The position numbers and the translations under genes were made by a program. Shown in pieces: positions 1 through 64,000 of a stretch of DNA of 64,000 nt (position 1 is the stretch's first letter; every line of letters starts with the position of its first letter). The DNA is from Kineococcus rubinsiae. Lineage in GTDB: Bacteria > Actinomycetota > Actinomycetes > Actinomycetales > Kineococcaceae. The stretch is from assembly GCF_011839805.1 (NCBI RefSeq), contig NZ_VWPY01000016.1, positions 1 to 64,000 on the forward strand, given 5' to 3'. The notes below the pieces were generated by a model. It ran no database searches and had not been told where the DNA came from. It was given only the letters and a program-made list of their open reading frames with translations.

Positions 1-96
1 CCCGGCCGGGGTGTCCGCGCGGCGGCGGCGTGGCTGCTGCTGGTCCTGCCGCTCGGTGCGGCCGGGGAAGTGCTCCTGCACCTCGTCCTGGCCTGA
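1..96 (+). CDS. C-terminal end of an unidentified membrane-type protein (partial)
   Basis: The reading frame is open from the first base of the window to a TGA at 94-96. The 31 visible residues are almost all Ala, Leu, Val and Gly, with one Arg pair near the edge and a Glu and a His later. This looks like a final transmembrane helix. The start lies outside the window, so no family can be named. Codon use (C or G at third positions) fits a real gene. Confidence 0.45.
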   Translation, partial: PGRGVRAAAAWLLLVLPLGAAGEVLLHLVLA

Positions 97-140
97 CGTG
101 ATCGCCGGACGCGGGCCAACGGCGTCGTTGCGGTGACCGC

Positions 141-250
141 ATGGGAACCGTGAAGCCGTGGCACATCGTGGTGCTGGTCCTGATCGTCCTCGTGGTCGCT
201 GCCGTCGTGGGCATCGTCGCTCGGGTGGCGCGGGCCGGTCGCCGCCGCTA
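141..250 (+). other. possible small membrane protein, frame disrupted
   Basis: From ATG 141 the frame encodes a short N-terminal sequence (MGTVKPWHIVVL), one hydrophobic helix of about 20 residues and a basic tail (RAGRRR). The start resembles TatA-like or other single-span membrane proteins. The frame has no stop of its own before it runs out of frame into the gene at 356, and composition loses coding character after about 250. It may be a decayed or frameshifted small gene. I cannot separate this from chance. Confidence 0.25.
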
Positions 251-355
251 TGACCTCCAGCAGAACTCCGGCGGTCACCTCGTCCCGCGGCCCTGCCGCC
301 CGGTCGGGGGAGTTCCAGGGACGGGTTCCGCGGCCCGCGACGACAGGGTGGGTGG

Positions 356-1102
356 ATGCGACGCGAGGGACTGGGGCAGCTGTGGCAGCTGCCCGACGAC
401 GTCAGCGCGGCCGACTGGATCGTGGCCGCGGTGCGCACCTTCGACCACACGGTCGGCTCGCTGGTGCCGCCGGTCTTCGAGGCGTACGCGCGGGTCTTCC
501 ACCCGGCCGCCCGGCGCGACGACTTCGGCCGCGACGTCTCGGTCAGCTGGGCGGAGGTCGCCGCGGCCAACGGCCGCCAGGCCCACGCGGGCATGGAGTG
601 GGTCGCCGTCACCGGTTCCTGGGAGTACCACCACGGCCAGACGCAATCCGAGGTGTGGGACCTCGAACCGGTCGAGGGCAGCCTGCCCGCCGCGCAGGCC
701 GCGGCGCTGGTGCCGGTGCTGGCGCGTTCCACCGGAACTCCCGACGACTGCCTCTACGCCGTGTGGGAGGGGTTCGGCGCGCTCGGCCTGGCGGGGGTCG
801 CGAAGACCGTGGCCATGCCGTCGCGGGAGATGCTGCTCTTCACGGGGCCGCTGTCGCAGGCGGCGCAGGTCTCGATGGAGGAGGGTCCGCGGGAGCAGAG
901 CCCGAGCCTGTGGTGGCCGGCGGACCGGGCGTGGTGCGTGGCCACCGACGTCGACCTGATGACTACCTACGTGGGTGGCAGCCGGGCCTGCATCGACGCG
1001 GTGCTGGCTGCGCCCGGCCTGGAGGCGTGGGACGTGGATCACCGCCAGCGCGTGACCTGGGACAGCGACACCCTGAACCCGCAGCCGCAGCGACCGGAGT
1101 GA
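356..1102 (+). CDS. conserved-type hypothetical protein, 248 aa
   Basis: This is a soluble protein with no signal peptide or membrane segment. It is rich in Trp and acidic residues. The C-terminal third has a SLWWPADRAW stretch and a YVGGSRACIDAVL stretch that I recognise as typical of uncharacterised actinobacterial proteins. ATG 356 is chosen because GGGTGGGTGG immediately precedes it and the protein starts cleanly there. No catalytic motif is visible and no function is assigned. It stands alone: the next gene is 210 bases away behind its own promoter. Confidence 0.7.
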   Translation: MRREGLGQLWQLPDDVSAADWIVAAVRTFDHTVGSLVPPVFEAYARVFHPAARRDDFGRDVSVSWAEVAAANGRQAHAGMEWVAVTGSWEYHHGQTQSEVWDLEPVEGSLPAAQAAALVPVLARSTGTPDDCLYAVWEGFGALGLAGVAKTVAMPSREMLLFTGPLSQAAQVSMEEGPREQSPSLWWPADRAWCVATDVDLMTTYVGGSRACIDAVLAAPGLEAWDVDHRQRVTWDSDTLNPQPQRPE

Positions 1103-1245
1103 CCGCGGCACGTGCCGTCGGTGGAGGCTTCGACGACCGCTCCCTCGTCGTCCTCTCCGGCCCCACGCGGCCACAGGACCCCCGTCGCGGCGGCGCCCAG
1201 GACCGTCGCCGTGAGACCACGGCAGCAACCCCCGCCCGGTAGTTC

Positions 1246-1292
1246 TTGACTGACTGGTCCAGCAAGGCGTACGTTCAAGACCAATCAGTCAA
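1246..1292 (+). promoter_or_regulatory. TetR-type operator overlapping a promoter
   Basis: The arms TTGACTGACTGGTC (1246-1259) and GACCAATCAGTCAA (1279-1292) form an inverted repeat that matches at 13 of 14 positions. A promoter lies inside it: -35 TTGACT at 1246-1251, an 18-base spacer, and -10 TACGTT at 1270-1275. A dimeric repressor bound here would block RNA polymerase. The likely ligand is the TetR protein encoded third in the downstream gene set (3485-4114); that pairing is inference from position. Confidence 0.75.
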
Positions 1293-1311
1293 CAACCGAA
1301 CGGGAGCCACC

Positions 1312-2073
1312 GTGAACAGCACCGCGAACCCCAACGCCCTCACCGGCAGGACCGCCCTGGTCACCGGCGGCACGTCCGGCATCGGCCTGGCCGTCGTCCA
1401 CCGCTTCGTCGCCGAGGGCGCCCACGTCGTCCTCACCGGCCGGCGCCAGGCCCAGCTCGACGCGGTCGCGGCCGAGCTCGGCGACGCCGTCACCACCGTG
1501 CGCGCCGACGCCTCCGACCCGGCTCAGGTCGCCGCCCTCTTCGACGCCGTCGCCGCCCGCGGCACCGGGCTGGACGCGGTGCACGTCAACGCCGGCCTCG
1601 GGGAGTTCAAGCCCCTGGCCGACGTCAGCCCCGCCGACATCGACGCCGCCTTCGCCACCAACGTCCGCGGCACCACGCTGACCGTGCAGGGGGCTCTGCC
1701 CTTCCTGAACGACGGCGCCACCATCGTGGTGACCGGGTCCACCGCCGCCTCGGGGACGGAGAAGAGCTTCGGCCTCTACGGCGCCTCCAAGGCCGCGGTC
1801 GCCACGCTGACCCGCACGTGGGCCGCCGAACTGGCCCCGCGCGGCATCCGCATCAACACCGTCATCCCCGGCCCGACCGAGACCCCGGGGCTGAAGGGCC
1901 TGGCCCCGGGCAGCGGGGACGCCCTGGTCCAGCAGATCGCCGCCGGGCTGCCGTTCGGGCGGGTGTTGCGGCCCGAGGAGGTCGCCGCCGTCGTCCTCTT
2001 CCTCGTCTCGCAGGAGAGCTCGGGCATGACCGGCAGCGAGGTCTACGTCGACGGCGGCTCCACCATCGCCTGA
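1312..2073 (+). CDS. SDR family NAD(P)-dependent oxidoreductase
   Basis: This is a 253-residue classical short-chain dehydrogenase/reductase. Visible motifs are the cofactor-binding TGGTSGIG near residue 20, the NAG motif (VNAGLGEF), a catalytic Ser in VTGSTA and the YGASK catalytic Tyr/Lys pair, with a C-terminal VDGG ending. GTG 1312 is chosen because GGGAG precedes it and upstream in-frame codons fall inside the operator. It is the first gene behind the 1246-1292 operator. An MFS exporter and a TetR follow on the same strand, a typical TetR-controlled response unit for a small toxic or redox-active compound. The substrate cannot be read from sequence. Confidence 0.88.
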   Translation: MNSTANPNALTGRTALVTGGTSGIGLAVVHRFVAEGAHVVLTGRRQAQLDAVAAELGDAVTTVRADASDPAQVAALFDAVAARGTGLDAVHVNAGLGEFKPLADVSPADIDAAFATNVRGTTLTVQGALPFLNDGATIVVTGSTAASGTEKSFGLYGASKAAVATLTRTWAAELAPRGIRINTVIPGPTETPGLKGLAPGSGDALVQQIAAGLPFGRVLRPEEVAAVVLFLVSQESSGMTGSEVYVDGGSTIA

Positions 2074-2141
2074 TCCCGCACCGCCTCATCCCGGCCCACC
2101 CCGACCACCCCGACCACCCACCACCAGCGAGGAGCTCCCCC

Positions 2142-3404
2142 GTGGACGACCGCACCCCCACCCCCCTTCCGCCCGCGACCGACCCCGCCGCGAGGCGCGG
2201 GTGGCTCGGTGTCTCCTCCGTCGCCCTCGGCTCCTTCGCGATCGTCCTGTCGGAGTTCCTGCCCGTCGGGCTCCTGACCTCCATCGCCTCCGACCTCGAC
2301 GTCCGGATCGGGACGGCCGGCCTCATGGTCGTCGTCACGGGCCTCTTCGCGGCGATCGCCGCCCCCGCCGTGACGGTGGCCGCCTCCGGCCTCGACCGGC
2401 GGGTCGTCCTCGTCGGCCTCAGCGCGCTGCTGGTCCTCTCCGACGTCCTCGCCGCCCTCGCCCCGGGCTTCGCCGTCCTCCTGCTGGCCCGTGTCCTGCT
2501 GGGGGTCAGCCTCGGCGGGTTCTGGGCGACCGGGGCCGGGATCGCGGGGCGGCTGGTGCCCGCGGGCGACACGATCCGCGCGACCGCGCTGATCACCGGC
2601 GGGATCTCCGTGGCCACCGTCGTGAGCCTCCCGCTGGGCGCGGCGGTCTCGGCGCTGTCGACCTGGCGCCTCGCCTTCGTCATCGGCGCCGCCGTCGGGC
2701 TCCTCGCGCTGCTCCTGCAGCTGCTGACGCTGCCGGGCATCCCCTCGGCCCACCGGGTCGGGGTGTCCGCGCTCGGCTCGCTGTTCCGGGTTCCGCGCGC
2801 CCGGATCGGGCTCGTCGCGGCGGCGTTCGCCTTCGCCGCGCAGTTCGCCGCCTCGACCTACGTCACCCCCTTCCTGCAGGACCGGGCCGCGGCGGGCCCC
2901 GCGACGGTGACCGCCGCGCTCCTCGCGTTCGGCGTGGCCGGGATCGCGGGCAACTTCGCGGCCGGCGCGACCTTGAGCCGCAGCGTCCTGGGCACGACGG
3001 CGATCGCGAAGGTCGTGCTCGCCGCGGCGGTGCTGCTGCTGCCGCTGCTCGCGCACTCGACCGTCGCGGTCCTCACCCTGGTCGTGGTGTGGGGCTTCGT
3101 GTGGGGGGCACTGCCCCTGGCTCTGCAGACGTGGATGTCCACCGCGTCACCGGCGGGTGTCGAGACCGGGCTCGCCCTGTTCGTCACCACGCTCCAGCTC
3201 GCCCTAGCCGCGGGCTCCGTCCTCGGCGGCGCAGTCGTGACGGTGTCCGGTCTCGACGCGGACTTCCGGCTCGCCGGTGCGATCGCGCTGGTCGGGGCCG
3301 TCGTGTTCCTCGCGCTCGGCTCCCGTCCCGCGGCCACCGCCGGCGTCCCGGCCGAGGGCGCACCCGATCACGGGAGCGTCCCCACCGCGCCGCGATCCTC
3401 CTGA
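2142..3404 (+). CDS. MFS transporter (DHA1-type drug/sugar efflux)
   Basis: This is a 420-residue integral membrane protein with about twelve hydrophobic segments. A short cytoplasmic N-terminus precedes GSFAIVLSEFLPVGLL, which matches the first helix of AraJ/Bcr-type DHA1 exporters. The LDRR loop after helix 2 and a LLLARVLLGVSLGGFW helix are also family-like. GTG 2142 is preceded by AGCGAGGAG at a good distance. It lies 68 bases after the SDR on the same strand and was probably co-transcribed. The likely role is proton-driven efflux; the substrate is unknown. Confidence 0.88.
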   Translation: MDDRTPTPLPPATDPAARRGWLGVSSVALGSFAIVLSEFLPVGLLTSIASDLDVRIGTAGLMVVVTGLFAAIAAPAVTVAASGLDRRVVLVGLSALLVLSDVLAALAPGFAVLLLARVLLGVSLGGFWATGAGIAGRLVPAGDTIRATALITGGISVATVVSLPLGAAVSALSTWRLAFVIGAAVGLLALLLQLLTLPGIPSAHRVGVSALGSLFRVPRARIGLVAAAFAFAAQFAASTYVTPFLQDRAAAGPATVTAALLAFGVAGIAGNFAAGATLSRSVLGTTAIAKVVLAAAVLLLPLLAHSTVAVLTLVVVWGFVWGALPLALQTWMSTASPAGVETGLALFVTTLQLALAAGSVLGGAVVTVSGLDADFRLAGAIALVGAVVFLALGSRPAATAGVPAEGAPDHGSVPTAPRSS

Positions 3405-3484
3405 CGCGCCCAGCCCGCCCGTCCGCCCCCCGGTCGTGCGTCATCATGGACCAGCCGGTCACGAACCCGACCCCAAGGACGACC

Positions 3485-4114
3485 ATGGCCAGACCCCGCA
3501 CGTTCGACGAAGCCGACGTGATCGCCCGCGCCCGGAAGGCGTTCGCGGACACCGGTTTCGCCGGCACGTCCCTGGACACCCTCCTGGAGGCCACCGGCCT
3601 GGCGCGCCAGAGCCTGTACAACGCCTTCGGGGGCAAGAAGGAACTGTTCATGCGGGCGTTCCTCAGCGACGCCGCGGAGGCGGTCGAGGCGGTCGAGTCC
3701 ATCCGGCACGGGGAGGACAGCCCCATCGGGCGCATCCGCTCCCAGCTGGTCAAGGTCGCCGTCGAGCAGGGTTCGGCGCAGGCTGCGCCCTCGCTGTTCA
3801 CCAAGGCCGCCGTCGAGCTCTCGGCGCGCGACGCCGAGGTCGCCTCCACGGTCGAGGCCGCGTTCGAGTCGATGAGCCGGCACTACGCCGCGTGCATCGC
3901 CGAGGCCCAGGCCGCCGGGGAGATCGAGGCCTACGCCGACGCCGACGCCCTGGGGACGTTCTTCTGCGCCGTCATCGAGGGCATGTCCACCCTGGGCGGG
4001 TCCGGGGTGGCGCGAGCCACGTTGCTGGACATCGGCTTCACCAGCATGGCGGCCATCCCGATCACCGACCTGGGCCGTGAGCACCTCGGGACCGGCGACG
4101 GCGACTGGTCCTGA
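3485..4114 (+). CDS. TetR/AcrR family transcriptional repressor
   Basis: This 209-residue protein has an N-terminal helix-turn-helix (residues about 8-55, with FAGTSLDTLLEATGLARQS followed by LYNAFGGKKELF) and a TetR_C-type ligand-binding region. ATG 3485 is preceded by AAGGA at 5-6 bases; an upstream in-frame ATG at about 3446 has no such site. It lies 80 bases after the exporter. It probably binds the inverted repeat at 1246-1292 and so controls its own operon. Its ligand is probably a substrate of the SDR or the exporter (inference). Confidence 0.88.
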   Translation: MARPRTFDEADVIARARKAFADTGFAGTSLDTLLEATGLARQSLYNAFGGKKELFMRAFLSDAAEAVEAVESIRHGEDSPIGRIRSQLVKVAVEQGSAQAAPSLFTKAAVELSARDAEVASTVEAAFESMSRHYAACIAEAQAAGEIEAYADADALGTFFCAVIEGMSTLGGSGVARATLLDIGFTSMAAIPITDLGREHLGTGDGDWS

Positions 4115-4272
4115 CGGCACGGAGGACCAGGCGGCACGGAGGATCAGGCGGCATCACCTCGGCGTGCAGGGTGTCGTCGGTGGCGGCAGGGGGCTACCGC
4201 GCCGTTCCGGTCCCGGTGGGGATCGTGCCGGGTCCCGGCGCGCCGGGCCACGTCTCCTCCGGTGCCCCTCAG

Positions 4273-4288
4273 TAGCGTGCACTCCGTG
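4273..4288 (+). promoter_or_regulatory. -10 box for a leaderless start
   Basis: TAGCGT (4273-4278) lies exactly 7 bases before GTG 4286 and there is no Shine-Dalgarno sequence between them. In actinobacteria this spacing puts the transcription start on the start codon. Confidence 0.6.
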
Positions 4289-4879
4289 CCTGGACCCGCT
4301 GTGCTGCAGCCCTACGACGCCGACTGGCCGCGACGCGCGGCTCGACTGCTCGCCGCCGTGGAACAGGCGGTGGAGCCGCTGAGGGTGGCCGAGTCGTTCG
4401 AGCACATCGGCTCCACGTCGGTGCCGGGCCTCGCCGCCAAGGCGTGCCTCGACCTCCAGGTCCAGGTCAGCGAGCTGCCGCCTCCCGAACTCCTGGACCG
4501 GGCCCTGGCCCCGACCGGCTTCGTCCCCACCACCGGTTCGCGACCGGACTCACCCGGGGTCCACCGCGACATTCCCCGCGGTTCGGAGCAGGTGCCCGAC
4601 GAGGTCTGGCGCAAGCGGCTGTTCGTCTGCGACATCGAGGGACCCGGGGCCGCGATCCTGCACGTCCGGCTCACGGCCTCGCCGTGGGGCCGCTACGCCG
4701 TCTGGTTCCGCGACTGGCTGCGCGCCCACCCCGAGGCCCGCGACCGCTACGCCTCCTTCAAGGCCGGGGTGGCCGCGGAGCACGCCGGCGACGCCGACTA
4801 CGACGACTACACCCGCGCCAAGACCGCGTTCTTCGACGAGGTGCAGGACCAGTTCGAGGCGTGGGGGCGCCGCCGCTGA
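4286..4879 (+). CDS. GrpB family protein (UPF0157, nucleotidyltransferase fold)
   Basis: This 197-residue protein carries the family hallmarks: VLQPYDADWPRRAARLL at the N-terminus, then EHIGSTSVPGLAAK with the GSTSVPG nucleotidyltransferase-like loop, and RDWLRAHPEARDRYASFK near the C-terminus. GrpB domains also occur fused to dephospho-CoA kinase, but the biochemical role of the stand-alone form is not settled. I chose GTG 4286 because the -10 box at 4273-4278 points to a leaderless message; an in-frame GTG at 4262 would lie inside the promoter. A strong hairpin follows the stop. Confidence 0.85.
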   Translation: MPGPAVLQPYDADWPRRAARLLAAVEQAVEPLRVAESFEHIGSTSVPGLAAKACLDLQVQVSELPPPELLDRALAPTGFVPTTGSRPDSPGVHRDIPRGSEQVPDEVWRKRLFVCDIEGPGAAILHVRLTASPWGRYAVWFRDWLRAHPEARDRYASFKAGVAAEHAGDADYDDYTRAKTAFFDEVQDQFEAWGRRR

Positions 4880-4886
4880 ACCGCCT

Positions 4887-4908
4887 GGGTGCCGCCGACT
4901 CGGCACCC
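4887..4908 (+). terminator. hairpin between convergent genes
   Basis: GGGTGCCG (4887-4894) and CGGCACCC (4901-4908) form a perfect 8-bp stem with a 6-base loop, 8 bases after the grpB-like stop. There is no T-run, as is common in high-GC actinobacteria. It sits between convergent genes, so it could serve both directions. Confidence 0.6.
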
Positions 4909-5011
4909 GCGCCGAGGGACCCACTGGTCGGGCTGCGGCCAGTCGGTCGCCCACCGCTGGTTCGCGGTGTTCCCGCGCGGGAGAGGTGCGCCCCGATCAG
5001 CCGCTGCGGGC

Positions 5012-5635
5012 TCAATCCGGGTGGTGCAGCTCCGAGTGCCACGCCTCGGCGAGGGCGCGCACGACGTGAGCCTCGCGGTAGGGCATGCCCCGGACCTTCC
5101 ACTCGAAGAAGGTGACCGCTGCGTTGACCTGCATGAGCATGACGCGAGTGATCGCCTCTTCCCGAGCATCGCCCTCCCAGCGGTCGAGGTGAGGTCCGAG
5201 GCACTCGGCCTGCTCCCTCAGCAGCGTCCAGTCCGTCTGGGCGAACGAGGCGTTGGCGAAGCTCACCTTCATCCCCACCTCGAGACCCACCCGGTGCCGT
5301 TGGAAGTGATCGGTGAGCCTCCTCACCCAGTTCTCCACCTCCGCGCGTGACGGTCGGCCCAGTCCAGCGAGTTGGCGGTACAGCTCGCGCAACTCCTCCT
5401 GGCCTTCCGTGCCGATCGCGATGGAGAGCTGCGACTTGTCGGAGAAGTGGAGGTAGAACGCGGCGCGACTGACACCCGCCTTCTCGGCGATCTGCTCCAC
5501 CGTCGTGTTCTCGAAACCACGCTCGAGGATGAGTGACGATGCGGCCGCGACGATACCGTCTCGCGTCTCCTGTCGTCGGCGTTCGTGGATCGTCGGACGT
5601 CGCGCGGGTTCCTCGATGTCCGTTCCAGGAGGCAT
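5012..5635 (-). CDS. TetR family transcriptional regulator
   Basis: This 207-residue protein has a clear N-terminal TetR helix-turn-helix (ENTTVEQIAEKAGVSRAAFY followed by LHFSDKSQL) and an all-alpha ligand domain. I use ATG 5635, which has a GGTGG-type site just upstream; GTG 5665 would add ten residues and has no ribosome site. It is transcribed away from the SDR-transketolase-phosphofructokinase genes. The intergenic region holds matching half-sites (5874-5910) over the promoter of those genes, so it probably represses them until a pathway intermediate is present. Confidence 0.87.
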   Translation of the reverse strand: MPPGTDIEEPARRPTIHERRRQETRDGIVAAASSLILERGFENTTVEQIAEKAGVSRAAFYLHFSDKSQLSIAIGTEGQEELRELYRQLAGLGRPSRAEVENWVRRLTDHFQRHRVGLEVGMKVSFANASFAQTDWTLLREQAECLGPHLDRWEGDAREEAITRVMLMQVNAAVTFFEWKVRGMPYREAHVVRALAEAWHSELHHPD

Positions 5636-5873
5636 CCGTCCACCGTACTCCTGGACCTGCGACACAGGCGGTGCGGACCGAGGAACCGCGCACCGTCGTC
5701 ACCGAGGCCTCGTACGGCGGAACGAGGACGACTGTCCTCGAGCCGTGCGTCGCCGAGTCGAGCAGGGGGATCCCGGCCGACTCCGCTCTCGGCGCGTGCG
5801 TCCCGGAGCCTGGCGGCGGAGACCTGGTCGGCGCGTGGTCGACCAGGAGGTGGAGGAGGCTGACGGCAGTCGG

Positions 5874-5923
5874 ACTAGACGTACGTCTACTCACTTGACA
5901 CGCGTCTAGTAACTACTTAGTCT
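5874..5923 (+). promoter_or_regulatory. promoter with repeated TAGACG half-sites
   Basis: The rest of the 341-base gap (5636-5873) shows nothing I can support. At its right end, -35 TTGACA (5895-5900), a 17-base spacer and -10 TAGTCT (5918-5923) form a near-consensus promoter reading toward the SDR. TAGACGTACGTCTA (5876-5889) is a perfect 14-bp palindrome. ACTAGACG (5874-5881) is also mirrored by CGTCTAGT (5903-5910), which lies in the spacer. Three half-sites thus straddle the -35 box, as expected for the divergent TetR. Confidence 0.78.
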
Positions 5924-5976
5924 CCGTCCACCGGGTGCTCACCCGGCGTTGGACACGGATGCAAGGAGGCATCGAG

Positions 5977-6828
5977 ATGGCTACAGCTACAGCCACCCCG
6001 CTCGACGAGCTGCTGCCCACGCGGGCCCGCTTCGACCTCACGGGCAAGGTCGCTCTGGTCACCGGGGGAGCCGGCGGGATCGGGCGATCGACCGCCTCCG
6101 CCCTCGCCGACCTCGGAGCGGACGTGGCAGTCGTGGATCTCAAGATCGACACCGCCCGCGAGGTCGCCGAGTTCATCTCGTCCCGCTACGACGTGAAGAC
6201 GACCGCACTCGAGACCGACGTGGCCGATGAGGCGTCCGTGGTCTCCATGTTCGACCAGGTCGTCCGCGACCTCGGCGGACTGGACGTCGTCCACAGCAAC
6301 GCGGGCATCATCACCGGCGACGACAGCGCCGACATGCCGCTCGACTCGTGGCGGCGGATGATCGACATCAACCTCACGAGCATGTTCCTGGTGAATCGTC
6401 ACGCTGCGCGGGTGATGAAGCAGGCGGGGACCCGCGGCTCGGTCATCAACACCGCCTCGATGTCCGGCAGCATCGTGAACCAGGCACCCCCGGGTTCCCG
6501 CCACGGGATCGCCTACTCGACCACGAAGGCCGGCGTGAAGCACCTCACGAAGGGCATGGCCGCCGACTACGCCGTCGACGGGATCCGGTTCAACAGCATC
6601 AGCCCGGGCGTCATGATCTCCGGGATCCACGACGGGTTCCTCAGCCAGATCGGCATCTCGGCGGAGGACTTCCTCGCGACCGCCAAGTCCGGTCCGTCAC
6701 ACCTTCCGATGGAGCGGTTCGGCACGATGGACGAGATCGGCGGCATCGTCGCCTTCCTCGCCACGGACCTCGCTTCGTTCATCACCGGCGCGGACATCCT
6801 CGTCGACGGCGGAACCACGGTCTGGTGA
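5977..6828 (+). CDS. SDR family NAD(P)-dependent oxidoreductase, first gene of the transketolase operon
   Basis: This is a 283-residue classical SDR. It has TGGAGGIG cofactor motif near residue 29, a conserved acidic residue after the second strand (VVDLK, which favours NAD), HSNAG in place of the usual NNAG, NTASMSGS with the catalytic Ser, YSTTK as the catalytic Tyr/Lys pair and a VDGGTT ending. ATG 5977 has AAGGAGG eight bases upstream. The transketolase subunits follow after 35 bases. Position suggests it oxidises a sugar or polyol to the ketose the transketolase consumes. That is inference; the substrate is not readable. Confidence 0.86.
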   Translation: MATATATPLDELLPTRARFDLTGKVALVTGGAGGIGRSTASALADLGADVAVVDLKIDTAREVAEFISSRYDVKTTALETDVADEASVVSMFDQVVRDLGGLDVVHSNAGIITGDDSADMPLDSWRRMIDINLTSMFLVNRHAARVMKQAGTRGSVINTASMSGSIVNQAPPGSRHGIAYSTTKAGVKHLTKGMAADYAVDGIRFNSISPGVMISGIHDGFLSQIGISAEDFLATAKSGPSHLPMERFGTMDEIGGIVAFLATDLASFITGADILVDGGTTVW

Positions 6829-6863
6829 CCCCACCCTCGCAGCTCGACCAGAAGGAGAACGAC

Positions 6864-7748
6864 GTGACGAACCCGACCACCGCTCTGGACGTCGACCTCG
6901 AACTGGTCGAGCACCTGGAGGACAGGGCCGCCCACATCCGCAAGCAGGTCGTCCGCGGCGCCTACCTCATCCCTGGCACGGTCCACCTCGGGGGACCGCT
7001 CAGCGCCACGGACGTCGCGGTCGCGCTCTACTACCACTTCCTCGGCTTCGACCCGGAGAACCTGGACGATCCCGACCGCAACCGGTTCATCCTCAGCAAG
7101 GGCCACAACGGCGTCCTGCTGTACAACATCCTCGCCGACCTCGGCCTGTACACCTTCGACGAGGTCTTCGGGGGGTACAACAAGCCCCACCACCCGTTCG
7201 GGATGCACCCGAACATGCACTACATCAGGGGCATCGAGGCCTCGACCGGCTCGCTCGGACACGGTCTGTCGCTCGGCGTCGGGCTCTCGCTGGCCAACCG
7301 CGCGGACGGACGCACCTCCCGGACCTTCGTCATGACCGGCGACGGAGAGATGGAGGAGGGGTCGAACTGGGAGGCGATCATGTACGCCGGGTCGCACGGT
7401 CTGTCCAACCTCGTCGCCATCGTGGACTTCAACCGCTCGACAGGCTCCTTCCGCCACGGCGAGCACATGGTCGTCGACTGGAAGCCGGCGTTCGAGTCGT
7501 TCGGCTGGGACGTGGTCGAGATCGACGGCAACGACATGACGGCCGTGGTCCGGGCCTTCTCGCAGTTGCCTCCGGTCGTGCCCGGTGAGAAGGGCAAGCC
7601 GGTCGCGGTCATCTCGAACACCGTGAAGGGCTTCGGTGTCGACTTCATGAACGGCCCGAAGTGGCACCTGGGAAGCATCAACGACGAGAACCTGCAGATC
7701 GCGATCGAGAGCATCGACCGCAACAAGCTCGCGAGGAGGAGCCACTGA
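6864..7748 (+). CDS. transketolase N-terminal (TPP-binding) subunit
   Basis: This is a 294-residue half-transketolase. It carries the substrate/TPP loop (GIEASTGSLGHGLS), the thiamine diphosphate/metal motif (TGDGEMEEGSNWEA) and HHPFG upstream of it. Split transketolases encode this domain and the pyrimidine domain on separate genes, as here with the next gene. GTG 6864 is preceded by AAGGAG. Such pairs include ordinary pentose-phosphate enzymes and specialised ones such as apulose-4-phosphate transketolase (AptA/AptB). The tight linkage to an SDR and a TetR argues for a specialised catabolic role. Confidence 0.9.
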   Translation: MTNPTTALDVDLELVEHLEDRAAHIRKQVVRGAYLIPGTVHLGGPLSATDVAVALYYHFLGFDPENLDDPDRNRFILSKGHNGVLLYNILADLGLYTFDEVFGGYNKPHHPFGMHPNMHYIRGIEASTGSLGHGLSLGVGLSLANRADGRTSRTFVMTGDGEMEEGSNWEAIMYAGSHGLSNLVAIVDFNRSTGSFRHGEHMVVDWKPAFESFGWDVVEIDGNDMTAVVRAFSQLPPVVPGEKGKPVAVISNTVKGFGVDFMNGPKWHLGSINDENLQIAIESIDRNKLARRSH

Positions 7749-8761
7749 TGTTCGAGAAGGGCAACGCTTCGTTCAACTTCAGCATGGACGACGCCGTGCA
7801 GATGATGAACGCCCGAGACCTCGTCCCGAAGAAGATCCTCCAGCTCATCGAGAAGGACGAGCGGATCGCCTACCTCAACTCCGACGCCATGCCGGAGGGG
7901 TCCAACGTCCGCGCGGTGTCCGAGCGACTGCCCGACCGCGTCACCGACGTCGGCATCGCGGAGATGAACCTCGTGGGCATCTCCGCGGGCATGGCCCTCG
8001 CGGGGAAGATCCCCTTCGCGAACGCGTTCGGGCCCTTCCTCTCGCTGCGGGCCGTCGACCAGATCCACACGGACGTCGCCTACCAGAACCTCCCCGTCCG
8101 GCTCATCGCCACCCACGGAGGGACGACCCCCGGTGGAGGCCCCACGCACTACGCCATCTGCGACTTCGCGATCATGAACTCGATCCCGAACATGACCGTG
8201 ATCGCGCCCTCCGACGCGAACCAGTCGGTCAAGGTCATCGAGGCGTCCGTCGACTACCCGGGGCCGATCTTCATGCGCATCGCGCGCGGTGATGAGCCCC
8301 AGGTCTACCCGGACGGGGCCGACTACGACTTCGAGATCGGGAAGTCCATCCGTGTCCGCGAGGGTGTGGACGCGACGATCATCGGCGCCGGAGTCGGCGT
8401 CTGGCTGGGCCTGCAGGCTTCGCTGCGCCTGGAGCAGGAGGGCTTCAGCGTCCGCGTGATCGACATGCACACCATCAAGCCGCTCGACCGCGAGGCCGTC
8501 GTGGCTGCGGCACGCGAGACCGGTCACATCGTGACCGTCGAGGACCACAACATCGAGGGAGGTCTCGGAACCCTCGTCGCGGCCGCCATCGCCGAGGCCG
8601 GAGTCGCCGTGAAGCTGAAGAAGCTCGGGGTCCCCGACGAGTTCGCCCTGCTGGGCAACCCGGACTCGATCTACCCGGAGTACGGCTACGACGTCGAAGG
8701 GGTCACGAACACCACGCGCGCCCTGATCAGTCCTGACGCGCCCGCCGGGGCGCAGGGGTGA
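7748..8761 (+). CDS. transketolase C-terminal (pyrimidine-binding) subunit
   Basis: This 337-residue protein forms the second half of the split enzyme. It has the pyrimidine-binding domain with the catalytic Glu in GIAEMNLVGISAGMAL, a THGGTTPGGGPTHYAICD loop and a C-terminal transketolase domain (VRVIDMHTIKPLD, then IVTVEDHNIEGGLG). Its ATG overlaps the previous stop (TGATG), which implies translational coupling and equal amounts of the two subunits. It transfers a two-carbon ketol unit with TPP in the cytoplasm. The donor ketose is unknown. Confidence 0.9.
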   Translation: MFEKGNASFNFSMDDAVQMMNARDLVPKKILQLIEKDERIAYLNSDAMPEGSNVRAVSERLPDRVTDVGIAEMNLVGISAGMALAGKIPFANAFGPFLSLRAVDQIHTDVAYQNLPVRLIATHGGTTPGGGPTHYAICDFAIMNSIPNMTVIAPSDANQSVKVIEASVDYPGPIFMRIARGDEPQVYPDGADYDFEIGKSIRVREGVDATIIGAGVGVWLGLQASLRLEQEGFSVRVIDMHTIKPLDREAVVAAARETGHIVTVEDHNIEGGLGTLVAAAIAEAGVAVKLKKLGVPDEFALLGNPDSIYPEYGYDVEGVTNTTRALISPDAPAGAQG

Positions 8762-8766
8762 CGCGT

Positions 8767-8830
8767 CGCCGTGCCCGCCCGCTCCGACGCAGGGACGTCG
8801 CCGCGGGACCGGGCACGGCGATGCATCGCC
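8767..8830. repeat. 11-bp inverted repeat between transketolase and phosphofructokinase
   Basis: CGCCGTGCCCG (8767-8777) is mirrored exactly by CGGGCACGGCG (8820-8830) across a 42-base GC-rich spacer. A perfect 12-bp palindrome GCGATGCATCGC (8828-8839) abuts it. The whole lies in the 126-base gap before the phosphofructokinase. It could be an attenuator, a processing site or a protein-binding site. Confidence 0.4.
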
Positions 8831-8887
8831 CACCGCACTGGGTCGAGCCCATCGGGCCCACTCGCCCATGCTCCTCGAGAGGTCTCC

Positions 8888-9916
8888 ATGCGCATCGGTC
8901 TGCTGACGTCCGGCGGTGACTGCCCGGGGCTGAACGCCGTCATCAGAGGGGCGGTCCTGGCCGGAACACGTGCTCACGACAACGACTTCGTCGGCTTCAA
9001 GTACGGTTGGAAGGGTGTCCTGGAAGCAGACCTGGTGGCGCTCGACCGCCTCAGCGTCCGCGGCATCTCCAAGCAGGGCGGCACCATCCTCGGCTCCTCG
9101 CGCACCAACCCGTTCGAGGGACCGCGCGGTGGTGCGGCGAACGTCGCGAAGGTCCTCCACGACCACCAGGTCGACGGCATCATCGCCATCGGCGGAGAAG
9201 GGACGCTCACCGCCGCCCGTCGACTCGCCGATGCCGGCCTGCCCGTGCTCGGTGTCCCCAAGACGATCGACAACGACCTCGCCGCGACCGACTACTCCTT
9301 CGGCTTCGACACCGCCGTGGAGATCGCCACCGAGGCCATCGACCGCATCCGCACGACTGCCGAGTCCCACCAGCGGTGCATCGTCGTGGAAGTGATGGGT
9401 CGCCATGCGGGGTGGATCGCCCTGCACTCGGGGATGGCGGCCGGCGCCCACGCCATCCTCATCCCCGAGCAGTCCGTGGGCCTCGGTGAGATCTGCACCT
9501 GGGTCGAGATGGTCAGGGACCGCGGCAGAGCTCCGGTCATCGTCGTCGCCGAAGGCTTCGTGCTCGAAGGTGCGGCCGAAGCGCACTCTCACAAGGGTCT
9601 CGACGCGTTCAACCGCCCTCGGTTGGGAGGGATCGCCGACCATCTCGCCCCGCTCATCCAGATGAAGACCGGCATCGAATCGCGAGCCACCACGCTCGGT
9701 TTCAGTCAGCGCGGAGGTGTGCCCAGCGCTTACGACCGCGTCTTCGCCACCCGGCTGGGGATGGCCGCCGCGGGTGCTGCCGCGAAGGGCCGGTGGGGAA
9801 GCATGGTGGCTCTGAGGGGCACGGACATCGTCTCGGTCAGCATCGCCGATGCCACCAACGCATTGAACCGCGTGCCCCAGGCACGCTACGACGAGGCGGC
9901 GCTCCTCTTCGGCTGA
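8888..9916 (+). CDS. pfkA: 6-phosphofructokinase (actinobacterial PfkA group)
   Basis: This 342-residue enzyme has the canonical PFK elements: LTSGGDCPGLNAVIRG at the N-terminus, GGEGT near residue 103, PKTIDNDL with the catalytic Asp, MGRHAGWIA and AEGF. It phosphorylates fructose 6-phosphate or a related ketose phosphate such as sedoheptulose 7-phosphate. The Gly after GGE is the residue found in ATP-dependent forms (Asp in PPi-dependent ones), but the Lys in PKTIDND is the PPi-type residue; actinobacterial ATP enzymes are known to combine them. The start ATG 8888 gives the standard MRIGLLTSGGD beginning. It follows the transketolase on the same strand. Confidence 0.92.
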   Translation: MRIGLLTSGGDCPGLNAVIRGAVLAGTRAHDNDFVGFKYGWKGVLEADLVALDRLSVRGISKQGGTILGSSRTNPFEGPRGGAANVAKVLHDHQVDGIIAIGGEGTLTAARRLADAGLPVLGVPKTIDNDLAATDYSFGFDTAVEIATEAIDRIRTTAESHQRCIVVEVMGRHAGWIALHSGMAAGAHAILIPEQSVGLGEICTWVEMVRDRGRAPVIVVAEGFVLEGAAEAHSHKGLDAFNRPRLGGIADHLAPLIQMKTGIESRATTLGFSQRGGVPSAYDRVFATRLGMAAAGAAAKGRWGSMVALRGTDIVSVSIADATNALNRVPQARYDEAALLFG

Positions 9917-9920
9917 CGCC

Positions 9921-10066
9921 GAGGTCGTCACACTTCCCCTGCGCCGCGACGTCGAGCTCGTCGTCTCGGCCCTGGCGACCATCGAGCGATTGACCTCCTC
10001 GCTGGATCTCTCGAACTCCTGAAGGGCAACCGCATGAAGATCCTGGTCGACACGTCGGTGCGGTGA
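9921..10066 (+). pseudogene. decayed toxin-antitoxin-like remnant (VapC-type N-terminus)
   Basis: A coding-like stretch, open in frame from about 9921, ends at TGA 10020-10022 (VVSALATIERLTSSLDLSNS). After AAGGG, ATG 10034 begins MKILVDTSVR and stops at once at TGA 10064-10066. MKILVDTSVW is the standard start of PIN-domain VapC toxins, including the first metal-binding Asp. The geometry (antitoxin tail, short gap, toxin start) is that of a vapBC pair from which nearly all the toxin gene has been lost. The upstream part is too short to assign on its own. Confidence 0.45.
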
Positions 10067-10114
10067 GGTCAGCGCCGTCCGTCGGTTGTTCTGGCTGACC
10101 TCCCCGGCGGGCCG

Positions 10115-11038
10115 TCAGCGGCGCAGCTGCCGCCTCGTGCGCTCCTCGAGGAGCTTCACGGCGAGCAGCTCGCCGGGCTGCGGCCCGTACCGCTCCAGCG
10201 CGGCGCGGTGCAGCTGCGCCGACGCGTCGAGCACGGGGGTCGGGACCTCCGTCGCCCGGCTCATCGTGTCGACGGTGTCGAGCTCCTCCACGACCCGGTC
10301 GATCCCGAAGGTCGTCAGGTAGTCGCCGTCGAGGAGCCGGCCGAGGTGATCGTCGAGGAACCGGCTCCCCCCGGCGCTGTCCCGGAGCAGGCCGTGCAGA
10401 GCGGGAGCAGTGAGGCCCAGCCCCTGCCCGACGAGCATCGCCTCCGCCGCGGCGACGGCGTTGGCGAACCAGAGCGCGTTGGCGAGGAGCTTGACGGTCT
10501 GACCGTCCTCGGCCCGGGCACCCGCCCGCCGGACACCGCCCGGGCGCGCCAGCGTCCGCAGGACCGGCAGCGCCCGCTCGACGGCGGCGTCGTTCCCGCT
10601 GACGAAGAAGCTGAGGTCGCCGGCCGTGGCCTCGGCCACCGAACCACCCATCGGGGCGGACACGACCGCGGTGCCGCGTCGGCTCGCCTCCTCGGCGAGC
10701 CCGCGCGTGACGGCGGGATCGCCCGAGGTGAGGTCGAGCCACAGCGCACCGGGGCGCAGCGCCGGCAGCGCCTCGCGGAGGCAGGTGCTGAGCTCACCCG
10801 GTCCGGGCAGGACCGTCACCAGGACGTCGGAGGACGCGGCGAGAGCGCGCACCGAGGGTCGCCACCGGACGCCGGCCACGGCGCCCTCCCGGGTGGGATC
10901 GGTGTCGAAGGCGCCGACGGTGAACCGGTGGCTGAGCCGCTCCGCGATGGGCGTCCCCATCCGCCCGAGCCCCACCAGCCCGAGCACGGGACGGTCGTCG
11001 CGAGTTCCAGGGTCGGACACGGCGGCACTGTCGCACAC
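10115..11038 (-). CDS. NAD(P)-dependent beta-hydroxyacid dehydrogenase (3-hydroxyisobutyrate dehydrogenase family)
   Basis: This is a 307-residue enzyme with an N-terminal Rossmann domain (LGLVGLGRMGTPIAERL), the substrate loop (VVSAPMGGSVAEATAGDLSF, which corresponds to the family DAPVSGG segment), and the catalytic Lys region (GQTVKLLANALWFANAVA). A helical C-terminal domain follows. Members oxidise small beta-hydroxyacids or act as imine reductases. A start at GTG 11020 (VSDPGT) is an alternative, since GACAGT lies six bases before it. It is monocistronic. Confidence 0.85.
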   Translation of the reverse strand: MCDSAAVSDPGTRDDRPVLGLVGLGRMGTPIAERLSHRFTVGAFDTDPTREGAVAGVRWRPSVRALAASSDVLVTVLPGPGELSTCLREALPALRPGALWLDLTSGDPAVTRGLAEEASRRGTAVVSAPMGGSVAEATAGDLSFFVSGNDAAVERALPVLRTLARPGGVRRAGARAEDGQTVKLLANALWFANAVAAAEAMLVGQGLGLTAPALHGLLRDSAGGSRFLDDHLGRLLDGDYLTTFGIDRVVEELDTVDTMSRATEVPTPVLDASAQLHRAALERYGPQPGELLAVKLLEERTRRQLRR

Positions 11039-11293
11039 GCGCCGCCGCGTCGTCAGATCGGCTGCGCCGGTGGGTGTCCGCTGAGGATCCCGCGGTGAAG
11101 GTGCTCGGGAGGTAGCGCGCCGGGTCGAGGCCGGTCACGTGCGGGAGCTCGTCGCCCTGCGGATCTCCTGTCACCGGCTGCCGGCAGATGACGACCAGCC
11201 GCCCGGATCGCGGCACGAGCGGCGGTCGGCAGTCGCGATGTCCTCCTCGTACGACTCCGCGCGCCGCCCGGCGGCCCCGCCAGGGGAGGCGAG

Positions 11294-11986
11294 GTGGTGG
11301 CCGCCGGGTCTGGTCGCCGTGCCGGTCGGGCTGTCATCCTCGTCGTCGTGCAGCATGCGTTCGGAGTGCCGGTTCCGGAGAACCTGACCGAGATGTGCGC
11401 CGCTGGGGCCAGCGCGGTGCTGGTCTACGACGCTCAGGTCGGCATCTTCGCCCACGTCCGGGAGCGCGAGACGCTCACCGGGCGCATCGGCGCGGTGCTG
11501 ACCGCCGCCCGAGCCGCCGCGGTCCCGGTGCTGTACGTGCGGCACGTGTCGTTGCCGCCGTCGCACCTGGGGGTGGCCGGGCTGCGCACGGCGATGGCCT
11601 GGCAGCGGGTGCCGCAGGCCGGCGACGTCGTGGCTCCCTTCCCGCCGGCGGCGCCGCAGACGCAGCTGGTCGCCGAGCTCACCCCGGTCGGGGCCGAGCC
11701 GGTGTTCGACAAGCTCGGCATGTCGGCGTTCGTGGGCACACCTCTGGAGGCGGTGCTGCGGGACCGGGGGGTGAGGACCCTGGTGCTCGTGGGGGCGGTG
11801 CTGGAGATCGGCATCGAGCCCACGGCCCGGCACGCCGCCGACCTCGGGTTCCTGCCGGTCGTGGTGCAGGACGCCTGCGGGGTGGTGGACGCCGAGGCGG
11901 CCCAGCGCTCGGTGCAGGCGCTGGACTACACCTTGAGCTGCTACCGCGGCACGGCCGCTCAGGTCGTGGCTGCCTTCGGCGGCTGA
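11294..11986 (+). CDS. isochorismatase-family hydrolase, non-cysteine type
   Basis: This 230-residue protein has the isochorismatase fold: VLVYDAQVGIF with the catalytic Asp, then PVFDKLGMSAFVGTPLEAVL with the conserved Lys. The segment where cysteine hydrolases carry a nucleophilic Cys reads LVLVGAVLEIGIEPTARHAA, with no Cys. This matches a known branch with an EIGIE signature. GTG 11294 has GGGGAGG four bases upstream; homologue-like sequence begins nearer GTG 11366, so the true N-terminus could be shorter. It could hydrolyse a vinyl ether or act in nicotinamide-like chemistry; substrate unknown. Confidence 0.78.
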   Translation: MVAAGSGRRAGRAVILVVVQHAFGVPVPENLTEMCAAGASAVLVYDAQVGIFAHVRERETLTGRIGAVLTAARAAAVPVLYVRHVSLPPSHLGVAGLRTAMAWQRVPQAGDVVAPFPPAAPQTQLVAELTPVGAEPVFDKLGMSAFVGTPLEAVLRDRGVRTLVLVGAVLEIGIEPTARHAADLGFLPVVVQDACGVVDAEAAQRSVQALDYTLSCYRGTAAQVVAAFGG

Positions 11987-12241
11987 GCGGACCCCCCGGG
12001 CCAGGACGGGCCCAGCCCTGCTCGCCCTGAGGACAGGGTTCCCGCGCCGAGAACGGGGTCCCCCTGACCGCGGGACGCCGGAGGCCTCGGCGACGGGTCT
12101 GCTCGTCCCCGAGGGTTTCGACCTGGCGGACGCCCCGGCGTGCGAGGACCGGGTCGGTGTGGGCGAGAACCTGGCGTCGGCGGACGGGGCCGTCGGCGGT
12201 TCCTGACGAAGGAGCACCGGCAGGCCCGACCCGGTTCCTCC

Positions 12242-12907
12242 TCAGTCGTCCAGCAGGCCGAGCTCGTGGACGAGCACCACGGCCTGGACCCGGTCGCGCA
12301 GCGCCAGCTTGGTCAGGACGTGGGAGACGTGCGTCTTGACGGTCTGCTCGCCGATGAAGCAGGCGGTGGCGATCTCGGCGTTGGACAACCCGCGGCCCAC
12401 CTGCAGCAGCACCTCGTGCTCGCGGGCGGTGAGCGTGCTCAGCGCCGGCGGTGGCGGGCGTCGCCCGAGGTGGGCGGAACCCAGGCCGGCGGCGAAGCGC
12501 TGGGCGAGGCGACGCGTCACCGACGGGTCGATGAGGGCGTCACCCCGGGCGGCGACCCGGATCGCGGCCAGCAGTTCGACGGTCGGCATCCCCTTCAGGC
12601 AGAAACCGCTGACGCCCGCCTGCAGCCCCCGGTGCAGGTACGTGTCGTCGTCGTAGGTCGTCAGCAGGATGATCCGCGTCCGCACCCCCTGCGCGAGCAG
12701 CGTCTCCGCCGCCTCGAGCCCGTCCATCGCGGGCATGCGCACGTCGAGCACGGCGACGTCGGGCACCAGCCGGGTGACGGCCTCGACCGCAGACCGTCCG
12801 TCCCCGACGTCGGCGACGCACTCGAGGTCCGGCTGGGTCTCGACCGCCGCGCGGAACCCGCTGCGGAACAGGTCGTGGTCGTCGGCCAGGACGACGCGGA
12901 TGGTCAC
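12242..12907 (-). CDS. NarL/LuxR-type response regulator
   Basis: This 221-residue regulator has a receiver domain (VVLADDHDLFRSGF with the acidic pocket, phospho-acceptor Asp in VAVLDVRMPAMDGLEA, conserved Thr in LLTTYDDD and a Lys in FCLKGMP) and a C-terminal LuxR helix-turn-helix (LTAREHEVLLQVGRGLSNAEI). Its GTG overlaps the stop of the upstream histidine kinase by four bases, so the two form a coupled pair. It probably activates genes after phosphorylation by that kinase. The 255-base gap on its 3' side holds nothing I can support. Confidence 0.93.
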   Translation of the reverse strand: MTIRVVLADDHDLFRSGFRAAVETQPDLECVADVGDGRSAVEAVTRLVPDVAVLDVRMPAMDGLEAAETLLAQGVRTRIILLTTYDDDTYLHRGLQAGVSGFCLKGMPTVELLAAIRVAARGDALIDPSVTRRLAQRFAAGLGSAHLGRRPPPPALSTLTAREHEVLLQVGRGLSNAEIATACFIGEQTVKTHVSHVLTKLALRDRVQAVVLVHELGLLDD

Positions 12908-14178
12908 GGTGCCTCCAGCGGGAGGGTCGCCCGGGTGGACCAGGTGCGGCCGTCGGCCGCCGGACCGCTCGTGCAGGTCCCGCCGAAGACCTCGGCGCGT
13001 CGCCGGATCCCCGCCAGCCCGTAACCGCCCCCGGGTGTTCCCGCGGGGGCCGCGGCGATCGGGTTGACCCCGACGACCACCAGCGCGCGGGATTCCTGCC
13101 GCACCGTGAGGTCGAGTTCCCCCCGCCCGTGGCGCAGGGCGTTGGTGAGCACCTCCTGGACGATGCGGTAGGCCGCCAGCTGCACGGACTGCGGGAGGTG
13201 CCCGGCGTCCAGACCCGCCACCTCGCAGGTCACGTCGAGGCCGGCGCGCCGACTCCCCGCGAGGAGTTCGTCGAGGTCGGCGAGACCGGGCTGGCGAGCG
13301 CCGTCCGCGTTCTCGCCGGCCAGCAGGTCCAGCATGCGCCGCAGGTCGCTCATGGCCGAACCGCTGGACGTCTCGACGTGGTCGAGGGCGCGCGCGGCCA
13401 GGTCGTTCCCACGCCGGGGTGAACCGGTGGAGTCCGGCGTGGTGAGGGCGAGACGCCCTGCGGCGGCGTGCATCCCGATCGCGCTGACGTGGTGGGAGAT
13501 CGTGTCGTGCAGGTCGCGGGCGATCGCCCCGCGCTCGGCGGTCAGGGCGCGGCTCAGGTCCTCCTGCGCCCGGCGGCGCTCGTCGGCGGCGGCGCGCTCG
13601 ACCTCCTCGATGTGACCGGCCCGTCCGGTGGTGTAGCGCCCCATCAGCCACGGCAGGGCGGTGTTCGCCACCGTGGTCACCACGGCGACCGCCACGGCAG
13701 CCGTCACCGGTCCACCACCCGGACCCCGGCCCTGCACGAGCTGGGTCCCCGTCATCCCCAGCGCCAGCGCCGCGAGGGCCACCCACGAGGCGCGCCCCGT
13801 CACCCACGCACCGGCGCGGTAGCCGGCCACGACCAGGCCGGTGGAGTTCCCGGTGCCGAGGTCCTGGACGCCGCTGGCCTGCCACAGGAGGAGGGCCGTG
13901 GCGCAGCGCACGACGCCGTGGACCACCGCGACCGCACCCGCCGTGCGGGCCGGCAGCGCGAGCGCGAGGTCGGCCAGCAGGACCGCCGCGGCAGCGATCC
14001 ACGTCAGCGGGGAGGAGAGCGCTCCCGACCCGGGGACCGACGAGATCGCCAGCCCGAACAGGACCCCGTCGCCCGCGGTGCACAGCGCGGCGATGAGGAG
14101 GGACTGCCGGCGCAGCCCGGTGTCCTCGTCGGTGCCCGCGGTGCGGACCTCGCCCGCGACCTCGTCGTGCAGCGTCAT
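12904..14178 (-). CDS. membrane sensor histidine kinase (HisKA_3/DesK type)
   Basis: This 424-residue kinase has about six hydrophobic segments in its first 190 residues and no large extracellular loop. A cytoplasmic helix follows, then the dimerisation/phosphoacceptor motif ERGAIARDLHDTISHHVSAI with the phosphorylated His. The ATPase domain has VQEVLTNALRHG and GGGYGLAGIRRR. ATG 14178 has GGAGGAGG seven bases upstream. It partners the response regulator that it overlaps. The sensor region resembles other actinobacterial DUF-type membrane sensors whose stimulus is unknown. It lies next to a secreted peptidase-like gene, which could be a target. Confidence 0.92.
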   Translation of the reverse strand: MTLHDEVAGEVRTAGTDEDTGLRRQSLLIAALCTAGDGVLFGLAISSVPGSGALSSPLTWIAAAAVLLADLALALPARTAGAVAVVHGVVRCATALLLWQASGVQDLGTGNSTGLVVAGYRAGAWVTGRASWVALAALALGMTGTQLVQGRGPGGGPVTAAVAVAVVTTVANTALPWLMGRYTTGRAGHIEEVERAAADERRRAQEDLSRALTAERGAIARDLHDTISHHVSAIGMHAAAGRLALTTPDSTGSPRRGNDLAARALDHVETSSGSAMSDLRRMLDLLAGENADGARQPGLADLDELLAGSRRAGLDVTCEVAGLDAGHLPQSVQLAAYRIVQEVLTNALRHGRGELDLTVRQESRALVVVGVNPIAAAPAGTPGGGYGLAGIRRRAEVFGGTCTSGPAADGRTWSTRATLPLEAP

Positions 14179-14248
14179 CGCCGGTCCTCCTCCCGCGCTC
14201 GTCCCGTGCCCATCCTGTCGTGTCCGTTCCACCGACCCGGGTGCGGAC

Positions 14249-15775
14249 TCACACGTGCCCGGCGGCGATGAAGGAAAGGATCCGGGTCAGGCCCTCGGGT
14301 GTGGTCGCGGGGGTGTGCCCGGCGCCGGGGACCTCGACGAACGTCGCGTCCGGGAACTGCGCGGCCGCCTGCCGGCCCGAGGCGCTGGGGGTGTTGGCGT
14401 CGAGGTCGCCGTTCAGGACGAGGACGGGGACGTCGGGGAGTTCGGTGCCCCGGGCGAAGGGGACCTCGGCGGTGGGGTCGTCGGGCCAGGCGAGGCACGC
14501 ACCGTTGTCGTAGTCGGCGCGGGTGGTCCACGCCGAGGCGCTGAACGGGGCGAACTCCTCCTCCTGCAGGTCCGCCTGCGTCGCGTCGTAGGTCTGCTCG
14601 CGCTCGGCGGGGCTGTCGGAGTAGTCGAAGGAGCGCAGGTAGTCGTGGCACGTGGTGGCCCAGCTCTGCGCGACCGACACCACCTCCGCGCCGGAGGACG
14701 CGATCTCGGCGGTGGCGGTCAGGCTGGCCGTCACGAACTCCCGCAGCGGCGCCAGGTCGCCCGTCCGGGCGGAGGCGGCGGCACCCGCCAGCGCCTGAAG
14801 CCCCTCGGGATCGGGGACGCTGGAGAAGACGCGCCCGGCCACCGAGGCGAGCCGCCACTCGTCCAGGACGACGTGGTGGGCGGCGCCCTCGAAGGGGACG
14901 TCCACGGACTCGGGGTGGGTGCGCAGCTGCGTTGCGAGGGAGGCGAGGTCGGCCAGCACGACGTCCCCCGAGCACGAGCCGAGGTTCTCGCAGGTCAGTT
15001 CCACGGCGCGGCGGAACGCGGCGGCCCCCACGGCGCCCGTGGGGTCGTCGTTGACCGAGTAGGCCCCGGCCAGGCTGAGGGTGCGCACGTGCTCGGGGTG
15101 GCGCTGCGCGTAGACGGGCATCAGGTAGGTGCCGTAGGAGAGACCCAGCAGGTCGAGGTCGTCGATGCCGAGGCTCGCGCGGACCGCGTCGACGTCGTCG
15201 GCGACGGCGTTGGTGCCGTAGTCGCCCACCCGGTCGCCGAGCTGCTCCCCGCAGGCCCCGATCGCCGCGCGCTGCTGCGCCAGGGTTCCGAACGTGTCGT
15301 CGGGCCCCTCCAGTGCGGCGCAGGTGATCGCGTCGGAGCGGCCCACCCCGCGGGGGTCGATCAGCAAGACGTCGCGCCGGTCCACCAGCGGCTGCAGGGC
15401 CTCGGTGAACAGGGCCCCGGTGGCGTCGATGGCGGAGGTCCCGGGGCCGCCGGGGTTGGGGACGATCGTGCCCAGGCCGGGGCGGGTGGTGTCGGTGCGG
15501 GGGACCAGGGCGAAGGCGACGCGGGTGCTCGCCGAGCCCGGGTCGCTGCGGTCCAGAGGCACGGTCACCGTCCCGCACACCGCGGTGGGCAGGGAGGGCA
15601 GGTCGGCACAGGATGCGAGGGCGGCCACGGTGGACGCCGGAGCCGTGGTCGCGGCCGTGGCGGGCCGGTCCGCTGCCGGGGCGGCCGGGTCCCCGTCCCC
15701 TCCGTCCCCGGCGCAGGAGGCGATCAGCGTCGCCGTCATCGTGGTGGCGAGCAGGAGGGGCAGGAGCTTCTTCAC
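14249..15775 (-). CDS. secreted alpha/beta-hydrolase lipoprotein (tripeptidyl aminopeptidase-like)
   Basis: This 508-residue enzyme begins with a lipoprotein signal (KKLLPLLLATT, lipobox IASC near residue 21) followed by a Gly/Ala/Asp linker. The hydrolase core has NPGGPG (oxyanion/entrance), LIDPRGVGRSD, the nucleophile elbow LGLSYGTY, an acid in LNGDLDANTP and the His in GAGHTP. This set matches the Streptomyces tripeptidyl aminopeptidase/S33-type exopeptidases. Four or more Cys residues suggest disulfides. It is probably anchored to the outer face of the membrane. GTG 15775 gives a correct signal peptide. Confidence 0.88.
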   Translation of the reverse strand: MKKLLPLLLATTMTATLIASCAGDGGDGDPAAPAADRPATAATTAPASTVAALASCADLPSLPTAVCGTVTVPLDRSDPGSASTRVAFALVPRTDTTRPGLGTIVPNPGGPGTSAIDATGALFTEALQPLVDRRDVLLIDPRGVGRSDAITCAALEGPDDTFGTLAQQRAAIGACGEQLGDRVGDYGTNAVADDVDAVRASLGIDDLDLLGLSYGTYLMPVYAQRHPEHVRTLSLAGAYSVNDDPTGAVGAAAFRRAVELTCENLGSCSGDVVLADLASLATQLRTHPESVDVPFEGAAHHVVLDEWRLASVAGRVFSSVPDPEGLQALAGAAASARTGDLAPLREFVTASLTATAEIASSGAEVVSVAQSWATTCHDYLRSFDYSDSPAEREQTYDATQADLQEEEFAPFSASAWTTRADYDNGACLAWPDDPTAEVPFARGTELPDVPVLVLNGDLDANTPSASGRQAAAQFPDATFVEVPGAGHTPATTPEGLTRILSFIAAGHV

Positions 15776-15848
15776 GGGGGTTCGTCCGTCCGGTGGAGGG
15801 GTGTTTCCGGTCGCCTCCGAACCTAGGAACCGGCCCCCCTCGCGGACG

Positions 15849-16562
15849 TCACGCGCGGGCGGGAGCGGCGCCTCCCTCCCGAGAGGGAGACGACGGCGCC
15901 GCGGGGGTGAGGCGGGCGACCGCCGTGACCACCCGGTCGAGCAGGTGGCGGCCCTCGGGCCACGGGAACCCGGGTGTGGCGGCGGGTGTGGTGACCACCC
16001 CGTGCAGGCAGGCGAAGAGGGCGGCGCTGTCCGCGCGGGGGTCGCTGCTGGTGGAGGTGCCGGCGTCCACGGCCTGCTGCAGCGCCGTGACGAGGACGTC
16101 GAAGGCCGCCGACCCCGCGGGGTAGGCGGGCGCACCGGCGGCGATGTCGGCGGGACCGCGCTCGAAGAGCACCCGGTAGCGCCCGGGCTGCTCGGCGGCG
16201 AACGTCACGTAGGCGGCGCACACCGCGCGCACCGCGCCGGCCGGGTCCGGGGCGGTGCGGGCCGCCTCGTGCGCGGCCGCCGCCAGCGCGGTGAACGCCT
16301 CCTCGACCAGGGCGGCGAGGACGGCGTCCCGGTCGGCGAAGTGCCGGTAGATGGACGGCGCGGCGATCCCCGCCCGCCGGGCGATGGCCCGCAGCGTGAC
16401 GCCTTGGCCGGCGCCGGCGCCGGAGAGGAGTTCACCGGCGGCGTCGAGGATCTCCTGCCGCAGGTGCGCTCCCTGCCCGTAGGCGTTGACGGTGCGCCGG
16501 CCACCCCCGGGGTTCGCGGGGGAGTCCGCTGCCGCTGCCGGGTTTCCGTCGCTCGCGCTCAC
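15849..16562 (-). CDS. TetR family transcriptional regulator
   Basis: This 237-residue protein has a disordered start, then a TetR helix-turn-helix (QGVTLRAIARRAGIAAPSIY followed by RHFADRDAV), then a TetR_C WHG-type domain with the LFERGPADI region. It is divergent from the SDR at 16689. Two palindromic sites lie in the 126-base gap between them (16571-16615), so it probably represses that gene and itself. The N-terminal 25 residues are low-complexity, so a start further in is possible. Confidence 0.86.
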   Translation of the reverse strand: MSASDGNPAAAADSPANPGGGRRTVNAYGQGAHLRQEILDAAGELLSGAGAGQGVTLRAIARRAGIAAPSIYRHFADRDAVLAALVEEAFTALAAAAHEAARTAPDPAGAVRAVCAAYVTFAAEQPGRYRVLFERGPADIAAGAPAYPAGSAAFDVLVTALQQAVDAGTSTSSDPRADSAALFACLHGVVTTPAATPGFPWPEGRHLLDRVVTAVARLTPAAPSSPSREGGAAPARA

Positions 16563-16570
16563 GCCACCAG

Positions 16571-16615
16571 CTTACGACTGTTAGGTGGTACGGTGAACCA
16601 GCTAACAAGCGTTAG
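16571..16615. promoter_or_regulatory. paired TetR operator candidates
   Basis: CTAACAAGCGTTAG (16602-16615) is a perfect 5-4-5 inverted repeat (CTAAC/GTTAG). CTTACGACTGTTAG (16571-16584) is a weaker version with one intact GTTAG arm, 31 bases upstream centre to centre. Both lie between the divergent TetR and SDR starts. Confidence 0.6.
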
Positions 16616-16688
16616 TCGGTGGGATGGGGCCGAGGTCGGTCGCACCCACCACGACCCGCCCCCACGCAGCACGTCGACGGAGGACCCC

Positions 16689-17522
16689 ATGCCCAAGACC
16701 ATCGTGATCACCGGCGCCAGCGACGGCATCGGCGCCGCGGGCGCCCGGCGCCTGTCCGCCGACGGGCACACCGTCGTCGTCGTCGGTCGCTCCCCGGAGA
16801 AGACCGCGGCGATCGCGGCCGAGCTCGGCGTGGAAAGCCACGTCGCGGACTTCACCCGGCTCGACGACGTGCGCGAGCTGGCCGGGCGCCTGCGGTCGCG
16901 CCACCAGCGCATCGACGTCCTCGTCAACAACGCCGGCGGCGTCTTCGGGGACCGGACGCCCACGGCGGACGGTTTCGAGAAGACCCTCCAGGTCAACCAC
17001 CTGGCTCCCTTCCTGCTGACCGACCTGCTGCTGGACGTCCTGATCAGCAGCCGGGCCACGATCGTGGCGACGTCCAGCATCGCCGCGCGCCTGTACGGCC
17101 ACCTCGACCTCGACGACCTGGGCAACGCCCGGCGGTACTCGGCGAACAAGGCCTACGGGGACGCCAAGCTCGCCAACATCCTCACCACCCGGGCCCTGCA
17201 CGACCGGTTCCACGGCGACGGCCTGGCCGCGGCCGCGTTCCACCCCGGTGTCGTGGCCACGGGTTTCGCCTCGGACACCACGAGCACCGCGATGAAGCTC
17301 GTCTACGCCAACCCGCTCGCGCGGCGGTTCATCGCCGGGCCGGACCGCGGAGCGGACCAGCTGGTGTGGCTGTCCACGTCCGCGCCGGGGACGGACTGGC
17401 GATCCGGTGAGTACTACGAGAAGCGGTCGGTGGCGTCTCGGGTGAACCCCCAGAGCCGCGACGACGACCTCGCCCGGCGCCTGTTCGACGTCAGCTCCGA
17501 CCTCGTGCGCGCAGGCTCCTGA
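16689..17522 (+). CDS. SDR family oxidoreductase (retinol dehydrogenase-like)
   Basis: This 277-residue enzyme has TGASDGIG cofactor motif at residues about 8-15, VNNAGGVFG, ATSSIAA with the catalytic Ser, and YGDAK as the Tyr/Lys pair (in NKAYGDAKLAN). The long C-terminal region resembles the retinol/protochlorophyllide-reductase-like SDR branch. ATG 16689 has GGAGG six bases upstream. The gene is divergent from a TetR and its 3' end overlaps that of the convergent epoxide hydrolase by 32 bases. A role in detoxifying a carbonyl or alcohol is plausible but not shown. Confidence 0.87.
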   Translation: MPKTIVITGASDGIGAAGARRLSADGHTVVVVGRSPEKTAAIAAELGVESHVADFTRLDDVRELAGRLRSRHQRIDVLVNNAGGVFGDRTPTADGFEKTLQVNHLAPFLLTDLLLDVLISSRATIVATSSIAARLYGHLDLDDLGNARRYSANKAYGDAKLANILTTRALHDRFHGDGLAAAAFHPGVVATGFASDTTSTAMKLVYANPLARRFIAGPDRGADQLVWLSTSAPGTDWRSGEYYEKRSVASRVNPQSRDDDLARRLFDVSSDLVRAGS

Positions 17523-18666
17523 GTCCGGTCCGGATCTCGCGGACCAGGATCCCGGGTTGCTCAAGGGCGGCGAAGTGCCCGCCCCGTTCGGCCTCGCCGT
17601 AGTGGATGAGGTCGGTGTACGTGTCCTCGATCCAGCTGCGGGGCAGTCGCGGGATGTCGCCCGGGAACACCGTGACCGCCACCGGCAGCGCCAGCTTCGG
17701 GCCGGCGAGGCTTCCCGAGGAGTTCTCCCAGTACGTGCGACCCGAGGATGCCGCGCTGTTCGTGTACCAGTACAGCGAGATCGCGTCGAGCATGTCGTCG
17801 GTGCTGAGGACGTCCTCGGCCAGGCCCCGGTTGTCCGTCTTGGACTGGAACTTCTCGTAGATCCAGGCGGCCTGGCCGACCGGGGAGTCCGCGAGGGCGA
17901 AGCCGACCGTCTGGGGCTTCGTGCTCTGGAGGTGGTTCGACCCGCCCAGCACCCCGGTGTAGAGGGACAGGGACTCCACGGCGTGGCGCTCCTCGGGCGA
18001 CAGCGCGTCGGGGACCTGCGCGGGGAAGGCGTACTGGGTGTTCAGGTGGATGCCGAGGAGGCCGGCGGGCCGCGCCGCCCCGAGGGCCGTGGTGACGACG
18101 GCTCCCCAGTCGCCGCCCTGCGCCGCCCACTCGTCGTACCCGAGGCGTTCCATCAGCTGCGCCCAGGCACCGGCGACCCGGCGGACGTCCCACCCGGTCC
18201 CGGTCGGCTTCTGGGAGAACCCGAAGCCGGGCAGCGAGGGGATGACGACGTCGAAGGAGTCCTCGACGTCCCCTCCGTGCGCCGCGGGGTCGGTCAGCGG
18301 GCCGATCAGGCGCAGGAACTCGACGATCGAGCCCGGCCACCCGTGCGTCAGGAGCAGTGGCATCACCTCCGGGTTCCCGGACCGGACGTGCAGGAAGTGG
18401 ACGTCCAGCCCGTCGATCTCGGTCAGGAAGTTCGGGAACCCGTTGAGCTCGGACTCGAACCGCCGCCAGTCGTACTCGCGCTCCCAGTGGGCGACCAGCG
18501 AGCGGAGGTCCTCCGTGCGCACGCCCTGCGACCAGTCGCCCACCGTCTCGGGGTCCGGCCACCGCGTCCGGGCCAGTCGCTGCTGCAGGTCCGCGATCTC
18601 GGAGTCCGGAACCGCGACGGTGAACGGTCGGACGAGTGCGGGGGTCGTGGTGCCTGGTGCGGTCAT
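17491..18666 (-). CDS. epoxide hydrolase (EHN-type alpha/beta hydrolase)
   Basis: This 391-residue protein has an N-terminal epoxide hydrolase cap region (residues 12-120) and an alpha/beta hydrolase core. It carries the oxyanion motif HGWPGS (109-114), the nucleophile Asp in QGGDWGA (D186) and the catalytic His in GGHFAALEQP near residue 364. It opens an epoxide to a diol with water and needs no cofactor. It is divergent from the TetR at 18781. Three palindromes lie between the two starts. Its last 32 bases overlap the convergent SDR. Confidence 0.9.
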   Translation of the reverse strand: MTAPGTTTPALVRPFTVAVPDSEIADLQQRLARTRWPDPETVGDWSQGVRTEDLRSLVAHWEREYDWRRFESELNGFPNFLTEIDGLDVHFLHVRSGNPEVMPLLLTHGWPGSIVEFLRLIGPLTDPAAHGGDVEDSFDVVIPSLPGFGFSQKPTGTGWDVRRVAGAWAQLMERLGYDEWAAQGGDWGAVVTTALGAARPAGLLGIHLNTQYAFPAQVPDALSPEERHAVESLSLYTGVLGGSNHLQSTKPQTVGFALADSPVGQAAWIYEKFQSKTDNRGLAEDVLSTDDMLDAISLYWYTNSAASSGRTYWENSSGSLAGPKLALPVAVTVFPGDIPRLPRSWIEDTYTDLIHYGEAERGGHFAALEQPGILVREIRTGLRSLRARGRS

Positions 18667-18709
18667 GGCGGGGTCTCCTGGACGTCGGTCTCACGGTGCA
18701 GCCGTCCGC

Positions 18710-18770
18710 TGCACACGCGTGTGCATTGCACACTGATGTGCAAGGTAGGTCATTGCACACTGCTGTGCAA
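18710..18770. promoter_or_regulatory. array of three TTGCACA palindromes (operator)
   Basis: TGCACACGCGTGTGCA (18710-18725) is a perfect 16-bp palindrome. TTGCACACTGATGTGCAA (18726-18743) and TTGCACACTGCTGTGCAA (18753-18770) each have perfect 7-base arms TTGCACA/TGTGCAA. The first two abut and the third follows after nine bases. The array fills most of the gap between the epoxide hydrolase start and the TetR start, so it is almost certainly the operator of that TetR. Confidence 0.82.
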
Positions 18771-18780
18771 GGGTGTGGGG

Positions 18781-19380
18781 ATGCAGGTCGAACCGGCCCG
18801 GGCCCGATCCGTGAGCGACACGCGCAGCCGCATCCTCGACGTCGCCCGCGAGGTCCTGGGGCGGGACCCGAGCGCGGGCATGGGGGACATCGCCGCTGCT
18901 GCCGGGGTGGTGCGGCGCACCGTCTACGGCCACTTCCCGACGCGCGGGGACCTGGTGCGGGACCTCACCCGGAGCGCGGTCGGCGAGATCACCGCCGTGG
19001 TCGCCGAGGTCGACGCACCCGACCGGGACGCCGACGCGGTGTGGGCCGACGTGGTCGCCCGCCTGTGGCCCCTGGCGCACCGCTACCGCGTCCTCCTGGC
19101 CCTGCGGCGCGGGGAGCACGGCGACGAGATCCACGTCCTCCTGCGGCCGGTCGACGACGTCCTCGCCGGACTCGTCCGACGGGGCCAGGACAGCGGGGTG
19201 TTCGGGCGGCACCTGCCGGCCGCGGTCGTCAGCCAGATCGCCTGGTCCACGGTGTTCACCCTCGCCGGGGACGGCGTCGCGGACGGCGCCCTCGACGTCC
19301 GCGCGGCGACGATCACCAGCCTCCTCGTCCTGGGCGTCCCCGGGGGGCGCGCCACGGCACTGGCCGCTCAGGACGGGTGA
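18781..19380 (+). CDS. TetR family transcriptional regulator
   Basis: This 199-residue protein has an N-terminal helix-turn-helix (MGDIAAAAGVVRRTVYGHFP followed by TRGDLVRDL) and a compact ligand domain. ATG 18781 follows GTGTGGGG and lies ten bases after the last operator palindrome, so it should repress both itself and the divergent epoxide hydrolase. The inducer is probably an epoxide or the compound that gives rise to it (inference). The next gene starts 32 bases later with its own -10 box. Confidence 0.86.
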   Translation: MQVEPARARSVSDTRSRILDVAREVLGRDPSAGMGDIAAAAGVVRRTVYGHFPTRGDLVRDLTRSAVGEITAVVAEVDAPDRDADAVWADVVARLWPLAHRYRVLLALRRGEHGDEIHVLLRPVDDVLAGLVRRGQDSGVFGRHLPAAVVSQIAWSTVFTLAGDGVADGALDVRAATITSLLVLGVPGGRATALAAQDG

Positions 19381-19400
19381 CGTCCCCAGGGTCACGTCCC

Positions 19401-19415
19401 TAGGGTCGGCGGATG
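19401..19415 (+). promoter_or_regulatory. -10 box for a leaderless start
   Basis: TAGGGT (19401-19406) lies 6 bases before ATG 19413, with no ribosome-binding site between them. This fits transcription that starts at the ATG. Confidence 0.55.
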
Positions 19416-19931
19416 ATCGAACTGGTGACGGAGCGGCTGCGACTGAGGGGTTTCACCCCCGACGACGTGGCGGCGGTGCACGCCTACGCCGGCGACCCGG
19501 AGGTGTGCCGCCACACCGACTGGGGACCGAACACCCCGGCCCAGTCCCAGGCGTTCGTCGACGAGGTGTGCGCCGCCTCCGCTCCCGGGCAGCCCGGGCC
19601 GACGACGTGGGCGGTGACGGCGACGGGGGAGGTGGTCGGGGCGTGCTCCGTGGAGGTCACCAGCGCGCAGCACCGCCGCGGGGTGATGGGCTACGTCGTC
19701 GCCAGAGAGCACTGGGGCCGGGGGTTCGCCACCGAGGCCGCGGCGGCGGTCCTGCGTTTCGCGCGGGAGGACCTGGCCCTGGCGCGGGTGGAGGCGACCT
19801 GCCGGCCGGGCAACGTCGCCTCCCAGCGCGTGCTGCGCAAGATCGGCATGCAGCAGGAGGGGCTGCTGCGCTCCCACCTCCTGATCCGCGGACGGCGCGA
19901 GGACAGCCTGCTCTTCGCCGCGGTCGACTGA
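19413..19931 (+). CDS. GNAT family N-acetyltransferase (RimJ/RimL type)
   Basis: This 172-residue enzyme starts MIELVTERLRLRGFTPDD, the usual RimJ/RimL opening. It has the acetyl-CoA pyrophosphate loop in VAREHWGRGFATEAAAAVL and the NVASQRVLRKIGM segment of motif B. It acetylates an amino group on a protein N-terminus or small molecule. The overall length matches the family. Upstream is the leaderless -10 box at 19401. Confidence 0.88.
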   Translation: MIELVTERLRLRGFTPDDVAAVHAYAGDPEVCRHTDWGPNTPAQSQAFVDEVCAASAPGQPGPTTWAVTATGEVVGACSVEVTSAQHRRGVMGYVVAREHWGRGFATEAAAAVLRFAREDLALARVEATCRPGNVASQRVLRKIGMQQEGLLRSHLLIRGRREDSLLFAAVD

Positions 19932-19968
19932 GCGGCCGTCCCGCCGCCTGCTCTGACAGGCTGCCGCC

Positions 19969-20550
19969 GTGCAGGTGCACGTGGTGTCCCACCCGGAGGT
20001 GGAGGTCGACCCCGCCGTCCCCGTGCCGCAGTGGGGCCTGTCGGAGGCCGGGCTGGCGCGGTTGGAGCGGCTGCTGGACCTGCCGTGGGTCCGTTCGGCG
20101 TCGTTCGTGGCCTCCAGCGCGGAGCGCAAGGCGCTGCAGACGGCGCAGGCCGTGGCCGGGGTCAGCGGTCGCGCCGTGCACGTGGACGACGAGCTCGGGG
20201 AGAACGACCGCAGCGCCACGGGTTTCGTGCCGCCGTCGCGGTTCGAGGCGCTGGCCGACGCCTTCTTCGCCGAGCCGGAGCGCAGCGTGCGCGGCTGGGA
20301 GACGGCGGCCGTCGCGCAGCAGCGCGTCGTGCGCGCGGTGGACCGGGTCCTCGCCCGCGCCGCAGCGGTTCCCGGCGCGCCCGGGGACGGTGGGATCGTG
20401 ATCGCCACGCACGGCGGTGTCGGCACGCTGCTGCTGTGCGCCTTGCGCGGCGTGGCGATCGACCGCCGCCTCGACCAGCCCGGCCAGGGCAGCTGGTACT
20501 GCTTCGACAGCGAGACGCGGCACGTCCCGCACGGGTGGCGGCGGTTCTGA
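19969..20550 (+). CDS. histidine phosphatase superfamily protein with altered RHG motif
   Basis: This 193-residue protein has the phosphoglycerate-mutase-like fold: VVSHPEVEVD at the N-terminus, FVASSAERKALQTAQAVAG, DDELGENDRSATGF and IATHGGVGTLLL. The N-terminal RHGE motif is replaced by SHPE: the first His is kept but the phosphate-binding Arg and Gly are not. The second catalytic His is present (ATHGG). It could be a phosphatase with a shifted phosphate pocket or a non-catalytic form. GTG 19969 has a CAGGCT box six bases upstream. Confidence 0.78.
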   Translation: MQVHVVSHPEVEVDPAVPVPQWGLSEAGLARLERLLDLPWVRSASFVASSAERKALQTAQAVAGVSGRAVHVDDELGENDRSATGFVPPSRFEALADAFFAEPERSVRGWETAAVAQQRVVRAVDRVLARAAAVPGAPGDGGIVIATHGGVGTLLLCALRGVAIDRRLDQPGQGSWYCFDSETRHVPHGWRRF

Positions 20551-20582
20551 GGTTCGCGTCCGCGCCGCCCGACGGTCGGACG

Positions 20583-21371
20583 TCAGGGGCGCAGGAGCAG
20601 CAGCCCGTCGCCCCAGTCGTCGATGACCTCCCTGGTGCGGTGGTGACCGCCGGCGGCGTCGTGGGCCGCGCACCCGGCGTCGACCCGCGCGAAGGTGTCG
20701 CGGAGCGCGCCGGGGTCCCCGTCGAGGGTGCGTCGCAGCAGGGGGAGCAGCACGTCCGCCGGCCAGTCCGGCAGCGGGTGCTCGCGCAGTTCCCAGGGCA
20801 GGTACTTGTGGTACGGCCTGACCCGCCCCGCGAGGGCGAAGACGACGTCGAGCAGCCACGGCATCGACTCCGCCGCGTCCAGTCGGCACTCCAGCGGCTG
20901 ACCGTCCCGGTCGGACTTCACTGCTCGGTAGGCGTAGTTCAGCCAGCCGTCCAGACGGCTGTGCTCCACCAGGACGGCGTCGACCTCGTGCGGTGTGAGC
21001 GTCGCCTGTCGCTGCAGCGCAGCCGGTACGCGGCCGCCGGTGCGGTCCAGCAGCGTGGGGACCCACGCGAAGGACCAGCGGAACCACCACCCTCGCGACC
21101 CGAAGGCGGGTACCCGTTCCAGTTCGGTCAGGGTCACGGGCAGCTCGTCGAGGGTGGCCGAGCGGGCGGCCGGTCGCCGCTGCGCCGCGTCGTCGGTGAG
21201 CACCACGTAGACGTCGAGGTCGGACCGTGCCGTGGCCACGCCGCGGGCAGCCGATCCCGACAGCACCAGACCGAGGAGATCGGCGCCGTGCTCGGCCTGG
21301 TTGCGGTCGGCCAGGTCGATGAGGAGCGCCCGCTGGTCCTCGGTGAGGTGGTCCGGCAGTTCCAGTTCCAT
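20583..21371 (-). CDS. nucleotidyltransferase-domain protein
   Basis: This 262-residue protein has the polymerase-beta-type nucleotidyltransferase motif GSAARGVATARSDLDVYV near residues 40-57, with two of the metal-binding Asp residues in SDLD. The remainder is helical and Trp-rich, like aminoglycoside adenylyltransferase-type proteins. ATG 21371 has AGGAGG five bases upstream. Members transfer a nucleotide to a small molecule or to RNA or protein. An antibiotic resistance role cannot be inferred. It is convergent with the phosphatase gene. Confidence 0.8.
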   Translation of the reverse strand: MELELPDHLTEDQRALLIDLADRNQAEHGADLLGLVLSGSAARGVATARSDLDVYVVLTDDAAQRRPAARSATLDELPVTLTELERVPAFGSRGWWFRWSFAWVPTLLDRTGGRVPAALQRQATLTPHEVDAVLVEHSRLDGWLNYAYRAVKSDRDGQPLECRLDAAESMPWLLDVVFALAGRVRPYHKYLPWELREHPLPDWPADVLLPLLRRTLDGDPGALRDTFARVDAGCAAHDAAGGHHRTREVIDDWGDGLLLLRP

Positions 21372-21445
21372 CGGTCCTCCTGGTCGAGCCGGACAGCGAC
21401 GGTGCTCGTGCAGGCTGACACACCGCTTCCCGCCCGGACGGTGGT

Positions 21446-22243
21446 TCAGGTCGGGAGCCGGTCCTCGGTTCCCTGCGGCCCGGCGGGATCGACGACCACG
21501 ACGGCGGTGGGGTGCTCGCGCCACTGCTCCGCGACGTCGCCGACGTCGGTGACGAGGACGTCGATCGCTCCCGGTGGCAGCACCAGGTGCGTGGCCGTCG
21601 TGTTCAGCTTGGTCCGGTCGGCGAGCACCGCCACCTGCCGCGCGCTGCCGGCCATCGCCACCTTGACGGCGGCGTCGCGGGCGTCGACCGAGGTGGCCCC
21701 GGCCTCGGGGTCCAGCGCGCAGGTGCCCAGGAAGGCCCAGTCGGCGCGGTACCGGTCCACCCCGGCGACGGCGGCGGGACCGGTGAGGAAGCGCGAGTGG
21801 CGGTCCCACTCGCCTCCGGTGACGTGCAGGGTGATGTCGGAGTCGGCGTCCAGGGTTCCGGCCACGTCCAGCGAGTTCGTCACCACCGTCAGCGGACGCA
21901 CCTGGCGCGCGGACAGCAGGGCCTGGGCCAGGCTCAGGACGGTGGACCCGGCGTCGAGCACGATCGTCTGCCCGGGGCGCACCAGCTGTGCCGCAGCGGC
22001 TCCGATCGCCTGCTTCGCTCCGACCGCGACGTGCTCGCGGGCGCTCCAGGACATGCGGGCCGGGTCGAGGCTGACGGCCCCGCCGTGGGTCTTCTGCAGG
22101 TGCCCCTCGGCGGCGAGCGCACGGAGGTCCCGGCGGATCGTGTCCTCGGCGACGTCCAGCTCCTGCGCCAGGGCGCCGACCTCCACGCGCCCCTCCCGGC
22201 GCAGCCGGACCAGGACCTGCTCCCGGCGTTCCTTGGTGAACAT
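21446..22243 (-). CDS. DeoR/GlpR family transcriptional regulator
   Basis: This 265-residue regulator has a winged helix at residues 1-55 (MFTKERREQVLVRLRREGRV, then LDVAEDTIRRDLRALAAEG) and a DeoRC sugar-phosphate-binding domain with DAGSTVLSLAQAL and LADRTKL. DeoR proteins sense phosphorylated sugars. It is divergent from a small ORF and a LacI gene. Direct repeats in the gap (22266-22310) are its likely binding sites. No sugar catabolic gene is adjacent, so its target may be the small downstream operon or a distant locus. Confidence 0.88.
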   Translation of the reverse strand: MFTKERREQVLVRLRREGRVEVGALAQELDVAEDTIRRDLRALAAEGHLQKTHGGAVSLDPARMSWSAREHVAVGAKQAIGAAAAQLVRPGQTIVLDAGSTVLSLAQALLSARQVRPLTVVTNSLDVAGTLDADSDITLHVTGGEWDRHSRFLTGPAAVAGVDRYRADWAFLGTCALDPEAGATSVDARDAAVKVAMAGSARQVAVLADRTKLNTTATHLVLPPGAIDVLVTDVGDVAEQWREHPTAVVVVDPAGPQGTEDRLPT

Positions 22244-22265
22244 GACCCCAGCATCCCACACCACC

Positions 22266-22316
22266 GCCGACTTGAGCCGAAATTGTCTTGACTGAGCCGA
22301 CTTGCGCCGATCTACT
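22266..22316 (+). promoter_or_regulatory. promoter with two direct repeats (DeoR site)
   Basis: GCCGACTTGAGCCGA (22266-22280) and GCCGACTTGCGCCGA (22296-22310) are 15-base direct repeats with one mismatch, 30 bases apart and so on the same face of the helix. -35 TTGACT (22288-22293) lies between them; -10 TCTACT (22311-22316) follows after 17 bases and sits 7 bases before ATG 22324. Tandem repeats of this type are usual for DeoR proteins. Confidence 0.75.
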
Positions 22317-22323
22317 GGCGACC

Positions 22324-22572
22324 ATGCCTCACCCCCTCGTCGAGGAGGACCCTCGAGGCGCCGGCTTCGGCGCCCCCTCCTCTGCGCCCGCGTCGACGCA
22401 CCCGCTGCTCGGCACGTCCTGGACGCGCGTGGACGTCGACGCGGCGGCGCTGCCGCTGACCGAGGGGCAGGCCGTCCGGTTCCACACCCTCGCGCAGATC
22501 CGGCTCCTGCGGCTGGGGTACGAGGACAACGCCGTCCTGGAGGACTTCTCCGCCCGCAGGAACCGCACGTGA
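22324..22572 (+). CDS. small unidentified protein, 82 aa
   Basis: Nothing in this 82-residue protein matches a family I know. It has a Pro/Ala-rich first third, then SWTRVDVDAAALPL and a helical end (TLAQIRLLRLGYEDNAVLEDF). There is no signal peptide or membrane segment. It is convincingly a gene because a consensus promoter gives a leaderless start at ATG 22324 and its stop overlaps the GTG of the LacI gene (GTGA). It could be a co-regulator, a sugar-binding accessory or a remnant of a larger catabolic protein. Confidence 0.6.
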   Translation: MPHPLVEEDPRGAGFGAPSSAPASTHPLLGTSWTRVDVDAAALPLTEGQAVRFHTLAQIRLLRLGYEDNAVLEDFSARRNRT

Positions 22573-23675
22573 AGCACGACGCGCAGGCACGGTCCCACCG
22601 CCCGACCCCGGGCACCGCCACCCTGGCCGACGTGGCGCGGGTAGCCGGGGTGTCGGCGAGCACGGTCTCCAAGGTCGTGCGCGGCCTCCCCGGCACCTCA
22701 CCCGGACTGCGTCGCCGGGTGGTCGAGGCGGTCGAGGAGCTGGACTACCGCCCGCACCCCGCCGGCCGGGCCCTGAGCACCGGTTCCGCCGTCCTCGCCG
22801 ATCCGGTCACGATCGCGGTTCCCACGCTCATGAGCAGCTACTACCGGAGGCTCGCCGGGCACCTCGTCCGCGGTGCCGCCTCGGCCGGCCTGCGCAGCCG
22901 GATCGTGCAGACGGACGGTTCGCGGGAGGTCGAGGCCGACCTCCTCGCCGCGAGCGTCCAGCACGGCTCGCCCCTGCTGCTGGCCCCCTGGCACGTGGAC
23001 CCGCACCGGTCTTCGTCAGGAGGTGCGACGTCGGCCGTCCTGCTCGCCGACCTGGACGCGTGGGAGGACCTGGACCGTGTCGGGACGGACTCCGCCGGCG
23101 CCGCCGACCTCTGCGCCACCCACCTGCTGCACCAGGGCAGACGCCGCCTGGCCTTCGTCGGCGCCGGTGGTGGGGGAGTTCCCGCCGCCGCGGCCCTGCG
23201 CGAGCCGGGTTTCCACGCGGCCCACCGACGCCACGGGTTGGAGGTACCCGCGGGGCGGACGCGCTCCCTCCCCGAGTGGACGGCGCAGCACGGTGCCGCC
23301 GCCACGACCGCACTGCTCCGGGAGGATCCCGGGATCGACGGCGTCGTCGCCGCCAACGACCAGATCGCGGTCGGAGTGCTGCACGCCCTGCGCTCCTCGG
23401 GACGGCGGGTACCCGACGACGTCGCCGTCACCGGCGTCGACGACGACGACGTGGCCCGGAACAGCACTCCCGCGCTGACCTCCGTCGCCCTGCCCGTTCC
23501 CGAGATGGCCGACGCAGCCTTCGAGCTGCTCACCGAGAGGCTCGCGGGTTCCGGTGGACCCGCCCGGGTGCGGCAGTTCCCCGGCCGCCTCGTCGTGCGG
23601 CTCAGCTCGGCAGATCGACACCGTCCCGGAGCAGAGCCACGCCGGCCACCGGATCGCCCGGCGCGTCCACGCTGA
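22569..23675 (+). CDS. LacI family transcriptional regulator
   Basis: This 368-residue regulator has a LacI helix-turn-helix (ATLADVARVAGVSASTVSKV, about residues 17-40), the hinge YRPHPAGRAL and a periplasmic-binding-protein-like sugar domain (VDGVVAANDQIAVGVLHAL, then VAVTGVDDDDVARNS). It starts inside the stop of the 82-residue gene. The natural LacI end is near VVRLSS; the last 20 or so residues are Arg/Pro-rich and are read across the end of the convergent gene, so the tail may be an extension from a lost stop. Confidence 0.88.
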   Translation: MKHDAQARSHRPTPGTATLADVARVAGVSASTVSKVVRGLPGTSPGLRRRVVEAVEELDYRPHPAGRALSTGSAVLADPVTIAVPTLMSSYYRRLAGHLVRGAASAGLRSRIVQTDGSREVEADLLAASVQHGSPLLLAPWHVDPHRSSSGGATSAVLLADLDAWEDLDRVGTDSAGAADLCATHLLHQGRRRLAFVGAGGGGVPAAAALREPGFHAAHRRHGLEVPAGRTRSLPEWTAQHGAAATTALLREDPGIDGVVAANDQIAVGVLHALRSSGRRVPDDVAVTGVDDDDVARNSTPALTSVALPVPEMADAAFELLTERLAGSGGPARVRQFPGRLVVRLSSADRHRPGAEPRRPPDRPARPR

Positions 23676-24363
23676 CGTCGAAGACGTGGTCGGCGACGGT
23701 GCCGCGCCAGGCCAGGCGGGTCTCGCCGCGAGTCGAGTACTGGACTCCGAGCGGGTCCCCGTTGCGCCAGGTCAGCCGGGTGACGTCCGCCCGGGGTGGT
23801 TCAGCGGTGGTGGGGGCGCTGGAGGGCTGCGCGATGGATCCGCCGTACAGGATCGTCATCCACACCAGCCCCTCCGCGCGAGCCTCGTCGAACGGCGTGC
23901 GGTCCAGCGTCACCCCGGGTGGCACGTAAGCGATCTTGATGCCGTGGACGTCGGCGGCGGGGTCAGCTGCGGGCGGGGGAGGGGTGGCCGCCGACGGCAC
24001 CGGGTGCTCGAAGAGGGTGGAACCCTCCGCACTGCCGCACGAGGCCGTGAACCCCCGCTCCTCCAGGGTCGGGAAGGTCGGCATCTCGATGCCGAGGTGG
24101 TCGGTGACGTCCTCGCACGCCAGGGAGGTGCCGATGAGGTCCTCGACGCTGCGCAGCAGGGCCAGCGGGTCGCCGCGGGGAGAGAGCGTGGGGCGGGCCA
24201 GCGCGGCGACGGCGGTCTCCTGCGCGGGGGTCAGGACGAGGGCGGGATCGCCGTCCCGCTGCGTCGGTCCCGTGCTCGTCGGGCCGAGGCCGCAGCCGGT
24301 CAGGGCGCTGAGCGCCACACAGAGGCCGGCCGCGACCCGCACGCCTCGTCGTCGCTGCCGCAC
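23602..24363 (-). CDS. putative lipoprotein, unknown function
   Basis: This 253-residue protein begins with basic residues, a hydrophobic core and a lipobox (ALTGC near residue 23), so it is exported and lipid-anchored. The mature part has a Cys pair (SLACED and FTASCGSAEG), a Pro-rich linker and a beta-rich C-terminus. I recognise no family. GTG 24363 is chosen because GAGAGG lies seven bases upstream; GTG 24369 and a start at 24417 are possible. Its 3' end overlaps the LacI gene by 74 bases on the opposite strand. Confidence 0.72.
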   Translation of the reverse strand: MRQRRRGVRVAAGLCVALSALTGCGLGPTSTGPTQRDGDPALVLTPAQETAVAALARPTLSPRGDPLALLRSVEDLIGTSLACEDVTDHLGIEMPTFPTLEERGFTASCGSAEGSTLFEHPVPSAATPPPPAADPAADVHGIKIAYVPPGVTLDRTPFDEARAEGLVWMTILYGGSIAQPSSAPTTAEPPRADVTRLTWRNGDPLGVQYSTRGETRLAWRGTVADHVFDVSVDAPGDPVAGVALLRDGVDLPS

Positions 24364-24468
24364 ACGCACCCCTCTCGTCCCCGACCTTGACCCGGACACG
24401 GTGACGCACGCGCCCACGTCGCTGACGGTACGGGTCGACGTCGGAACTGGTCGTGTGAACTCGCGAGG

Positions 24469-24700
24469 GTGATCACTCCCAGCACTGCAGGTGCAGCAGG
24501 CTCCCTCGCCTGGTTGATGTCCCGCCCGGCTGTGGCCTGGGCGATCGTGGGAGCAGAGAGCATCGCGGAACTGCGCGCCAACGCTCGGCTGCGGAGGTCG
24601 AGCTCACCCCGACCCGGCTGGACGCCGACTCTGCCCGCACCGCCGACCTCGTGCGCTGCGCCGCCGCCCGCGCTCCCCAGTTCTCGTGCCAGTCTTCCCT
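24469..24700 (+). pseudogene. aldo/keto reductase C-terminal fragment, frameshifted
   Basis: In one frame the sequence reads SLAWLMSRPAVAWAIVGAES, then IAELRANARL. This is the last strand and helix of aldo/keto reductases, where the cofactor-binding IVGA loop lies. Right after ANARL the family continuation AEVELTPTRLDADSART appears in another frame, which indicates an indel near 24590. Everything upstream of this tail is missing. It marks an old recombination or deletion junction at the left edge of the accessory module. Confidence 0.65.
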
Positions 24701-24713
24701 CGTGGGACATCGC

Positions 24714-25058
24714 ATGTATCGGTCAACCGCCGGAGGTCATCTGCCTGCTCGTCGGGGCCGGTTGACGGTCTCTCAGGAGGCCGAGGACCGGTGGGTGGCT
24801 GAGCTGGTCGACGAGGGCACGCTCAGGACCTTCACTGGCTCGCGCGAGGAGGTGCTCGTGTGGGGGATGGTCGAGATGCCCTACGAGGCCGTCGTGCTGG
24901 ACCCGGTGCTTGGTGAGCGGTCGTTCTCCGGCTGGGCGCGAGAGGTGAAGGCGGAGGTCGCGCCGACGCGTCCTGATGGTGCCGACGTTCCTGGTGCGGT
25001 GATCGCCGAGATGTACGCGGGTGGCGGACCGACCGCTGGCTTGGAGGGGCGCGGCTAG
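24714..25058 (+). CDS. small hypothetical protein, 114 aa
   Basis: From ATG 24714 the frame encodes an acidic protein containing DRWVAELVDEGTLRTFTG, VLVWGMVEMPYEAVVLD and SFSGWAREVKAEV. Codon use looks coding from about 24760 onward. The first residues are read from sequence that still overlaps aldo/keto reductase debris, so a start at TTG 24762 or GTG 24795 is equally possible. No family is recognised. It precedes the two-gene membrane module on the same strand by about 300 bases. Confidence 0.4.
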   Translation: MYRSTAGGHLPARRGRLTVSQEAEDRWVAELVDEGTLRTFTGSREEVLVWGMVEMPYEAVVLDPVLGERSFSGWAREVKAEVAPTRPDGADVPGAVIAEMYAGGGPTAGLEGRG

Positions 25059-25362
25059 GACTCCACCGTGGCGTCAGACGTTGCGCACCAGCTGGAGGTG
25101 CGGGTTCGCCAGCATCGAGGCGACCGGCACGGTGCCTGGTCGCCTGCTCCGGGGCCGGCCGGTACTGGGCAGCGGGTCAACATCGACGCTGTCGTCGGAT
25201 TGCTCGTCTTCCTCGCTGTGCTCCTGTCGCGAGGCACCGGCGCTGCCACACCGGTTGCCCCCATCCGTGTGGACGCGGTGGCAGCGTGTCGTAGGAGCGC
25301 GGCATGCTGAACACAGCCCCGGTGATCGCCGGAGGGCGCACCGGAGCAGAGGGGAACGCACG
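25059..25362 (+). other. gap upstream of the two-gene module
   Basis: This 304-base stretch has only weak ORFs. One from GTG 25068 has a hydrophobic patch but no family resemblance. It probably contains the promoter of the next genes. I see AGAGGGGA about eight bases before GTG 25363, which is a good ribosome-binding site, but no convincing -10/-35 pair. Confidence 0.35.
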
Positions 25363-25548
25363 GTGGGCATTGCCTGGATCGAGGCGGTCCGGTTGGCGAG
25401 CGAGAACCGCGGCCAGCAGGAGGAGCTCGAGGACCGCAGAGCCGCGCTGATCAGTCGGGCGCAACGGGAGAGCCAGGCGCAGGAGCAGCGCCGTCGTGAG
25501 GTCACGAGCAGGTTCTCGTGCCCTTCCGCGATGTCTTCGCCCGGCTGA
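25363..25548 (+). CDS. N-terminal coiled-coil part of the glycine-zipper membrane protein (frame-disrupted)
   Basis: GTG 25363, behind AGAGGGGA, opens a 61-codon frame. It contains WIEAVRLASENRGQQEELED and RAALISRAQRESQAQEQRRR, which is a charged, probably coiled-coil helix, and then hits TGA at 25546-25548. The next frame (from 25518) carries on the same protein without a join: REVTSRF should lead into LVPFRDVFARL. At 25513-25520 the sequence TTCTCGTG gives this continuation if one C is restored (TTCCTCGTG). So this is most likely the true start of the following protein, separated by a 1-base deletion or sequence error. Confidence 0.6.
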   Translation: MGIAWIEAVRLASENRGQQEELEDRRAALISRAQRESQAQEQRRREVTSRFSCPSAMSSPG

Positions 25549-26354
25549 AGAACATCGACCTCGCCGAGCTGGCCAGCGTGGCCCTGCCCACCCCCGGGCA
25601 AACCCCGGAGGTGGAGGTCACCCAGGTGCGGCTCAGTGCTCTGCACACCGTGGGCGGGCTCGCCGGAGGACTCGGCGTGGGGGCGGGAGCCGGGGCAGGA
25701 GCCTTCGCCACCGTCGGCGCCTTCGCCGCGGCGTCCACCGGCACTGCCATCTCGGGACTCACCGGGGCCGCCGCCACCAGTGCGACCTTGGCGTGGCTCG
25801 GCGGGGGCTCGCTCGCGGCCGGCGGCTACGGCGTCGCCGGGGGCACCATCGTCTTGGGCGGTCTGGTGGCGGCACCAGCGATCCTCGCGACGGTCGGGGT
25901 CGTGGCCTGGCAGGGGCGGCGCCACCGCCGCCTTCGTCAGGGGGACGCCGAGAAGCTCGCTGCCGCCGACGTCGACATGGCCCGCGCCGAGGAGCGAACC
26001 GCCGCGGTTGTCCGCCGCAGCAGGCAGGTCCGCGCGCTGCTGTCGGATCTGGAGGCCGAGGCTGGCGACCACCTGCAGCGGTTGCGCGGTCTCGTCGACG
26101 CCGAGGCCGACTACGCCCTCTTCACCCCGGCCCAGCGGGCACAGGTGGCGACAACGGTGTCGATGATGACGACGACGATCTCAGTCATGGCCACTCCGTT
26201 GGCTGACGCCGACGGCGCGGTCACCGACCTGTCGGGCCAGGTCGTCGACGACACTTGCCAGCGCCTGCAGAGCCTTGCCGACGAGCGCACCGCCGCGACA
26301 GGCACTGCGACCTCCGCTGATGCAGTCGGCTCGACCAGTACGGAGTCGTCGTGA
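25518..26354 (+). CDS. glycine-zipper membrane protein, first gene of an undescribed two-gene module
   Basis: From GTG 25518 the 278-residue frame has an amphipathic start (PFRDVFARLKNIDLAELA), then a long Gly/Ala/Ser-rich hydrophobic region at residues 41-132. Within it are VGGLAGGLGVGAGAGAGAF, TGTAISGLTGAAATSATLAW and GGGSLAAGGYGVAGG. A basic turn (GRRHRRLRQ) and a charged helical C-terminal domain follow. Glycine-zipper repeats of this kind insert into and may perforate membranes. I recall the ISGLSGAAATNATLAWLGGG pattern from widespread uncharacterised proteins, not from a named function. Its stop overlaps the next gene (GTGA). The N-terminus probably lies in the preceding frame. Confidence 0.7.
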   Translation: MPFRDVFARLKNIDLAELASVALPTPGQTPEVEVTQVRLSALHTVGGLAGGLGVGAGAGAGAFATVGAFAAASTGTAISGLTGAAATSATLAWLGGGSLAAGGYGVAGGTIVLGGLVAAPAILATVGVVAWQGRRHRRLRQGDAEKLAAADVDMARAEERTAAVVRRSRQVRALLSDLEAEAGDHLQRLRGLVDAEADYALFTPAQRAQVATTVSMMTTTISVMATPLADADGAVTDLSGQVVDDTCQRLQSLADERTAATGTATSADAVGSTSTESS

Positions 26355-27970
26355 GCCAAGACGCCCCTGGGTCTTCCGGGGAGGACGTCGAGCGCCCAGG
26401 TGTCAGCGACGTCGGTGTCGCTGCACCCTCCGGTGCGTCAGGTCGTCGAGGCCGCCGGGTCCTCCGGGTCGGAGCACGATCTGGGGCACAGGCTGCGGCA
26501 TGGGCGCTGGTGAACGCCGCGACACAACGGGCAGCGGCGCAGACCGCGGAGGCTCTGCGGATCGAGAAGATCGCCCAGCAGGTCGCCCGGCGCTACCAGA
26601 ACGTCGGCGTGCCCCAGCGTGCAGGGCACCTGTTCGAGGTGATGCACGAACTGTCGTTCAATCTGGATGCCATCGCCAAGGGCTCGAAGATCCGCGCCGC
26701 CACCACCGAGTGGGTTGCGGGCGGTTCCCAGAGCGCCGCGGCGGACTTGCACCTGAGCGAGGGTGGGCGGCTGCTGGCCGCTGCCCAGGCGAAGCTGATG
26801 AGTGATGACATGACCGCCGCGCGCAGCATCGTCAACGGCCGCTACGAGGGCATGCAGCGCCTCATCCCGGGCGATCAGTTGGAAGCCGTCAAGCGAATCC
26901 TCACCAAGCGCTTGAGCTTGAACCCCGAAGGCCTCCGCTTCACCGACTACGCCGACGCCGAGGCCCACGTCACCGCCACGCTCCACGCCGAGGACGCGGG
27001 CCTGCGCAGGGGGTTCCGAGTCCGTGGGGGTGACGTGAGCAGCGCCCCAGTCTCCACGACGGAGGCTCGCAAGGGCGCCATGGATGCCACCAGCTGGGGC
27101 AAGGACCGGGTCCACCAGGCGGGCGTTCACCAGGTCAAGACGGCGATGACCGCGGGCGCTGTCACGGGCGCTGCGCTCGCGGGTGTCGTGGAGGCGGCCA
27201 AGCAGACCGCCCGGGTCCGGGCGGGGGAGACGTCTGCTGCGGCCGCGGCCGCCACCGCGGCGGGCGCTGCGGCGATGGGTGCCGTACGCGCCGCCTCCGT
27301 CGCGGGTCTGGGGGAAGCGATCTCGGTCGCCGTCGCTGCCAAGACCTTGCCGGCGTTGCTGGGGAAGGGATCCACCCCGGCGGCGATGGCCGGTGCGGTC
27401 GCCGACATCGCTGGAGCAGGTGTCGCCTTCGCTCGCGGGGAGATCGACGCCTCTGAACTCGCCGAGCGCTGCTGCGAGACGGCGCTGCAGACCGTCCTGG
27501 TGGGGGTGTGTGGGGCGTTGGCGCAGACTGCGATCCCGGTACCCGTCGTCGCCGGCCTCGTCGGGGGGCTGGTCGGTCAGACCGCAGCGATCCTCATCAG
27601 CCAGGGGCTGCGCGCCGCACTGAGCGCTGCGGCACCTGGCGGTCTCCCCGCCGACGAGTCCGTCGACGCGGACCTCCTCGCGCTCCTGGAGGACGAGACC
27701 GCTTGCGCCATCGCCACGGCGATGCTGCTCGGCGAGACCGAGCGGGCCCTCGGGGACGCCCGCGACGCCTACGTCAGCGCCACTGTCGGCCCGCTGTTGG
27801 ACGAAGCCCTGAACGCGATCACCAGCGCCAGCCCGGAAGAGGCGCTGAAGCGGCTGGGCGAGGCTACAAGGTGTTTCGACGGGCAGCCGCTTTTCGTGAC
27901 GGTGGATGAGTTCGACGCCTGGATGGCGGACCCGACGACTTCGCTGACGATGAATCCCAACTGGCTCTGA
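26351..27970 (+). CDS. nuclease-like plus membrane-region protein, second gene of the module
   Basis: This 539-residue protein has a disordered first 40 residues and a helix to about 82. Residues 92-148 then show a PD-(D/E)XK-like pattern: GHLFE (E96), AADLHL (D132) and AQAK (Q146, K148). Residues 262-330 and 375-425 are Gly/Ala-rich and hydrophobic, including AQTAIPVPVVAGLVGGLVGQ. GEIDASELAE lies between them. I recall similar layouts in widespread proteins of unknown function whose ends read IPIPVVGALIGSMVG. The coupled overlap with the glycine-zipper gene implies one complex. A defence or toxin-type role is inference. Confidence 0.72.
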   Translation: MSQDAPGSSGEDVERPGVSDVGVAAPSGASGRRGRRVLRVGARSGAQAAAWALVNAATQRAAAQTAEALRIEKIAQQVARRYQNVGVPQRAGHLFEVMHELSFNLDAIAKGSKIRAATTEWVAGGSQSAAADLHLSEGGRLLAAAQAKLMSDDMTAARSIVNGRYEGMQRLIPGDQLEAVKRILTKRLSLNPEGLRFTDYADAEAHVTATLHAEDAGLRRGFRVRGGDVSSAPVSTTEARKGAMDATSWGKDRVHQAGVHQVKTAMTAGAVTGAALAGVVEAAKQTARVRAGETSAAAAAATAAGAAAMGAVRAASVAGLGEAISVAVAAKTLPALLGKGSTPAAMAGAVADIAGAGVAFARGEIDASELAERCCETALQTVLVGVCGALAQTAIPVPVVAGLVGGLVGQTAAILISQGLRAALSAAAPGGLPADESVDADLLALLEDETACAIATAMLLGETERALGDARDAYVSATVGPLLDEALNAITSASPEEALKRLGEATRCFDGQPLFVTVDEFDAWMADPTTSLTMNPNWL

Positions 27971-28113
27971 CGGTCGCACCGCCAACCGGGTCTGCACCCC
28001 CGCGGTCGCAAACCGCAGTCGCCCCGTCGACAACGACGTGGTGGCGGGCGGTGCGGCCGCGAGAGCGCGGGCCTGATGCTCCCTCGCCCCGGCCCCGAGC
28101 CCCTGCCGCCGCC

Positions 28114-28938
28114 TCAGCCGTGGGCGGCCTTGGACAGGTGCTCCCACTCCCGCCAGGTGGCCAGGCGGGACTCGTAGTCGGCGGTGGCGATGGCCAGCGG
28201 CCCGTCGCCGAAGAACACCCGCAGCGGCGGGTTCTCGGCGTCGACGAGCTCCAGCACGGCCGCCCTCGTCGCGGTGGGGTCGCCCGGGCGGGACATCCGC
28301 TTGGCCCGGAGCTCCGCGGCCTTCTCGCGGTACGCGTCGTAGGCCGGCAGCGCCGTGGCGTGCTTCGCCGACGCCCCGCCCCAGTCGGTGGAGTACCCGG
28401 TGGGCTCGATCAGCGTGACCTTGATCCCGAAGTCGGCCACCTCCTGGGCCAGGGACTGCGAGAAGGCCTCGAGCGCCCACTTCGAGGCGTTGTACATCCC
28501 GATGTTCGGGAACGCGGAGATCCCGCCGATGGAGGACACCTGCAGCACGTGCCCGCTGCCCTGCTCGCGCATCCCGGGCAGGACGGCCTGCGTGACCCAC
28601 AGCGCCCCGAACACGTTGGTGTCGATCTGCGCCCGGGCCTCGGCCTCGCTGATCTCCTCGACCATCCCGAACTGGCCGTAGCCCGCGTTGTTCACGGCGA
28701 TGTCGATGCGCCCGAACCGCTCCCGCGCCTGCGCCACGGCGGCGAACACCGCGTCGCGGTCGGTGACGTCCAGGCTGATCGGGAGGACGGCGTCGCCGTG
28801 CTCGGCGACCACGTCGTCCAGGCTGGCCGCGTCGCGCGCGGTCGCCACGACCGTGTCACCGCGCTCCAGGGCGGCCAGCGTCCACTCGCGGCCGAAGCCG
28901 CGGGAGGTTCCGGTGATGAACCAGGTCTTCGCGCTCAC
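28114..28938 (-). CDS. SDR family oxidoreductase
   Basis: This 274-residue classical SDR has TGTSRGFG (residues 9-16), VNNAGYGQFG, QVSSIGG with the catalytic Ser, YNASK as the Tyr/Lys pair and a C-terminal substrate-lid region. The FITGTSRGFGREWTLAAL start is typical of a large actinobacterial group annotated only as SDR. It was probably expressed on its own; the 143-base gap on its 3' side has a weak 5-bp hairpin (28002-28016) and nothing else. The substrate is unknown. Confidence 0.87.
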   Translation of the reverse strand: MSAKTWFITGTSRGFGREWTLAALERGDTVVATARDAASLDDVVAEHGDAVLPISLDVTDRDAVFAAVAQARERFGRIDIAVNNAGYGQFGMVEEISEAEARAQIDTNVFGALWVTQAVLPGMREQGSGHVLQVSSIGGISAFPNIGMYNASKWALEAFSQSLAQEVADFGIKVTLIEPTGYSTDWGGASAKHATALPAYDAYREKAAELRAKRMSRPGDPTATRAAVLELVDAENPPLRVFFGDGPLAIATADYESRLATWREWEHLSKAAHG

Positions 28939-29031
28939 GTCGTGTCCCGTCGTCAGAGTTCCGTCGTCACAGTTCCGTCGTCCTCGTCGGTGCCAGCACC
29001 GGCCCGGCGCCGGTTGTTCCGGTCGCGGTCC

Positions 29032-29781
29032 TCAGAGGACGCAGGTGGTGACGGCGCGGCCGTCGTCCTCGACGTCGCCGGCGAACACCTCGGAGTCCAG
29101 ACGGGGTTCGTAGCCGAGGTCGCGGCGGGCCGCGGTGAGGTCCCAGCGGTTGCGGGTGTTCGCCGAGACGCCGGGGTAGACGCCGGACGTCACGTCGGCC
29201 TCGAGGGCCGCCACCACGAGGCGGCGCAGGTCCTCGGGCCCGAGCCAGCCCGTGAGCTGGCTCGACTGCGTCGGCCGTTCGACGGTCGCCCCGAGCCGCA
29301 GGCCGATCGTCGACGGCCCGCCGTGGGCCGCGTGGACGCCCGCGAGCGCCTCGTCGAACGCCTTCGTCGCCCCGTACGCGCAGCAGGGCGCGGGGGCCCA
29401 GGTGGGGTCGATCGGGAACCGGCCCGCCGACTCGTAGCGGCCCATGGCGTGCACCGAGCTCGCGTAGACGACGCGCCGCATGCCGTGCTCGCGGGCCGCG
29501 CCGAGCAGGGCCGCGAACCCGTCGACGTTGGGGCCCTCGAGGTCGTCCCACTCCGCGTCCGGGCGCGGGTCGCCCGCGAGGTGGACGACCGCGTCGACCC
29601 CGGAGACCGCGCGCGCCAGCAGGTCCCGGTCGGTGAGCTCGCCGACGACGACCTCGGCGCCGCCCGCCTCGTCCGGTGCGGCGCGGTCCAGCACCCGCAG
29701 CCCGAACCCGGTCAGCCCGGGCAGCAGCTGCTGCCCCACGCTGCCCGCCGCACCCGTCAGCAGCACCCGTCGCGCGTCCAC
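29032..29781 (-). CDS. NAD-dependent epimerase/dehydratase family protein (uronate dehydrogenase-like)
   Basis: This 249-residue extended-type SDR has TGAAGSVGQQLLPGL at the N-terminus, VVHLAGDPRPDAEWD, YASSVHAMGRY and YGATK as the catalytic Tyr/Lys pair. The DPRPDAEWDDL and NVDGFAALL segments resemble uronate dehydrogenases and related sugar-acid enzymes. It probably oxidises or epimerises a sugar-type substrate with NAD. It runs the same way as the SDR to its left (93-base gap) and the TIGR03089 gene to its right. Confidence 0.8.
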   Translation of the reverse strand: MDARRVLLTGAAGSVGQQLLPGLTGFGLRVLDRAAPDEAGGAEVVVGELTDRDLLARAVSGVDAVVHLAGDPRPDAEWDDLEGPNVDGFAALLGAAREHGMRRVVYASSVHAMGRYESAGRFPIDPTWAPAPCCAYGATKAFDEALAGVHAAHGGPSTIGLRLGATVERPTQSSQLTGWLGPEDLRRLVVAALEADVTSGVYPGVSANTRNRWDLTAARRDLGYEPRLDSEVFAGDVEDDGRAVTTCVL

Positions 29782-29817
29782 GCGCCCATGCTGGCCCGGC
29801 GTCGGCGCGCCCGCCCG

Positions 29818-30582
29818 TCAGGCGGGCTGGACCTGCGTGACGCGCTCGGTGTCGCGCACGTGCTGGCCGAGCGCCTCCAGGTCCGGGACCAGGACGACGG
29901 AACCCGCGCGGACCCAGGCGGCGAGCGCCGAGCCGACCACCGCGGCCGGGGGCGCGGACGTCAGCAGCCGGACGCCGACGCTCCACGCGGCCCCGGCGGC
30001 GAGGGCGTCAGCGAGGAGGTCGGCGTGGGCCACGGTCGTCGCGCCGGCCACCAGCGCCGGGTCGGTCGGCAGCGGCTGCGCGAGGGGGGAGTGGTGGTCG
30101 CCGTAGCCGGTGATGGTGCGCGCGTAGTCCAGGACCCCGTCGGGGAGGTCGTCGCCGAAGGCGCGCGCCAGCGGGGCCAGGGCCACGGCCACGGTGTCCG
30201 TCCCGGTGGACGCGCTGCGCCGCAGCACCTCCGGCGTCGCGCTGACGAGGACGTCGACGTCGGTCGCGCCCGTGCGCAGCCCCTCGCCCAGCACCACGCC
30301 CGCGCCCGTCGACCACGTCGCGAGCTGCAGCACGAGGGTGCGCCAGTGCGTCGGCAGGTCCAGGCCCACGGTGCGGCCGGGGCCGACGTCGAACTCCTCC
30401 TCGAGGAGGTTGGCGGTCTTGGCCACCCAGGTGCCCAGCACGCGGGCGGACAGCTCGATGCGCTCGCCCGTGCTCGCGTGCTCGGCGGCGTACCAGGTCA
30501 GGCGCGGCGTCCCGGGGTCGTCCGCGACGAGCCGCTGGAGGAGGGCGGGCACGGACCGGGGCGCACCGGGCGGGAGGGACAC
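29818..30582 (-). CDS. TIGR03089 family protein
   Basis: This 254-residue protein resembles the TIGR03089 group, an actinobacterial family related to the N-terminal part of AMP-binding enzymes but lacking the adenylation motifs. Recognisable parts are VPALLQRLVADDPGTPRLTWY, the GERIELSARVLGTWVAKTAN segment and the GRTVGLDLPTHWRTL loop. No ATP-binding signature is present, so it is unlikely to be an active ligase. GTG 30582 has TACGGT seven bases upstream on its strand and is read as leaderless. Confidence 0.8.
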   Translation of the reverse strand: MSLPPGAPRSVPALLQRLVADDPGTPRLTWYAAEHASTGERIELSARVLGTWVAKTANLLEEEFDVGPGRTVGLDLPTHWRTLVLQLATWSTGAGVVLGEGLRTGATDVDVLVSATPEVLRRSASTGTDTVAVALAPLARAFGDDLPDGVLDYARTITGYGDHHSPLAQPLPTDPALVAGATTVAHADLLADALAAGAAWSVGVRLLTSAPPAAVVGSALAAWVRAGSVVLVPDLEALGQHVRDTERVTQVQPA

Positions 30583-30589
30583 GCGGGAC

Positions 30590-30641
30590 ACCGTACGGGC
30601 GGGGTGCGGTGGAGACGGCACCCACTAGCGTCCCGTCCGTG
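30590..30641. promoter_or_regulatory. divergent leaderless promoters
   Basis: On the minus strand TACGGT (30595-30590) lies 7 bases before GTG 30582. On the plus strand TAGCGT (30626-30631) lies 7 bases before GTG 30639. Neither gene has a Shine-Dalgarno sequence, so both messages probably begin at their start codons, back to back in 56 bases. Confidence 0.6.
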
Positions 30642-32900
30642 CCCGACCGCCCCCGTCCCGCCGACCCGCGTCCCGCCGACCCGCGTCCCGCCGCCGACGA
30701 CGGGCGCCACGCGTGGGCGGGCGTGCTGCTGACGCGGGTCCCGGTCGTGCTCGCCGCCGCGGTGGCGGCCGTCACGGCGATCGCGGTCCCGCTGGTGCTG
30801 CTGGACCTCTGGACGCCGGTGGTGGCGGTGCCCGTCGTCGTCGTGGCCGCCGTCCTCGCGGGGCGCCTCGCCTGGGGGACGCCCGTGGTGGCGTCGCCGC
30901 GCTGGTCGGCGCTGCTCAGCGCGGGGATCGCCGTGGCCGGCGGGGTGTGGGCGGGCCTCACCCACGCCGAGCACGTCGTGCTGCGCCGCGACGCGGGCTC
31001 CCTGGCGCTGTACGCCCACCACCTCGCGACGGCCCACGGCCTGCCGGTCGACCCGTCGCTGGCGGCCCTCGGGGGCGCGGCCGTGCTGGGCGACCCGAAC
31101 GTCAGCCTCGCCAGCCCGGCGTTCTACCAGGTCGGCGACGTCGTCGTCCCGCAGTTCCTGCTCGGGGCGCCGGCGCTGTTCAGCCTGGGGGAGTGGGCGG
31201 GCGGCTGGACGGGCCTGCTGCTGGTGCCCGCCGTCCTCGGGGCGTTCGGGCTGCTGGCCGTGGCGGGTCTCGCCGCGCGCCTCGTCGGCCCCCGCTGGGC
31301 CCCGCTGGCCGCGGCGACCCTGGCGCTCGCCCAGCCCGTGCTGCACGCGGCCCGCTCCACCTACTCCGAACCGCCCGCGCTGCTCGTGCTCGCCGCGGCC
31401 GCGTCGCTGCTGGTCGCCGCCACGGTGCGGGGCACCGCGGCCACCGCGCCCACCGACCGGCTGAGCGCGGCCCGCCTGGGCGGGGCCGCCGGGCTGCTGC
31501 TCGGCGCGTGCGGGTTCGTGCGCATCGACGCCCTGCGCGAGGACGCCCTCGTGCTGCCCGTCATCGCGGTCCTGCTGGCGCTGGCCCACCCCGCCGCCCG
31601 CGCCCTGCTCGCCGGAGTCCTCGTGACCACGGTGCTGTCCGCGCTGGCCGCGGTCGCGACGTCGCGGCCCTACCTCGCGACCATCGCGGGCTCGCTGGTC
31701 CCGCTCGTCGGCGCCCTCGTGGCGCTCGCGGTCGTGTCCTGGCTGGGGGTGCGGCTCGCGCGGCGGGGCGTCCTCGCCCGGCGCCGCTGGCTGACCTCGA
31801 CCCGGCTCGGGCCCGTCCTCGCGGCGGTGCTCGCGCTCGTCCTGCTGGCGCTCGGCACGCGGCCGCTGTGGCTCGTCGTGCGCCAGGACCCGCAGGACTC
31901 CGGGAGCCGGCTCGTCGCGGCGCTGCAGCTCGCGCAGGGCCTGCCCGTCGACGGCGGCCGCACCTACGCCGAGCACAGCGTCGACTGGATCTCCTGGTAC
32001 CTCGGCTGGCCCGCCGTCATGCTCGCGGGCGTCGCGGCCGTCGTCCTGCTGCTGCGGCTCGTCCCCGCCCTGCAGGGCCGCACGCCGCTGCCGGGGTGGA
32101 CGGCGCCCTACGTCGTCGCCGTCGGGTCGCTGCTGCTCACGCTGTACCGCCCCGGCATCACGCCCGACCACCCGTGGGCCGACCGCCGGTTCGTGCCGCT
32201 CGTGCTCCCCGCGGTCGTGCTGCTGGCCACTGCGGCCGTCGCGTGGGGCGTGCGGGAGCTGCCCCGGCGCATCGCGCAGGTCCTGCCCGGCAACCCGCGC
32301 GACCGCAGCGAGGAGGTGACCGTGACGCTGACGCCGGGGGAGCCCGCCGTCGAGACGCGGACCGTCCGCTACCGCACCCCCGCAGCGGTTCCCGGGGTCC
32401 TGGCCGCCGTCGGCGGGATCGTCCTGCTGCTGCCCGCCGCCCTCGCCACGGCCCCCCTAGCGGGGCAGCGCACCGAGCGCGGCGAGGTGGCCGCCGTCGC
32501 GGGCGCCTGCCGGTCCTTCGCGCCGGGCGACGTGGCCCTGGCCGTGGACCCGCGCTCGCGCAACGAGTGGCCGCAGGTGCTGCGCGGCACGTGCGGCGTG
32601 CCGTCCGCCTCGATCGTCGTGCCCACCTCGGTCGGGCGGGCCGGGACCCCGGAGTACGCCGCGGCCCTGCGCACGGCCGTCGAGCGGCAGGCCGCCCGCG
32701 TGCGGGCCGCGGGCGGCCGGCCCGTCCTGGTGGCCGCGGGCGGTGACGCCGCCGCGGAGGACACGCTCGCCGCCCTCGGCGGCACGGACCTGCGCCGGGT
32801 CAGCGACCTGCGGACCCCCGAGGACGAGCGGGTCCTCACCACCCGCCCCGACGGAGCCCAGGTCATCGACGTCGACCTCTGGACGGCGCTCGCCCCCTGA
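30639..32900 (+). CDS. large multi-pass membrane protein (GT-C-like, unknown)
   Basis: This 753-residue protein begins with a Pro/Asp/Arg-rich tail and has about 14 hydrophobic segments between residues 30 and 620. The extracellular-type loop after helix 3 contains RRDAGSLALYAHHLA. Both this loop and the DPNVSLASPAFYQVG segment recall membrane glycosyltransferases of the GT-C fold, in which an acidic residue in the first loop is catalytic. A soluble C-terminal domain (620-753) follows. I cannot name the family with certainty. Methyltransferase and glycan genes lie downstream, which suits a surface-polysaccharide role. Confidence 0.7.
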   Translation: MPDRPRPADPRPADPRPAADDGRHAWAGVLLTRVPVVLAAAVAAVTAIAVPLVLLDLWTPVVAVPVVVVAAVLAGRLAWGTPVVASPRWSALLSAGIAVAGGVWAGLTHAEHVVLRRDAGSLALYAHHLATAHGLPVDPSLAALGGAAVLGDPNVSLASPAFYQVGDVVVPQFLLGAPALFSLGEWAGGWTGLLLVPAVLGAFGLLAVAGLAARLVGPRWAPLAAATLALAQPVLHAARSTYSEPPALLVLAAAASLLVAATVRGTAATAPTDRLSAARLGGAAGLLLGACGFVRIDALREDALVLPVIAVLLALAHPAARALLAGVLVTTVLSALAAVATSRPYLATIAGSLVPLVGALVALAVVSWLGVRLARRGVLARRRWLTSTRLGPVLAAVLALVLLALGTRPLWLVVRQDPQDSGSRLVAALQLAQGLPVDGGRTYAEHSVDWISWYLGWPAVMLAGVAAVVLLLRLVPALQGRTPLPGWTAPYVVAVGSLLLTLYRPGITPDHPWADRRFVPLVLPAVVLLATAAVAWGVRELPRRIAQVLPGNPRDRSEEVTVTLTPGEPAVETRTVRYRTPAAVPGVLAAVGGIVLLLPAALATAPLAGQRTERGEVAAVAGACRSFAPGDVALAVDPRSRNEWPQVLRGTCGVPSASIVVPTSVGRAGTPEYAAALRTAVERQAARVRAAGGRPVLVAAGGDAAAEDTLAALGGTDLRRVSDLRTPEDERVLTTRPDGAQVIDVDLWTALAP
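30655..30693 (+). repeat. 15-base tandem repeat inside the coding start
   Basis: The unit GTCCCGCCGACCCGC is repeated exactly twice (30655-30669, 30670-30684) and partly a third time. It encodes repeated Pro-Ala-Asp-Pro-Arg in the disordered N-terminal tail. Copy number could vary between strains without changing the frame. Confidence 0.6.
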
Positions 32901-32924
32901 CCGCGGTGCGGGGGCGCGGTGCCG

Positions 32925-33671
32925 TCAGGTCGTGCGCGTGCGCGAGCAGCGCGTCACGTACGCCATCTCCAGGACGCCCACCTCGTCCAGCCGCGCCTGC
33001 GCCTGCGTGCGGACGTCGTCGAGGACGGCGCTGCGGCGCGGCTCCTCCAGGGTGATGACCCAGCTGCGCGACGCCGTGAGGTCCATCAGCTCCTCGAGGG
33101 TGATGACCTGCGTCCACGTCACGTCGTGGCGCTCGACGGGGCCGAAGGGCGGGCCGACGACCGGGGCCATGCTGCGCAGGTGCTCCTCACCGGCCTGGGG
33201 GAGCAGCCGGTCCAGCCGGGCGATCCACGGCACGCTCGCGTCGCGCACGTTCCACAGCAGCCCGAGGGTGCCGCCGGGGCGCAGCACGCGCGCGACCTCC
33301 GGGGCCGCCGTGCGGGGGTCCACCCAGTGCCAGGCCTGCGCGGCCAGCGCGGCGTCGACGCTCGCGTCCGGCAGCGGGACGTCCTCCGCGGTCCCGGCGA
33401 CGAGCTCGACGTCGGGCAGCACGGCGCGGAACTGCGCGCGCATCCCCTCGGTGGGTTCCACGGCCACGACGTCGAGGCCGCGCCCGACGAGGGAGCGCGT
33501 GAGCTTGCCCGTCCCCGCGCCCAGGTCGAGGACCCGCCGGGCGCCCTCGGGCAGCAGCCAGTCGAGGGCGGCGGCCGGGTAGGTGGGGCGACCGCGCTCG
33601 TAGGCGGCGGCCGCGGCGCCGAAGGACCGCGACTGGGCCCGGCGCCGCTCGGCACTGCGTTCGGTGTCCAC
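32925..33671 (-). CDS. class I SAM-dependent methyltransferase
   Basis: This 248-residue enzyme has SAM motif I VLDLGAGTGKLTRSL, an acidic residue after strand 2 (VVAVEPTEGM), GTAEDVPLPDASVDAAL, and the AQAWHWVDPRTA and RVLRPGGTLGLLWN segments. The set matches the UbiE/YcgJ-like methyltransferase group. The methyl acceptor is unknown. It is convergent with the membrane protein gene and starts with GTG 33671 seven bases after CAGGAT on its strand, which is another leaderless-type arrangement. Confidence 0.88.
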   Translation of the reverse strand: MDTERSAERRRAQSRSFGAAAAAYERGRPTYPAAALDWLLPEGARRVLDLGAGTGKLTRSLVGRGLDVVAVEPTEGMRAQFRAVLPDVELVAGTAEDVPLPDASVDAALAAQAWHWVDPRTAAPEVARVLRPGGTLGLLWNVRDASVPWIARLDRLLPQAGEEHLRSMAPVVGPPFGPVERHDVTWTQVITLEELMDLTASRSWVITLEEPRRSAVLDDVRTQAQARLDEVGVLEMAYVTRCSRTRTT

Positions 33672-33854
33672 GCGCGCGATCCTGCCAACGCGGCGGCGTC
33701 CGCGGGAGCCCGGGGGAACGTCACCGCCCCGGGTCGCCGGCGGTGACCGCCCGTGGAGGACGTGTGCAGAGGGCGTGACGGGGCCCGCGGCGGTCGGCGC
33801 GGCAGGCGCGCGGGGACGGCTCCCCGCCCGGCGGCTGGGTAAGCTCCACCCGCC

Positions 33855-34793
33855 ATGCCTCCCGAACACCCGCTCACCGACAGCGCCCCGTCGGCACCCA
33901 CGGCCACGCCCGTCGCGACCATCGTGCTGCCCTGCTTCAACGAGGAGGCGCACGTCCTCGCCGAGATCCAGCGCATCAGCAAGGCGATGGACGACGACGG
34001 GATGCCCTACGAGCTGCTCGCGGTGGACGACGCGTCCACGGACGACACGCTCGCCGTCCTGCGCCAGGCCGAGCGGGAGTTCCCGCACCTGCGGGTCGTC
34101 GCGTTCCGCCGCAACGGCGGTTCCGGCACGGTGCGGCGCATCGGCACGCAGATGGCGCGCGGCGAGATCGTCGTGTGGACCGACGCGGACATGACGTACG
34201 AGAACGACCGGATCCCCGAGCTGATCCGCCTCCTGCTGGCCGACGACACCTACGACCAGGTGGTCGGCGCCCGCACCACGGAGGAGGGGTCGCACAAGGC
34301 CCTGCGCGTGCCCGCGAAGTGGGTGATCCGCAAGGTCGCGGAGGTCCTCGCCAAGCAGCGCATCCCCGACCTGAACTCGGGGCTGCGGGCGTTCCGCAAG
34401 GAGGTGTCGCTGCCGTACCTGCGGCTGCTGCCGCCCGGGTTCAGCTGCGTCACGACGATCACGCTGGCGTTCCTGTGCAACCAGCACGACATCAAGTACG
34501 TCCCGACGTCGTACGCCAAGCGCGCGGGCGTGTCGAAGTTCCACTTCGTCAAGGACGCCTACCGCTACATCCTGCAGGTGCTGCGGATGGTCATGTACTT
34601 CGAGCCGCTGCGCGTGCTCATGCCGCTGGCGCTGTTCCTGTTCGGCCTGGGCGCCGTCAAGGCCGTCACCGACATGGTCCGCCACCTCTTCTACTTCCCC
34701 GCGAACACCGTGCTGCTGCTGGTCTCCGGGCTGCTCATCGGTTCCGTCGCGCTGCTGGCCGACCTCGTCGTGCGCTCGCGGGACTCCACGTGA
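33855..34793 (+). CDS. membrane-anchored glycosyltransferase family 2
   Basis: This 312-residue enzyme has a GT-A domain (ATIVLPCFNEEAHV, LLAVDDASTDDT, then DXD-type WTDADMTYEND) and two C-terminal transmembrane helices. The layout is that of polyprenyl-phosphate sugar transferases (dolichol-phosphate mannosyltransferase-like), with the PDLNSGLRAFRK segment typical of them. It would load a sugar on a lipid carrier at the inner face of the membrane. TAAGCT lies nine bases before ATG 33855. Its stop overlaps the start of the GT4 gene, so the three glycan genes form an operon. Confidence 0.9.
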   Translation: MPPEHPLTDSAPSAPTATPVATIVLPCFNEEAHVLAEIQRISKAMDDDGMPYELLAVDDASTDDTLAVLRQAEREFPHLRVVAFRRNGGSGTVRRIGTQMARGEIVVWTDADMTYENDRIPELIRLLLADDTYDQVVGARTTEEGSHKALRVPAKWVIRKVAEVLAKQRIPDLNSGLRAFRKEVSLPYLRLLPPGFSCVTTITLAFLCNQHDIKYVPTSYAKRAGVSKFHFVKDAYRYILQVLRMVMYFEPLRVLMPLALFLFGLGAVKAVTDMVRHLFYFPANTVLLLVSGLLIGSVALLADLVVRSRDST

Positions 34794-36823
34794 GCCACCT
34801 CGCGGCCCCGCCCGCCGACGAGACCGTCCCCGGGGACGGCGGCACGACCGGCGAGCGCCGCAAGGTCGTCGTCGTCGGGCCCGCGCACCCCGCCAAGGGC
34901 GGCACGGTCGCCCACACGACCGAGCTCGCCCGCCACCTCTCCCGCGACCCGCAGGCCGACGTCGCGCTGGTGTCGTGGTCGCGGCAGTACCCCGCCGTCC
35001 TGTACCCGGGGGAGCGCGAGGTCCCCGGCGGCCGTCCCGAGGTCGCGGAGTTCGTCCCGACGACCCGCCCGCTGGCCTGGGACTCGCCCGCCTCTTGGCT
35101 GCGCACGGGCCGCCGGATCGCCCCGGCCGACCTCGTGGTCCTCGTGCACGTCGTGCCGTTCCAGGTGCCGGCGCTGCTCGCGGTCCTGGCCGGCCTGCGC
35201 ACCGCGGGCTCCCACGCCCGCACCGTCGTCGTCGCCCACAACGTCCTGCCGCACGAGCCCCGCCCGGGCGACGCGCTGCTCGTCGGTCGCCTGCTCGCCA
35301 GCGTCGACGGCGTCGTCGTGCACTCCCAGGCCCAGGCCGAGCTGGCGCGCGCGCACGGCGCCCGCCACGTCGAGGTCGCCGACCTCCCGCCCCACCTGCC
35401 CGGTGGCGCGCCGCTGACGGGCGAGGCGGGCTCGCTGGTGCCCCGCGACGGCGGCGTCCGGCTGCTGTCCCTCGGCGTCGTGCGCGACTACAAGGGCGTC
35501 GACCTCCTGCTCGAGGCGCTGCACGACGTCCCCGGCGCCCGGCTGACCATCGCCGGTGAGCTGTGGGGCGACGCGGGCCGCCGCGTGCTCGAGCTCGCGG
35601 GCGACCCGGCGCTGCACGGCCGCGTCGAGGTGCGCCCCGGCTACGTGCCCGCCGCGGAGATCGCGGAGCTGCTCGCGACCCACGACGCGCTCGTGCTGCC
35701 CTACCGCTCGGCGACGGCCTCGCAGAACGCGCTGCTCGCCTTCGCCCACGGCCTGCCCGTCGTGGCCACCGCGACGGGGTCCTTCCCCCAGCAGGTCACC
35801 GACGGCGTCGACGGGATCCTCGTCGAGCCCGGCAGCGTGCCCGCCCTCGTCGAGGGCCTGCGCCGCCTCGCCGACGGCGGCCTGCAGGTGCTGCGCGACG
35901 GCGTCCGCGCCCCCGACCCGCACGCCCCGTGGGCCGCCTACCTCGACGCCGTCGCCGCGGCCGCCGAGGGCGGCACCCCGGCCGCCCCGCCCGGCGGCCG
36001 CCTGCTCGAGGTCGCCAAGCGCGGCGCCGAGCACGCCCTGTGGACCCGGGTCGGCGTCCAGCGCCGCGTCGGGGAGGTCCTCGGCGCCCGCGACCTGGCC
36101 GCCCCGCCGTCCCTGCGCGCCGTGCCCAGCGGCGTCCCGCGCACCGGCGTCCTGCAGGACACCGCCGAGGTGGCCGACGCGGTCGCGCAGACCCGGCGCC
36201 TGCGCCTGCCCGCGCACCCCGACGCCCCGAAGAACTGGGATGCGCTCGGCGCGGTGGCGGCCGTGCTCACCCTCGCCGACGACGGTTCGCGCACCGCCCG
36301 CGTCCTGGACGCCGGCAGCGCCCGCTACTCCCCGGTGCTGCCGTGGCTGCGGCTGTACGGCCTGGGCCACGAGCGCGGCGCGCTCGCCGGCATCAACCTC
36401 GAGTTCGGCGCGACCGTGCACCGCGACGGGGTGGAGTTCCGCCACGGCGACGTCACCGCCACGGGCCTGCCCGACGCCTCGCTCGACGCCGTGACCTGCA
36501 TGTCCGTCATCGAGCACGGCGTCCCGGTGCAGCCGTTCCTCGCCGAGACCTCGCGCGTCCTGCGCCCGGGCGGGATCCTCGCGCTCTCGACCGACTACGA
36601 CCAGGACCCGCCGGACACGACGGGCATCACGGCCTACGGCGCCCCGGTGCGGATCTTCAGCCCCGCGGACTTGCGCGAGATGACGGCGCTCGCGGACGAG
36701 GTCGGCCTCGACCTCGTGGGCGAGCTGGACGACGAGGTGCTGTCCCACGCCGAGCGCCCCGTGCACTGGAAGCGGACCGGCCTCGACTACACGTTCGTCC
36801 TGCTCACCTTCCGCAAGCGCTGA
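34790..36823 (+). CDS. glycosyltransferase family 4 fused to a methyltransferase
   Basis: This 677-residue protein has two enzyme parts. Residues about 24-390 form a GT-B glycosyltransferase (VVGPAHPAKGGTVAHT, VVAHNVLPHE, then LPYRSATASQNALLAFAHGL, the nucleotide-sugar E/x7/E-type region). Residues about 500-677 form a SAM methyltransferase (VLDAGSARYSPVLPW, HGDVTATGLPDASLDAVTCM, VLRPGGILALSTDYD). The linker is Ala/Gly/Pro-rich. One chain could add a sugar and then methylate the product. GTG 34790 overlaps the GT2 stop, and the flippase-like gene follows after one base. Confidence 0.88.
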   Translation: MSHLAAPPADETVPGDGGTTGERRKVVVVGPAHPAKGGTVAHTTELARHLSRDPQADVALVSWSRQYPAVLYPGEREVPGGRPEVAEFVPTTRPLAWDSPASWLRTGRRIAPADLVVLVHVVPFQVPALLAVLAGLRTAGSHARTVVVAHNVLPHEPRPGDALLVGRLLASVDGVVVHSQAQAELARAHGARHVEVADLPPHLPGGAPLTGEAGSLVPRDGGVRLLSLGVVRDYKGVDLLLEALHDVPGARLTIAGELWGDAGRRVLELAGDPALHGRVEVRPGYVPAAEIAELLATHDALVLPYRSATASQNALLAFAHGLPVVATATGSFPQQVTDGVDGILVEPGSVPALVEGLRRLADGGLQVLRDGVRAPDPHAPWAAYLDAVAAAAEGGTPAAPPGGRLLEVAKRGAEHALWTRVGVQRRVGEVLGARDLAAPPSLRAVPSGVPRTGVLQDTAEVADAVAQTRRLRLPAHPDAPKNWDALGAVAAVLTLADDGSRTARVLDAGSARYSPVLPWLRLYGLGHERGALAGINLEFGATVHRDGVEFRHGDVTATGLPDASLDAVTCMSVIEHGVPVQPFLAETSRVLRPGGILALSTDYDQDPPDTTGITAYGAPVRIFSPADLREMTALADEVGLDLVGELDDEVLSHAERPVHWKRTGLDYTFVLLTFRKR

Positions 36824-36824
36824 C

Positions 36825-37838
36825 GTGCGGCTGCTGCCGCGGGTGCTCGCGGCCCTGCGCTCACCCGTCGTGCGCGTGGGCTTCCTCCTGCTCGCCCTGG
36901 CGCTCGCCGTCGTCTACGTCGTGCGCGACGCCGACGCCATCGCGGCCGCGTGGTCCCGCCTCGACCCGGGCACCGTCGTGCTCGCGCTCGTGCTGTCGCT
37001 CGGCAACGTCGCCCTGTCGGGGGCGTCGTGGCGCGCCGTGCTGGCCGACCTCGGCTCCCGGCTCGGCTGGCGGGCCGCGGCCCGCGTCTTCTTCGTGGGC
37101 CAGCTGGGCCGCTACATCCCCGGCACCGTCTTCCAGTTCGTGGCCCAGGCCGAGCTCGCGCGCGACTACGACGTGCCCCGGCGGCGCACGGCGTCAGCGC
37201 TGGTCGTGGCCCTGCTCGTGTCGATGACGACGGCGCTGATGCTCGTCACGGGCGTGCTGCCCGTCGCGCTGGCGGGCCGCGGCGACGGCTCGGGGGCGGA
37301 CCTCACGGGGTGGGCGTGGACGGGCTGGCTGCGCTGGCTCACACCCTTCCTGCTCGTGCTGCTGGTGCCGCGCGTGCTCAACCCGCTGCTCGGCGTCCTG
37401 CTGCGCCTGGCCCGCCGCGACCCCCTGGAGCACCCCGTCACCTGGCGCGGGCTGCTCGCCGCCGCGCTGTGGGCGCTCGCGTCGTGGGGCTCGGTCGGGC
37501 TGCAGGTCTTCGTCCTGGCCTCGGCCGTCGGCGGCGGCGACCTGGGCGCCGGCCGGCTGCTCGCCCTCGCGGTCGGCGGGTACGCCCTGGCCTGGGCCGT
37601 CGGGTTCCTCGTGGTCCTCGCCCCGGCCGGAGCGGGAGCGCGCGAGGTGGCGCTCGCGGCGCTCGTCGGGCTCGGCACCGGCAGCGGGGGAGCGGCCGTC
37701 GTCGTCCTCGCCTCGCGGGTGCTGCTGACGGTGGCCGACGTCCTGCTCGCGCTGGCGGCGCTGCTCACCGCGCGCGGTGCGCTGGCACGGATCCGGACCG
37801 CCTCGGCGGCCGGCGGGGCCCCGCATGACCCCGCCTAG
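36825..37838 (+). CDS. lysylphosphatidylglycerol synthase-type transmembrane protein (UPF0104)
   Basis: This 337-residue protein has about eight transmembrane helices. It carries the family features FFVGQLGRYIPGTVFQ (arginine/proline motif after helix 3) and FLVVLAPAGAGAREVALAAL. It contains only the membrane domain; no aminoacyl-transfer domain is present. Such proteins often sit beside lipid-linked glycosyltransferases and are thought to translocate or help polymerise glycolipids. It starts one base after the GT4 fusion stop, so it belongs to the same operon. Confidence 0.87.
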   Translation: MRLLPRVLAALRSPVVRVGFLLLALALAVVYVVRDADAIAAAWSRLDPGTVVLALVLSLGNVALSGASWRAVLADLGSRLGWRAAARVFFVGQLGRYIPGTVFQFVAQAELARDYDVPRRRTASALVVALLVSMTTALMLVTGVLPVALAGRGDGSGADLTGWAWTGWLRWLTPFLLVLLVPRVLNPLLGVLLRLARRDPLEHPVTWRGLLAAALWALASWGSVGLQVFVLASAVGGGDLGAGRLLALAVGGYALAWAVGFLVVLAPAGAGAREVALAALVGLGTGSGGAAVVVLASRVLLTVADVLLALAALLTARGALARIRTASAAGGAPHDPA

Positions 37839-37860
37839 CGCCGGACGTCGTCCCCGCGGC

Positions 37861-38628
37861 TCAGGCGCGGGCCGGCACCGGCCCGGGGGGCGCGACGTCG
37901 CCGGCCTGGCCGACGCGGCGCCCCGCGGTCCGCATGTGGCTGCTCATGGCCGCCGCGGCCGCGGCGGGGTCCGCCGCGACGACCGCCTCGAGCACCGCGC
38001 GGTGCTCCCGGCACGCCGTCAGCGCCTGCTCCCCGGTCTGCAGCCGCCGCTCGGACCACACGCGCAGCAGCGAGCGGATGGTCCGCAGCAGGTCGCCCAT
38101 GACCGCGTTGCCGGCCGCCTGGGCGAGGTGCTGGTGGAAGGCGGCGTCCGCCTCGATGAAGGCGGGCAGGTCGTCGGTGGCGGCCTCCATCGCCGCGAGG
38201 TCCGCCCGCAGCGCCGCGAGCGTCGCGTCGTCGCTGCGTCCCGCGGCCAGCACGGCGGCCTGCACCTCCAGACCCGCGCGGACCTCCGAGAGCTGGGTCG
38301 TGTGGTCGGCCGAGAGCATCAGCCCCCAGCTCAGCGTGGTCGGCAGCAGCTCGGACATGCTGTCGCGGATGTAGGTGCCGGACCCGGGCCGCACCTGGAC
38401 CAGGCCGAGGATCTCCAGCGCGGCGAGGGCCTCGCGGACCGCGGAGCGGCCCACGCCGAGGCTCTCCGCGAGCTGGCGCTCCGGCGGCAGGCGGGACCCG
38501 GCGGCAAAGGTGCCGCCCGCGATCAGCGTGGTCAGCTGGCGCGCGACCTCCGCCACGGCCGAGCCCGGGGCCACGGCGCGCAGCTCCGGGTCGGTGCGGG
38601 CGGGGTCATCGGCGCGGAAGACCGGCAT
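37861..38628 (-). CDS. FadR/GntR family regulator of the apionate gene cluster
   Basis: This 255-residue regulator has a GntR winged helix (GSRLPPERQLAESLGVGRSA followed by VREALAALEILGLV) and an all-helical FCD ligand domain in which the usual metal-binding Asp and His residues are present (FIEADAAFHQHLA, TACREHRAVLEAV). FCD regulators sense sugar acids and keto acids. It is the last gene of the minus-strand operon, five bases after the lactonase-like gene. It probably binds the palindrome at 42363-42376 and controls both arms. An aldonate such as apionate is the likely ligand (inference). Confidence 0.87.
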   Translation of the reverse strand: MPVFRADDPARTDPELRAVAPGSAVAEVARQLTTLIAGGTFAAGSRLPPERQLAESLGVGRSAVREALAALEILGLVQVRPGSGTYIRDSMSELLPTTLSWGLMLSADHTTQLSEVRAGLEVQAAVLAAGRSDDATLAALRADLAAMEAATDDLPAFIEADAAFHQHLAQAAGNAVMGDLLRTIRSLLRVWSERRLQTGEQALTACREHRAVLEAVVAADPAAAAAAMSSHMRTAGRRVGQAGDVAPPGPVPARA

Positions 38629-38633
38629 GCGGG

Positions 38634-40487
38634 TCAGCCTACGGCGGCGGCGTCGGGGGCCCGGTCGCTCGCGGCAGCGGTGGCGCCGCCCGCGGAGGGG
38701 CCGGGACCCTCAAGGCGGACGACGCCCCAGGCGGGCAGCGCGAGCTCCCGCCCGGCCACGCGCAGCCGCCGGGCGACGCCCGTGAGGTCGGCCGCGAGCA
38801 CCGTCAGGCGCCCCGCGCTGCGGGCGGCGACCACGCCGAGCCCGGGCGTGAGCGGGGCGTCGAGGCGCTCCCACCCGTCGAAGTCCTGCAGCCAGCCCAC
38901 CACCTCCGCGACGGGGAGGGCGACGCCGTCGGCGGTCGTCGTGCCGCGCGGCCCCCAGGTCTCGCAGGCCGTGATCGAGGCGACCCCCGCGACGGCGAAC
39001 GCCTGGTGGGCGGCCAGCAGCCAGGCGGCCGCGCCGCGCCCGGCCTGGCGCGGGTCGTCGGCGCCCCAGACGTGCTGCGGCCCGGTGCCGTCGGTCCGGA
39101 CGTCGGCGTCGGCGGGCCGGTGCGCCGACGTGGCGACCGCGTTGAAACGCGCGCGCAGGGTCACGGGGCCGACGTGCACGGGCCGCCCGGCCGCGATCCG
39201 CACGGCCTCCTCGGCCGTGAGCCGCTGCACCGCGACGGAGGCCAGCAGCTGCGGGCGCCCGGTGTCGTGCATCTGCGGGGTGCTGGAGAAGACGAGGGCG
39301 GGCACGTCCCCGGGGAGCTCGCCGTGCCGGCGGTTCAGCTCGGTGAAGTGCGCGCGGGTGCCCCCGGCGACGGGCAGGTCGCCCCGCAGGCGCAGCAGGC
39401 GCTCCCACAGCGGTGCCGTCGTGACGTGGGTGGCGACGTCGTGCACGGCGACCCGCACGACGGGGCCTTCTTCGTGCAGGGCCGCCAGCACCGGGTCGAG
39501 CTGCCCGGGGTGGGCGGCCGTGACGCGCACGTCGAGGCCCGCGGCCCCGGCCTCGCGGCGGGCCCGGGCCAGGACGCCGGGCCACGCCGGTCCGGTCGCG
39601 TCGAGCTCGACGAGCACCGGGCCGCGCCACCAACCCAGCCGGAGTTCCCCGCCGGGCCCGTCGCCCGGAGCGGTGGACGCCGCGAGCTGCAACCGGGGCA
39701 GCGGCTGCCCGGTGGGGGTGAGGTCGACCTGCTCCACCGGCGCGGGGACGACGCGGGGCGCCGTCGCCGCCGTCAGCGGGACGACCGCGAGGTCGAGGGC
39801 CTGGGTGAACGTGGCACCGACCGCGAGGTCGACGGGGAACGGCCGGTCCAGCGGGGTGCTGTAGGTCTTGAACGAGGCGTCGGTCCAGTTCCGCTGGTCC
39901 TCGACCTCGAACACGTCCCCCGTCAGGTCGAGCGTGACCCGTTGCGCTGCAGGGCCGCCGGTGTCCCAGTCGAGGCCCGCGACGTCGCGGGCCGGCTGGT
40001 GCGGGGCGATGCGCGCGGGGAACTCCGCGCCGGTGCGGGAACCGTCGGGGTGGCGCACCCGCAGCGGGGTGCCGGCGAGGGCGGCGGGGTGCAGCACCAC
40101 CAGGCCGAGGCGGTTGCGGCGGAACGCCCGGGTCACCTCCCCGCTCACCTCGACGCGCAGGTGCCCCGCGCCGTCGGTCGATCCGGCCGTGAGGACGGCG
40201 TGCCAGCGGACCCCGGCCCCGAGGGCGTCGTGCTCGGCGGTGAGCTCGACCCGCAACCCCTCGCCCTCGTGGACCTCGACGGCCCACGACGTGACGGGCA
40301 CGGTGCGCCAGTCGTGGTCGCGCACGACGACGCGCACGGCCGTGAGCACGAGCGTCCCGCGGTGGCTGACCTCCTCCACGGACGTCCCGCGCAGCACGAG
40401 GGACCAGTCGCCGGCCGTGAGGATCCGGGGTTCCGGCTCGCCGTCGCCCCAGGCGTCCCCGGCCGGGGACCCGGCCCCGGGGTTCAC
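38634..40487 (-). CDS. apnL: putative D-apionate lactonase (ApnL-like)
   Basis: This 617-residue soluble protein has a beta-rich N-terminal half and an alpha/beta barrel-like C-terminal half. It contains DQRNWTDASFKTYSTPLDRP, a pattern I associate with proteins assigned as D-apionolactone hydrolases in apiose pathways. That memory plus context (an ApnO-like gene and an OiaC-like gene in the same cluster) supports the call. Its role would be to open the lactone made from D-apiose. GTG 40487 overlaps the SDR stop. Without an alignment this stays provisional; it could be another sugar hydrolase. Confidence 0.6.
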   Translation of the reverse strand: MNPGAGSPAGDAWGDGEPEPRILTAGDWSLVLRGTSVEEVSHRGTLVLTAVRVVVRDHDWRTVPVTSWAVEVHEGEGLRVELTAEHDALGAGVRWHAVLTAGSTDGAGHLRVEVSGEVTRAFRRNRLGLVVLHPAALAGTPLRVRHPDGSRTGAEFPARIAPHQPARDVAGLDWDTGGPAAQRVTLDLTGDVFEVEDQRNWTDASFKTYSTPLDRPFPVDLAVGATFTQALDLAVVPLTAATAPRVVPAPVEQVDLTPTGQPLPRLQLAASTAPGDGPGGELRLGWWRGPVLVELDATGPAWPGVLARARREAGAAGLDVRVTAAHPGQLDPVLAALHEEGPVVRVAVHDVATHVTTAPLWERLLRLRGDLPVAGGTRAHFTELNRRHGELPGDVPALVFSSTPQMHDTGRPQLLASVAVQRLTAEEAVRIAAGRPVHVGPVTLRARFNAVATSAHRPADADVRTDGTGPQHVWGADDPRQAGRGAAAWLLAAHQAFAVAGVASITACETWGPRGTTTADGVALPVAEVVGWLQDFDGWERLDAPLTPGLGVVAARSAGRLTVLAADLTGVARRLRVAGRELALPAWGVVRLEGPGPSAGGATAAASDRAPDAAAVG

Positions 40488-41248
40488 AGCGACGTCATCC
40501 CCCCGTCGACGCGGAAGATCGCGCCGGTGGCGAAGGACGACTCGTCGCTGACGAGGTAGACCATGATCCCCTCGACGTCGTCGGGCCGGCCCGCGCGCCC
40601 GAGCGGCGTGCGGGCGATGATCGCCGCGCGGGAGGCGTCGTCGGTGGAGATCGCGCTGACCAGCGGCGTCTCGGTGTAGCCGGGGACGACGGTGTTCACG
40701 CGGATCCCCTCGCCCGCGTAGGCCGCGGCCACGGTGCGCACCAGCCCGTGGACGCCGGCCTTGGAGGAGGAGTAGGCCGTGAAGTCGCGCCCCTCCCCGT
40801 TCAGGCCGGTGGGGCTGCCGGTGCACACGATGGAACCCCCGGCGCCGCGCAGGGCGCGCACGGCGTGCTTGACGGTGAGGAACGTGCCGGTGAGGTTCAC
40901 GTCGAGCGTGCGCCGCCACACGTCGAGGTCGAGGTCCGCGACGGGGGCGTCGGCGCCGAACAGCTGCACGCCCGCGTTGGCCACGACGACGTCCAGCGCG
41001 CCGCCCTCGGCCTGCACCTGCGCGTAGGCCGCGGCGACGCTGTCCTCGTCGGTGACGTCCATCCGCACCGCGACCGCGGCCGGGGCGTCCGGCCCGAGGT
41101 CGGCGACGGCGCGCGCGGCGCCGTCGAGGTCGCGGTCGGCGAACACCACGCGCGCCCCCTCGGCGGCGAACCGCCGCGCCACCGCGAGCCCGATGCCCGA
41201 GGCGGCCCCCGTCACCAGCGCGTGCTTGCCCTGCAGCCGTGCGTGCAT
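40484..41248 (-). CDS. SDR family oxidoreductase of the apionate cluster
   Basis: This 254-residue classical SDR has TGAASGIG (about 14-21), FADRD with an acidic residue favouring NAD, VANAGVQLFG, VCTGSPTG with the catalytic Ser, YSSSK as the Tyr/Lys pair and a VDGGMT ending. It is the second gene of the operon, between the ApnO-like gene (56 bases upstream) and the lactonase-like gene (overlap). By position it could be the dehydrogenase that turns the incoming sugar into its lactone. The described D-apiose dehydrogenase belongs to another family, so this would be a substitution (inference). Confidence 0.86.
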   Translation of the reverse strand: MHARLQGKHALVTGAASGIGLAVARRFAAEGARVVFADRDLDGAARAVADLGPDAPAAVAVRMDVTDEDSVAAAYAQVQAEGGALDVVVANAGVQLFGADAPVADLDLDVWRRTLDVNLTGTFLTVKHAVRALRGAGGSIVCTGSPTGLNGEGRDFTAYSSSKAGVHGLVRTVAAAYAGEGIRVNTVVPGYTETPLVSAISTDDASRAAIIARTPLGRAGRPDDVEGIMVYLVSDESSFATGAIFRVDGGMTSL

Positions 41249-41304
41249 CGTCGTCGTTCCTCCGGGAGTTCTGGTGGGCAGCGGGGTTCCGCGGTCGGGG
41301 CGCT

Positions 41305-42228
41305 TCAGCGCTCGATCTCGTCCAGCTTGAGCATCTTCGTGATGACCGAGTCCAGCTCGGAGTCGGAGAAGATCTTCTTCCAGTCGTCCTTGACGATGGA
41401 CTCGCGGCCGTAGTCCATGGCGATCAGGCACGCGTCGGAGAACGGGTTGGAACCGCGGAGGGTGTTGGTGAGCGCGATCTGCACGTGCCCGTGCAGCATC
41501 GCCTTCGCGGCGGCCTCGGGAACCCCCACGGTGTGCACCGTCTCGTGCAGGGCCTCCTTCAGGAGGGCACCGATCATGCAGGCGATGGTCTCGACGAGCG
41601 TGGGCTCGAGGTAGGCCAGCTGCTTGACGGTGACCCAGTGCACCTCGTCCACCGGGCCGTACATGATCCGGATGACGTCCTCGACGACGTCGCGCGCGGC
41701 GGCGTTCTCGGGGGTCTGCTCGTTGTCGAAGGCGGCCACGACGTTCTGCAGCGCGGCCTCGCCGCCGAAGTTGTCGGCGTACTCCTCGGGGCGGGTGCGC
41801 TCGAGGAACACCGACGGGTGGCAGGGGTGGGCGACGGCCTGCAGGACGTCGGGGCGCTGGGTGAGCAGGTTGGCGTACGCCGCGGCGGGGTCCAGCGTGA
41901 GCAGGGTCGCGCCGGCCTTCATCTGCGGGACGACCGACTGCGAGACGAGGCCGAGGACGGTGTCCGGCACGGCCAGGATCACGACGTCGGCGCCGGCGAC
42001 GGCCTCCTCGGTGGAGACGGCCTCGCGGCCCTCGGCGGCCATGCGCTCCTTGCCGGCGGGGGAGTTCTCGGCGTAGCGCAGGGTGTGGGCGCTGCGGGCG
42101 AGGTTGCGCGAGACGCGCATGCCCATCTTCCCGCCGGCGCCGACGACGGCGACCTGCACGGGGGTCGTCGCGGGACGGGTTGCCGCGGAGGGGGTTCCTG
42201 CGGGGGTGGGGTCGGCGCTGGTGGTCAT
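41305..42228 (-). CDS. apnO: putative D-apionate oxidoisomerase (ApnO-like, PGDH_C family)
   Basis: This 307-residue protein has an N-terminal Rossmann motif (VAVVGAGGKMGMRVSRNL) and a helical C-terminal domain of the phosphogluconate dehydrogenase C-terminal type (VHWVTVKQLAYLEPTLVETI, MLHGHVQIALTN). It lacks the 6-phosphogluconate dehydrogenase signature. This domain pair is that of ApnO, which converts D-apionate to 3-oxo-isoapionate with NAD. ATG 42228 has AAGGAG nine bases upstream. It is first in the minus-strand operon, next to the divergent promoter. The family call is firm; the substrate is from context. Confidence 0.68.
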   Translation of the reverse strand: MTTSADPTPAGTPSAATRPATTPVQVAVVGAGGKMGMRVSRNLARSAHTLRYAENSPAGKERMAAEGREAVSTEEAVAGADVVILAVPDTVLGLVSQSVVPQMKAGATLLTLDPAAAYANLLTQRPDVLQAVAHPCHPSVFLERTRPEEYADNFGGEAALQNVVAAFDNEQTPENAAARDVVEDVIRIMYGPVDEVHWVTVKQLAYLEPTLVETIACMIGALLKEALHETVHTVGVPEAAAKAMLHGHVQIALTNTLRGSNPFSDACLIAMDYGRESIVKDDWKKIFSDSELDSVITKMLKLDEIER

Positions 42229-42361
42229 CGTGGCGTGCTCCTTCTCGTTCGGGAGGAGCCGCGGCCGGGGCTCCGAGGGGCGTTCCGGCGCGCAGCGCTC
42301 CATCGCGCGGCCCCGCTGGTCGTCGCGGGTGGAGCCAGCTTAGGGCCCTCCGCCGACATCC

Positions 42362-42401
42362 GGTCAACCGGTTGACAAGGGTCGAGCCGGGCTGGTCTGA
42401 T
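42362..42401. promoter_or_regulatory. palindromic operator over divergent promoters
   Basis: GTCAACCGGTTGAC (42363-42376) is a perfect 14-bp palindrome. Its right arm is part of a plus-strand -35 TTGACA (42372-42377), with TCTGAT at 42396-42401 after 18 bases. Its left arm, read on the minus strand, is TTGACC (42367-42362), with TAAGCT (42342-42337) after 19 bases. One bound FadR dimer would cover both -35 boxes and silence both arms. Confidence 0.72.
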
Positions 42402-42468
42402 CGCTGCAGCACGCTCCGCAGCGTTCACCGCTCCCGCCACGTCGTCGTGGCCGCAGATCGAGGTCTCC

Positions 42469-43179
42469 ATGACGGATGTCCACCCGAGCACCCCCGCCGC
42501 CACCCCCCGCACTCCCGCTGCCGCGCAGCGCCTCCCGCGCGGTCGCCGCACCGGCCGCCGCCGCCGCGTCGTCACCGCCGTCGCCGTGGTGGCGCTCCTC
42601 GCGGCCATGGCCGCGAGCACCCAGGTGCGCTCCACGGAGGCCGCCGAGCAGCAGGCCGCGGCCGCCACGTTCGACCCGCAGGCGTGGGCGGCGAAGACCT
42701 ACCCGGGGCAGGCCGAGGCCATCACCACCTCCGCCGTGGACCTGGCGCAGCTCCTGGGTGAGGTGGCCGCGGACCCGCAGGCCGCCGGGGAGCGCTACGG
42801 CCACCAGACCGGGGCCACGAGCCCCTTCACCTACCCGGTCAAGACCACCGGGACGGCCGGCGAGGTCAAGGGCACGTTCCTCACCCTCGACGTCCCGGGC
42901 CTGCCCGCCGGCACCACGGTGCGCGTGCAGACCGGGCCGGCGATCACCGGGACCGCGGTGCGCGACGCGACCGGGACCATCGCGTTCGGGCAGTTCACCA
43001 ACCAGGTCGACTACGCCGACGCGGGGACCGCCCTGAACGACCAGGTCCGCACCGCCGTCCTGGCCGGCGTGGACGCGGCGGCGCTCGCGGGCCGCCAGGT
43101 CAGCGTCGTCGGGGCCGTGTCCCTGCTGACGCCCGCGAGCCTCGCCATCACGCCCGTGCAGCTGGTGGTGGCCCCGTGA
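42469..43179 (+). CDS. DUF2291 family exported protein
   Basis: This 236-residue protein has a long basic N-terminus, one hydrophobic helix (VVTAVAVVALLAAMAAST, residues about 36-55) and an extracytoplasmic domain with FDPQAWAAKTYPG, GHQTGATSPFTYPVK and GQFTNQVDYADAGTALN. These match DUF2291, a predicted periplasmic or lipoprotein family that occurs almost only next to ribose-type sugar ABC transporters. Here the signal has no Cys lipobox, so it is probably membrane-anchored by its helix. It is first in the plus-strand arm and its stop overlaps the ATPase start. Confidence 0.83.
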   Translation: MTDVHPSTPAATPRTPAAAQRLPRGRRTGRRRRVVTAVAVVALLAAMAASTQVRSTEAAEQQAAAATFDPQAWAAKTYPGQAEAITTSAVDLAQLLGEVAADPQAAGERYGHQTGATSPFTYPVKTTGTAGEVKGTFLTLDVPGLPAGTTVRVQTGPAITGTAVRDATGTIAFGQFTNQVDYADAGTALNDQVRTAVLAGVDAAALAGRQVSVVGAVSLLTPASLAITPVQLVVAP

Positions 43180-44731
43180 CCGCCCGCACCGCTGCGGCGC
43201 AGCGGGTCCCGGTGCTCTCCGCCGTCGACGTCACCAAGGTGTTCGGCGGCACCCGCGCCCTGCGGGGCGTGAGCCTCGACGTCCTCGCGGGCCGCGTCAC
43301 CGCCCTGTTCGGGGAGAACGGCGCCGGCAAGTCCACGCTCATGAAGATCCTCGCGGGGATCGAGACGCCCACCACGGGCCGGGTCCTGCTGGACGGCGAG
43401 GAGCGGCGCTTCGGCTCGGCGCGCGAGGCCGCGGACGCGGGCATCTCGATCATCCACCAGGAGCTCAGCCTCTGCCCGAACCTCAGCATCGCCGACAACC
43501 TGTTCCTGGCCCGCGAACGCCGGACCCGCACGGGCGGCGTCGACCGCCGTGCCCAGCAGCGGGCCGCCCGCGAGGTCATGCTGCGCCTGGAGGAGGACCT
43601 CGACCCGGCGACCCCGGTCGGCGACCTCCGCCTCGGCCAGCAGCAGCTCGTCGAGATCGCCCGGGCCCTGCTCCAGGACGCCCGCGTGCTGATCATGGAC
43701 GAGCCGACCTCGGCGCTCAGCGCCACCGAGGTGGACGTGCTGTTCGCCGTCGTGCGCGACCTCAGCGCCTCCGGCGTCGCGGTCGTCTACATCTCCCACC
43801 ACCTCGACGAGGCCCTCGAGATCGCCGACGACGTGGTCGTCCTGCGCGACGGCGCGCTCGTCGCCCAGGCGGGCGCCCGCGACGTCGACGTGGCCTGGAT
43901 CGTGCGCCAGATGGTCGGCCGCGAGTCCGACTCCCTGTTCCCGCCGCGCCACCCGACGCTCGGCGACGTGCTGCTGGACGTCCGCGACCTCGTCGTCGTC
44001 GACCCGCGCAGCCCCGAGCGCCTGGCCGTGGACGACGTCAGCCTGCAGGTGCGCGCGGGGGAGATCGTCGGCCTCTACGGGCTGATGGGCGCCGGGCGCA
44101 CCGAGCTGCTCGAGACCGTCGCGGGGCGCAACCCCGTCGGCAGCGGGCAGGTCCTGCTGGACGGGGAGGAGCTGCGCGGCAGCATCGCCGACCGCATCGA
44201 CCAGGGCGTCGTCCTCGTCCCCGAGGACCGCCAGCGCGACGGCCTCGTGCAGTCGATGAGCGTGGGGCGCAACCTCTCCCTGGCCAGCATCGCCGGGCTC
44301 ACGCGCCGCCTGCTGCTGTCCCCGCCGCGCGAGCGCGCGCAGGTCGCGCAGATGGTCACCGACGTGACCGTCAAGACCGCCTCGGCCGACGCCCCCATCG
44401 GCTCCCTCAGCGGCGGCAACCAGCAGAAGGTCGTCATCGGCAAGGCGCTGATGACGCAACCTCGCCTGCTGCTGCTGGACGAACCCTCCCGGGGTGTCGA
44501 CGTCGGCGCGAAGGCCGACGTCTTCGACCTCATGGCCCGCCAGGCCGAGCACGGCCTCGCGGTGCTGTTCACCACCTCCGAGGCCGAGGAGGCGCTGCAC
44601 GTCCCCGACCGCCTGCTCGTCCTGGCCCGCGGCCGGCTGGTCGGGGAGTTCCGCCGCGGCGAGCTGACCCGCGAGCAGCTGATGAGCGTCAGCGACGGCG
44701 CCCCGACGACCACCACCCCAGGAGCGACCTC

Positions 44732-44735
<4 letters not shown>
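43176..44735 (+). CDS. sugar ABC transporter ATP-binding protein (RbsA/XylG type)
   Basis: This 519-residue protein has two fused ATPase domains. The first has Walker A GENGAGKST (about 47-55), a degenerate signature LGQQQLVEIA and Walker B LIMDEPTSAL. The second has GLMGAGRTEL in place of a normal Walker A, LSGGNQQKVVIGKAL as signature and LLLDEPSRGVDVG. This asymmetry is typical of the carbohydrate CUT2 family. It powers import of a monosaccharide. GTG 43176 overlaps the DUF2291 stop and the permease start overlaps its own stop. Confidence 0.95.
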
Positions 44736-46971
<2,236 letters not shown>

Positions 46972-46994
46972 GGCGCGAGACTCCACCAGAGGTA

Positions 46995-47018
46995 CCGGGA
47001 GCCCGCTCGGGCTCCCGG
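46995..47018 (+). terminator. strong hairpin after the binding-protein gene
   Basis: CCGGGAGCCC (46995-47004) and GGGCTCCCGG (47009-47018) form a perfect 10-bp stem with a 4-base loop, 24 bases after the binding-protein stop and 35 before the next start. There is no T-run. It may partly terminate transcription or protect the 3' end of the highly needed binding-protein message, while some transcripts continue into the TIM-barrel gene. Confidence 0.65.
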
Positions 47019-47052
47019 CGGACGGCGGGGACGCCGGGAGAGGCAGGTCGAC

Positions 47053-47868
47053 GTGGCCATCGGGATCTCCACCTACGCCTACAGCCACCGCTGGTCGCCC
47101 GCGGCCGCGCGGCCGATGTCGCTGCCGGAGATGCTGGCGGACACCCAGGCGCTCGGGGGCGAGGTCTTTCAGATCTGCGACCACCCCGACCTGGAGGCGC
47201 TGACCCCGGAGCTCGCGCTGGCCCTGCGCGCGGCGGCGGCCGTGGGCGGGACCGTCCTGGAGACGGGGACCCGCGGCACGGGCGAGGAGCACCTGCTGGC
47301 GCACCTGTCCCACGCCCGGGCCCTCGGGGCGCGCACGGTGCGCTCGATGGTGTTCGCGGTCGGCGACCGGCCGGACCCGGCGGAGTCGGAGCGGCGGTTG
47401 CGCGCCGTGCTGCCCGCCTACGAGGCCGCGGGGGTGGTGCTGGGCCTGGAGACCTACGAGCAGGTCTCCACCGCGGACCTGCTGGCGCTCGTCGAGCGCG
47501 TCGACTCCCCGAACCTGGGGATCGTCCTGGACCCGGCCAACTGCGTCGCGGCGCTGGAGCACCCGCGCGACGTGGTGCGGCGGCTCGCCCACCGCGTCGT
47601 GTGCGTGCACGTGAAGGACTTCCGCTTCACCCGGCGCGACGGCTGGGCGGGGTTCACCCTGGCCAGCTGCCCGCTGGGGGAGGGGCAGCTCGACTACGCC
47701 GACCTGCTGGCGGTCGTCCGCCCCGACCCGGCGCGCGTGCACCAGGTGCTGGAGCACTGGGTCCCGCTGCAGGGCACGGACCCCGCCGGGATCGCCGCCA
47801 CCTGCGCGGTCGAGGCGGACTGGACGGCGCGGTCGCTGCGGACGCTCGCGGAGCTGCAGCCGTCCTGA
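47053..47868 (+). CDS. oiaC: sugar phosphate isomerase/epimerase-type TIM barrel (OiaC-like candidate)
   Basis: This 271-residue protein has the xylose isomerase-like TIM-barrel fold. Metal ligands are recognisable as Glu in LGLETYEQ, Asp in IVLDPANC, His in VCVHVKDF and Glu in QVLEHW. GISTYAYSHRW is the usual family start. In the D-apionate pathway the 3-oxo-isoapionate decarboxylase OiaC belongs to this fold and would give L-erythrulose. Being last in the transporter arm, facing ApnO- and ApnL-like genes, supports that. The fold is certain; the exact reaction is inference. AGAGGCAGG precedes GTG 47053. Confidence 0.65.
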   Translation: MAIGISTYAYSHRWSPAAARPMSLPEMLADTQALGGEVFQICDHPDLEALTPELALALRAAAAVGGTVLETGTRGTGEEHLLAHLSHARALGARTVRSMVFAVGDRPDPAESERRLRAVLPAYEAAGVVLGLETYEQVSTADLLALVERVDSPNLGIVLDPANCVAALEHPRDVVRRLAHRVVCVHVKDFRFTRRDGWAGFTLASCPLGEGQLDYADLLAVVRPDPARVHQVLEHWVPLQGTDPAGIAATCAVEADWTARSLRTLAELQPS

Positions 47869-47875
47869 CGCGGCC

Positions 47876-48274
47876 TCAGCCGGCCGGGCGGTCCCGGCGG
47901 TGCTCGGCCGCCAGGGCCACGGCGAGCGCGGCCTCCAGCGCCAGGAAGGCCGCGGCCGGCCGGCCGGGGAGCCGGCGCTGCGCGACGCAGGACGCCAGCC
48001 GGGTCAGGGCCATCGCGGCGTTCACGTCGCGCGCCACCCGCACCGCCCCCGCCCGGCCGGGGGTCTGCGGCGGGGCGAGCAGCGCCCGCACGAGGGCCAG
48101 CGACGTCCCGGCGTACACGGCCCGGATCTCGGTGCGCGCGGCGGCCGTCGGCGCCGAGCCTCCGAAGACGCCCGGCACGAGCGCGGGCCGCGTCAGGGAC
48201 ACCGCCGCGAGCGCGGCGTAGCTGGCCGCCGGGAACCACCGGGCGGCGCTCGACGCGAGGTCCGCGGCCGTCAT
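47876..48274 (-). CDS. small membrane protein (DUF4345-like)
   Basis: This 132-residue protein has about four hydrophobic helices. The segments RPALVPGVFGGSAPTAAART, EIRAVYAGTSLALVRALL and DVNAAMALTRLASCVAQRRL resemble the DUF4345 family, whose function is unknown. It starts at ATG 48274, is convergent with the TIM-barrel gene (7 bases apart), and is divergent from the next hypothetical gene with a 63-base gap. Confidence 0.65.
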   Translation of the reverse strand: MTAADLASSAARWFPAASYAALAAVSLTRPALVPGVFGGSAPTAAARTEIRAVYAGTSLALVRALLAPPQTPGRAGAVRVARDVNAAMALTRLASCVAQRRLPGRPAAAFLALEAALAVALAAEHRRDRPAG

Positions 48275-48337
48275 GCGGGCGACCCTGGCACGGGGGGCCG
48301 GGCGCCGACAGCCGGGACGGGTGAGAACCTGGGGGAC

Positions 48338-48928
48338 ATGCGCAGGTGGGACCCGGTCGGCGACCAGGGGAGCCGGCAGCAGCGGCGGATCGCGGCGGCC
48401 GGGGCCCCCGAGCCGCCGACCGCGGAGGTCGCGGGCTTTGCGGACTACCCGCGCTTCTACCTCAAGCTGCGGCGCGGCGAGGTGCTCGACATGGGCTCCT
48501 CCTTCGAGGACCTGGTCCGCTCCGCGCGGGGCGGGTGGGCGGCCGGGACGACCGTGACGGCCACCCACCAGGCCCCCGACGGCCACCCCGTGGTCTTCGA
48601 CGGGTCCGCCACCGGTGCCGTCTGCGGCTCCACCCGCTGGGTGCCCGAGGTGCCGGGCGGGGACGTGGCCGAGGTCGTCGCGGCCCTGCGCACCCTGCGC
48701 GCCTTCGACGCGCTGCCCGCCCCGGGGGTGCAGGCGGACGTGGTGGAGGGTTCCGGCGTCCAGCGCTCGCAGGCGGCCTGGCTCGACGGCGACGTCAAGG
48801 ACGGCGTCGACGGGTTCCGCGTCGAGTGCCGCCTCCCCGCCGGCCACGACGGCGACTGCCTCGCGCGCCCGCAGCTCGGCGACGTCGAGTGGCGCTGGGA
48901 CCGCCGCGAGCAGGTCATCCACGCCTGA
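48338..48928 (+). CDS. hypothetical protein, 196 aa
   Basis: This is a soluble, acidic protein of unknown function. It has no signal or membrane segment. Visible features are the FADYPRFYLKLRRGEVLDMG stretch, four Cys/His-bearing spots (AVCGSTRW, VECRLPAGHDGDCLA) and a Trp-rich end (VEWRWDRREQ). The Cys/His positions could bind a metal, but no known motif fits. ATG 48338 is preceded by TGGGGGA. A long perfect hairpin begins three bases after its stop. Confidence 0.65.
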   Translation: MRRWDPVGDQGSRQQRRIAAAGAPEPPTAEVAGFADYPRFYLKLRRGEVLDMGSSFEDLVRSARGGWAAGTTVTATHQAPDGHPVVFDGSATGAVCGSTRWVPEVPGGDVAEVVAALRTLRAFDALPAPGVQADVVEGSGVQRSQAAWLDGDVKDGVDGFRVECRLPAGHDGDCLARPQLGDVEWRWDRREQVIHA

Positions 48929-48930
48929 TC

Positions 48931-48965
48931 CCGTGATCTTGCAGGTGATCCCTGCAAGATCACGG
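48931..48965 (+). terminator. 13-bp perfect hairpin, terminator or dispersed repeat
   Basis: CCGTGATCTTGCA (48931-48943) and TGCAAGATCACGG (48953-48965) pair perfectly around a 9-base loop. The stem is much less GC-rich than its surroundings, unlike the other hairpins here. It lies directly after the hypothetical gene and 70 bases before the DUF222/HNH gene. Similar TGATCTTGCA hairpins recur, as I recall, in some actinobacterial genomes, so it may be a repeat element used as a terminator. Confidence 0.6.
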
Positions 48966-49021
48966 AGGGTGGGTGAGGGGTGGTCACGGAAGTGACTCTG
49001 GTTGCGGGACAGCGGTTCCCG

Positions 49022-49037
49022 TAGACTCGTACACGTG
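49022..49037 (+). promoter_or_regulatory. -10 box for a leaderless start
   Basis: TAGACT (49022-49027) lies 7 bases before GTG 49035 and there is no ribosome-binding site. This makes GTG 49035, not the upstream in-frame codon at 49002, the likely start. Confidence 0.6.
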
Positions 49038-50336
49038 TTCGACCCCGCCGCGCTGCCCGCACCCGACACCCTCCCGGGTGCTCGGGACGCCGCGCTGGTC
49101 GACCTTCTGATCACCCTCGACCGCGAACGTTCCCGGATGGACGCCCTCGGTCTGCACGCCGTGGAGGAGCTGCGCCGGCGCCGGGTCGCGGAGCACTCCG
49201 GCCTGGCCGCCGCCGACATCAGTTCGGCCGAGGCGGTTCGGCTCACGGGAGAGCAGGTCCTCGCCTCGGAACTCTGCGCGGCGTTGCGCATCGGGCACGG
49301 CACCGCCCACCACCGCATCACCCAGGCCAAGACCCTGACCGAGGACCTGCCGGCCACCCTGGACGCCTACACGGCCGGCGATGTCCACCACGGCCACGTG
49401 TCCGCGATGCAGGACGCGGCTGCCCTGCTCACCGCCCCTGTCGTGGCCCCCGGCGGCAACGAAGGTGAACCCCTGTACTCCGGTGACGCCCTGCGTGTGG
49501 CGCGGGCGGAGCTGGAGAAGAGCTGCCTGGACGGGGTCAGCCGCCTCAGCCGCGCCCAGCTCACCCGACGCCTCACCCGCAAGCTGCAGTCGCTGGCCGC
49601 AGGGCACACCCGTCGCACGAAGGCCACGCGTGATGAGGCCCGGTTCGTGCGGATCGAGCCCTGCGACGACGGGGTTACGGCACACCTCACCGGGCTGCTC
49701 CCACTCGCCGAGGCGTTGCGGCTCGACGCGTTCCTGACGGGCTGCGCGGACGCCACCAACCCCGAGAACCCGCGCGGGGTGGACGCCGACGGTCGCTCCC
49801 ACGCCGCCCGCCGGGTCGACGCCCTGCTCGACCTGCACGCCGGCAGCGGTACCTCGCCGTCCGTGCAGGTCCACGTCACCGTCGCCGCGACCACGCTGCT
49901 CGGCCTGGACGACGAACCCGGCGAGGTCGTCACCCCCACTCTCGCGCTCAGCGTTCCCGCGGAGGTCGCCCGCGACCTCGCCGCCTGCGGGACCTGGCGG
50001 CGGATCCTCGCCTACCCGGTCGGGACGGTGTTCGACGTCGGAACCCGCACTTACAAGCCGTCAGCGGCAACTGCCCGCCGGGTTCGAGCCCGAGACTCGA
50101 CGTGCATCTTCCCGGGCTGCACCCGACCGGCGCAGAACTGCGACCTCGACCACGTCGTCCCCTACGCGCAAGGCGGGGAAAGCACCGCCGAGAACCTGGC
50201 CCCGGAGTGTCGGCACCACCACCGCCTCAAGACCCACACCCGCTGGCAGGTCACACCCCTGCCCACGCGCGGCTGGCGGTGGACCTCACCCACCGGTCAC
50301 ACCTACGACACGAGCACCGACCCGCCGCCGTACTGA
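49035..50336 (+). CDS. DUF222 and HNH endonuclease domain protein
   Basis: This 433-residue protein has an N-terminal DUF222 domain (helical, residues about 15-300) and a C-terminal HNH nuclease domain with zinc-binding Cys residues: STCIFPGCTRPAQNCDLDHV, VPYAQGGESTAENLAPECRH, then HHRLKTH. Such proteins occur in many copies per genome in actinobacteria, often with hypervariable regions, and may be parts of mobile introns or nicking elements. Their biological role is not established. Here the HNH catalytic His-Asn-His order is intact. A leaderless -10 box precedes the start. Confidence 0.92.
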   Translation: MFDPAALPAPDTLPGARDAALVDLLITLDRERSRMDALGLHAVEELRRRRVAEHSGLAAADISSAEAVRLTGEQVLASELCAALRIGHGTAHHRITQAKTLTEDLPATLDAYTAGDVHHGHVSAMQDAAALLTAPVVAPGGNEGEPLYSGDALRVARAELEKSCLDGVSRLSRAQLTRRLTRKLQSLAAGHTRRTKATRDEARFVRIEPCDDGVTAHLTGLLPLAEALRLDAFLTGCADATNPENPRGVDADGRSHAARRVDALLDLHAGSGTSPSVQVHVTVAATTLLGLDDEPGEVVTPTLALSVPAEVARDLAACGTWRRILAYPVGTVFDVGTRTYKPSAATARRVRARDSTCIFPGCTRPAQNCDLDHVVPYAQGGESTAENLAPECRHHHRLKTHTRWQVTPLPTRGWRWTSPTGHTYDTSTDPPPY

Positions 50337-50340
50337 TGCG

Positions 50341-51072
50341 TCACCACGGGACGACGCCGGCGTCCTCGAAGAACCCTCCCGTCGGACCGCCGTCGGGCAG
50401 GGTGGCCAGGCGGATCGCGGTCGCCGCGCCCTGCTGCGGGCTGCGCACGCCCCGGAACCCGTTGAGGTCGGTGGCCACGAAACCCGGGCAGGCGCAGTTG
50501 ATGAGGATGTTCGTCCCCGCCAGCTCCTTCACGTACTGCAGCGTGACCGCGTTGAGGAACGTCTTCGACGGGGCGTAGGCGACGGCGACGGGGCCGGTGG
50601 TGGTCTCGCCGCCCGGGCCGGACTGCCGGGTCAGGGAGCCGACGCCGCTGGAGACGTTCACGATGCGCGGGGACGGCGCGCGCCGCAGCAGCGGCAGCAG
50701 GGCGTTGGTGACCCGGACGACGCCGATGACGTTGGTCTCCACGACGGTGCGGATGACGTCCAGGTCCGCGGTGCTCGGCTGCTGCGCAGGGCCACCGGTG
50801 ATGCCGGCGTTGTTGACCAGCGCGTCGAGGCGGCCGTAGCGCTCAGCGATCAGCTCCGCGGCCGCGGTGACGCTCGCGTCGTCGGTGACGTCCATCGGGA
50901 CGCCGAACGCGTCGACGCCCGCCTCGCGCAGCCCGGCGACGGCCTCCTCGCGCCGCGCCTCGTCCCGCGCGCCGACCCCGACGCGGTAGCCCAGCGCACC
51001 CAGTCCCGCCGCGATCTCGTAGCCGATGCCCTTGTTCGCCCCGGTGACCAGGGCCGTCCTCTTCTCGTCCAT
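50341..51072 (-). CDS. SDR family oxidoreductase
   Basis: This 243-residue classical SDR has TGANKGIG (about 10-17), VNNAGITGG, NVSSGVGS with the catalytic Ser, YAPSK as the Tyr/Lys pair and a carbonyl-reductase-like C-terminus (INCACPGFVATDLNGFRG). TGANKGIG and the CPGxVxTD pattern are typical of carbonyl reductase/CBR1-like SDRs. It is divergent from a LysR regulator, which probably controls it through the inverted repeat at 51125-51149. The GTG/ATG region gives a clean start at ATG 51072. Confidence 0.88.
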   Translation of the reverse strand: MDEKRTALVTGANKGIGYEIAAGLGALGYRVGVGARDEARREEAVAGLREAGVDAFGVPMDVTDDASVTAAAELIAERYGRLDALVNNAGITGGPAQQPSTADLDVIRTVVETNVIGVVRVTNALLPLLRRAPSPRIVNVSSGVGSLTRQSGPGGETTTGPVAVAYAPSKTFLNAVTLQYVKELAGTNILINCACPGFVATDLNGFRGVRSPQQGAATAIRLATLPDGGPTGGFFEDAGVVPW

Positions 51073-51124
51073 GCTCCGAGGGTGCGGGCCGGCGGGGGCA
51101 GCGGTCCAACACCGTCTGGGTCCT

Positions 51125-51149
51125 GACCGATACCTCCAGGGCATCGGTC
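51125..51149. promoter_or_regulatory. LysR-type binding site
   Basis: GACCGAT (51125-51131) and ATCGGTC (51143-51149) are exact inverted arms around 11 bases, which gives the T-N11-A core expected for LysR regulators. It sits between the divergent SDR and LysR genes, 29 bases before the LysR start. Confidence 0.72.
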
Positions 51150-51177
51150 CCGCCCGTGCTCCGGCTACCCTGGGCGC

Positions 51178-52029
51178 GTGGAGACCCGGGAGCTGCGCTA
51201 CTTCGTCGCCGTCGCCGAGGAGCTGCACTTCGGCCGGGCCGCAACGCGTCTGGGCATCGCCCAGCCGCCGCTGTCCCGGGCGATCAGCCAGCTGGAGCGC
51301 CGCCTGGGCGCCGTCCTGCTCGAGCGCACCAGCCGCTCGGTGCGCCTGACCGGCGCTGGCGCTGTCCTGCTGCACGAGGCCCGGGCCGCGCTGGACGCGG
51401 TCGAGGCCGCCGAGCACCGCACCCGCCGCGCCGCCGCCGCGACCGCCGGCGGTGGGCCCGCCGTCGTGCTGGCCACCAAGGCCGGCGCCTCCGGCGAACT
51501 GCTGGCCAAGCTGCTCGACGCGTTCGCGGCCGAGCCCGGGGCGGTCCCCGTCGACGTGCTGCTCTGCGGTCCCGGGCAGCAGGGACGGCTGCTGCGCAGC
51601 GGCCGGGCCGACGTGGCGCTCCTGCACCGCCCCTTCGACGACACGACCGGTCTGGACACCGAGGAGCTGCTCACGGAGGGGCAGGTCGTGGTCCTGCCTG
51701 CCGGGCACGAGCTCACCCTCCGCGCCAGCGTGCACCTCGCCGACCTGACGGACGTCCCCGACCTGCCCCCGCCGCGCTGGCCCCTCCCGGACGGCACGTA
51801 CCCGCCGGGACCCGGCCCCGAGGTCCTGGACCACACCCAGCTGCTCCAGCTCGTCTCCCTGGGCCGCACGCTCGTGGTGCTCCCCGAGTCCGTCCGGGCG
51901 CAGCTGCGCGAGGGCCTTGTCGCCGTCCCGGTCGTGGACGCGCCCGCCGTCACGACGGTGATCGCCTGGCCCCCGCACAGCCGGTCGCGGGCCGTCGCCG
52001 ACCTGGTGCGCACCGCCGTCCGCCTCTGA
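51178..52029 (+). CDS. LysR family transcriptional regulator
   Basis: This 283-residue regulator has an N-terminal winged helix (LRYFVAVAEELHFGRAATRL, then GIAQPPLSRAISQLERRLG) and a LysR substrate-binding domain with two lobes. The substrate domain is short and Pro-rich near DVPDLPPPRWPLPDG. It is divergent from an SDR and has a T-N11-A site in front of it. TACCCT lies six bases before GTG 51178, so the message is probably leaderless. It is expected to activate the SDR when a coinducer binds. Confidence 0.9.
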   Translation: METRELRYFVAVAEELHFGRAATRLGIAQPPLSRAISQLERRLGAVLLERTSRSVRLTGAGAVLLHEARAALDAVEAAEHRTRRAAAATAGGGPAVVLATKAGASGELLAKLLDAFAAEPGAVPVDVLLCGPGQQGRLLRSGRADVALLHRPFDDTTGLDTEELLTEGQVVVLPAGHELTLRASVHLADLTDVPDLPPPRWPLPDGTYPPGPGPEVLDHTQLLQLVSLGRTLVVLPESVRAQLREGLVAVPVVDAPAVTTVIAWPPHSRSRAVADLVRTAVRL

Positions 52030-52064
52030 GCACCGCCCCCGCAGCGGTGCACGGGGCGGCGGGG

Positions 52065-52814
52065 TCAGCGGTGGCGGCCGCTGAGGGCCGCCAGCACCTC
52101 CGGGTAGCGACCCTCGGCGACGGCGTCGCGCAGGAACCCGACGCGCCGGACCAGCACCTGCTGGGCGCCCGGGTCGCTCTGCAGCAGGCCCACCACCTCG
52201 TCGAGGAACTCCTCCAGCGGCATGGCGCTCTCCTCCTCCTGCTGGCCCATGAGCGTCGTGCGCACCGCCGGCGGCACGAGCTCGACGACCTGCACGCGGG
52301 TGTCCGCGAGCTGGACGCGCAGCGACTCCGTCCAGGAGTGGATGGCCGCCTTCGTCGCGCTGTAGGTGGGCGTCGCGGGCAGGGGGACGTAGGCGAGCCC
52401 GGACGTCACCGTCATGACCGTCGCGGCCGGCTGCGCGAGCAGGCCGGGCAGGAAGGCGTGCACGAGCCGGATCGGGCCGAGCAGGTTCACGGCGACGGTG
52501 CGCTCCGCGACCTCCAGCGACGCCGGGTCGAGCAGGTCCTCGGGCTCCATGATCCCGGCCATGGTGATGAGCGTGTCGAGCGTCGGGTGGCGCTGCGCGA
52601 GCTCGGTCACGGCCGCGGCGATGGACGCCTCGTCGGTCGTGTCGATCACGACCGTCCCGAGGCCGGGGTGGGTGACCGCGAGCTGCTCGAGTAGTTCCCG
52701 CCGGCGGCCGCCGACCACGACGGTGCTGCCCCGGGCCTGCAGGCGCAGGGCCAGGCCGAGGCCGATGCCGGAGGTGGCGCCGGGGATGAAGACGGTGCTG
52801 GAGGTGACGTCCAC
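52065..52814 (-). CDS. SDR family oxidoreductase (DltE-like)
   Basis: This 249-residue SDR has PGATSGIGLGLAL (about residues 11-23), in place of the usual TG start of the loop, LITMAGIMEPEDL in the NAG position, TVTSGLAY with the catalytic Ser and YSATK as the Tyr/Lys pair. The central AFLPGLLAQPAATVM and C-terminal ELVPPAVRTTLM segments match the DltE/YkvO-like group. It lies downstream of, and on the same strand as, an XRE regulator 119 bases away, which probably controls it. Confidence 0.86.
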   Translation of the reverse strand: MDVTSSTVFIPGATSGIGLGLALRLQARGSTVVVGGRRRELLEQLAVTHPGLGTVVIDTTDEASIAAAVTELAQRHPTLDTLITMAGIMEPEDLLDPASLEVAERTVAVNLLGPIRLVHAFLPGLLAQPAATVMTVTSGLAYVPLPATPTYSATKAAIHSWTESLRVQLADTRVQVVELVPPAVRTTLMGQQEEESAMPLEEFLDEVVGLLQSDPGAQQVLVRRVGFLRDAVAEGRYPEVLAALSGRHR

Positions 52815-52933
52815 GGGGTTCTCCCTGTTCTCCGCGGCTGCGCCGCAGGGGATGACGAGCACCGGCGCGGGCGCGCCGGCGGACCGCGCGTCCGGGCGGA
52901 CGGCGGGAAGCCTGGGTGGTGGTGATCGGCCGG

Positions 52934-53782
52934 TCAGTTCCCGGGCTGCTGCCCCACGGCGGTCAGGAACTCCAGCTGCTCGCGCGCGCCGGAACCCACC
53001 TGCGGCCGGAACACGACGAGCCGGTGGCCGGAGGCGGGGCTGGCGACGACGTCGCACTGCAGGTCCAGGGGGCCCGTCACCGAGTGCAGCAGGCGCTTGG
53101 GCGACGACGTCACGGGGGCCACCTCGTGCTCGGCCCACACCGCGCGGAACTCCGCGCTGCGCTGCAGCAGGTCGTCGACCAGGCCGGAGCCGTAGCGGTC
53201 CGTCGCGGGACGCCGGGCGAGGCCCGCGCGCAGGTCCGCGGCGTAGGTGCGGCCGAGCCGCTCGTGCTCGGCCGGGTCGTTGCTGCCGCGCGAGGAGAGG
53301 TCGGCGAACCAGCGCCAGGTGACGTTCGACCCCCACCCCGGCAGCCCCGTCCACCGGCCGAGGAGGAGTTCCGCGGCGCGGTTCTGGGCGATGACGGTCA
53401 GCAGGTCGTCGGCCACCTGCGCGGGGGTGTCGTGCAGGACGTCGAGCAGGTAGGTCAGGGCCGGGTCGACGTGCGCCCGGGGCGAGTGCGGTGCGGGCGG
53501 CTGCAGGCCGGCGAGCAGGAACAGGTGGTCGCGCTCGTCCCCGCTCAGCCGCAGCGCCCGGGCGAGGCTCGCCAGGGCCGACTCCGACGCCGTGGTGACC
53601 CGCCCCTGCTCCAGGCGCGAGTAGTAGTCGGGCGACAGGGCCGCCAGCGCCGCGACCTCCTCCCGGCGCAACCCCGGGGTCCGGCGCCGGCCGCCGCCGG
53701 GCAGCCCGGCGTCCTCGGGACGCAGCCGCTCGCGCCGCAGCCGGAGGAACTCCCCGAGACCGCCGCCGCTGGTGCCGCTCAC
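52934..53782 (-). CDS. helix-turn-helix (XRE/MmyB-like) regulator
   Basis: This 282-residue regulator has an N-terminal XRE helix-turn-helix (GEFLRLRRERLRPEDAGLPG, TPGLRREEVAALAALSPDYY then SRLEQGR) and a C-terminal PAS-like MmyB ligand domain (VIAQNRAAELLLGRWTGLPG, RWFADLSS). This two-domain layout is a large actinobacterial family that commonly neighbours and regulates SDR genes, as here. GTG 53782 has GGAGGGAGG upstream, which beats the further GTG that would add 27 Gly/Pro-rich residues. The ligand is unknown; some MmyB domains bind fatty acids. Confidence 0.9.
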   Translation of the reverse strand: MSGTSGGGLGEFLRLRRERLRPEDAGLPGGGRRRTPGLRREEVAALAALSPDYYSRLEQGRVTTASESALASLARALRLSGDERDHLFLLAGLQPPAPHSPRAHVDPALTYLLDVLHDTPAQVADDLLTVIAQNRAAELLLGRWTGLPGWGSNVTWRWFADLSSRGSNDPAEHERLGRTYAADLRAGLARRPATDRYGSGLVDDLLQRSAEFRAVWAEHEVAPVTSSPKRLLHSVTGPLDLQCDVVASPASGHRLVVFRPQVGSGAREQLEFLTAVGQQPGN

Positions 53783-53917
53783 CGGACCACCTCCCTCCGC
53801 CGTGCTCGTCGCCCCCGTCCCGGGGACGGGAACAGCTTCGCCCACGCGGGCGGGGACAGCCACGGCCCGTTCACCCTGGGAACGCCGGACCCCCCTTCGC
53901 GCGACCGGCGACGGCGC

Positions 53918-56053
53918 TCAGGCGTCGCCGGCGTCGCGGGGGACGGTGATGGTGCGCAACCACGGCGGGACGCCCTCGCGCTCACCGTCGAGCAGCAGCA
54001 CGGCGTAGGTGGCGCCGGGGTTCTCCGGCGGCGGGCGCTCGGGCCACGGGGTGTCGCCGTCGGTGGCGACGAGGACCAGGTCGACGGAGGGGCGCAGCGC
54101 GGCGGCCGCGGTGAAGCCCACGCGCAGGTCGGTGCCGCCCCCGCCGGTCAGCACGACGTCCTGGACGCGGCGCACCAGCCGGGCCCGCCCCGCCGCGGCG
54201 TCGCAGGCGATGACCTGCACGCCCGAGCCGTGGACGCGGCGCAGGACCGCGGCCGTCTCGGCGTGCACCCGCGCCAGCATCTCGTCGGTGACCGAGCCGG
54301 AGGTGTCGACGACGATCGCGGCGCGGGGCGGACGGGGCTGCCGCATCGCCGGCAGCACCACCCCCGGCGTGGAGGCCGCGCGGCGCGAGGGCCGCGCGTA
54401 GGAGTAGTCGCGCGCCCCGGCGACGGACGCGCTGACCCGGCGGGTCAGGCTCGTGAGCTCCCGCCGCCAGTCGACGACCGGAGTGAGGACCGCGCTCGCC
54501 CACCGCTCCCACCCCGCGGGCACGGAACCCCGGCTGCGGACGTGGTCGAGCACGTTGCGCGCGGTCTGCTGCCGCAGCAGCTCCGCACGACCGGCGTCGA
54601 CGCTGCCGTCGTCGTTCCCGGCCGCGTCCCGGCCGCTCGCGTCGCCCTCCCACGCCCGGCGCGGACCGCCCGCGCCGGAACCGCAGTCGTCGTACCCGGC
54701 CGGCGGGGGCGGGGGCTGCCCGGCGGCGCTGCGGTCGGTGCCCACGGCGAGGGTGGCCGACGCCTGCTCCCCGGCCGTCGTGACGACGACGAGGTAGGAG
54801 CCGTCGGCGAGCGGCCGCGCGACGTCGAGGTTCACCACCTGCGGGCCGAGGACGCGCAGGTGCCCCAGCGCTCCCGCGACGGGTTCCAGCCCGGCCGCGG
54901 GGTCGAGCAGCTCCGCGGTGCTCGTGGCGTCGAACCGCACGTCGTCGCCGACCCCGGCCAGCGCAACGGGGACCGCGTGCCCGCCGGGGAGGCGCTGCGG
55001 GCTGAGGTCGAGGTGGGGGACGCCGACGGGCAGCGCGGCCTGCAGGACCTCCTCGCCGGTGCGCACCCGCACGAGGTGGGTCCCCTCGGGAACGGCGCCG
55101 ACGGAGAACGTGAGGAACGTGGCGCTGACGGGGGTGACGTCGGCGACGGCGCCCAGGGCGCCGCCGTCGGCGGTGAGCAGGTCGACGACCGTCGCCGCCG
55201 AGAACCGGGTTCCCCGGCCCACCACGACGACCTTCTCGTGCGCGTTCCTGCGGCGCGGCAGGTGGTCCGGGCGCAGGGTGATGGTCGGGGCGGTGACCGT
55301 CAGGACGGCGCTCGCGCGGCCGTCGGCGTCGGTGAGCTCCACGGGGTGCTCGCCGGGAGGCAGCCTCGTGACCAGGTCGAAGGAGGCCGTGCGGGCGTCG
55401 TGCACGGCGACGGGGACGGGGGCACCGCCCACCGCGAGCCGCGCCCCGGCGGTGAGGAACGGCTCGCGCGTGTGCGCCACGACCCGTGCGGGAACGGCGT
55501 GGTCGTGCCGGACCGCCCCGGGCAGCAGCAGCATCGACGGCGGCGGGGCCGCCAGCCGCCGGCCCGCGGGGCTGTCGGCCAGCAGCCGGTAGATCTGCTC
55601 GGCGGTCATCCCGGCCGCGGCACCGGGGACCCGCTCCGGGTACCACGCCTTGATGGCCGGCAGCCGGACGCCCGCGCTGCGCAGGTCGTCGTTGATCGCG
55701 CAGTCGCCGGCCTGGTTGAACAGCGGGTGCAGCCCCTGGGGTTCGCCCAGGGCGTCGAACCGCTCGTGGTGGCGGCGCAGCGGGTGCCCGACCTCGTGCA
55801 GCCAGACGCCGACGACCTCGGCGACGTCGAGGGTGAGGATGAACTCGGGGTTGTAGTACATCCGCCAGCGCGGGTCGACGCCGACCGTGGGGATCGCCGT
55901 CGTGGGCACGGTCGTCACGGCGTACAGGGCGTCGCCGAGGTACGGCAGGAGCTCACCGGCCCGGGCGCGCCCGGCGGCCAGGCGCAGGGCCGCCCTCTCC
56001 TGCAACGCGTCCGCGTCCGGTGCTGCAGCCGGGCGCCCGCGCGGCGGGTTCAC
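53918..56053 (-). CDS. DUF2201 metallopeptidase-like and VWA-like domain protein
   Basis: This 711-residue protein starts with a DUF2201 putative metallopeptidase domain (LHEVGHPLRRHHER with HEVGH at 86-90). It ends with a VWA-like domain with a MIDAS motif (DTSGS, GGGGTDLRVG, LVATDGD). Between them, residues about 190-430 form several Ig/IPT-like beta repeats (SFDLVTRLPPGEHPVEL, KVVVVGRGTRFSAATVVDL, GTHLVRVRTGEE). The two outer domains usually occur directly joined, so the middle block is an unusual insertion. It overlaps its MoxR ATPase partner upstream (56050-56053), as in MoxR-VWA chaperone systems. Confidence 0.85.
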   Translation of the reverse strand: MNPPRGRPAAAPDADALQERAALRLAAGRARAGELLPYLGDALYAVTTVPTTAIPTVGVDPRWRMYYNPEFILTLDVAEVVGVWLHEVGHPLRRHHERFDALGEPQGLHPLFNQAGDCAINDDLRSAGVRLPAIKAWYPERVPGAAAGMTAEQIYRLLADSPAGRRLAAPPPSMLLLPGAVRHDHAVPARVVAHTREPFLTAGARLAVGGAPVPVAVHDARTASFDLVTRLPPGEHPVELTDADGRASAVLTVTAPTITLRPDHLPRRRNAHEKVVVVGRGTRFSAATVVDLLTADGGALGAVADVTPVSATFLTFSVGAVPEGTHLVRVRTGEEVLQAALPVGVPHLDLSPQRLPGGHAVPVALAGVGDDVRFDATSTAELLDPAAGLEPVAGALGHLRVLGPQVVNLDVARPLADGSYLVVVTTAGEQASATLAVGTDRSAAGQPPPPPAGYDDCGSGAGGPRRAWEGDASGRDAAGNDDGSVDAGRAELLRQQTARNVLDHVRSRGSVPAGWERWASAVLTPVVDWRRELTSLTRRVSASVAGARDYSYARPSRRAASTPGVVLPAMRQPRPPRAAIVVDTSGSVTDEMLARVHAETAAVLRRVHGSGVQVIACDAAAGRARLVRRVQDVVLTGGGGTDLRVGFTAAAALRPSVDLVLVATDGDTPWPERPPPENPGATYAVLLLDGEREGVPPWLRTITVPRDAGDA

Positions 56054-57183
56054 GCGTCCCGGGTCAGCAGGCCGAGCTCGGCGAGGATCGGGCCGAGGGA
56101 GGCGACGACGTCCGGCGTCGGCATGGCCCCCGTGGGCCGGTCCTGCGCCCAGCGGCGGCCGTAGGAGAACGCGATGTCGGCGCTGCGGGCGTCGGCGATC
56201 TTCGCGAGGACCCGGCCGCACGCGGTCCAGCGCTCGACGGTGTTGTTCGCGGCGGTCGCCGACCACACCGACGCCGCGACGGCGTACGTCTTGTCCGTGC
56301 GCCGGGGGTCGACGACCCACGCGTCGGGGTCGCGCAGGAGCTCCTCCGGGTCGGGCAGGTCGAGGTCGCGCACGTAGGCCAGGAACGTCCCGGCCGCGGC
56401 GACGCCGACGGTGCCCGCGACGAGCAGGGTGACCACGGTCCCGTTGGCGCCCGCGGCCTGCGCGTGCGCGAGCAGCCGCGCCGCCATGTCCCACGAACGG
56501 GGCGTGGGGAACGCCCGGCCGGCCTCCTCGGAGGAGGACGGCAGCCGCGTGACGAGTTCCGGCTTGGAGCCGAGGAACACCCCGACGAGGGTGGTGACCT
56601 GCTCCAGCCGCGCCGCGACGTCCGCCGCGTCGGCCCGCGGCACCCGCACCGCCGGCCAGCCGCTCGTGAACCCCTCGCGCACCGTCTCGGCGTCCAGGCT
56701 CCACGTCAGGTGCAGGAACCGGTTCGCGACGGGCGGCGCCAGGTCCCACCCGTCGGCGGCCACGTCCGGCGGGTTCGCGGCCGCGACCGTGCGGACCTCC
56801 GCCGGCAGCCGCAGGTCCCCGACGACACCCTCGAGGATCGGGCGCAGCAGCGCGGCCTGCGTCGCGGGCGGGGCCGTGGACACCTCGTCGTAGAACTGGA
56901 TGCCCGCCCGGCCGCCGGCGACGGCGTCGCGCAGCCGCACGGCCCACGACGGCGGCGCGAGCGCGGCGGTCCCCGTGGCGCTGTCGACGATCGGCAGCCC
57001 CGCGAAGTCGCTGGGCTCGCGGATCGAGGCGATCACCGTCTCCAGGTGGGCGTCCATGCCGTCGGCCAGCTCCCGCACCACCGACGACTTCCCCTGCCCG
57101 GGCGGCCCCCACAGGACGACCGGGACGTTGGCGAGCAGGGCGATCCCGAGGGCGTCGCAGGTGTCGGTGTGCTGCTGGCTCAC
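56050..57183 (-). CDS. MoxR family AAA+ ATPase
   Basis: This 377-residue ATPase has Walker A LWGPPGQGKSSVV (near residues 26-38), Walker B IQFYDEVSTAPP, sensor 1 VRTVAAANPP and an arginine-containing PTPRSWDMAARLL region. MoxR proteins pair with VWA-domain partners to remodel or insert metals into target complexes. Here GTG 57183 overlaps the stop of the upstream gene and its own stop overlaps the peptidase/VWA gene, giving a three-gene operon. The target complex is not indicated. Confidence 0.9.
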   Translation of the reverse strand: MSQQHTDTCDALGIALLANVPVVLWGPPGQGKSSVVRELADGMDAHLETVIASIREPSDFAGLPIVDSATGTAALAPPSWAVRLRDAVAGGRAGIQFYDEVSTAPPATQAALLRPILEGVVGDLRLPAEVRTVAAANPPDVAADGWDLAPPVANRFLHLTWSLDAETVREGFTSGWPAVRVPRADAADVAARLEQVTTLVGVFLGSKPELVTRLPSSSEEAGRAFPTPRSWDMAARLLAHAQAAGANGTVVTLLVAGTVGVAAAGTFLAYVRDLDLPDPEELLRDPDAWVVDPRRTDKTYAVAASVWSATAANNTVERWTACGRVLAKIADARSADIAFSYGRRWAQDRPTGAMPTPDVVASLGPILAELGLLTRDA

Positions 57184-57830
57184 CACCCCACTGTGCCCTG
57201 CAGCGCACCGAGCAGCGCGATGCGGTCGGGGGTGAGGGTGCCCGCGGCGTGCGCCGCCGCGACGTCGGCCGCACCGAGCCCGACTCCCGCCGCGGCCAGC
57301 ACGAGGCGCAGGTCGAGGTCGCCCCCGGGCGGGTGCGCGGCGAGGAACTCCTGCAGGTCCGCGTGCAGCAGGGCGAAGGCCAGGACCTCGGCGGGGTCGA
57401 GGTCGACGTGGTGCCCGCGCAGCACGGTCGCCGCGCGCAACCGGGCCAGCGGGTCGCCCAGCGCGACCGGGGCGCCGTCGAGGCTCGTCAGCCGGACGGT
57501 GGCGCCGATCGCGGCGACCTCCGCGCGGTGGCCGAGGCCGGGCAGCAGGAGGTGGCGGTGCAGGGTCACGACGACGTCGGGCCACGCGAAGGGCGGCTGC
57601 TCCGGCCCGGGGGAGGGGGCGCCGGCCGGCCGGCTGTGGGTGAGCGTGAGCGGCCGCCCGTCGGGGCGGCCGGGCCGGCGGGCGCGCCAGAGCCGGTGGA
57701 CGACGTCGGGCAGACCGCCGTGCGGCAGGGGGCGCGCGGGCGGGTCGGCCACCAGGTCGAGGGCATCCAGCCGCACCCGCTCGGGCGCCGGGCCCGGGCG
57801 GGGCCGGCGGTGACGGCGTCGGGCGGGCAC
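57180..57830 (-). CDS. hypothetical protein, first gene of the MoxR operon
   Basis: This 216-residue protein has an Arg/Pro-rich first 30 residues, a middle segment with WPDVVVTLHRHLLLPGLGHR and a helical end (AEVLAFALLHADLQEFLAA, LRLVLAAAGVGLGAADVAAA). I know of no named family; its place ahead of MoxR suggests an accessory subunit. The start GTG 57830 follows TACGCT (57842-57837, minus strand) by six bases, so this is probably the leaderless first gene of the operon. Codon use fits its neighbours. Confidence 0.7.
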   Translation of the reverse strand: MPARRRHRRPRPGPAPERVRLDALDLVADPPARPLPHGGLPDVVHRLWRARRPGRPDGRPLTLTHSRPAGAPSPGPEQPPFAWPDVVVTLHRHLLLPGLGHRAEVAAIGATVRLTSLDGAPVALGDPLARLRAATVLRGHHVDLDPAEVLAFALLHADLQEFLAAHPPGGDLDLRLVLAAAGVGLGAADVAAAHAAGTLTPDRIALLGALQGTVGW

Positions 57831-57990
57831 CGGCCGAGCGTAGGCAGGGCCTCCGGCGCGCGCGCCCGGAGCCCGGGTCGCCCCGTCTCCGGTGCCGGTC
57901 CGGGGGGTTGCCCGAGGGTGGGGACAGGGCCGCGGCCCGGCGGTTACTGTCTCGACGTCCGCGCCCGCGGCCGAGAGCGAGGAGCCGCCG

Positions 57991-59757
57991 TTGTCCGTCC
58001 CCACCGGAGCCCCGCCCACCCAGCCGGCCGGGCGTCCCCCGCTCGCCGCGCCGCTGCCCGAGCCCCGCGCGCCCCGCGCCGGCGACGAGGCGCCGCGGCC
58101 CGTGATCCTCACGGTCGACGACGACCCGGGCGTGGCCCGGGCCGTCGCGCGCGACCTGCGCCGCCGCTACGGCCGCACGCACCGCGTCGTGCGCGCCGAC
58201 TCGGGGCCCGAGGCCCTGGAGGTGCTGCAGGAGCTCGTCCTGCGGGGGCAGCAGGTCGCGGTGCTGCTGGCCGACCACCGGATGCCCGTCATGACCGGGG
58301 TCGAGTTCCTCGAGAAGGCCATGGACCTCGTCCCGGACGCCAAGCGGGTCCTGCTCACGGCCTACGCGGACACCGACGCCGCGATCCGCGCCATCAACGA
58401 CGTCGACCTCGACCGGTACCTGCTCAAGCCGTGGGACCCGCCGGAGGAGAACCTCTACCCGCCCCTGGACGAGCTCCTCGCCGACTGGGCCGCGCACGTG
58501 CGCCCACCCGTCGCCCGCCTCTCCGTCGTCGGGCACCAGTGGTCCGCGGACACCCAGGACGTCAAGGAGTTCCTCGCCCGCAACGGCATCCCCTACCGCT
58601 ACGTCGACGTCCGCTCGACCGAGGGGCACCGCCTGCTGGCGGTCGGCGGGCTGGCCGGGACGCCGGAGGTGCTGCCGGTCGCGTTCCTGCCCGACGGCAC
58701 GACCCTGCCGGCCGCGCGCCCGCGCGCCCTGGCCGAGCGCCTCGGGATCGCGACGACCGCGGGCGGCCCGTTCTACGACGTGGTCGTCGTCGGTGGCGGG
58801 CCGGCCGGCCTCGGGGCCGCGGTGTACGCCGCCAGCGAGGGGCTGCGCACCCTGCTCGTGGAGCGCTCCGCGACGGGCGGTCAGGCCGGGCAGAGCAGCC
58901 GCATCGAGAACTACCTCGGCTTCCCCCGCGGCGTCTCCGGCGCGGACCTCGCCCAGCGCGCCCGCGACCAGGCCACGCGGTTCGGCGTGGAGATCATCAC
59001 GACGGCCGAGTGCACGGGCGTCCACGCCACGGGCGACGGGCGCACCGTCGCCCTCGCCGACGGGACGTCGGTGGCCTGCCACGCCGTGGTGCTCGCGACG
59101 GGCGTCTCCTACTCGGCGCTCGCCGTGCCCGGCCTCGCCGAGTTCGCCGGCCGCGGCGTCTACCAGGGCGCGGGCGTGCACGAGGCGGTGAACTGCCGCG
59201 ACCAGGTCGTCCACGTCGTCGGGGCCGCGAACTCCGCCGGGCAGGCCGCGCTGCACTTCGCCAAGTTCGCCTCCGAGGTCGTGCTGCTCGTGCGCGGGGA
59301 CTCGCTGCGGCGCAGCATGAGCGAGTACCTCGTCGCGCGGATCGAGGCGGCCGAGAACATCCGCGTCCGCCTGTGCACCGAGATCGTCGGGGCCTCGGGC
59401 GACGGGCACCTGGAGCACCTCACCCTGCTGGACAAGGCCGCCGCGACGCACGAGACGGTCCCCGCGGAGTGGCTGTTCGTGTTCATCGGCGCGGCCCCGC
59501 GCACGGAGTGGCTGGGTGAGGCGTTCGCGCGCGACGAGAAGGGTTTCCTGCGCACGGGGCCCGACCTGCTCGACGCGGACGGCCGCCCGCCCGCGGGGTG
59601 GGGCGTGACCCGCGACCCGTACCTCCTGGAGTCCAGCCTCGCGGGTGTCTTCGTCGCCGGCGACGCCCGGGCCGCGTCCATCAAGCGGGTCGCCTCGGCG
59701 GTCGGCGAGGGCGCGCTGGCCGTGAGCTTCGTGCACCGCTACCTGGAGGGCCTGTGA
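57991..59757 (+). CDS. response-regulator receiver fused to thioredoxin-reductase-like flavoprotein
   Basis: This 588-residue protein has a receiver domain (ILTVDDDPGVARAV, phospho-acceptor D95 in LLADHRMPVMTG, Thr in LLTAYAD, Lys in YLLKPWD). A thioredoxin-like segment follows (residues about 165-245), then an FAD/NAD domain (DVVVVGGGPAGLGAAVYAAS, TGGQAGQSSRIENYLGFP, VHVVGAANSAGQAALHFAKF, VFVAGDARA). The CxxC of true thioredoxin reductases is absent: the site reads VHEAVNC. TTG 57991 has AGCGAGGAG upstream and TACTGT further up; the start is uncertain. It overlaps the kinase gene. Confidence 0.85.
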   Translation: MSVPTGAPPTQPAGRPPLAAPLPEPRAPRAGDEAPRPVILTVDDDPGVARAVARDLRRRYGRTHRVVRADSGPEALEVLQELVLRGQQVAVLLADHRMPVMTGVEFLEKAMDLVPDAKRVLLTAYADTDAAIRAINDVDLDRYLLKPWDPPEENLYPPLDELLADWAAHVRPPVARLSVVGHQWSADTQDVKEFLARNGIPYRYVDVRSTEGHRLLAVGGLAGTPEVLPVAFLPDGTTLPAARPRALAERLGIATTAGGPFYDVVVVGGGPAGLGAAVYAASEGLRTLLVERSATGGQAGQSSRIENYLGFPRGVSGADLAQRARDQATRFGVEIITTAECTGVHATGDGRTVALADGTSVACHAVVLATGVSYSALAVPGLAEFAGRGVYQGAGVHEAVNCRDQVVHVVGAANSAGQAALHFAKFASEVVLLVRGDSLRRSMSEYLVARIEAAENIRVRLCTEIVGASGDGHLEHLTLLDKAAATHETVPAEWLFVFIGAAPRTEWLGEAFARDEKGFLRTGPDLLDADGRPPAGWGVTRDPYLLESSLAGVFVAGDARAASIKRVASAVGEGALAVSFVHRYLEGL

Positions 59758-61241
59758 CCCTGCCCGGCGTCTGGCGCGACCCCCCGAGCGGGGCCGACGC
59801 CGCGGGGCTGCCTCCCGCGGCGCCGGACGCGGCCCGCGTCCCCGCGGCCGAGCTGCGGTCGCTGTTCCTGTTCGAGAGCCTCTCGGACAGCAAGCTGGAG
59901 TGGCTGTCCCGCAACGGGGAACGGCGCACCTACGCGGCGGACGCGGTGGTGTTCCGCGAGGGCGACCCGGCCGAGTGGCTGTTCCTGCTGCTGGAGGGCG
60001 AGATCTGCCTGCTGAAGTCGGTGGCGGGCCAGCAGGTGTCGCTCTCGACCTCCACGCACCGCGGCGCCTACGCGGGCGCCACCCGAGCCTTCGTCACCGA
60101 CGCGGACCACACCTACGCCAACACGATGAAGGCGCTGTCCGCCTCGAGCTTCTACCTGCTGCCCGCCGAGCACTTCGCCCGGTTCGTGCGCGGCGCCATG
60201 CCCATGGCGGTCCACCTGCTCGACGGGCTGTTCATCGGGATGCAGAACTCCGAGGCCACGATCCGGCAGCGGGAGCACCTGGCGCGGCTCGGAACCCTCT
60301 CCGCGGGGCTCGCGCACGAGCTGAACAACCCCGCCGCCGCGGCCGTGCGGGCGGCGGCCCAGCTCTCGGAGCCGCTGGCGGCCCTGGCCGGGTCCGCCGC
60401 GGCCTTCGCGCGCGTCAGCGCCGACGAGGACTTCCTCGCCCGCGCCGAGGCGGTGCGCGCGGACGCCGTCGCCCACGCCTGCACCGCGCCCGCGCTCGGG
60501 GCGCTGGACCGCGCCGACGCCGAGGACGAGGTCACCGACCTGCTGGAGGACGCCGACGTCGACGGCGCCCCCGAGGTCGCCGTCACCCTCGTGGGTTCCG
60601 GCCTCGACGCCGGCTGGGTCTCCGCTGCGCTGCAGCGGCTCGCGGGCCCCGCCCGGTCCGAGGCGTTCGCGTGGCTCGCCGCCGTGGTGGAGGCCGAGTC
60701 GCTGGCCCGCGAGATCGGCGACGCCACCGAGGCCATCTCCGCCCTGGTCGCCGCGGTGAAGGAGTACAGCTACCTCGACTCCTCCGCCGTGCAGGACGTC
60801 GACCTGCACGCGGGGCTGGACAGCACGCTGCGGATGCTGGCCCACAAGCTGCGGGGCATCACCGTGCAGCGGGACTTCGCCCCGGACCTGCCGCGCGTCA
60901 GCGCCTACGGCGCCGAGCTGAACCAGGTCTGGACGAACCTCCTGGACAACGCGGCCGCCGCGACGGGCGGCACGGGCACCGTGCGGCTGCGCACCTCGCA
61001 CGCGGCCGGCCGGGTCCGCGTCGAGATCGCCGACGACGGCCCGGGGATCCCACCCGAGGCCCAGCCCCGGGTGTTCGAGGCGTTCTTCACGACCAAGGGT
61101 CCGGGGGCCGGCACCGGCCTGGGCCTGGACAGCTCCCGGCGCATCGTGGAGGACCGCCACCACGGCAGCATCGGGTTCACGACCGGACCGGCCGGGACGA
61201 CGTTCGCCGTCGAGCTCCCGGTGCAGCAGGTCCTGCGGTGA
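59754..61241 (+). CDS. cyclic-nucleotide-binding-domain histidine kinase
   Basis: This 495-residue cytoplasmic sensor has a cNMP-binding-type domain at residues 35-150 (SLFLFESLSDSKLEWLSRNG, AVVFREGDPAEWLFLLLEGE). The kinase H-box is GTLSAGLAHELNNPAAAAV (H188). A long helical insert follows, then the ATPase domain (NQVWTNLLDNAAAA, EIADDGPGIPPEA, GTGLGLDSSRRIV). There is no membrane segment. It should phosphorylate the receiver of the upstream flavoprotein, whose stop its GTG 59754 overlaps. It may sense a nucleotide or redox state. The three-gene order with a UBP zinc finger is conserved in actinobacteria, as I recall. Confidence 0.88.
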   Translation: MTLPGVWRDPPSGADAAGLPPAAPDAARVPAAELRSLFLFESLSDSKLEWLSRNGERRTYAADAVVFREGDPAEWLFLLLEGEICLLKSVAGQQVSLSTSTHRGAYAGATRAFVTDADHTYANTMKALSASSFYLLPAEHFARFVRGAMPMAVHLLDGLFIGMQNSEATIRQREHLARLGTLSAGLAHELNNPAAAAVRAAAQLSEPLAALAGSAAAFARVSADEDFLARAEAVRADAVAHACTAPALGALDRADAEDEVTDLLEDADVDGAPEVAVTLVGSGLDAGWVSAALQRLAGPARSEAFAWLAAVVEAESLAREIGDATEAISALVAAVKEYSYLDSSAVQDVDLHAGLDSTLRMLAHKLRGITVQRDFAPDLPRVSAYGAELNQVWTNLLDNAAAATGGTGTVRLRTSHAAGRVRVEIADDGPGIPPEAQPRVFEAFFTTKGPGAGTGLGLDSSRRIVEDRHHGSIGFTTGPAGTTFAVELPVQQVLR

Positions 61242-61272
61242 CCGACCACCCCACCCCTCCGGAGGAGACGCC

Positions 61273-61563
61273 ATGACCTGCACGCACCTCGACACGATCG
61301 ACGTCACCCTCGCCCCCGGTACCGACGGCTGCGAGGAGTGCCTGGCCACGGGCGGCCGCTGGGTCCACCTGCGCATGTGCCAGGAGTGCGGCCACGTCGG
61401 CTGCTGCGACAACTCCCCGGGCAGGCACGCGACGGGCCACAACACCTCGACGAGCCACCCGGTCATCCGGAGCTTCGAGCCGGGCGAGGAGTGGTTCTGG
61501 TGCTACCCCGACGAGCTGGCGTTCGAGCTCGAGGACGTCCCGCCGGCGCCGTCGCACTCGTAG
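61273..61563 (+). CDS. UBP-type zinc finger protein
   Basis: This 96-residue protein is one UBP (ubiquitin-hydrolase-type) zinc finger. It has Cys/His ligands in MTCTHLD, GCEECLATGGRW, LRMCQECGHVGCCDNSPG and RHATGHN, and the WVHLRMC aromatic pattern of the fold. In eukaryotes this domain binds the free C-terminus of ubiquitin. In bacteria it is a stand-alone protein of unknown role, found next to this kinase/flavoprotein pair. GGAGGAG precedes ATG 61273, 31 bases after the kinase stop. Confidence 0.9.
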   Translation: MTCTHLDTIDVTLAPGTDGCEECLATGGRWVHLRMCQECGHVGCCDNSPGRHATGHNTSTSHPVIRSFEPGEEWFWCYPDELAFELEDVPPAPSHS

Positions 61564-61571
61564 CCGCCGGT

Positions 61572-62525
61572 TCAGGCCACCAGGTCGGGCACCGCGTCCG
61601 GGCGGTCGGCGGCGGCGCGCAGCAGGGCGCCGAGGACGGCGGCCGTCGGGGCGTCGGCGTCGCGGCCCGCGCGGGTCACGGCGTAGATGGAGCGCGCGGC
61701 CGGCGTCCCCGCGAGGGGGACGACGGCGAGGCCGGTGTGTCGCAGCGGGTGCGCGAGGCGGGGGAGCAGGGCGACGCCCGCCCCGGCGGCGACGAGGGCC
61801 GCGACGGCGTCCCACTCCCGGCAGTGGTGGCGGACGTCGGGGGCGAAGCCCGCCGAGGCGCACGCCCCCGAGGTGATCTGGGCGCACGCGTCGCTCGCGG
61901 GGGAGGAGACCCACGCCTCGTGCGCGAGCTCCTCCAGCGGGATCTCCGGCAGGTGCGCGCTCGGGTGCCCCGAGGGCAGCAGGGCGTCGAGGACGTCGGT
62001 GAGCAGGTCGACGCGGTGGTAGCGCGGGTCGTCGCGGCGCCGGGCGCCGTGCGTGTCGACCGCGACCACGACGTCCAGCTCGCCGGCGTCCAGGCCCGCG
62101 AGGGCGTCGTCGGGCTCCTTCTCGCGCACGAGCACCTCCAGGCCCGGGCGCTCGCGGCGCAGCCGGCCCAGGGCCGGGGCGACGACGGCCGCGATGGCCG
62201 TGGCCAGGGAGCCGACGCGGACCTCGCCGACCGTGCCGTCGGCGAACGCGGACAGGTCCGCGCGCGCGAGCTCCAGCTGGGCGGCCATCGCGTCCGCGTG
62301 GCGCAGCAGGACCCGCGCCTGCCCCGTCAGCCTGACGCCGCGGCCCTGCTTCTCCAGGAGGGGGACGTCGAGGTCGCGGGCCAGGCCGGCCAGCTGCTGC
62401 GAGACGGCGGACGGCGTGAGGTGCAGGGCGGCAGCGGTGGCAGCCACCGTGCCGCGCTGGTCGACCTCGCGCAGCAGGCGCACCCGGCGGAGATCGATCG
62501 TGAAGTTCCCGCTGTCGATTGACAT
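61572..62525 (-). CDS. LysR family transcriptional regulator
   Basis: This 317-residue regulator has a winged helix (RLLREVDQRGTVAATAAALH followed by LTPSAVSQQLAGLARDL) and a full-length LysR substrate domain (GEVRVGSLATAIAAVVAPAL). It is divergent from an EamA transporter, 49 bases apart, the classical layout for LysR control of an exporter. On its strand TAGAGT (62537-62532) lies six bases before ATG 62525, so its message is probably leaderless. I see no clear T-N11-A palindrome in the short gap. Confidence 0.9.
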   Translation of the reverse strand: MSIDSGNFTIDLRRVRLLREVDQRGTVAATAAALHLTPSAVSQQLAGLARDLDVPLLEKQGRGVRLTGQARVLLRHADAMAAQLELARADLSAFADGTVGEVRVGSLATAIAAVVAPALGRLRRERPGLEVLVREKEPDDALAGLDAGELDVVVAVDTHGARRRDDPRYHRVDLLTDVLDALLPSGHPSAHLPEIPLEELAHEAWVSSPASDACAQITSGACASAGFAPDVRHHCREWDAVAALVAAGAGVALLPRLAHPLRHTGLAVVPLAGTPAARSIYAVTRAGRDADAPTAAVLGALLRAAADRPDAVPDLVA

Positions 62526-62574
62526 GGCAGAACTCTAGCTGGACTGAAGGGTTTGCGAGGGGCACTCTGCAGAG

Positions 62575-63483
62575 GTGTCCCGCCGCGCCAGCCTCCTCTT
62601 CGCCGCCCTCGCCGTCGCCTGGGGCATCCCGTACCTCCTGATCAAGGTGGCCGGCGTCGAGCTCGCGCCGTCGACCCTCGTGCTGGCGCGCACCGCGCTG
62701 GCCGCCGTGCTGCTGCTGCCCCTGGCCCTGCTGCGCGGCCAGGTGGGGCCGGTGCTGCGGCGGTGGCGCCCCGTCCTCGCCTACGCCGTCGTCGAGATCG
62801 TCGTGCCGTGGTTCTTCCTGGCCCGCGCGGAGCAGGAGCTGCCCAGCTCGACCACGGGCCTGCTCATCGCGGCGGTGCCCCTGGTGGCCGTCCTCGTCGC
62901 CCTCGTCACGGGCCGCGCCGAGCGCCTCGGCGGGCGCGGCTGGCTCGGCCTGGCCGCCGGCACCGCGGGCGTGGCGGCGCTCGTCGGCCTCGACGTCCGC
63001 GGCTCCGACCTCGGCGCGGTCGCCGAGGTCGGTGTCGTCGTCCTCGGCTACGCCATCGGCCCGGCGCTGCTCGCGCGGTGGCTCGGCGACGTCGGGGGCC
63101 TCGGCGTCATGGCCGTCAGCGTGACGATGTCCGCGCTCCTCTACGTCCCCGTCGTGCTGCTGGGCCCGGGCCTGCCGACGGCGCTGCCCTCGACCCGCGT
63201 CCTGCTCTCCGTCGCCGTGCTCGCCGCGGTCTGCACCGCGGCCGCGTTCCTGCTGCTGTTCGCCCTCGTGGGCGAGCTCGGGCCCGTGCGCGCCCTGTCC
63301 GTCGTCTACGTGAACCCGCTCGTCGCGATCCTCGCGGGCGTGACGCTGCTCGGGGAGCGGATCAGCACCTGGACGGTCCTGGGCTTCGCGCTCGTCCTGG
63401 CCGGGTCGTTCCTCGTGACGCGCCCCGCCCGCGCGCGCAGCGCCGAGGGCGTCGTCCCGGCAGGTCGTACCGTGACCCCGTGA
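62575..63483 (+). CDS. EamA/DMT family transporter
   Basis: This 302-residue protein has ten hydrophobic helices in two EamA repeats (first with AVAWGIPYLLIKVAGVELAP, second ending VNPLVAILAGVTLLGERIS). YVNPLVA and the LGERIS end are hallmarks of the drug/metabolite exporters. It probably exports an amino acid, nucleoside or similar metabolite, under control of the divergent LysR. Its stop overlaps the start of the DNA glycosylase gene (GTGA). Confidence 0.9.
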   Translation: MSRRASLLFAALAVAWGIPYLLIKVAGVELAPSTLVLARTALAAVLLLPLALLRGQVGPVLRRWRPVLAYAVVEIVVPWFFLARAEQELPSSTTGLLIAAVPLVAVLVALVTGRAERLGGRGWLGLAAGTAGVAALVGLDVRGSDLGAVAEVGVVVLGYAIGPALLARWLGDVGGLGVMAVSVTMSALLYVPVVLLGPGLPTALPSTRVLLSVAVLAAVCTAAAFLLLFALVGELGPVRALSVVYVNPLVAILAGVTLLGERISTWTVLGFALVLAGSFLVTRPARARSAEGVVPAGRTVTP

Positions 63484-64000
63484 CCGTTCCCGCGCCGCGC
63501 GAGGCCGCCGAGGGCGACGCCCCGCTGGTGCGGCGCTGGCGCCCCGGACGCCCGGTCGCCGTGCACCGCACGCTGGCGGTCCTGCGCCGCGGCGGGGGCG
63601 ACCCGACCTACCGGCGCGAGCCGACCGGGGCGGTCTGGCGGGCCACGCACACGCCCGACGGGCCGGTGCTGCTGCGCATCGCCGCCGTGCCGGCGGACGC
63701 CGAGCTCGAGGCGCACGCCTGGGGCCCGGGCGCCGACTGGGCGCTGGACGGCGTGCCCGAGCTGTTCGGCGAGGGCGACACCACGGCCGCCGACTTCGTC
63801 CCGCTGCCCGAGCACCCCGCCCTCGTCGAGGCCTGGCGCGCGCACCCGCAGGAGCGGGTGCCCCGCACGCGCGCCGTCTTCGAGGCCCTGTCGGCGTCCG
63901 CGCTGGAGCAGGTCGTCACCGGCGTGGAGGCCTTCGCGGCCTGGCGCCGCCTCGTGCACCGCTTCGGCGACCCGGCCCCCGGCCCCGCGGGGCTGCTGCT
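63480..64000 (+). CDS. DNA-3-methyladenine glycosylase-type protein (partial, 3' end outside window)
   Basis: The 173 visible residues begin RRWRPGRPVAVHRTLAVLRR and contain GGGDPTYRREPTGAVWRATH, WGPGADWALDGVPELFGEGD and FEALSASALEQVVTGVEAFA followed by AWRRLVHRFGDPAPGPAGL. This is the N-terminal part of AlkA-type glycosylases; the helix-hairpin-helix and catalytic Asp would lie beyond the window edge. Such enzymes remove alkylated bases. GTG 63480 overlaps the EamA stop. Confidence 0.78.
   Translation, partial: MTVPAPREAAEGDAPLVRRWRPGRPVAVHRTLAVLRRGGGDPTYRREPTGAVWRATHTPDGPVLLRIAAVPADAELEAHAWGPGADWALDGVPELFGEGDTTAADFVPLPEHPALVEAWRAHPQERVPRTRAVFEALSASALEQVVTGVEAFAAWRRLVHRFGDPAPGPAGLL

Follow-up and report, generated by a model that had tools for sequence, protein, structure and literature searches.

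An SDR, split transketolase and phosphofructokinase operon of Kineococcus rubinsiae from a probable sister lineage of steroid-17,20-desmolase

In the 64,000-nucleotide stretch of Kineococcus rubinsiae DNA analyzed here (the window), a divergently transcribed tetR gene adjoins genes for an SDR dehydrogenase, the two halves of a split transketolase and a phosphofructokinase (PFK). On balance, we read this unit as a catabolic operon under TetR repression, functionally akin to the desEAB operons but from a sister lineage that has a substrate of its own. In the gut and the urinary tract, bacterial steroid-17,20-desmolase forms androgens from cortisol and prednisone; with cortisol, it cuts off the side chain. 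The split transketolase DesA/DesB is held responsible for this activity, and its operons also carry the SDR DesE, a 20β-HSDH. The original prediction of a dedicated SDR, split transketolase and PFK unit stands; its comparison of the pair with AptA/AptB does not, and it had missed the kinship with the steroid desmolase DesEAB.

Gene content and regulation of the unit

Pfam domain matches confirm the TetR, SDR, split transketolase and PFK genes where they had been predicted, and only the PFK start shifts. The features are as follows:

5012–5635, minus strand: TetR-family regulator, 207 residues, divergent from the operon (PF00440, TetR_N, 4.1e-16)
5876–5889, no strand assigned: perfect palindrome TAGACGTACGTCTA, proposed TetR operator 1; the motif otherwise occurs in this genome (G000) only at 5895
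5891–5908, plus strand: TCACTTGACACGCGTCTA, proposed −35 element (TTGACA) overlapping proposed operator 2
5977–6828, plus strand: SDR dehydrogenase, 283 residues, distantly DesE-like (adh_short_C2, 2.6e-54)
6864–7748, plus strand: transketolase N half (TKN), DesA-like, 294 residues, GTG start (PF00456, Transketolase_N, 7.4e-35)
7748–8761, plus strand: transketolase C half (TKC), DesB-like, 337 residues (PF02779, Transket_pyr, 4.7e-30; PF02780, Transketolase_C, 2.6e-28)
8756–8831, plus strand: strong hairpin in the gap between the transketolase and PFK genes, with 22-nt arms and a folding z of −4.3
8888–9916, plus strand: PFK of the mixed-substrate group, 342 residues (Pfam PFK, 8.9e-98; GGEGT and PKTIDND motifs)

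For tetR, the GTG at 5665 chosen originally is a possible alternative start. The TKN and TKC genes are adjacent and overlap in TGATG. We corrected the PFK start to 8888, as the longer reading frame from 8771 is a mechanical extension; against TIGR02483 the protein scores 441 bits (cut-off 431). Elsewhere the genome encodes a full-length transketolase and two further PFKs, so the operon transketolase pair and its PFK, the third of the genome, are extra copies.

The one close relative of the transketolase pair that we found, at 72% identity, lies in Rathayibacter sp. VKM Ac-2857 (72.8% for TKN, 71.9% for TKC), and the make-up of the operon hence rests on two genomes. The SDRs are 60.6% identical, and the TetR adjoining the Rathayibacter cluster shares 32% identity with the window TetR over 191 residues. 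The Rathayibacter cluster also has a class II FBP aldolase 3′ of PFK and a divergent GPH symporter, which clusters with symporters found at the DesD position. In samples of larger groups, relatives at the Rathayibacter level were found in none of 393 other genomes of the class for TKN (E 1e-70 or better) and in none of 395 other genomes of the order for TKC (E 1e-80 or better). A search of the window genome gave no transporter with the operator motif and no close counterpart of the symporter in Rathayibacter.

We infer from sequence patterns in the gap between tetR and the SDR gene that TetR controls the operon. The pattern TWGACNNNYGTCTA is confined to this gap in the window genome and to two divergent promoters of the related cluster in the Rathayibacter genome, having been written from these very sites in both cases. 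The element TCACTTGACACGCGTCTA has 17 of 18 bases identical in Rathayibacter and lies 68 nt upstream of the SDR start codon in both; in the window it matches once at up to three mismatches, versus 0.01 matches expected. A scan for sigma-70 promoters and terminators found no site. At the hairpin of 8756–8831, neither a T run nor a terminator-like site was found; strong folding is likewise seen in the corresponding gap of Rathayibacter (z −3.1).

Phylogeny of the transketolase pair

In a split-transketolase tree of 48 rows, which included E. coli TktA, the window and Rathayibacter pair is the sister of a 14-row DesAB clade (support 100/99). This clade, which includes A. desmolans ATCC 43058 and C. 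cadaveris, is itself monophyletic (100/100), and the pair of an uncultured Agathobaculum branches next outside the window and DesAB group (100/99). The DesAB clade, the window and Rathayibacter have 41 residues and one one-residue deletion in common that are rare in 26 other split pairs. With three domains, the TPP glutamate and the catalytic histidines all retained, the pair corresponds to a TPP-dependent transketolase. At E. coli TktA positions 26, 66, 100, 261, 411, 461, 473 and 520, which we take to be the TPP glutamate, catalytic histidines and phosphate contacts, the window keeps H, H, H, H, E, H, H and R. Loss of E. coli Asp469 was considered as a sign of steroid use and dropped, because the position is non-Asp in all the other split pairs compared there. 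Both halves best match the solved structure 6YAK, the Carboxydothermus hydrogenoformans split transketolase, in which N and C halves likewise lie on two chains. We know of no association of that enzyme with an SDR, TetR or PFK. It is reported to accept bulky aldehydes (PMC7661550).

The next outer relatives of the combined Des and window group lie in clusters of TKN, TKC, a DesC-like Zn dehydrogenase and a CUT2 ABC transporter (L093, L094). Such a pairing in an outer lineage suggests an origin in sugar or polyol metabolism. As in the window, a dehydrogenase adjoins the split transketolase; however, here a Zn dehydrogenase replaces the SDR, transport is of the ABC type and no PFK was seen alongside. 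CUT2-type ABC transporters are the sort used for sugars.

The layout had been judged not to be that of a standard pentose-phosphate pathway, and the tree agrees with a special-purpose split transketolase combined with SDR and PFK. E. coli TktA sits on a long outer branch far from the window pair, and the grouping with housekeeping transketolases, named originally as the observation that would count against the idea, did not appear. A pentose-phosphate side unit, with the SDR converting a common polyol to an ordinary ketose or ketose phosphate and the pair acting simply as a second, ordinary transketolase, seems unlikely to us. Polyol and gluconate dehydrogenases are among the families that the SDR matches, the phosphate-contact positions of the transketolase are kept, and both PFK and aldolase are glycolytic enzymes. 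Yet the pair is far in the tree not only from TktA but also from ordinary actinobacterial split pairs. It is also rare, being present only in its own genome among 396 genomes of the order (E 1e-80 or better), and the operator motif is restricted to the window locus.

Steroid and apiose alternatives

Is the unit then itself a steroid-17,20-desmolase? We regard this as improbable, in spite of several likenesses. The order SDR–TKN–TKC is identical to that of desEAB in A. desmolans, C. cadaveris and P. lymphophilum, the pair is the sister of DesAB, and the Rathayibacter cluster has a DesD-like symporter. A 2026 survey lists DesAB operons that include a plant source and reach a G+C content of 72.1% (PMC12876203), and the plant-source operon might be that of Rathayibacter. 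However, the window pair falls outside the DesAB clade, and a clade with the A. desmolans and C. cadaveris subgroup was rejected (p-AU 1e-38). Window TKN is 48.6% identical to DesA of A. desmolans (Agathobaculum desmolans) and 48.7% to that of C. cadaveris, and TKC is 51.9% identical to A. desmolans DesB. The DesA-like half, at roughly 49%, is thus well below the 75–82% that accepted DesA proteins share with C. scindens DesA (PMC5408610), C. scindens itself being outside our set. Moreover, 67 DesAB-typical positions are not common to both window and Rathayibacter. The regulator is a TetR, whereas a LysR-type regulator is the usual neighbor of des operons (PMC12876203, PMC5408610), and PFK in the window, or PFK and aldolase in Rathayibacter, are further differences. 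No HsaC scored above the cut-off in G000 or G405.

The SDR points both ways. Of 666 matched solved structures, its best were 6m9u and 6ow4, the latter being BaDesE, a 20β-HSDH. Judged by sequence, its likeness to DesE is only moderate: it is 33–44% identical to operon DesE-type SDRs, and one SDR of an unrelated, sugar-type cluster (G179) and A. desmolans DesE match it equally well, at 163 and 165 bits. In a 12-row tree it lies outside the 8-row clade of DesE and BaDesE (95/100). Its pocket is altered by an Arg in place of Thr195, and its lid by an insertion of 10 alignment columns. Its predicted structure, from a 7-row alignment, has a mean pLDDT of 70, with the C-terminal part below 50. The conserved Asn at BaDesE position 188, a candidate sign of steroid use, was dropped since it is also present in the SDR of the sugar-type cluster.

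An AptA/AptB-like apulose 4-phosphate transketolase unit tied to the window's apionate locus, as originally suggested, is highly improbable and largely refuted by the tree. In its favor, the split transketolase lies in an actinobacterium with an apionate-type locus: about 28 kb from the unit lie an ApnL-like gene, a DUF2291/CUT2 transporter and a TIM barrel protein gene, and Rathayibacter has an ApnL-like gene too. On a Rhizobium plasmid, a TIM barrel–TKN–TKC–FGGY kinase operon (L087) stands beside a DUF2291/CUT2 sugar transporter; judged from these neighbors, it is probably an apiose operon with an AptAB-like pair. Since this pair falls in a different clade of the 48-row tree and a joint clade with the window pair was rejected (p-AU 3e-50), the AptA/AptB reading is unsupported. 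As noted from the outset, the unit itself has neither an apulose kinase nor an isomerase; the neighbors of the pair are SDR, PFK and TetR. We also drop the proposed link to the apionate divergon because of the base rate: 20 of 198 genomes of the order and 6 of 12 of the family have ApnL-like genes, independently of the pair. Five other genomes of the genus have them, and no close relative of the transketolase pair was found there. The apionate locus hence looks like a separate matter.

Proposed pathway and the origin of desmolase

For the TetR-repressed catabolic operon that we favor, an inducer would free TetR from the proposed operators at 5876–5908. The SDR would then oxidize a secondary alcohol adjoining a terminal CH2OH to a ketol, R-CO-CH2OH, which the split transketolase would cleave on TPP; R=O would leave, and a two-carbon unit would stay behind. 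This unit would pass to aldose phosphates; the resulting conversion of G3P to Xu5P, of R5P to S7P and of E4P to F6P is known transketolase chemistry. PFK would phosphorylate F6P, and possibly S7P, so that the products are drawn into glycolysis, and an aldolase, within the cluster in Rathayibacter, would give back triose phosphates and E4P. The net conversion would be 3 C2 and 1 GAP to 3 triose phosphates, for which carbon balances. The operon has no gene to deal with the carbonyl product R=O, which counts against the scheme, as do the moderate likeness of the SDR to DesE and the failure to find a matching transporter in the window genome. The operon PFK, both conserved (70% identity with the Rathayibacter operon copy) and an extra copy, supports this pathway. 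So do the sister position of the pair and the residues it shares with DesAB, the desEAB-like gene order, BaDesE as best structural match of the SDR, the DesD-like symporter of Rathayibacter and the promoter motif at its conserved spacing. It fits the earlier idea of an SDR that makes a ketose, a transketolase that splits it and a kinase that either supplies glycolysis or uses sedoheptulose 7-phosphate, and the class II FBP aldolase 3′ of PFK in Rathayibacter strengthens that idea. A polyol or a branched-chain ketol precursor is a more likely substrate than a steroid.

To our knowledge, there is no account of how steroid-17,20-desmolase arose. The window cluster may show this origin, as a close outside relative that probably takes two carbons off another molecule. 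It is plausible, if somewhat less likely than not, that DesAB arose from an undescribed kind of route, with an SDR forming a ketol from a polyol or branched-chain alcohol, a dedicated split transketolase moving the two-carbon end of the ketol to sugar phosphates, and a dedicated PFK, with aldolase, regenerating the acceptors; the window and Rathayibacter clusters would be the living non-steroid sister of DesAB. Surveys that identify desAB from gene neighborhood and a permissive BLAST cut-off may also count non-desmolase sisters. With a PFK and an aldolase attached, an operon of this sister lineage from actinobacteria outside the gut provides an outgroup for testing the ancestral substrate, and would show which residues changed as steroid cleavage arose.

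Gene content and rarity of the operon

The predicted five-gene layout was recovered at matching positions, with the transketolase split into an N half (TKN) and a C half (TKC):

5012-5635, minus strand, TetR
5977-6828, SDR
6864-7748, TKN, transketolase N half
7748-8761, TKC, transketolase C half
8888-9916, phosphofructokinase (PFK)

TKN and TKC overlap in TGATG. Just upstream, at 1246-4114, an SDR, an MFS transporter and a TetR-like ORF (TetR by eye) make up a separate unit. The Kineococcus rubinsiae genome (4.88 Mb in 119 contigs) also encodes a full-length transketolase at another place and two PFKs besides the operon copy. At the fourth residue of the GGEGT/GGEDT motif of PFKs, Gly marks use of ATP and Asp use of PPi, and GGEDT with PKTIDND is known from PPi-dependent enzymes. 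The operon PFK reads GGEGT, whereas another PFK of the genome (L051, C97:5896-6786) has GGEDT together with PKTIDND.

The transketolase pair is rare. TKN found no match better than 1e-43 in any of 11 other family genomes, and in samples of the larger groups none of 393 other class genomes reached 1e-70; for TKC, none of 395 other order genomes reached 1e-80, with hits near 1e-76 in two genomes. Scanning the genomes of 84,980 species with a pattern built on a single window protein, hence with a bias toward near relatives, yielded 21 loci. The closest is L029 of Rathayibacter sp. VKM Ac-2857 (TKN 72.8%, TKC 71.9% identity). By TKN identity, 17 of the remaining 20 fall at 48-55%, among them Agathobaculum desmolans ATCC 43058, Clostridium cadaveris, Arcanobacterium urinimassiliense and MAGs, and three at 39-42%.

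The Rathayibacter cluster comprises TetR (32% identical to that of the window), a divergent GPH symporter (MFS_2), SDR, TKN, TKC, PFK (70%) and a class II FBP aldolase. In a small panel with five E. coli GPH symporters for comparison, its symporter formed one group (100/99) with the symporter of L044, an uncultured Agathobaculum MAG locus, and those found at the DesD (symporter) position in A. massiliense and in a Clostridia MAG; the K. rubinsiae genome held no match to it at 1e-15.

The element TCACTTGACACGYGTCTA matched once each in the window and L029 at up to three mismatches (0.01 expected each), in both cases 68 nt upstream of the SDR start codon. Sites of TWGACNNNYGTCTA lie at 5876-5889 (a palindrome) and 5895-5908 in K. 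rubinsiae, and on the SDR and symporter sides in Rathayibacter. Neither genome contained a further match, the pattern being derived from these very sites and a control pattern giving 6 matches per genome. Strong GC hairpins occupy the TKC-PFK gap of both genomes (window 8756-8831, z -4.3; L029 about 11866-11960, z -3.1); their sequences are unrelated.

Kinship with the steroid desmolase DesAB

Steroid-17,20-desmolase is described from A. desmolans (formerly Butyricicoccus desmolans) and C. cadaveris, where DesAB is a split transketolase encoded in a desE-desA-desB operon and DesE a characterised 20beta-HSDH of the SDR family (PMC5408610). An SDR directly 5' of TKN-TKC was found in these two species, Arcanobacterium, a Propionibacterium MAG and other loci.

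In a careful tree of TKN+TKC (48 rows, 625 columns, three near-copies left out), window and Rathayibacter grouped together (100/99) as sister of a 14-row DesAB clade (100/100; union 100/99). The L044 pair branched next outside (100/99), then an actinobacterial group of three rows (99/95), and beyond these ordinary actinobacterial split pairs and E. coli TktA; a quick tree agreed. The AU test rejected joining window and Rathayibacter to the A. desmolans/C. cadaveris subgroup (p-AU 1e-38), and likewise joining them to the AptAB-like L087 pair (p-AU 3e-50), both groupings having been named only after the tree was seen. DesAB, window and Rathayibacter have 22 TKN and 20 TKC columns in common, one being a shared deletion (at least 14 of 16 DesAB rows plus both clusters, and no more than 3 of the 26 other rows). 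A further 30 and 37 DesAB-typical columns, respectively, are not present in both clusters. From tree, AU tests and column counts, the unit is kin to DesAB yet outside it.

L044 (5266-11874) encodes a Zn dehydrogenase, GPH symporter, DesC-like dehydrogenase, DesE-like SDR, TKN and TKC. This full Des-like set branches below both DesAB and the window pair, and another stretch resembling TKN/TKC comes after it. On a Rhizobium sp. SL42 plasmid, L087 (4121-8399) orders TIM barrel, TKN, TKC and FGGY kinase, adjoining a DUF2291/CUT2 transporter, and is probably an apiose operon with an AptA/AptB-like pair. The window itself carries an apionate-type locus at 37861-47868 (GntR, ApnL-like lactonase, PGDH_C protein, DUF2291 and CUT2 ABC transporter, xylose isomerase-like TIM barrel); its lactonase scored 168 bits at a cut-off of 750, and ApnL-like genes occur in 20/198 order genomes.

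A 2026 survey of 2.23 million genomes reports 44 desAB operons; one source is a plant, G+C reaches 72.1% and genome size 4.61 Mb (PMC12876203). Rathayibacter may be among them, the main text naming none; K. rubinsiae, at 4.88 Mb, exceeds every genome size reported there (PMC12876203). Searches of open-licence literature yielded no account of a non-steroid sister of DesAB.

The SDR compared with DesE

Among 666 solved sequences matched, the window SDR was closest to 6m9u and 6ow4, the latter being BaDesE, the Bifidobacterium adolescentis 20beta-HSDH (PMC13348027). It is 60.6% identical to the Rathayibacter SDR and 33-44% to operon DesE-type SDRs. Just one further genome in a 197-genome class sample reached 1e-45 or better; its SDR belongs to what is, by eye, a sugar-type cluster with a kinase and parts of an ABC transporter, and equals A. 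desmolans DesE in score against the window SDR (163 and 165 bits). In a 12-row tree, BaDesE and gut DesE formed a clade of 8 (95/100), with the window, Rathayibacter and L044 SDRs outside. BaDesE Thr195 is said to adjoin steroid C16 (PMC13348027); window and Rathayibacter both have Arg there, and in each a 10-column insertion follows the shared SGIHD motif. Judged on sequence, tree position, Arg and insertion speak against a simple DesE copy.

Candidate substrates

What transketolase takes from a ketol is its CH2OH-CO end. Within DesEAB, the C20 oxidation state is fixed by the SDR, and the pair cuts off C20-C21. Such chemistry would suit any R2C(OH)-CHOH-CH2OH compound. The PFK, plus the aldolase in Rathayibacter, would be sensible if a large two-carbon flow is assimilated: three C2 and one GAP could give three triose phosphates via Xu5P, S7P or SBP, E4P, F6P and FBP. 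HsaC (TIGR03213) stayed below cut-off in both genomes (66 and 64 bits vs 366), so that one marker gives no indication of aerobic steroid ring breakdown of the classical type. A polyol or branched ketol is a likelier substrate than a steroid, in view of the proposed bulk C2 handling, the presence of sugar-type transporters in the nearest outer lineages and a more polar pocket in the SDR.

The outer-relative loci L093 (9083-18955) and L094 (8628-16125) combine TKN, TKC, a DesC-like Zn dehydrogenase (30-39%) and a CUT2-type ABC transporter, with an aldehyde dehydrogenase nearby. These outer relatives suggest that the Des system may have arisen from sugar or polyol metabolism.
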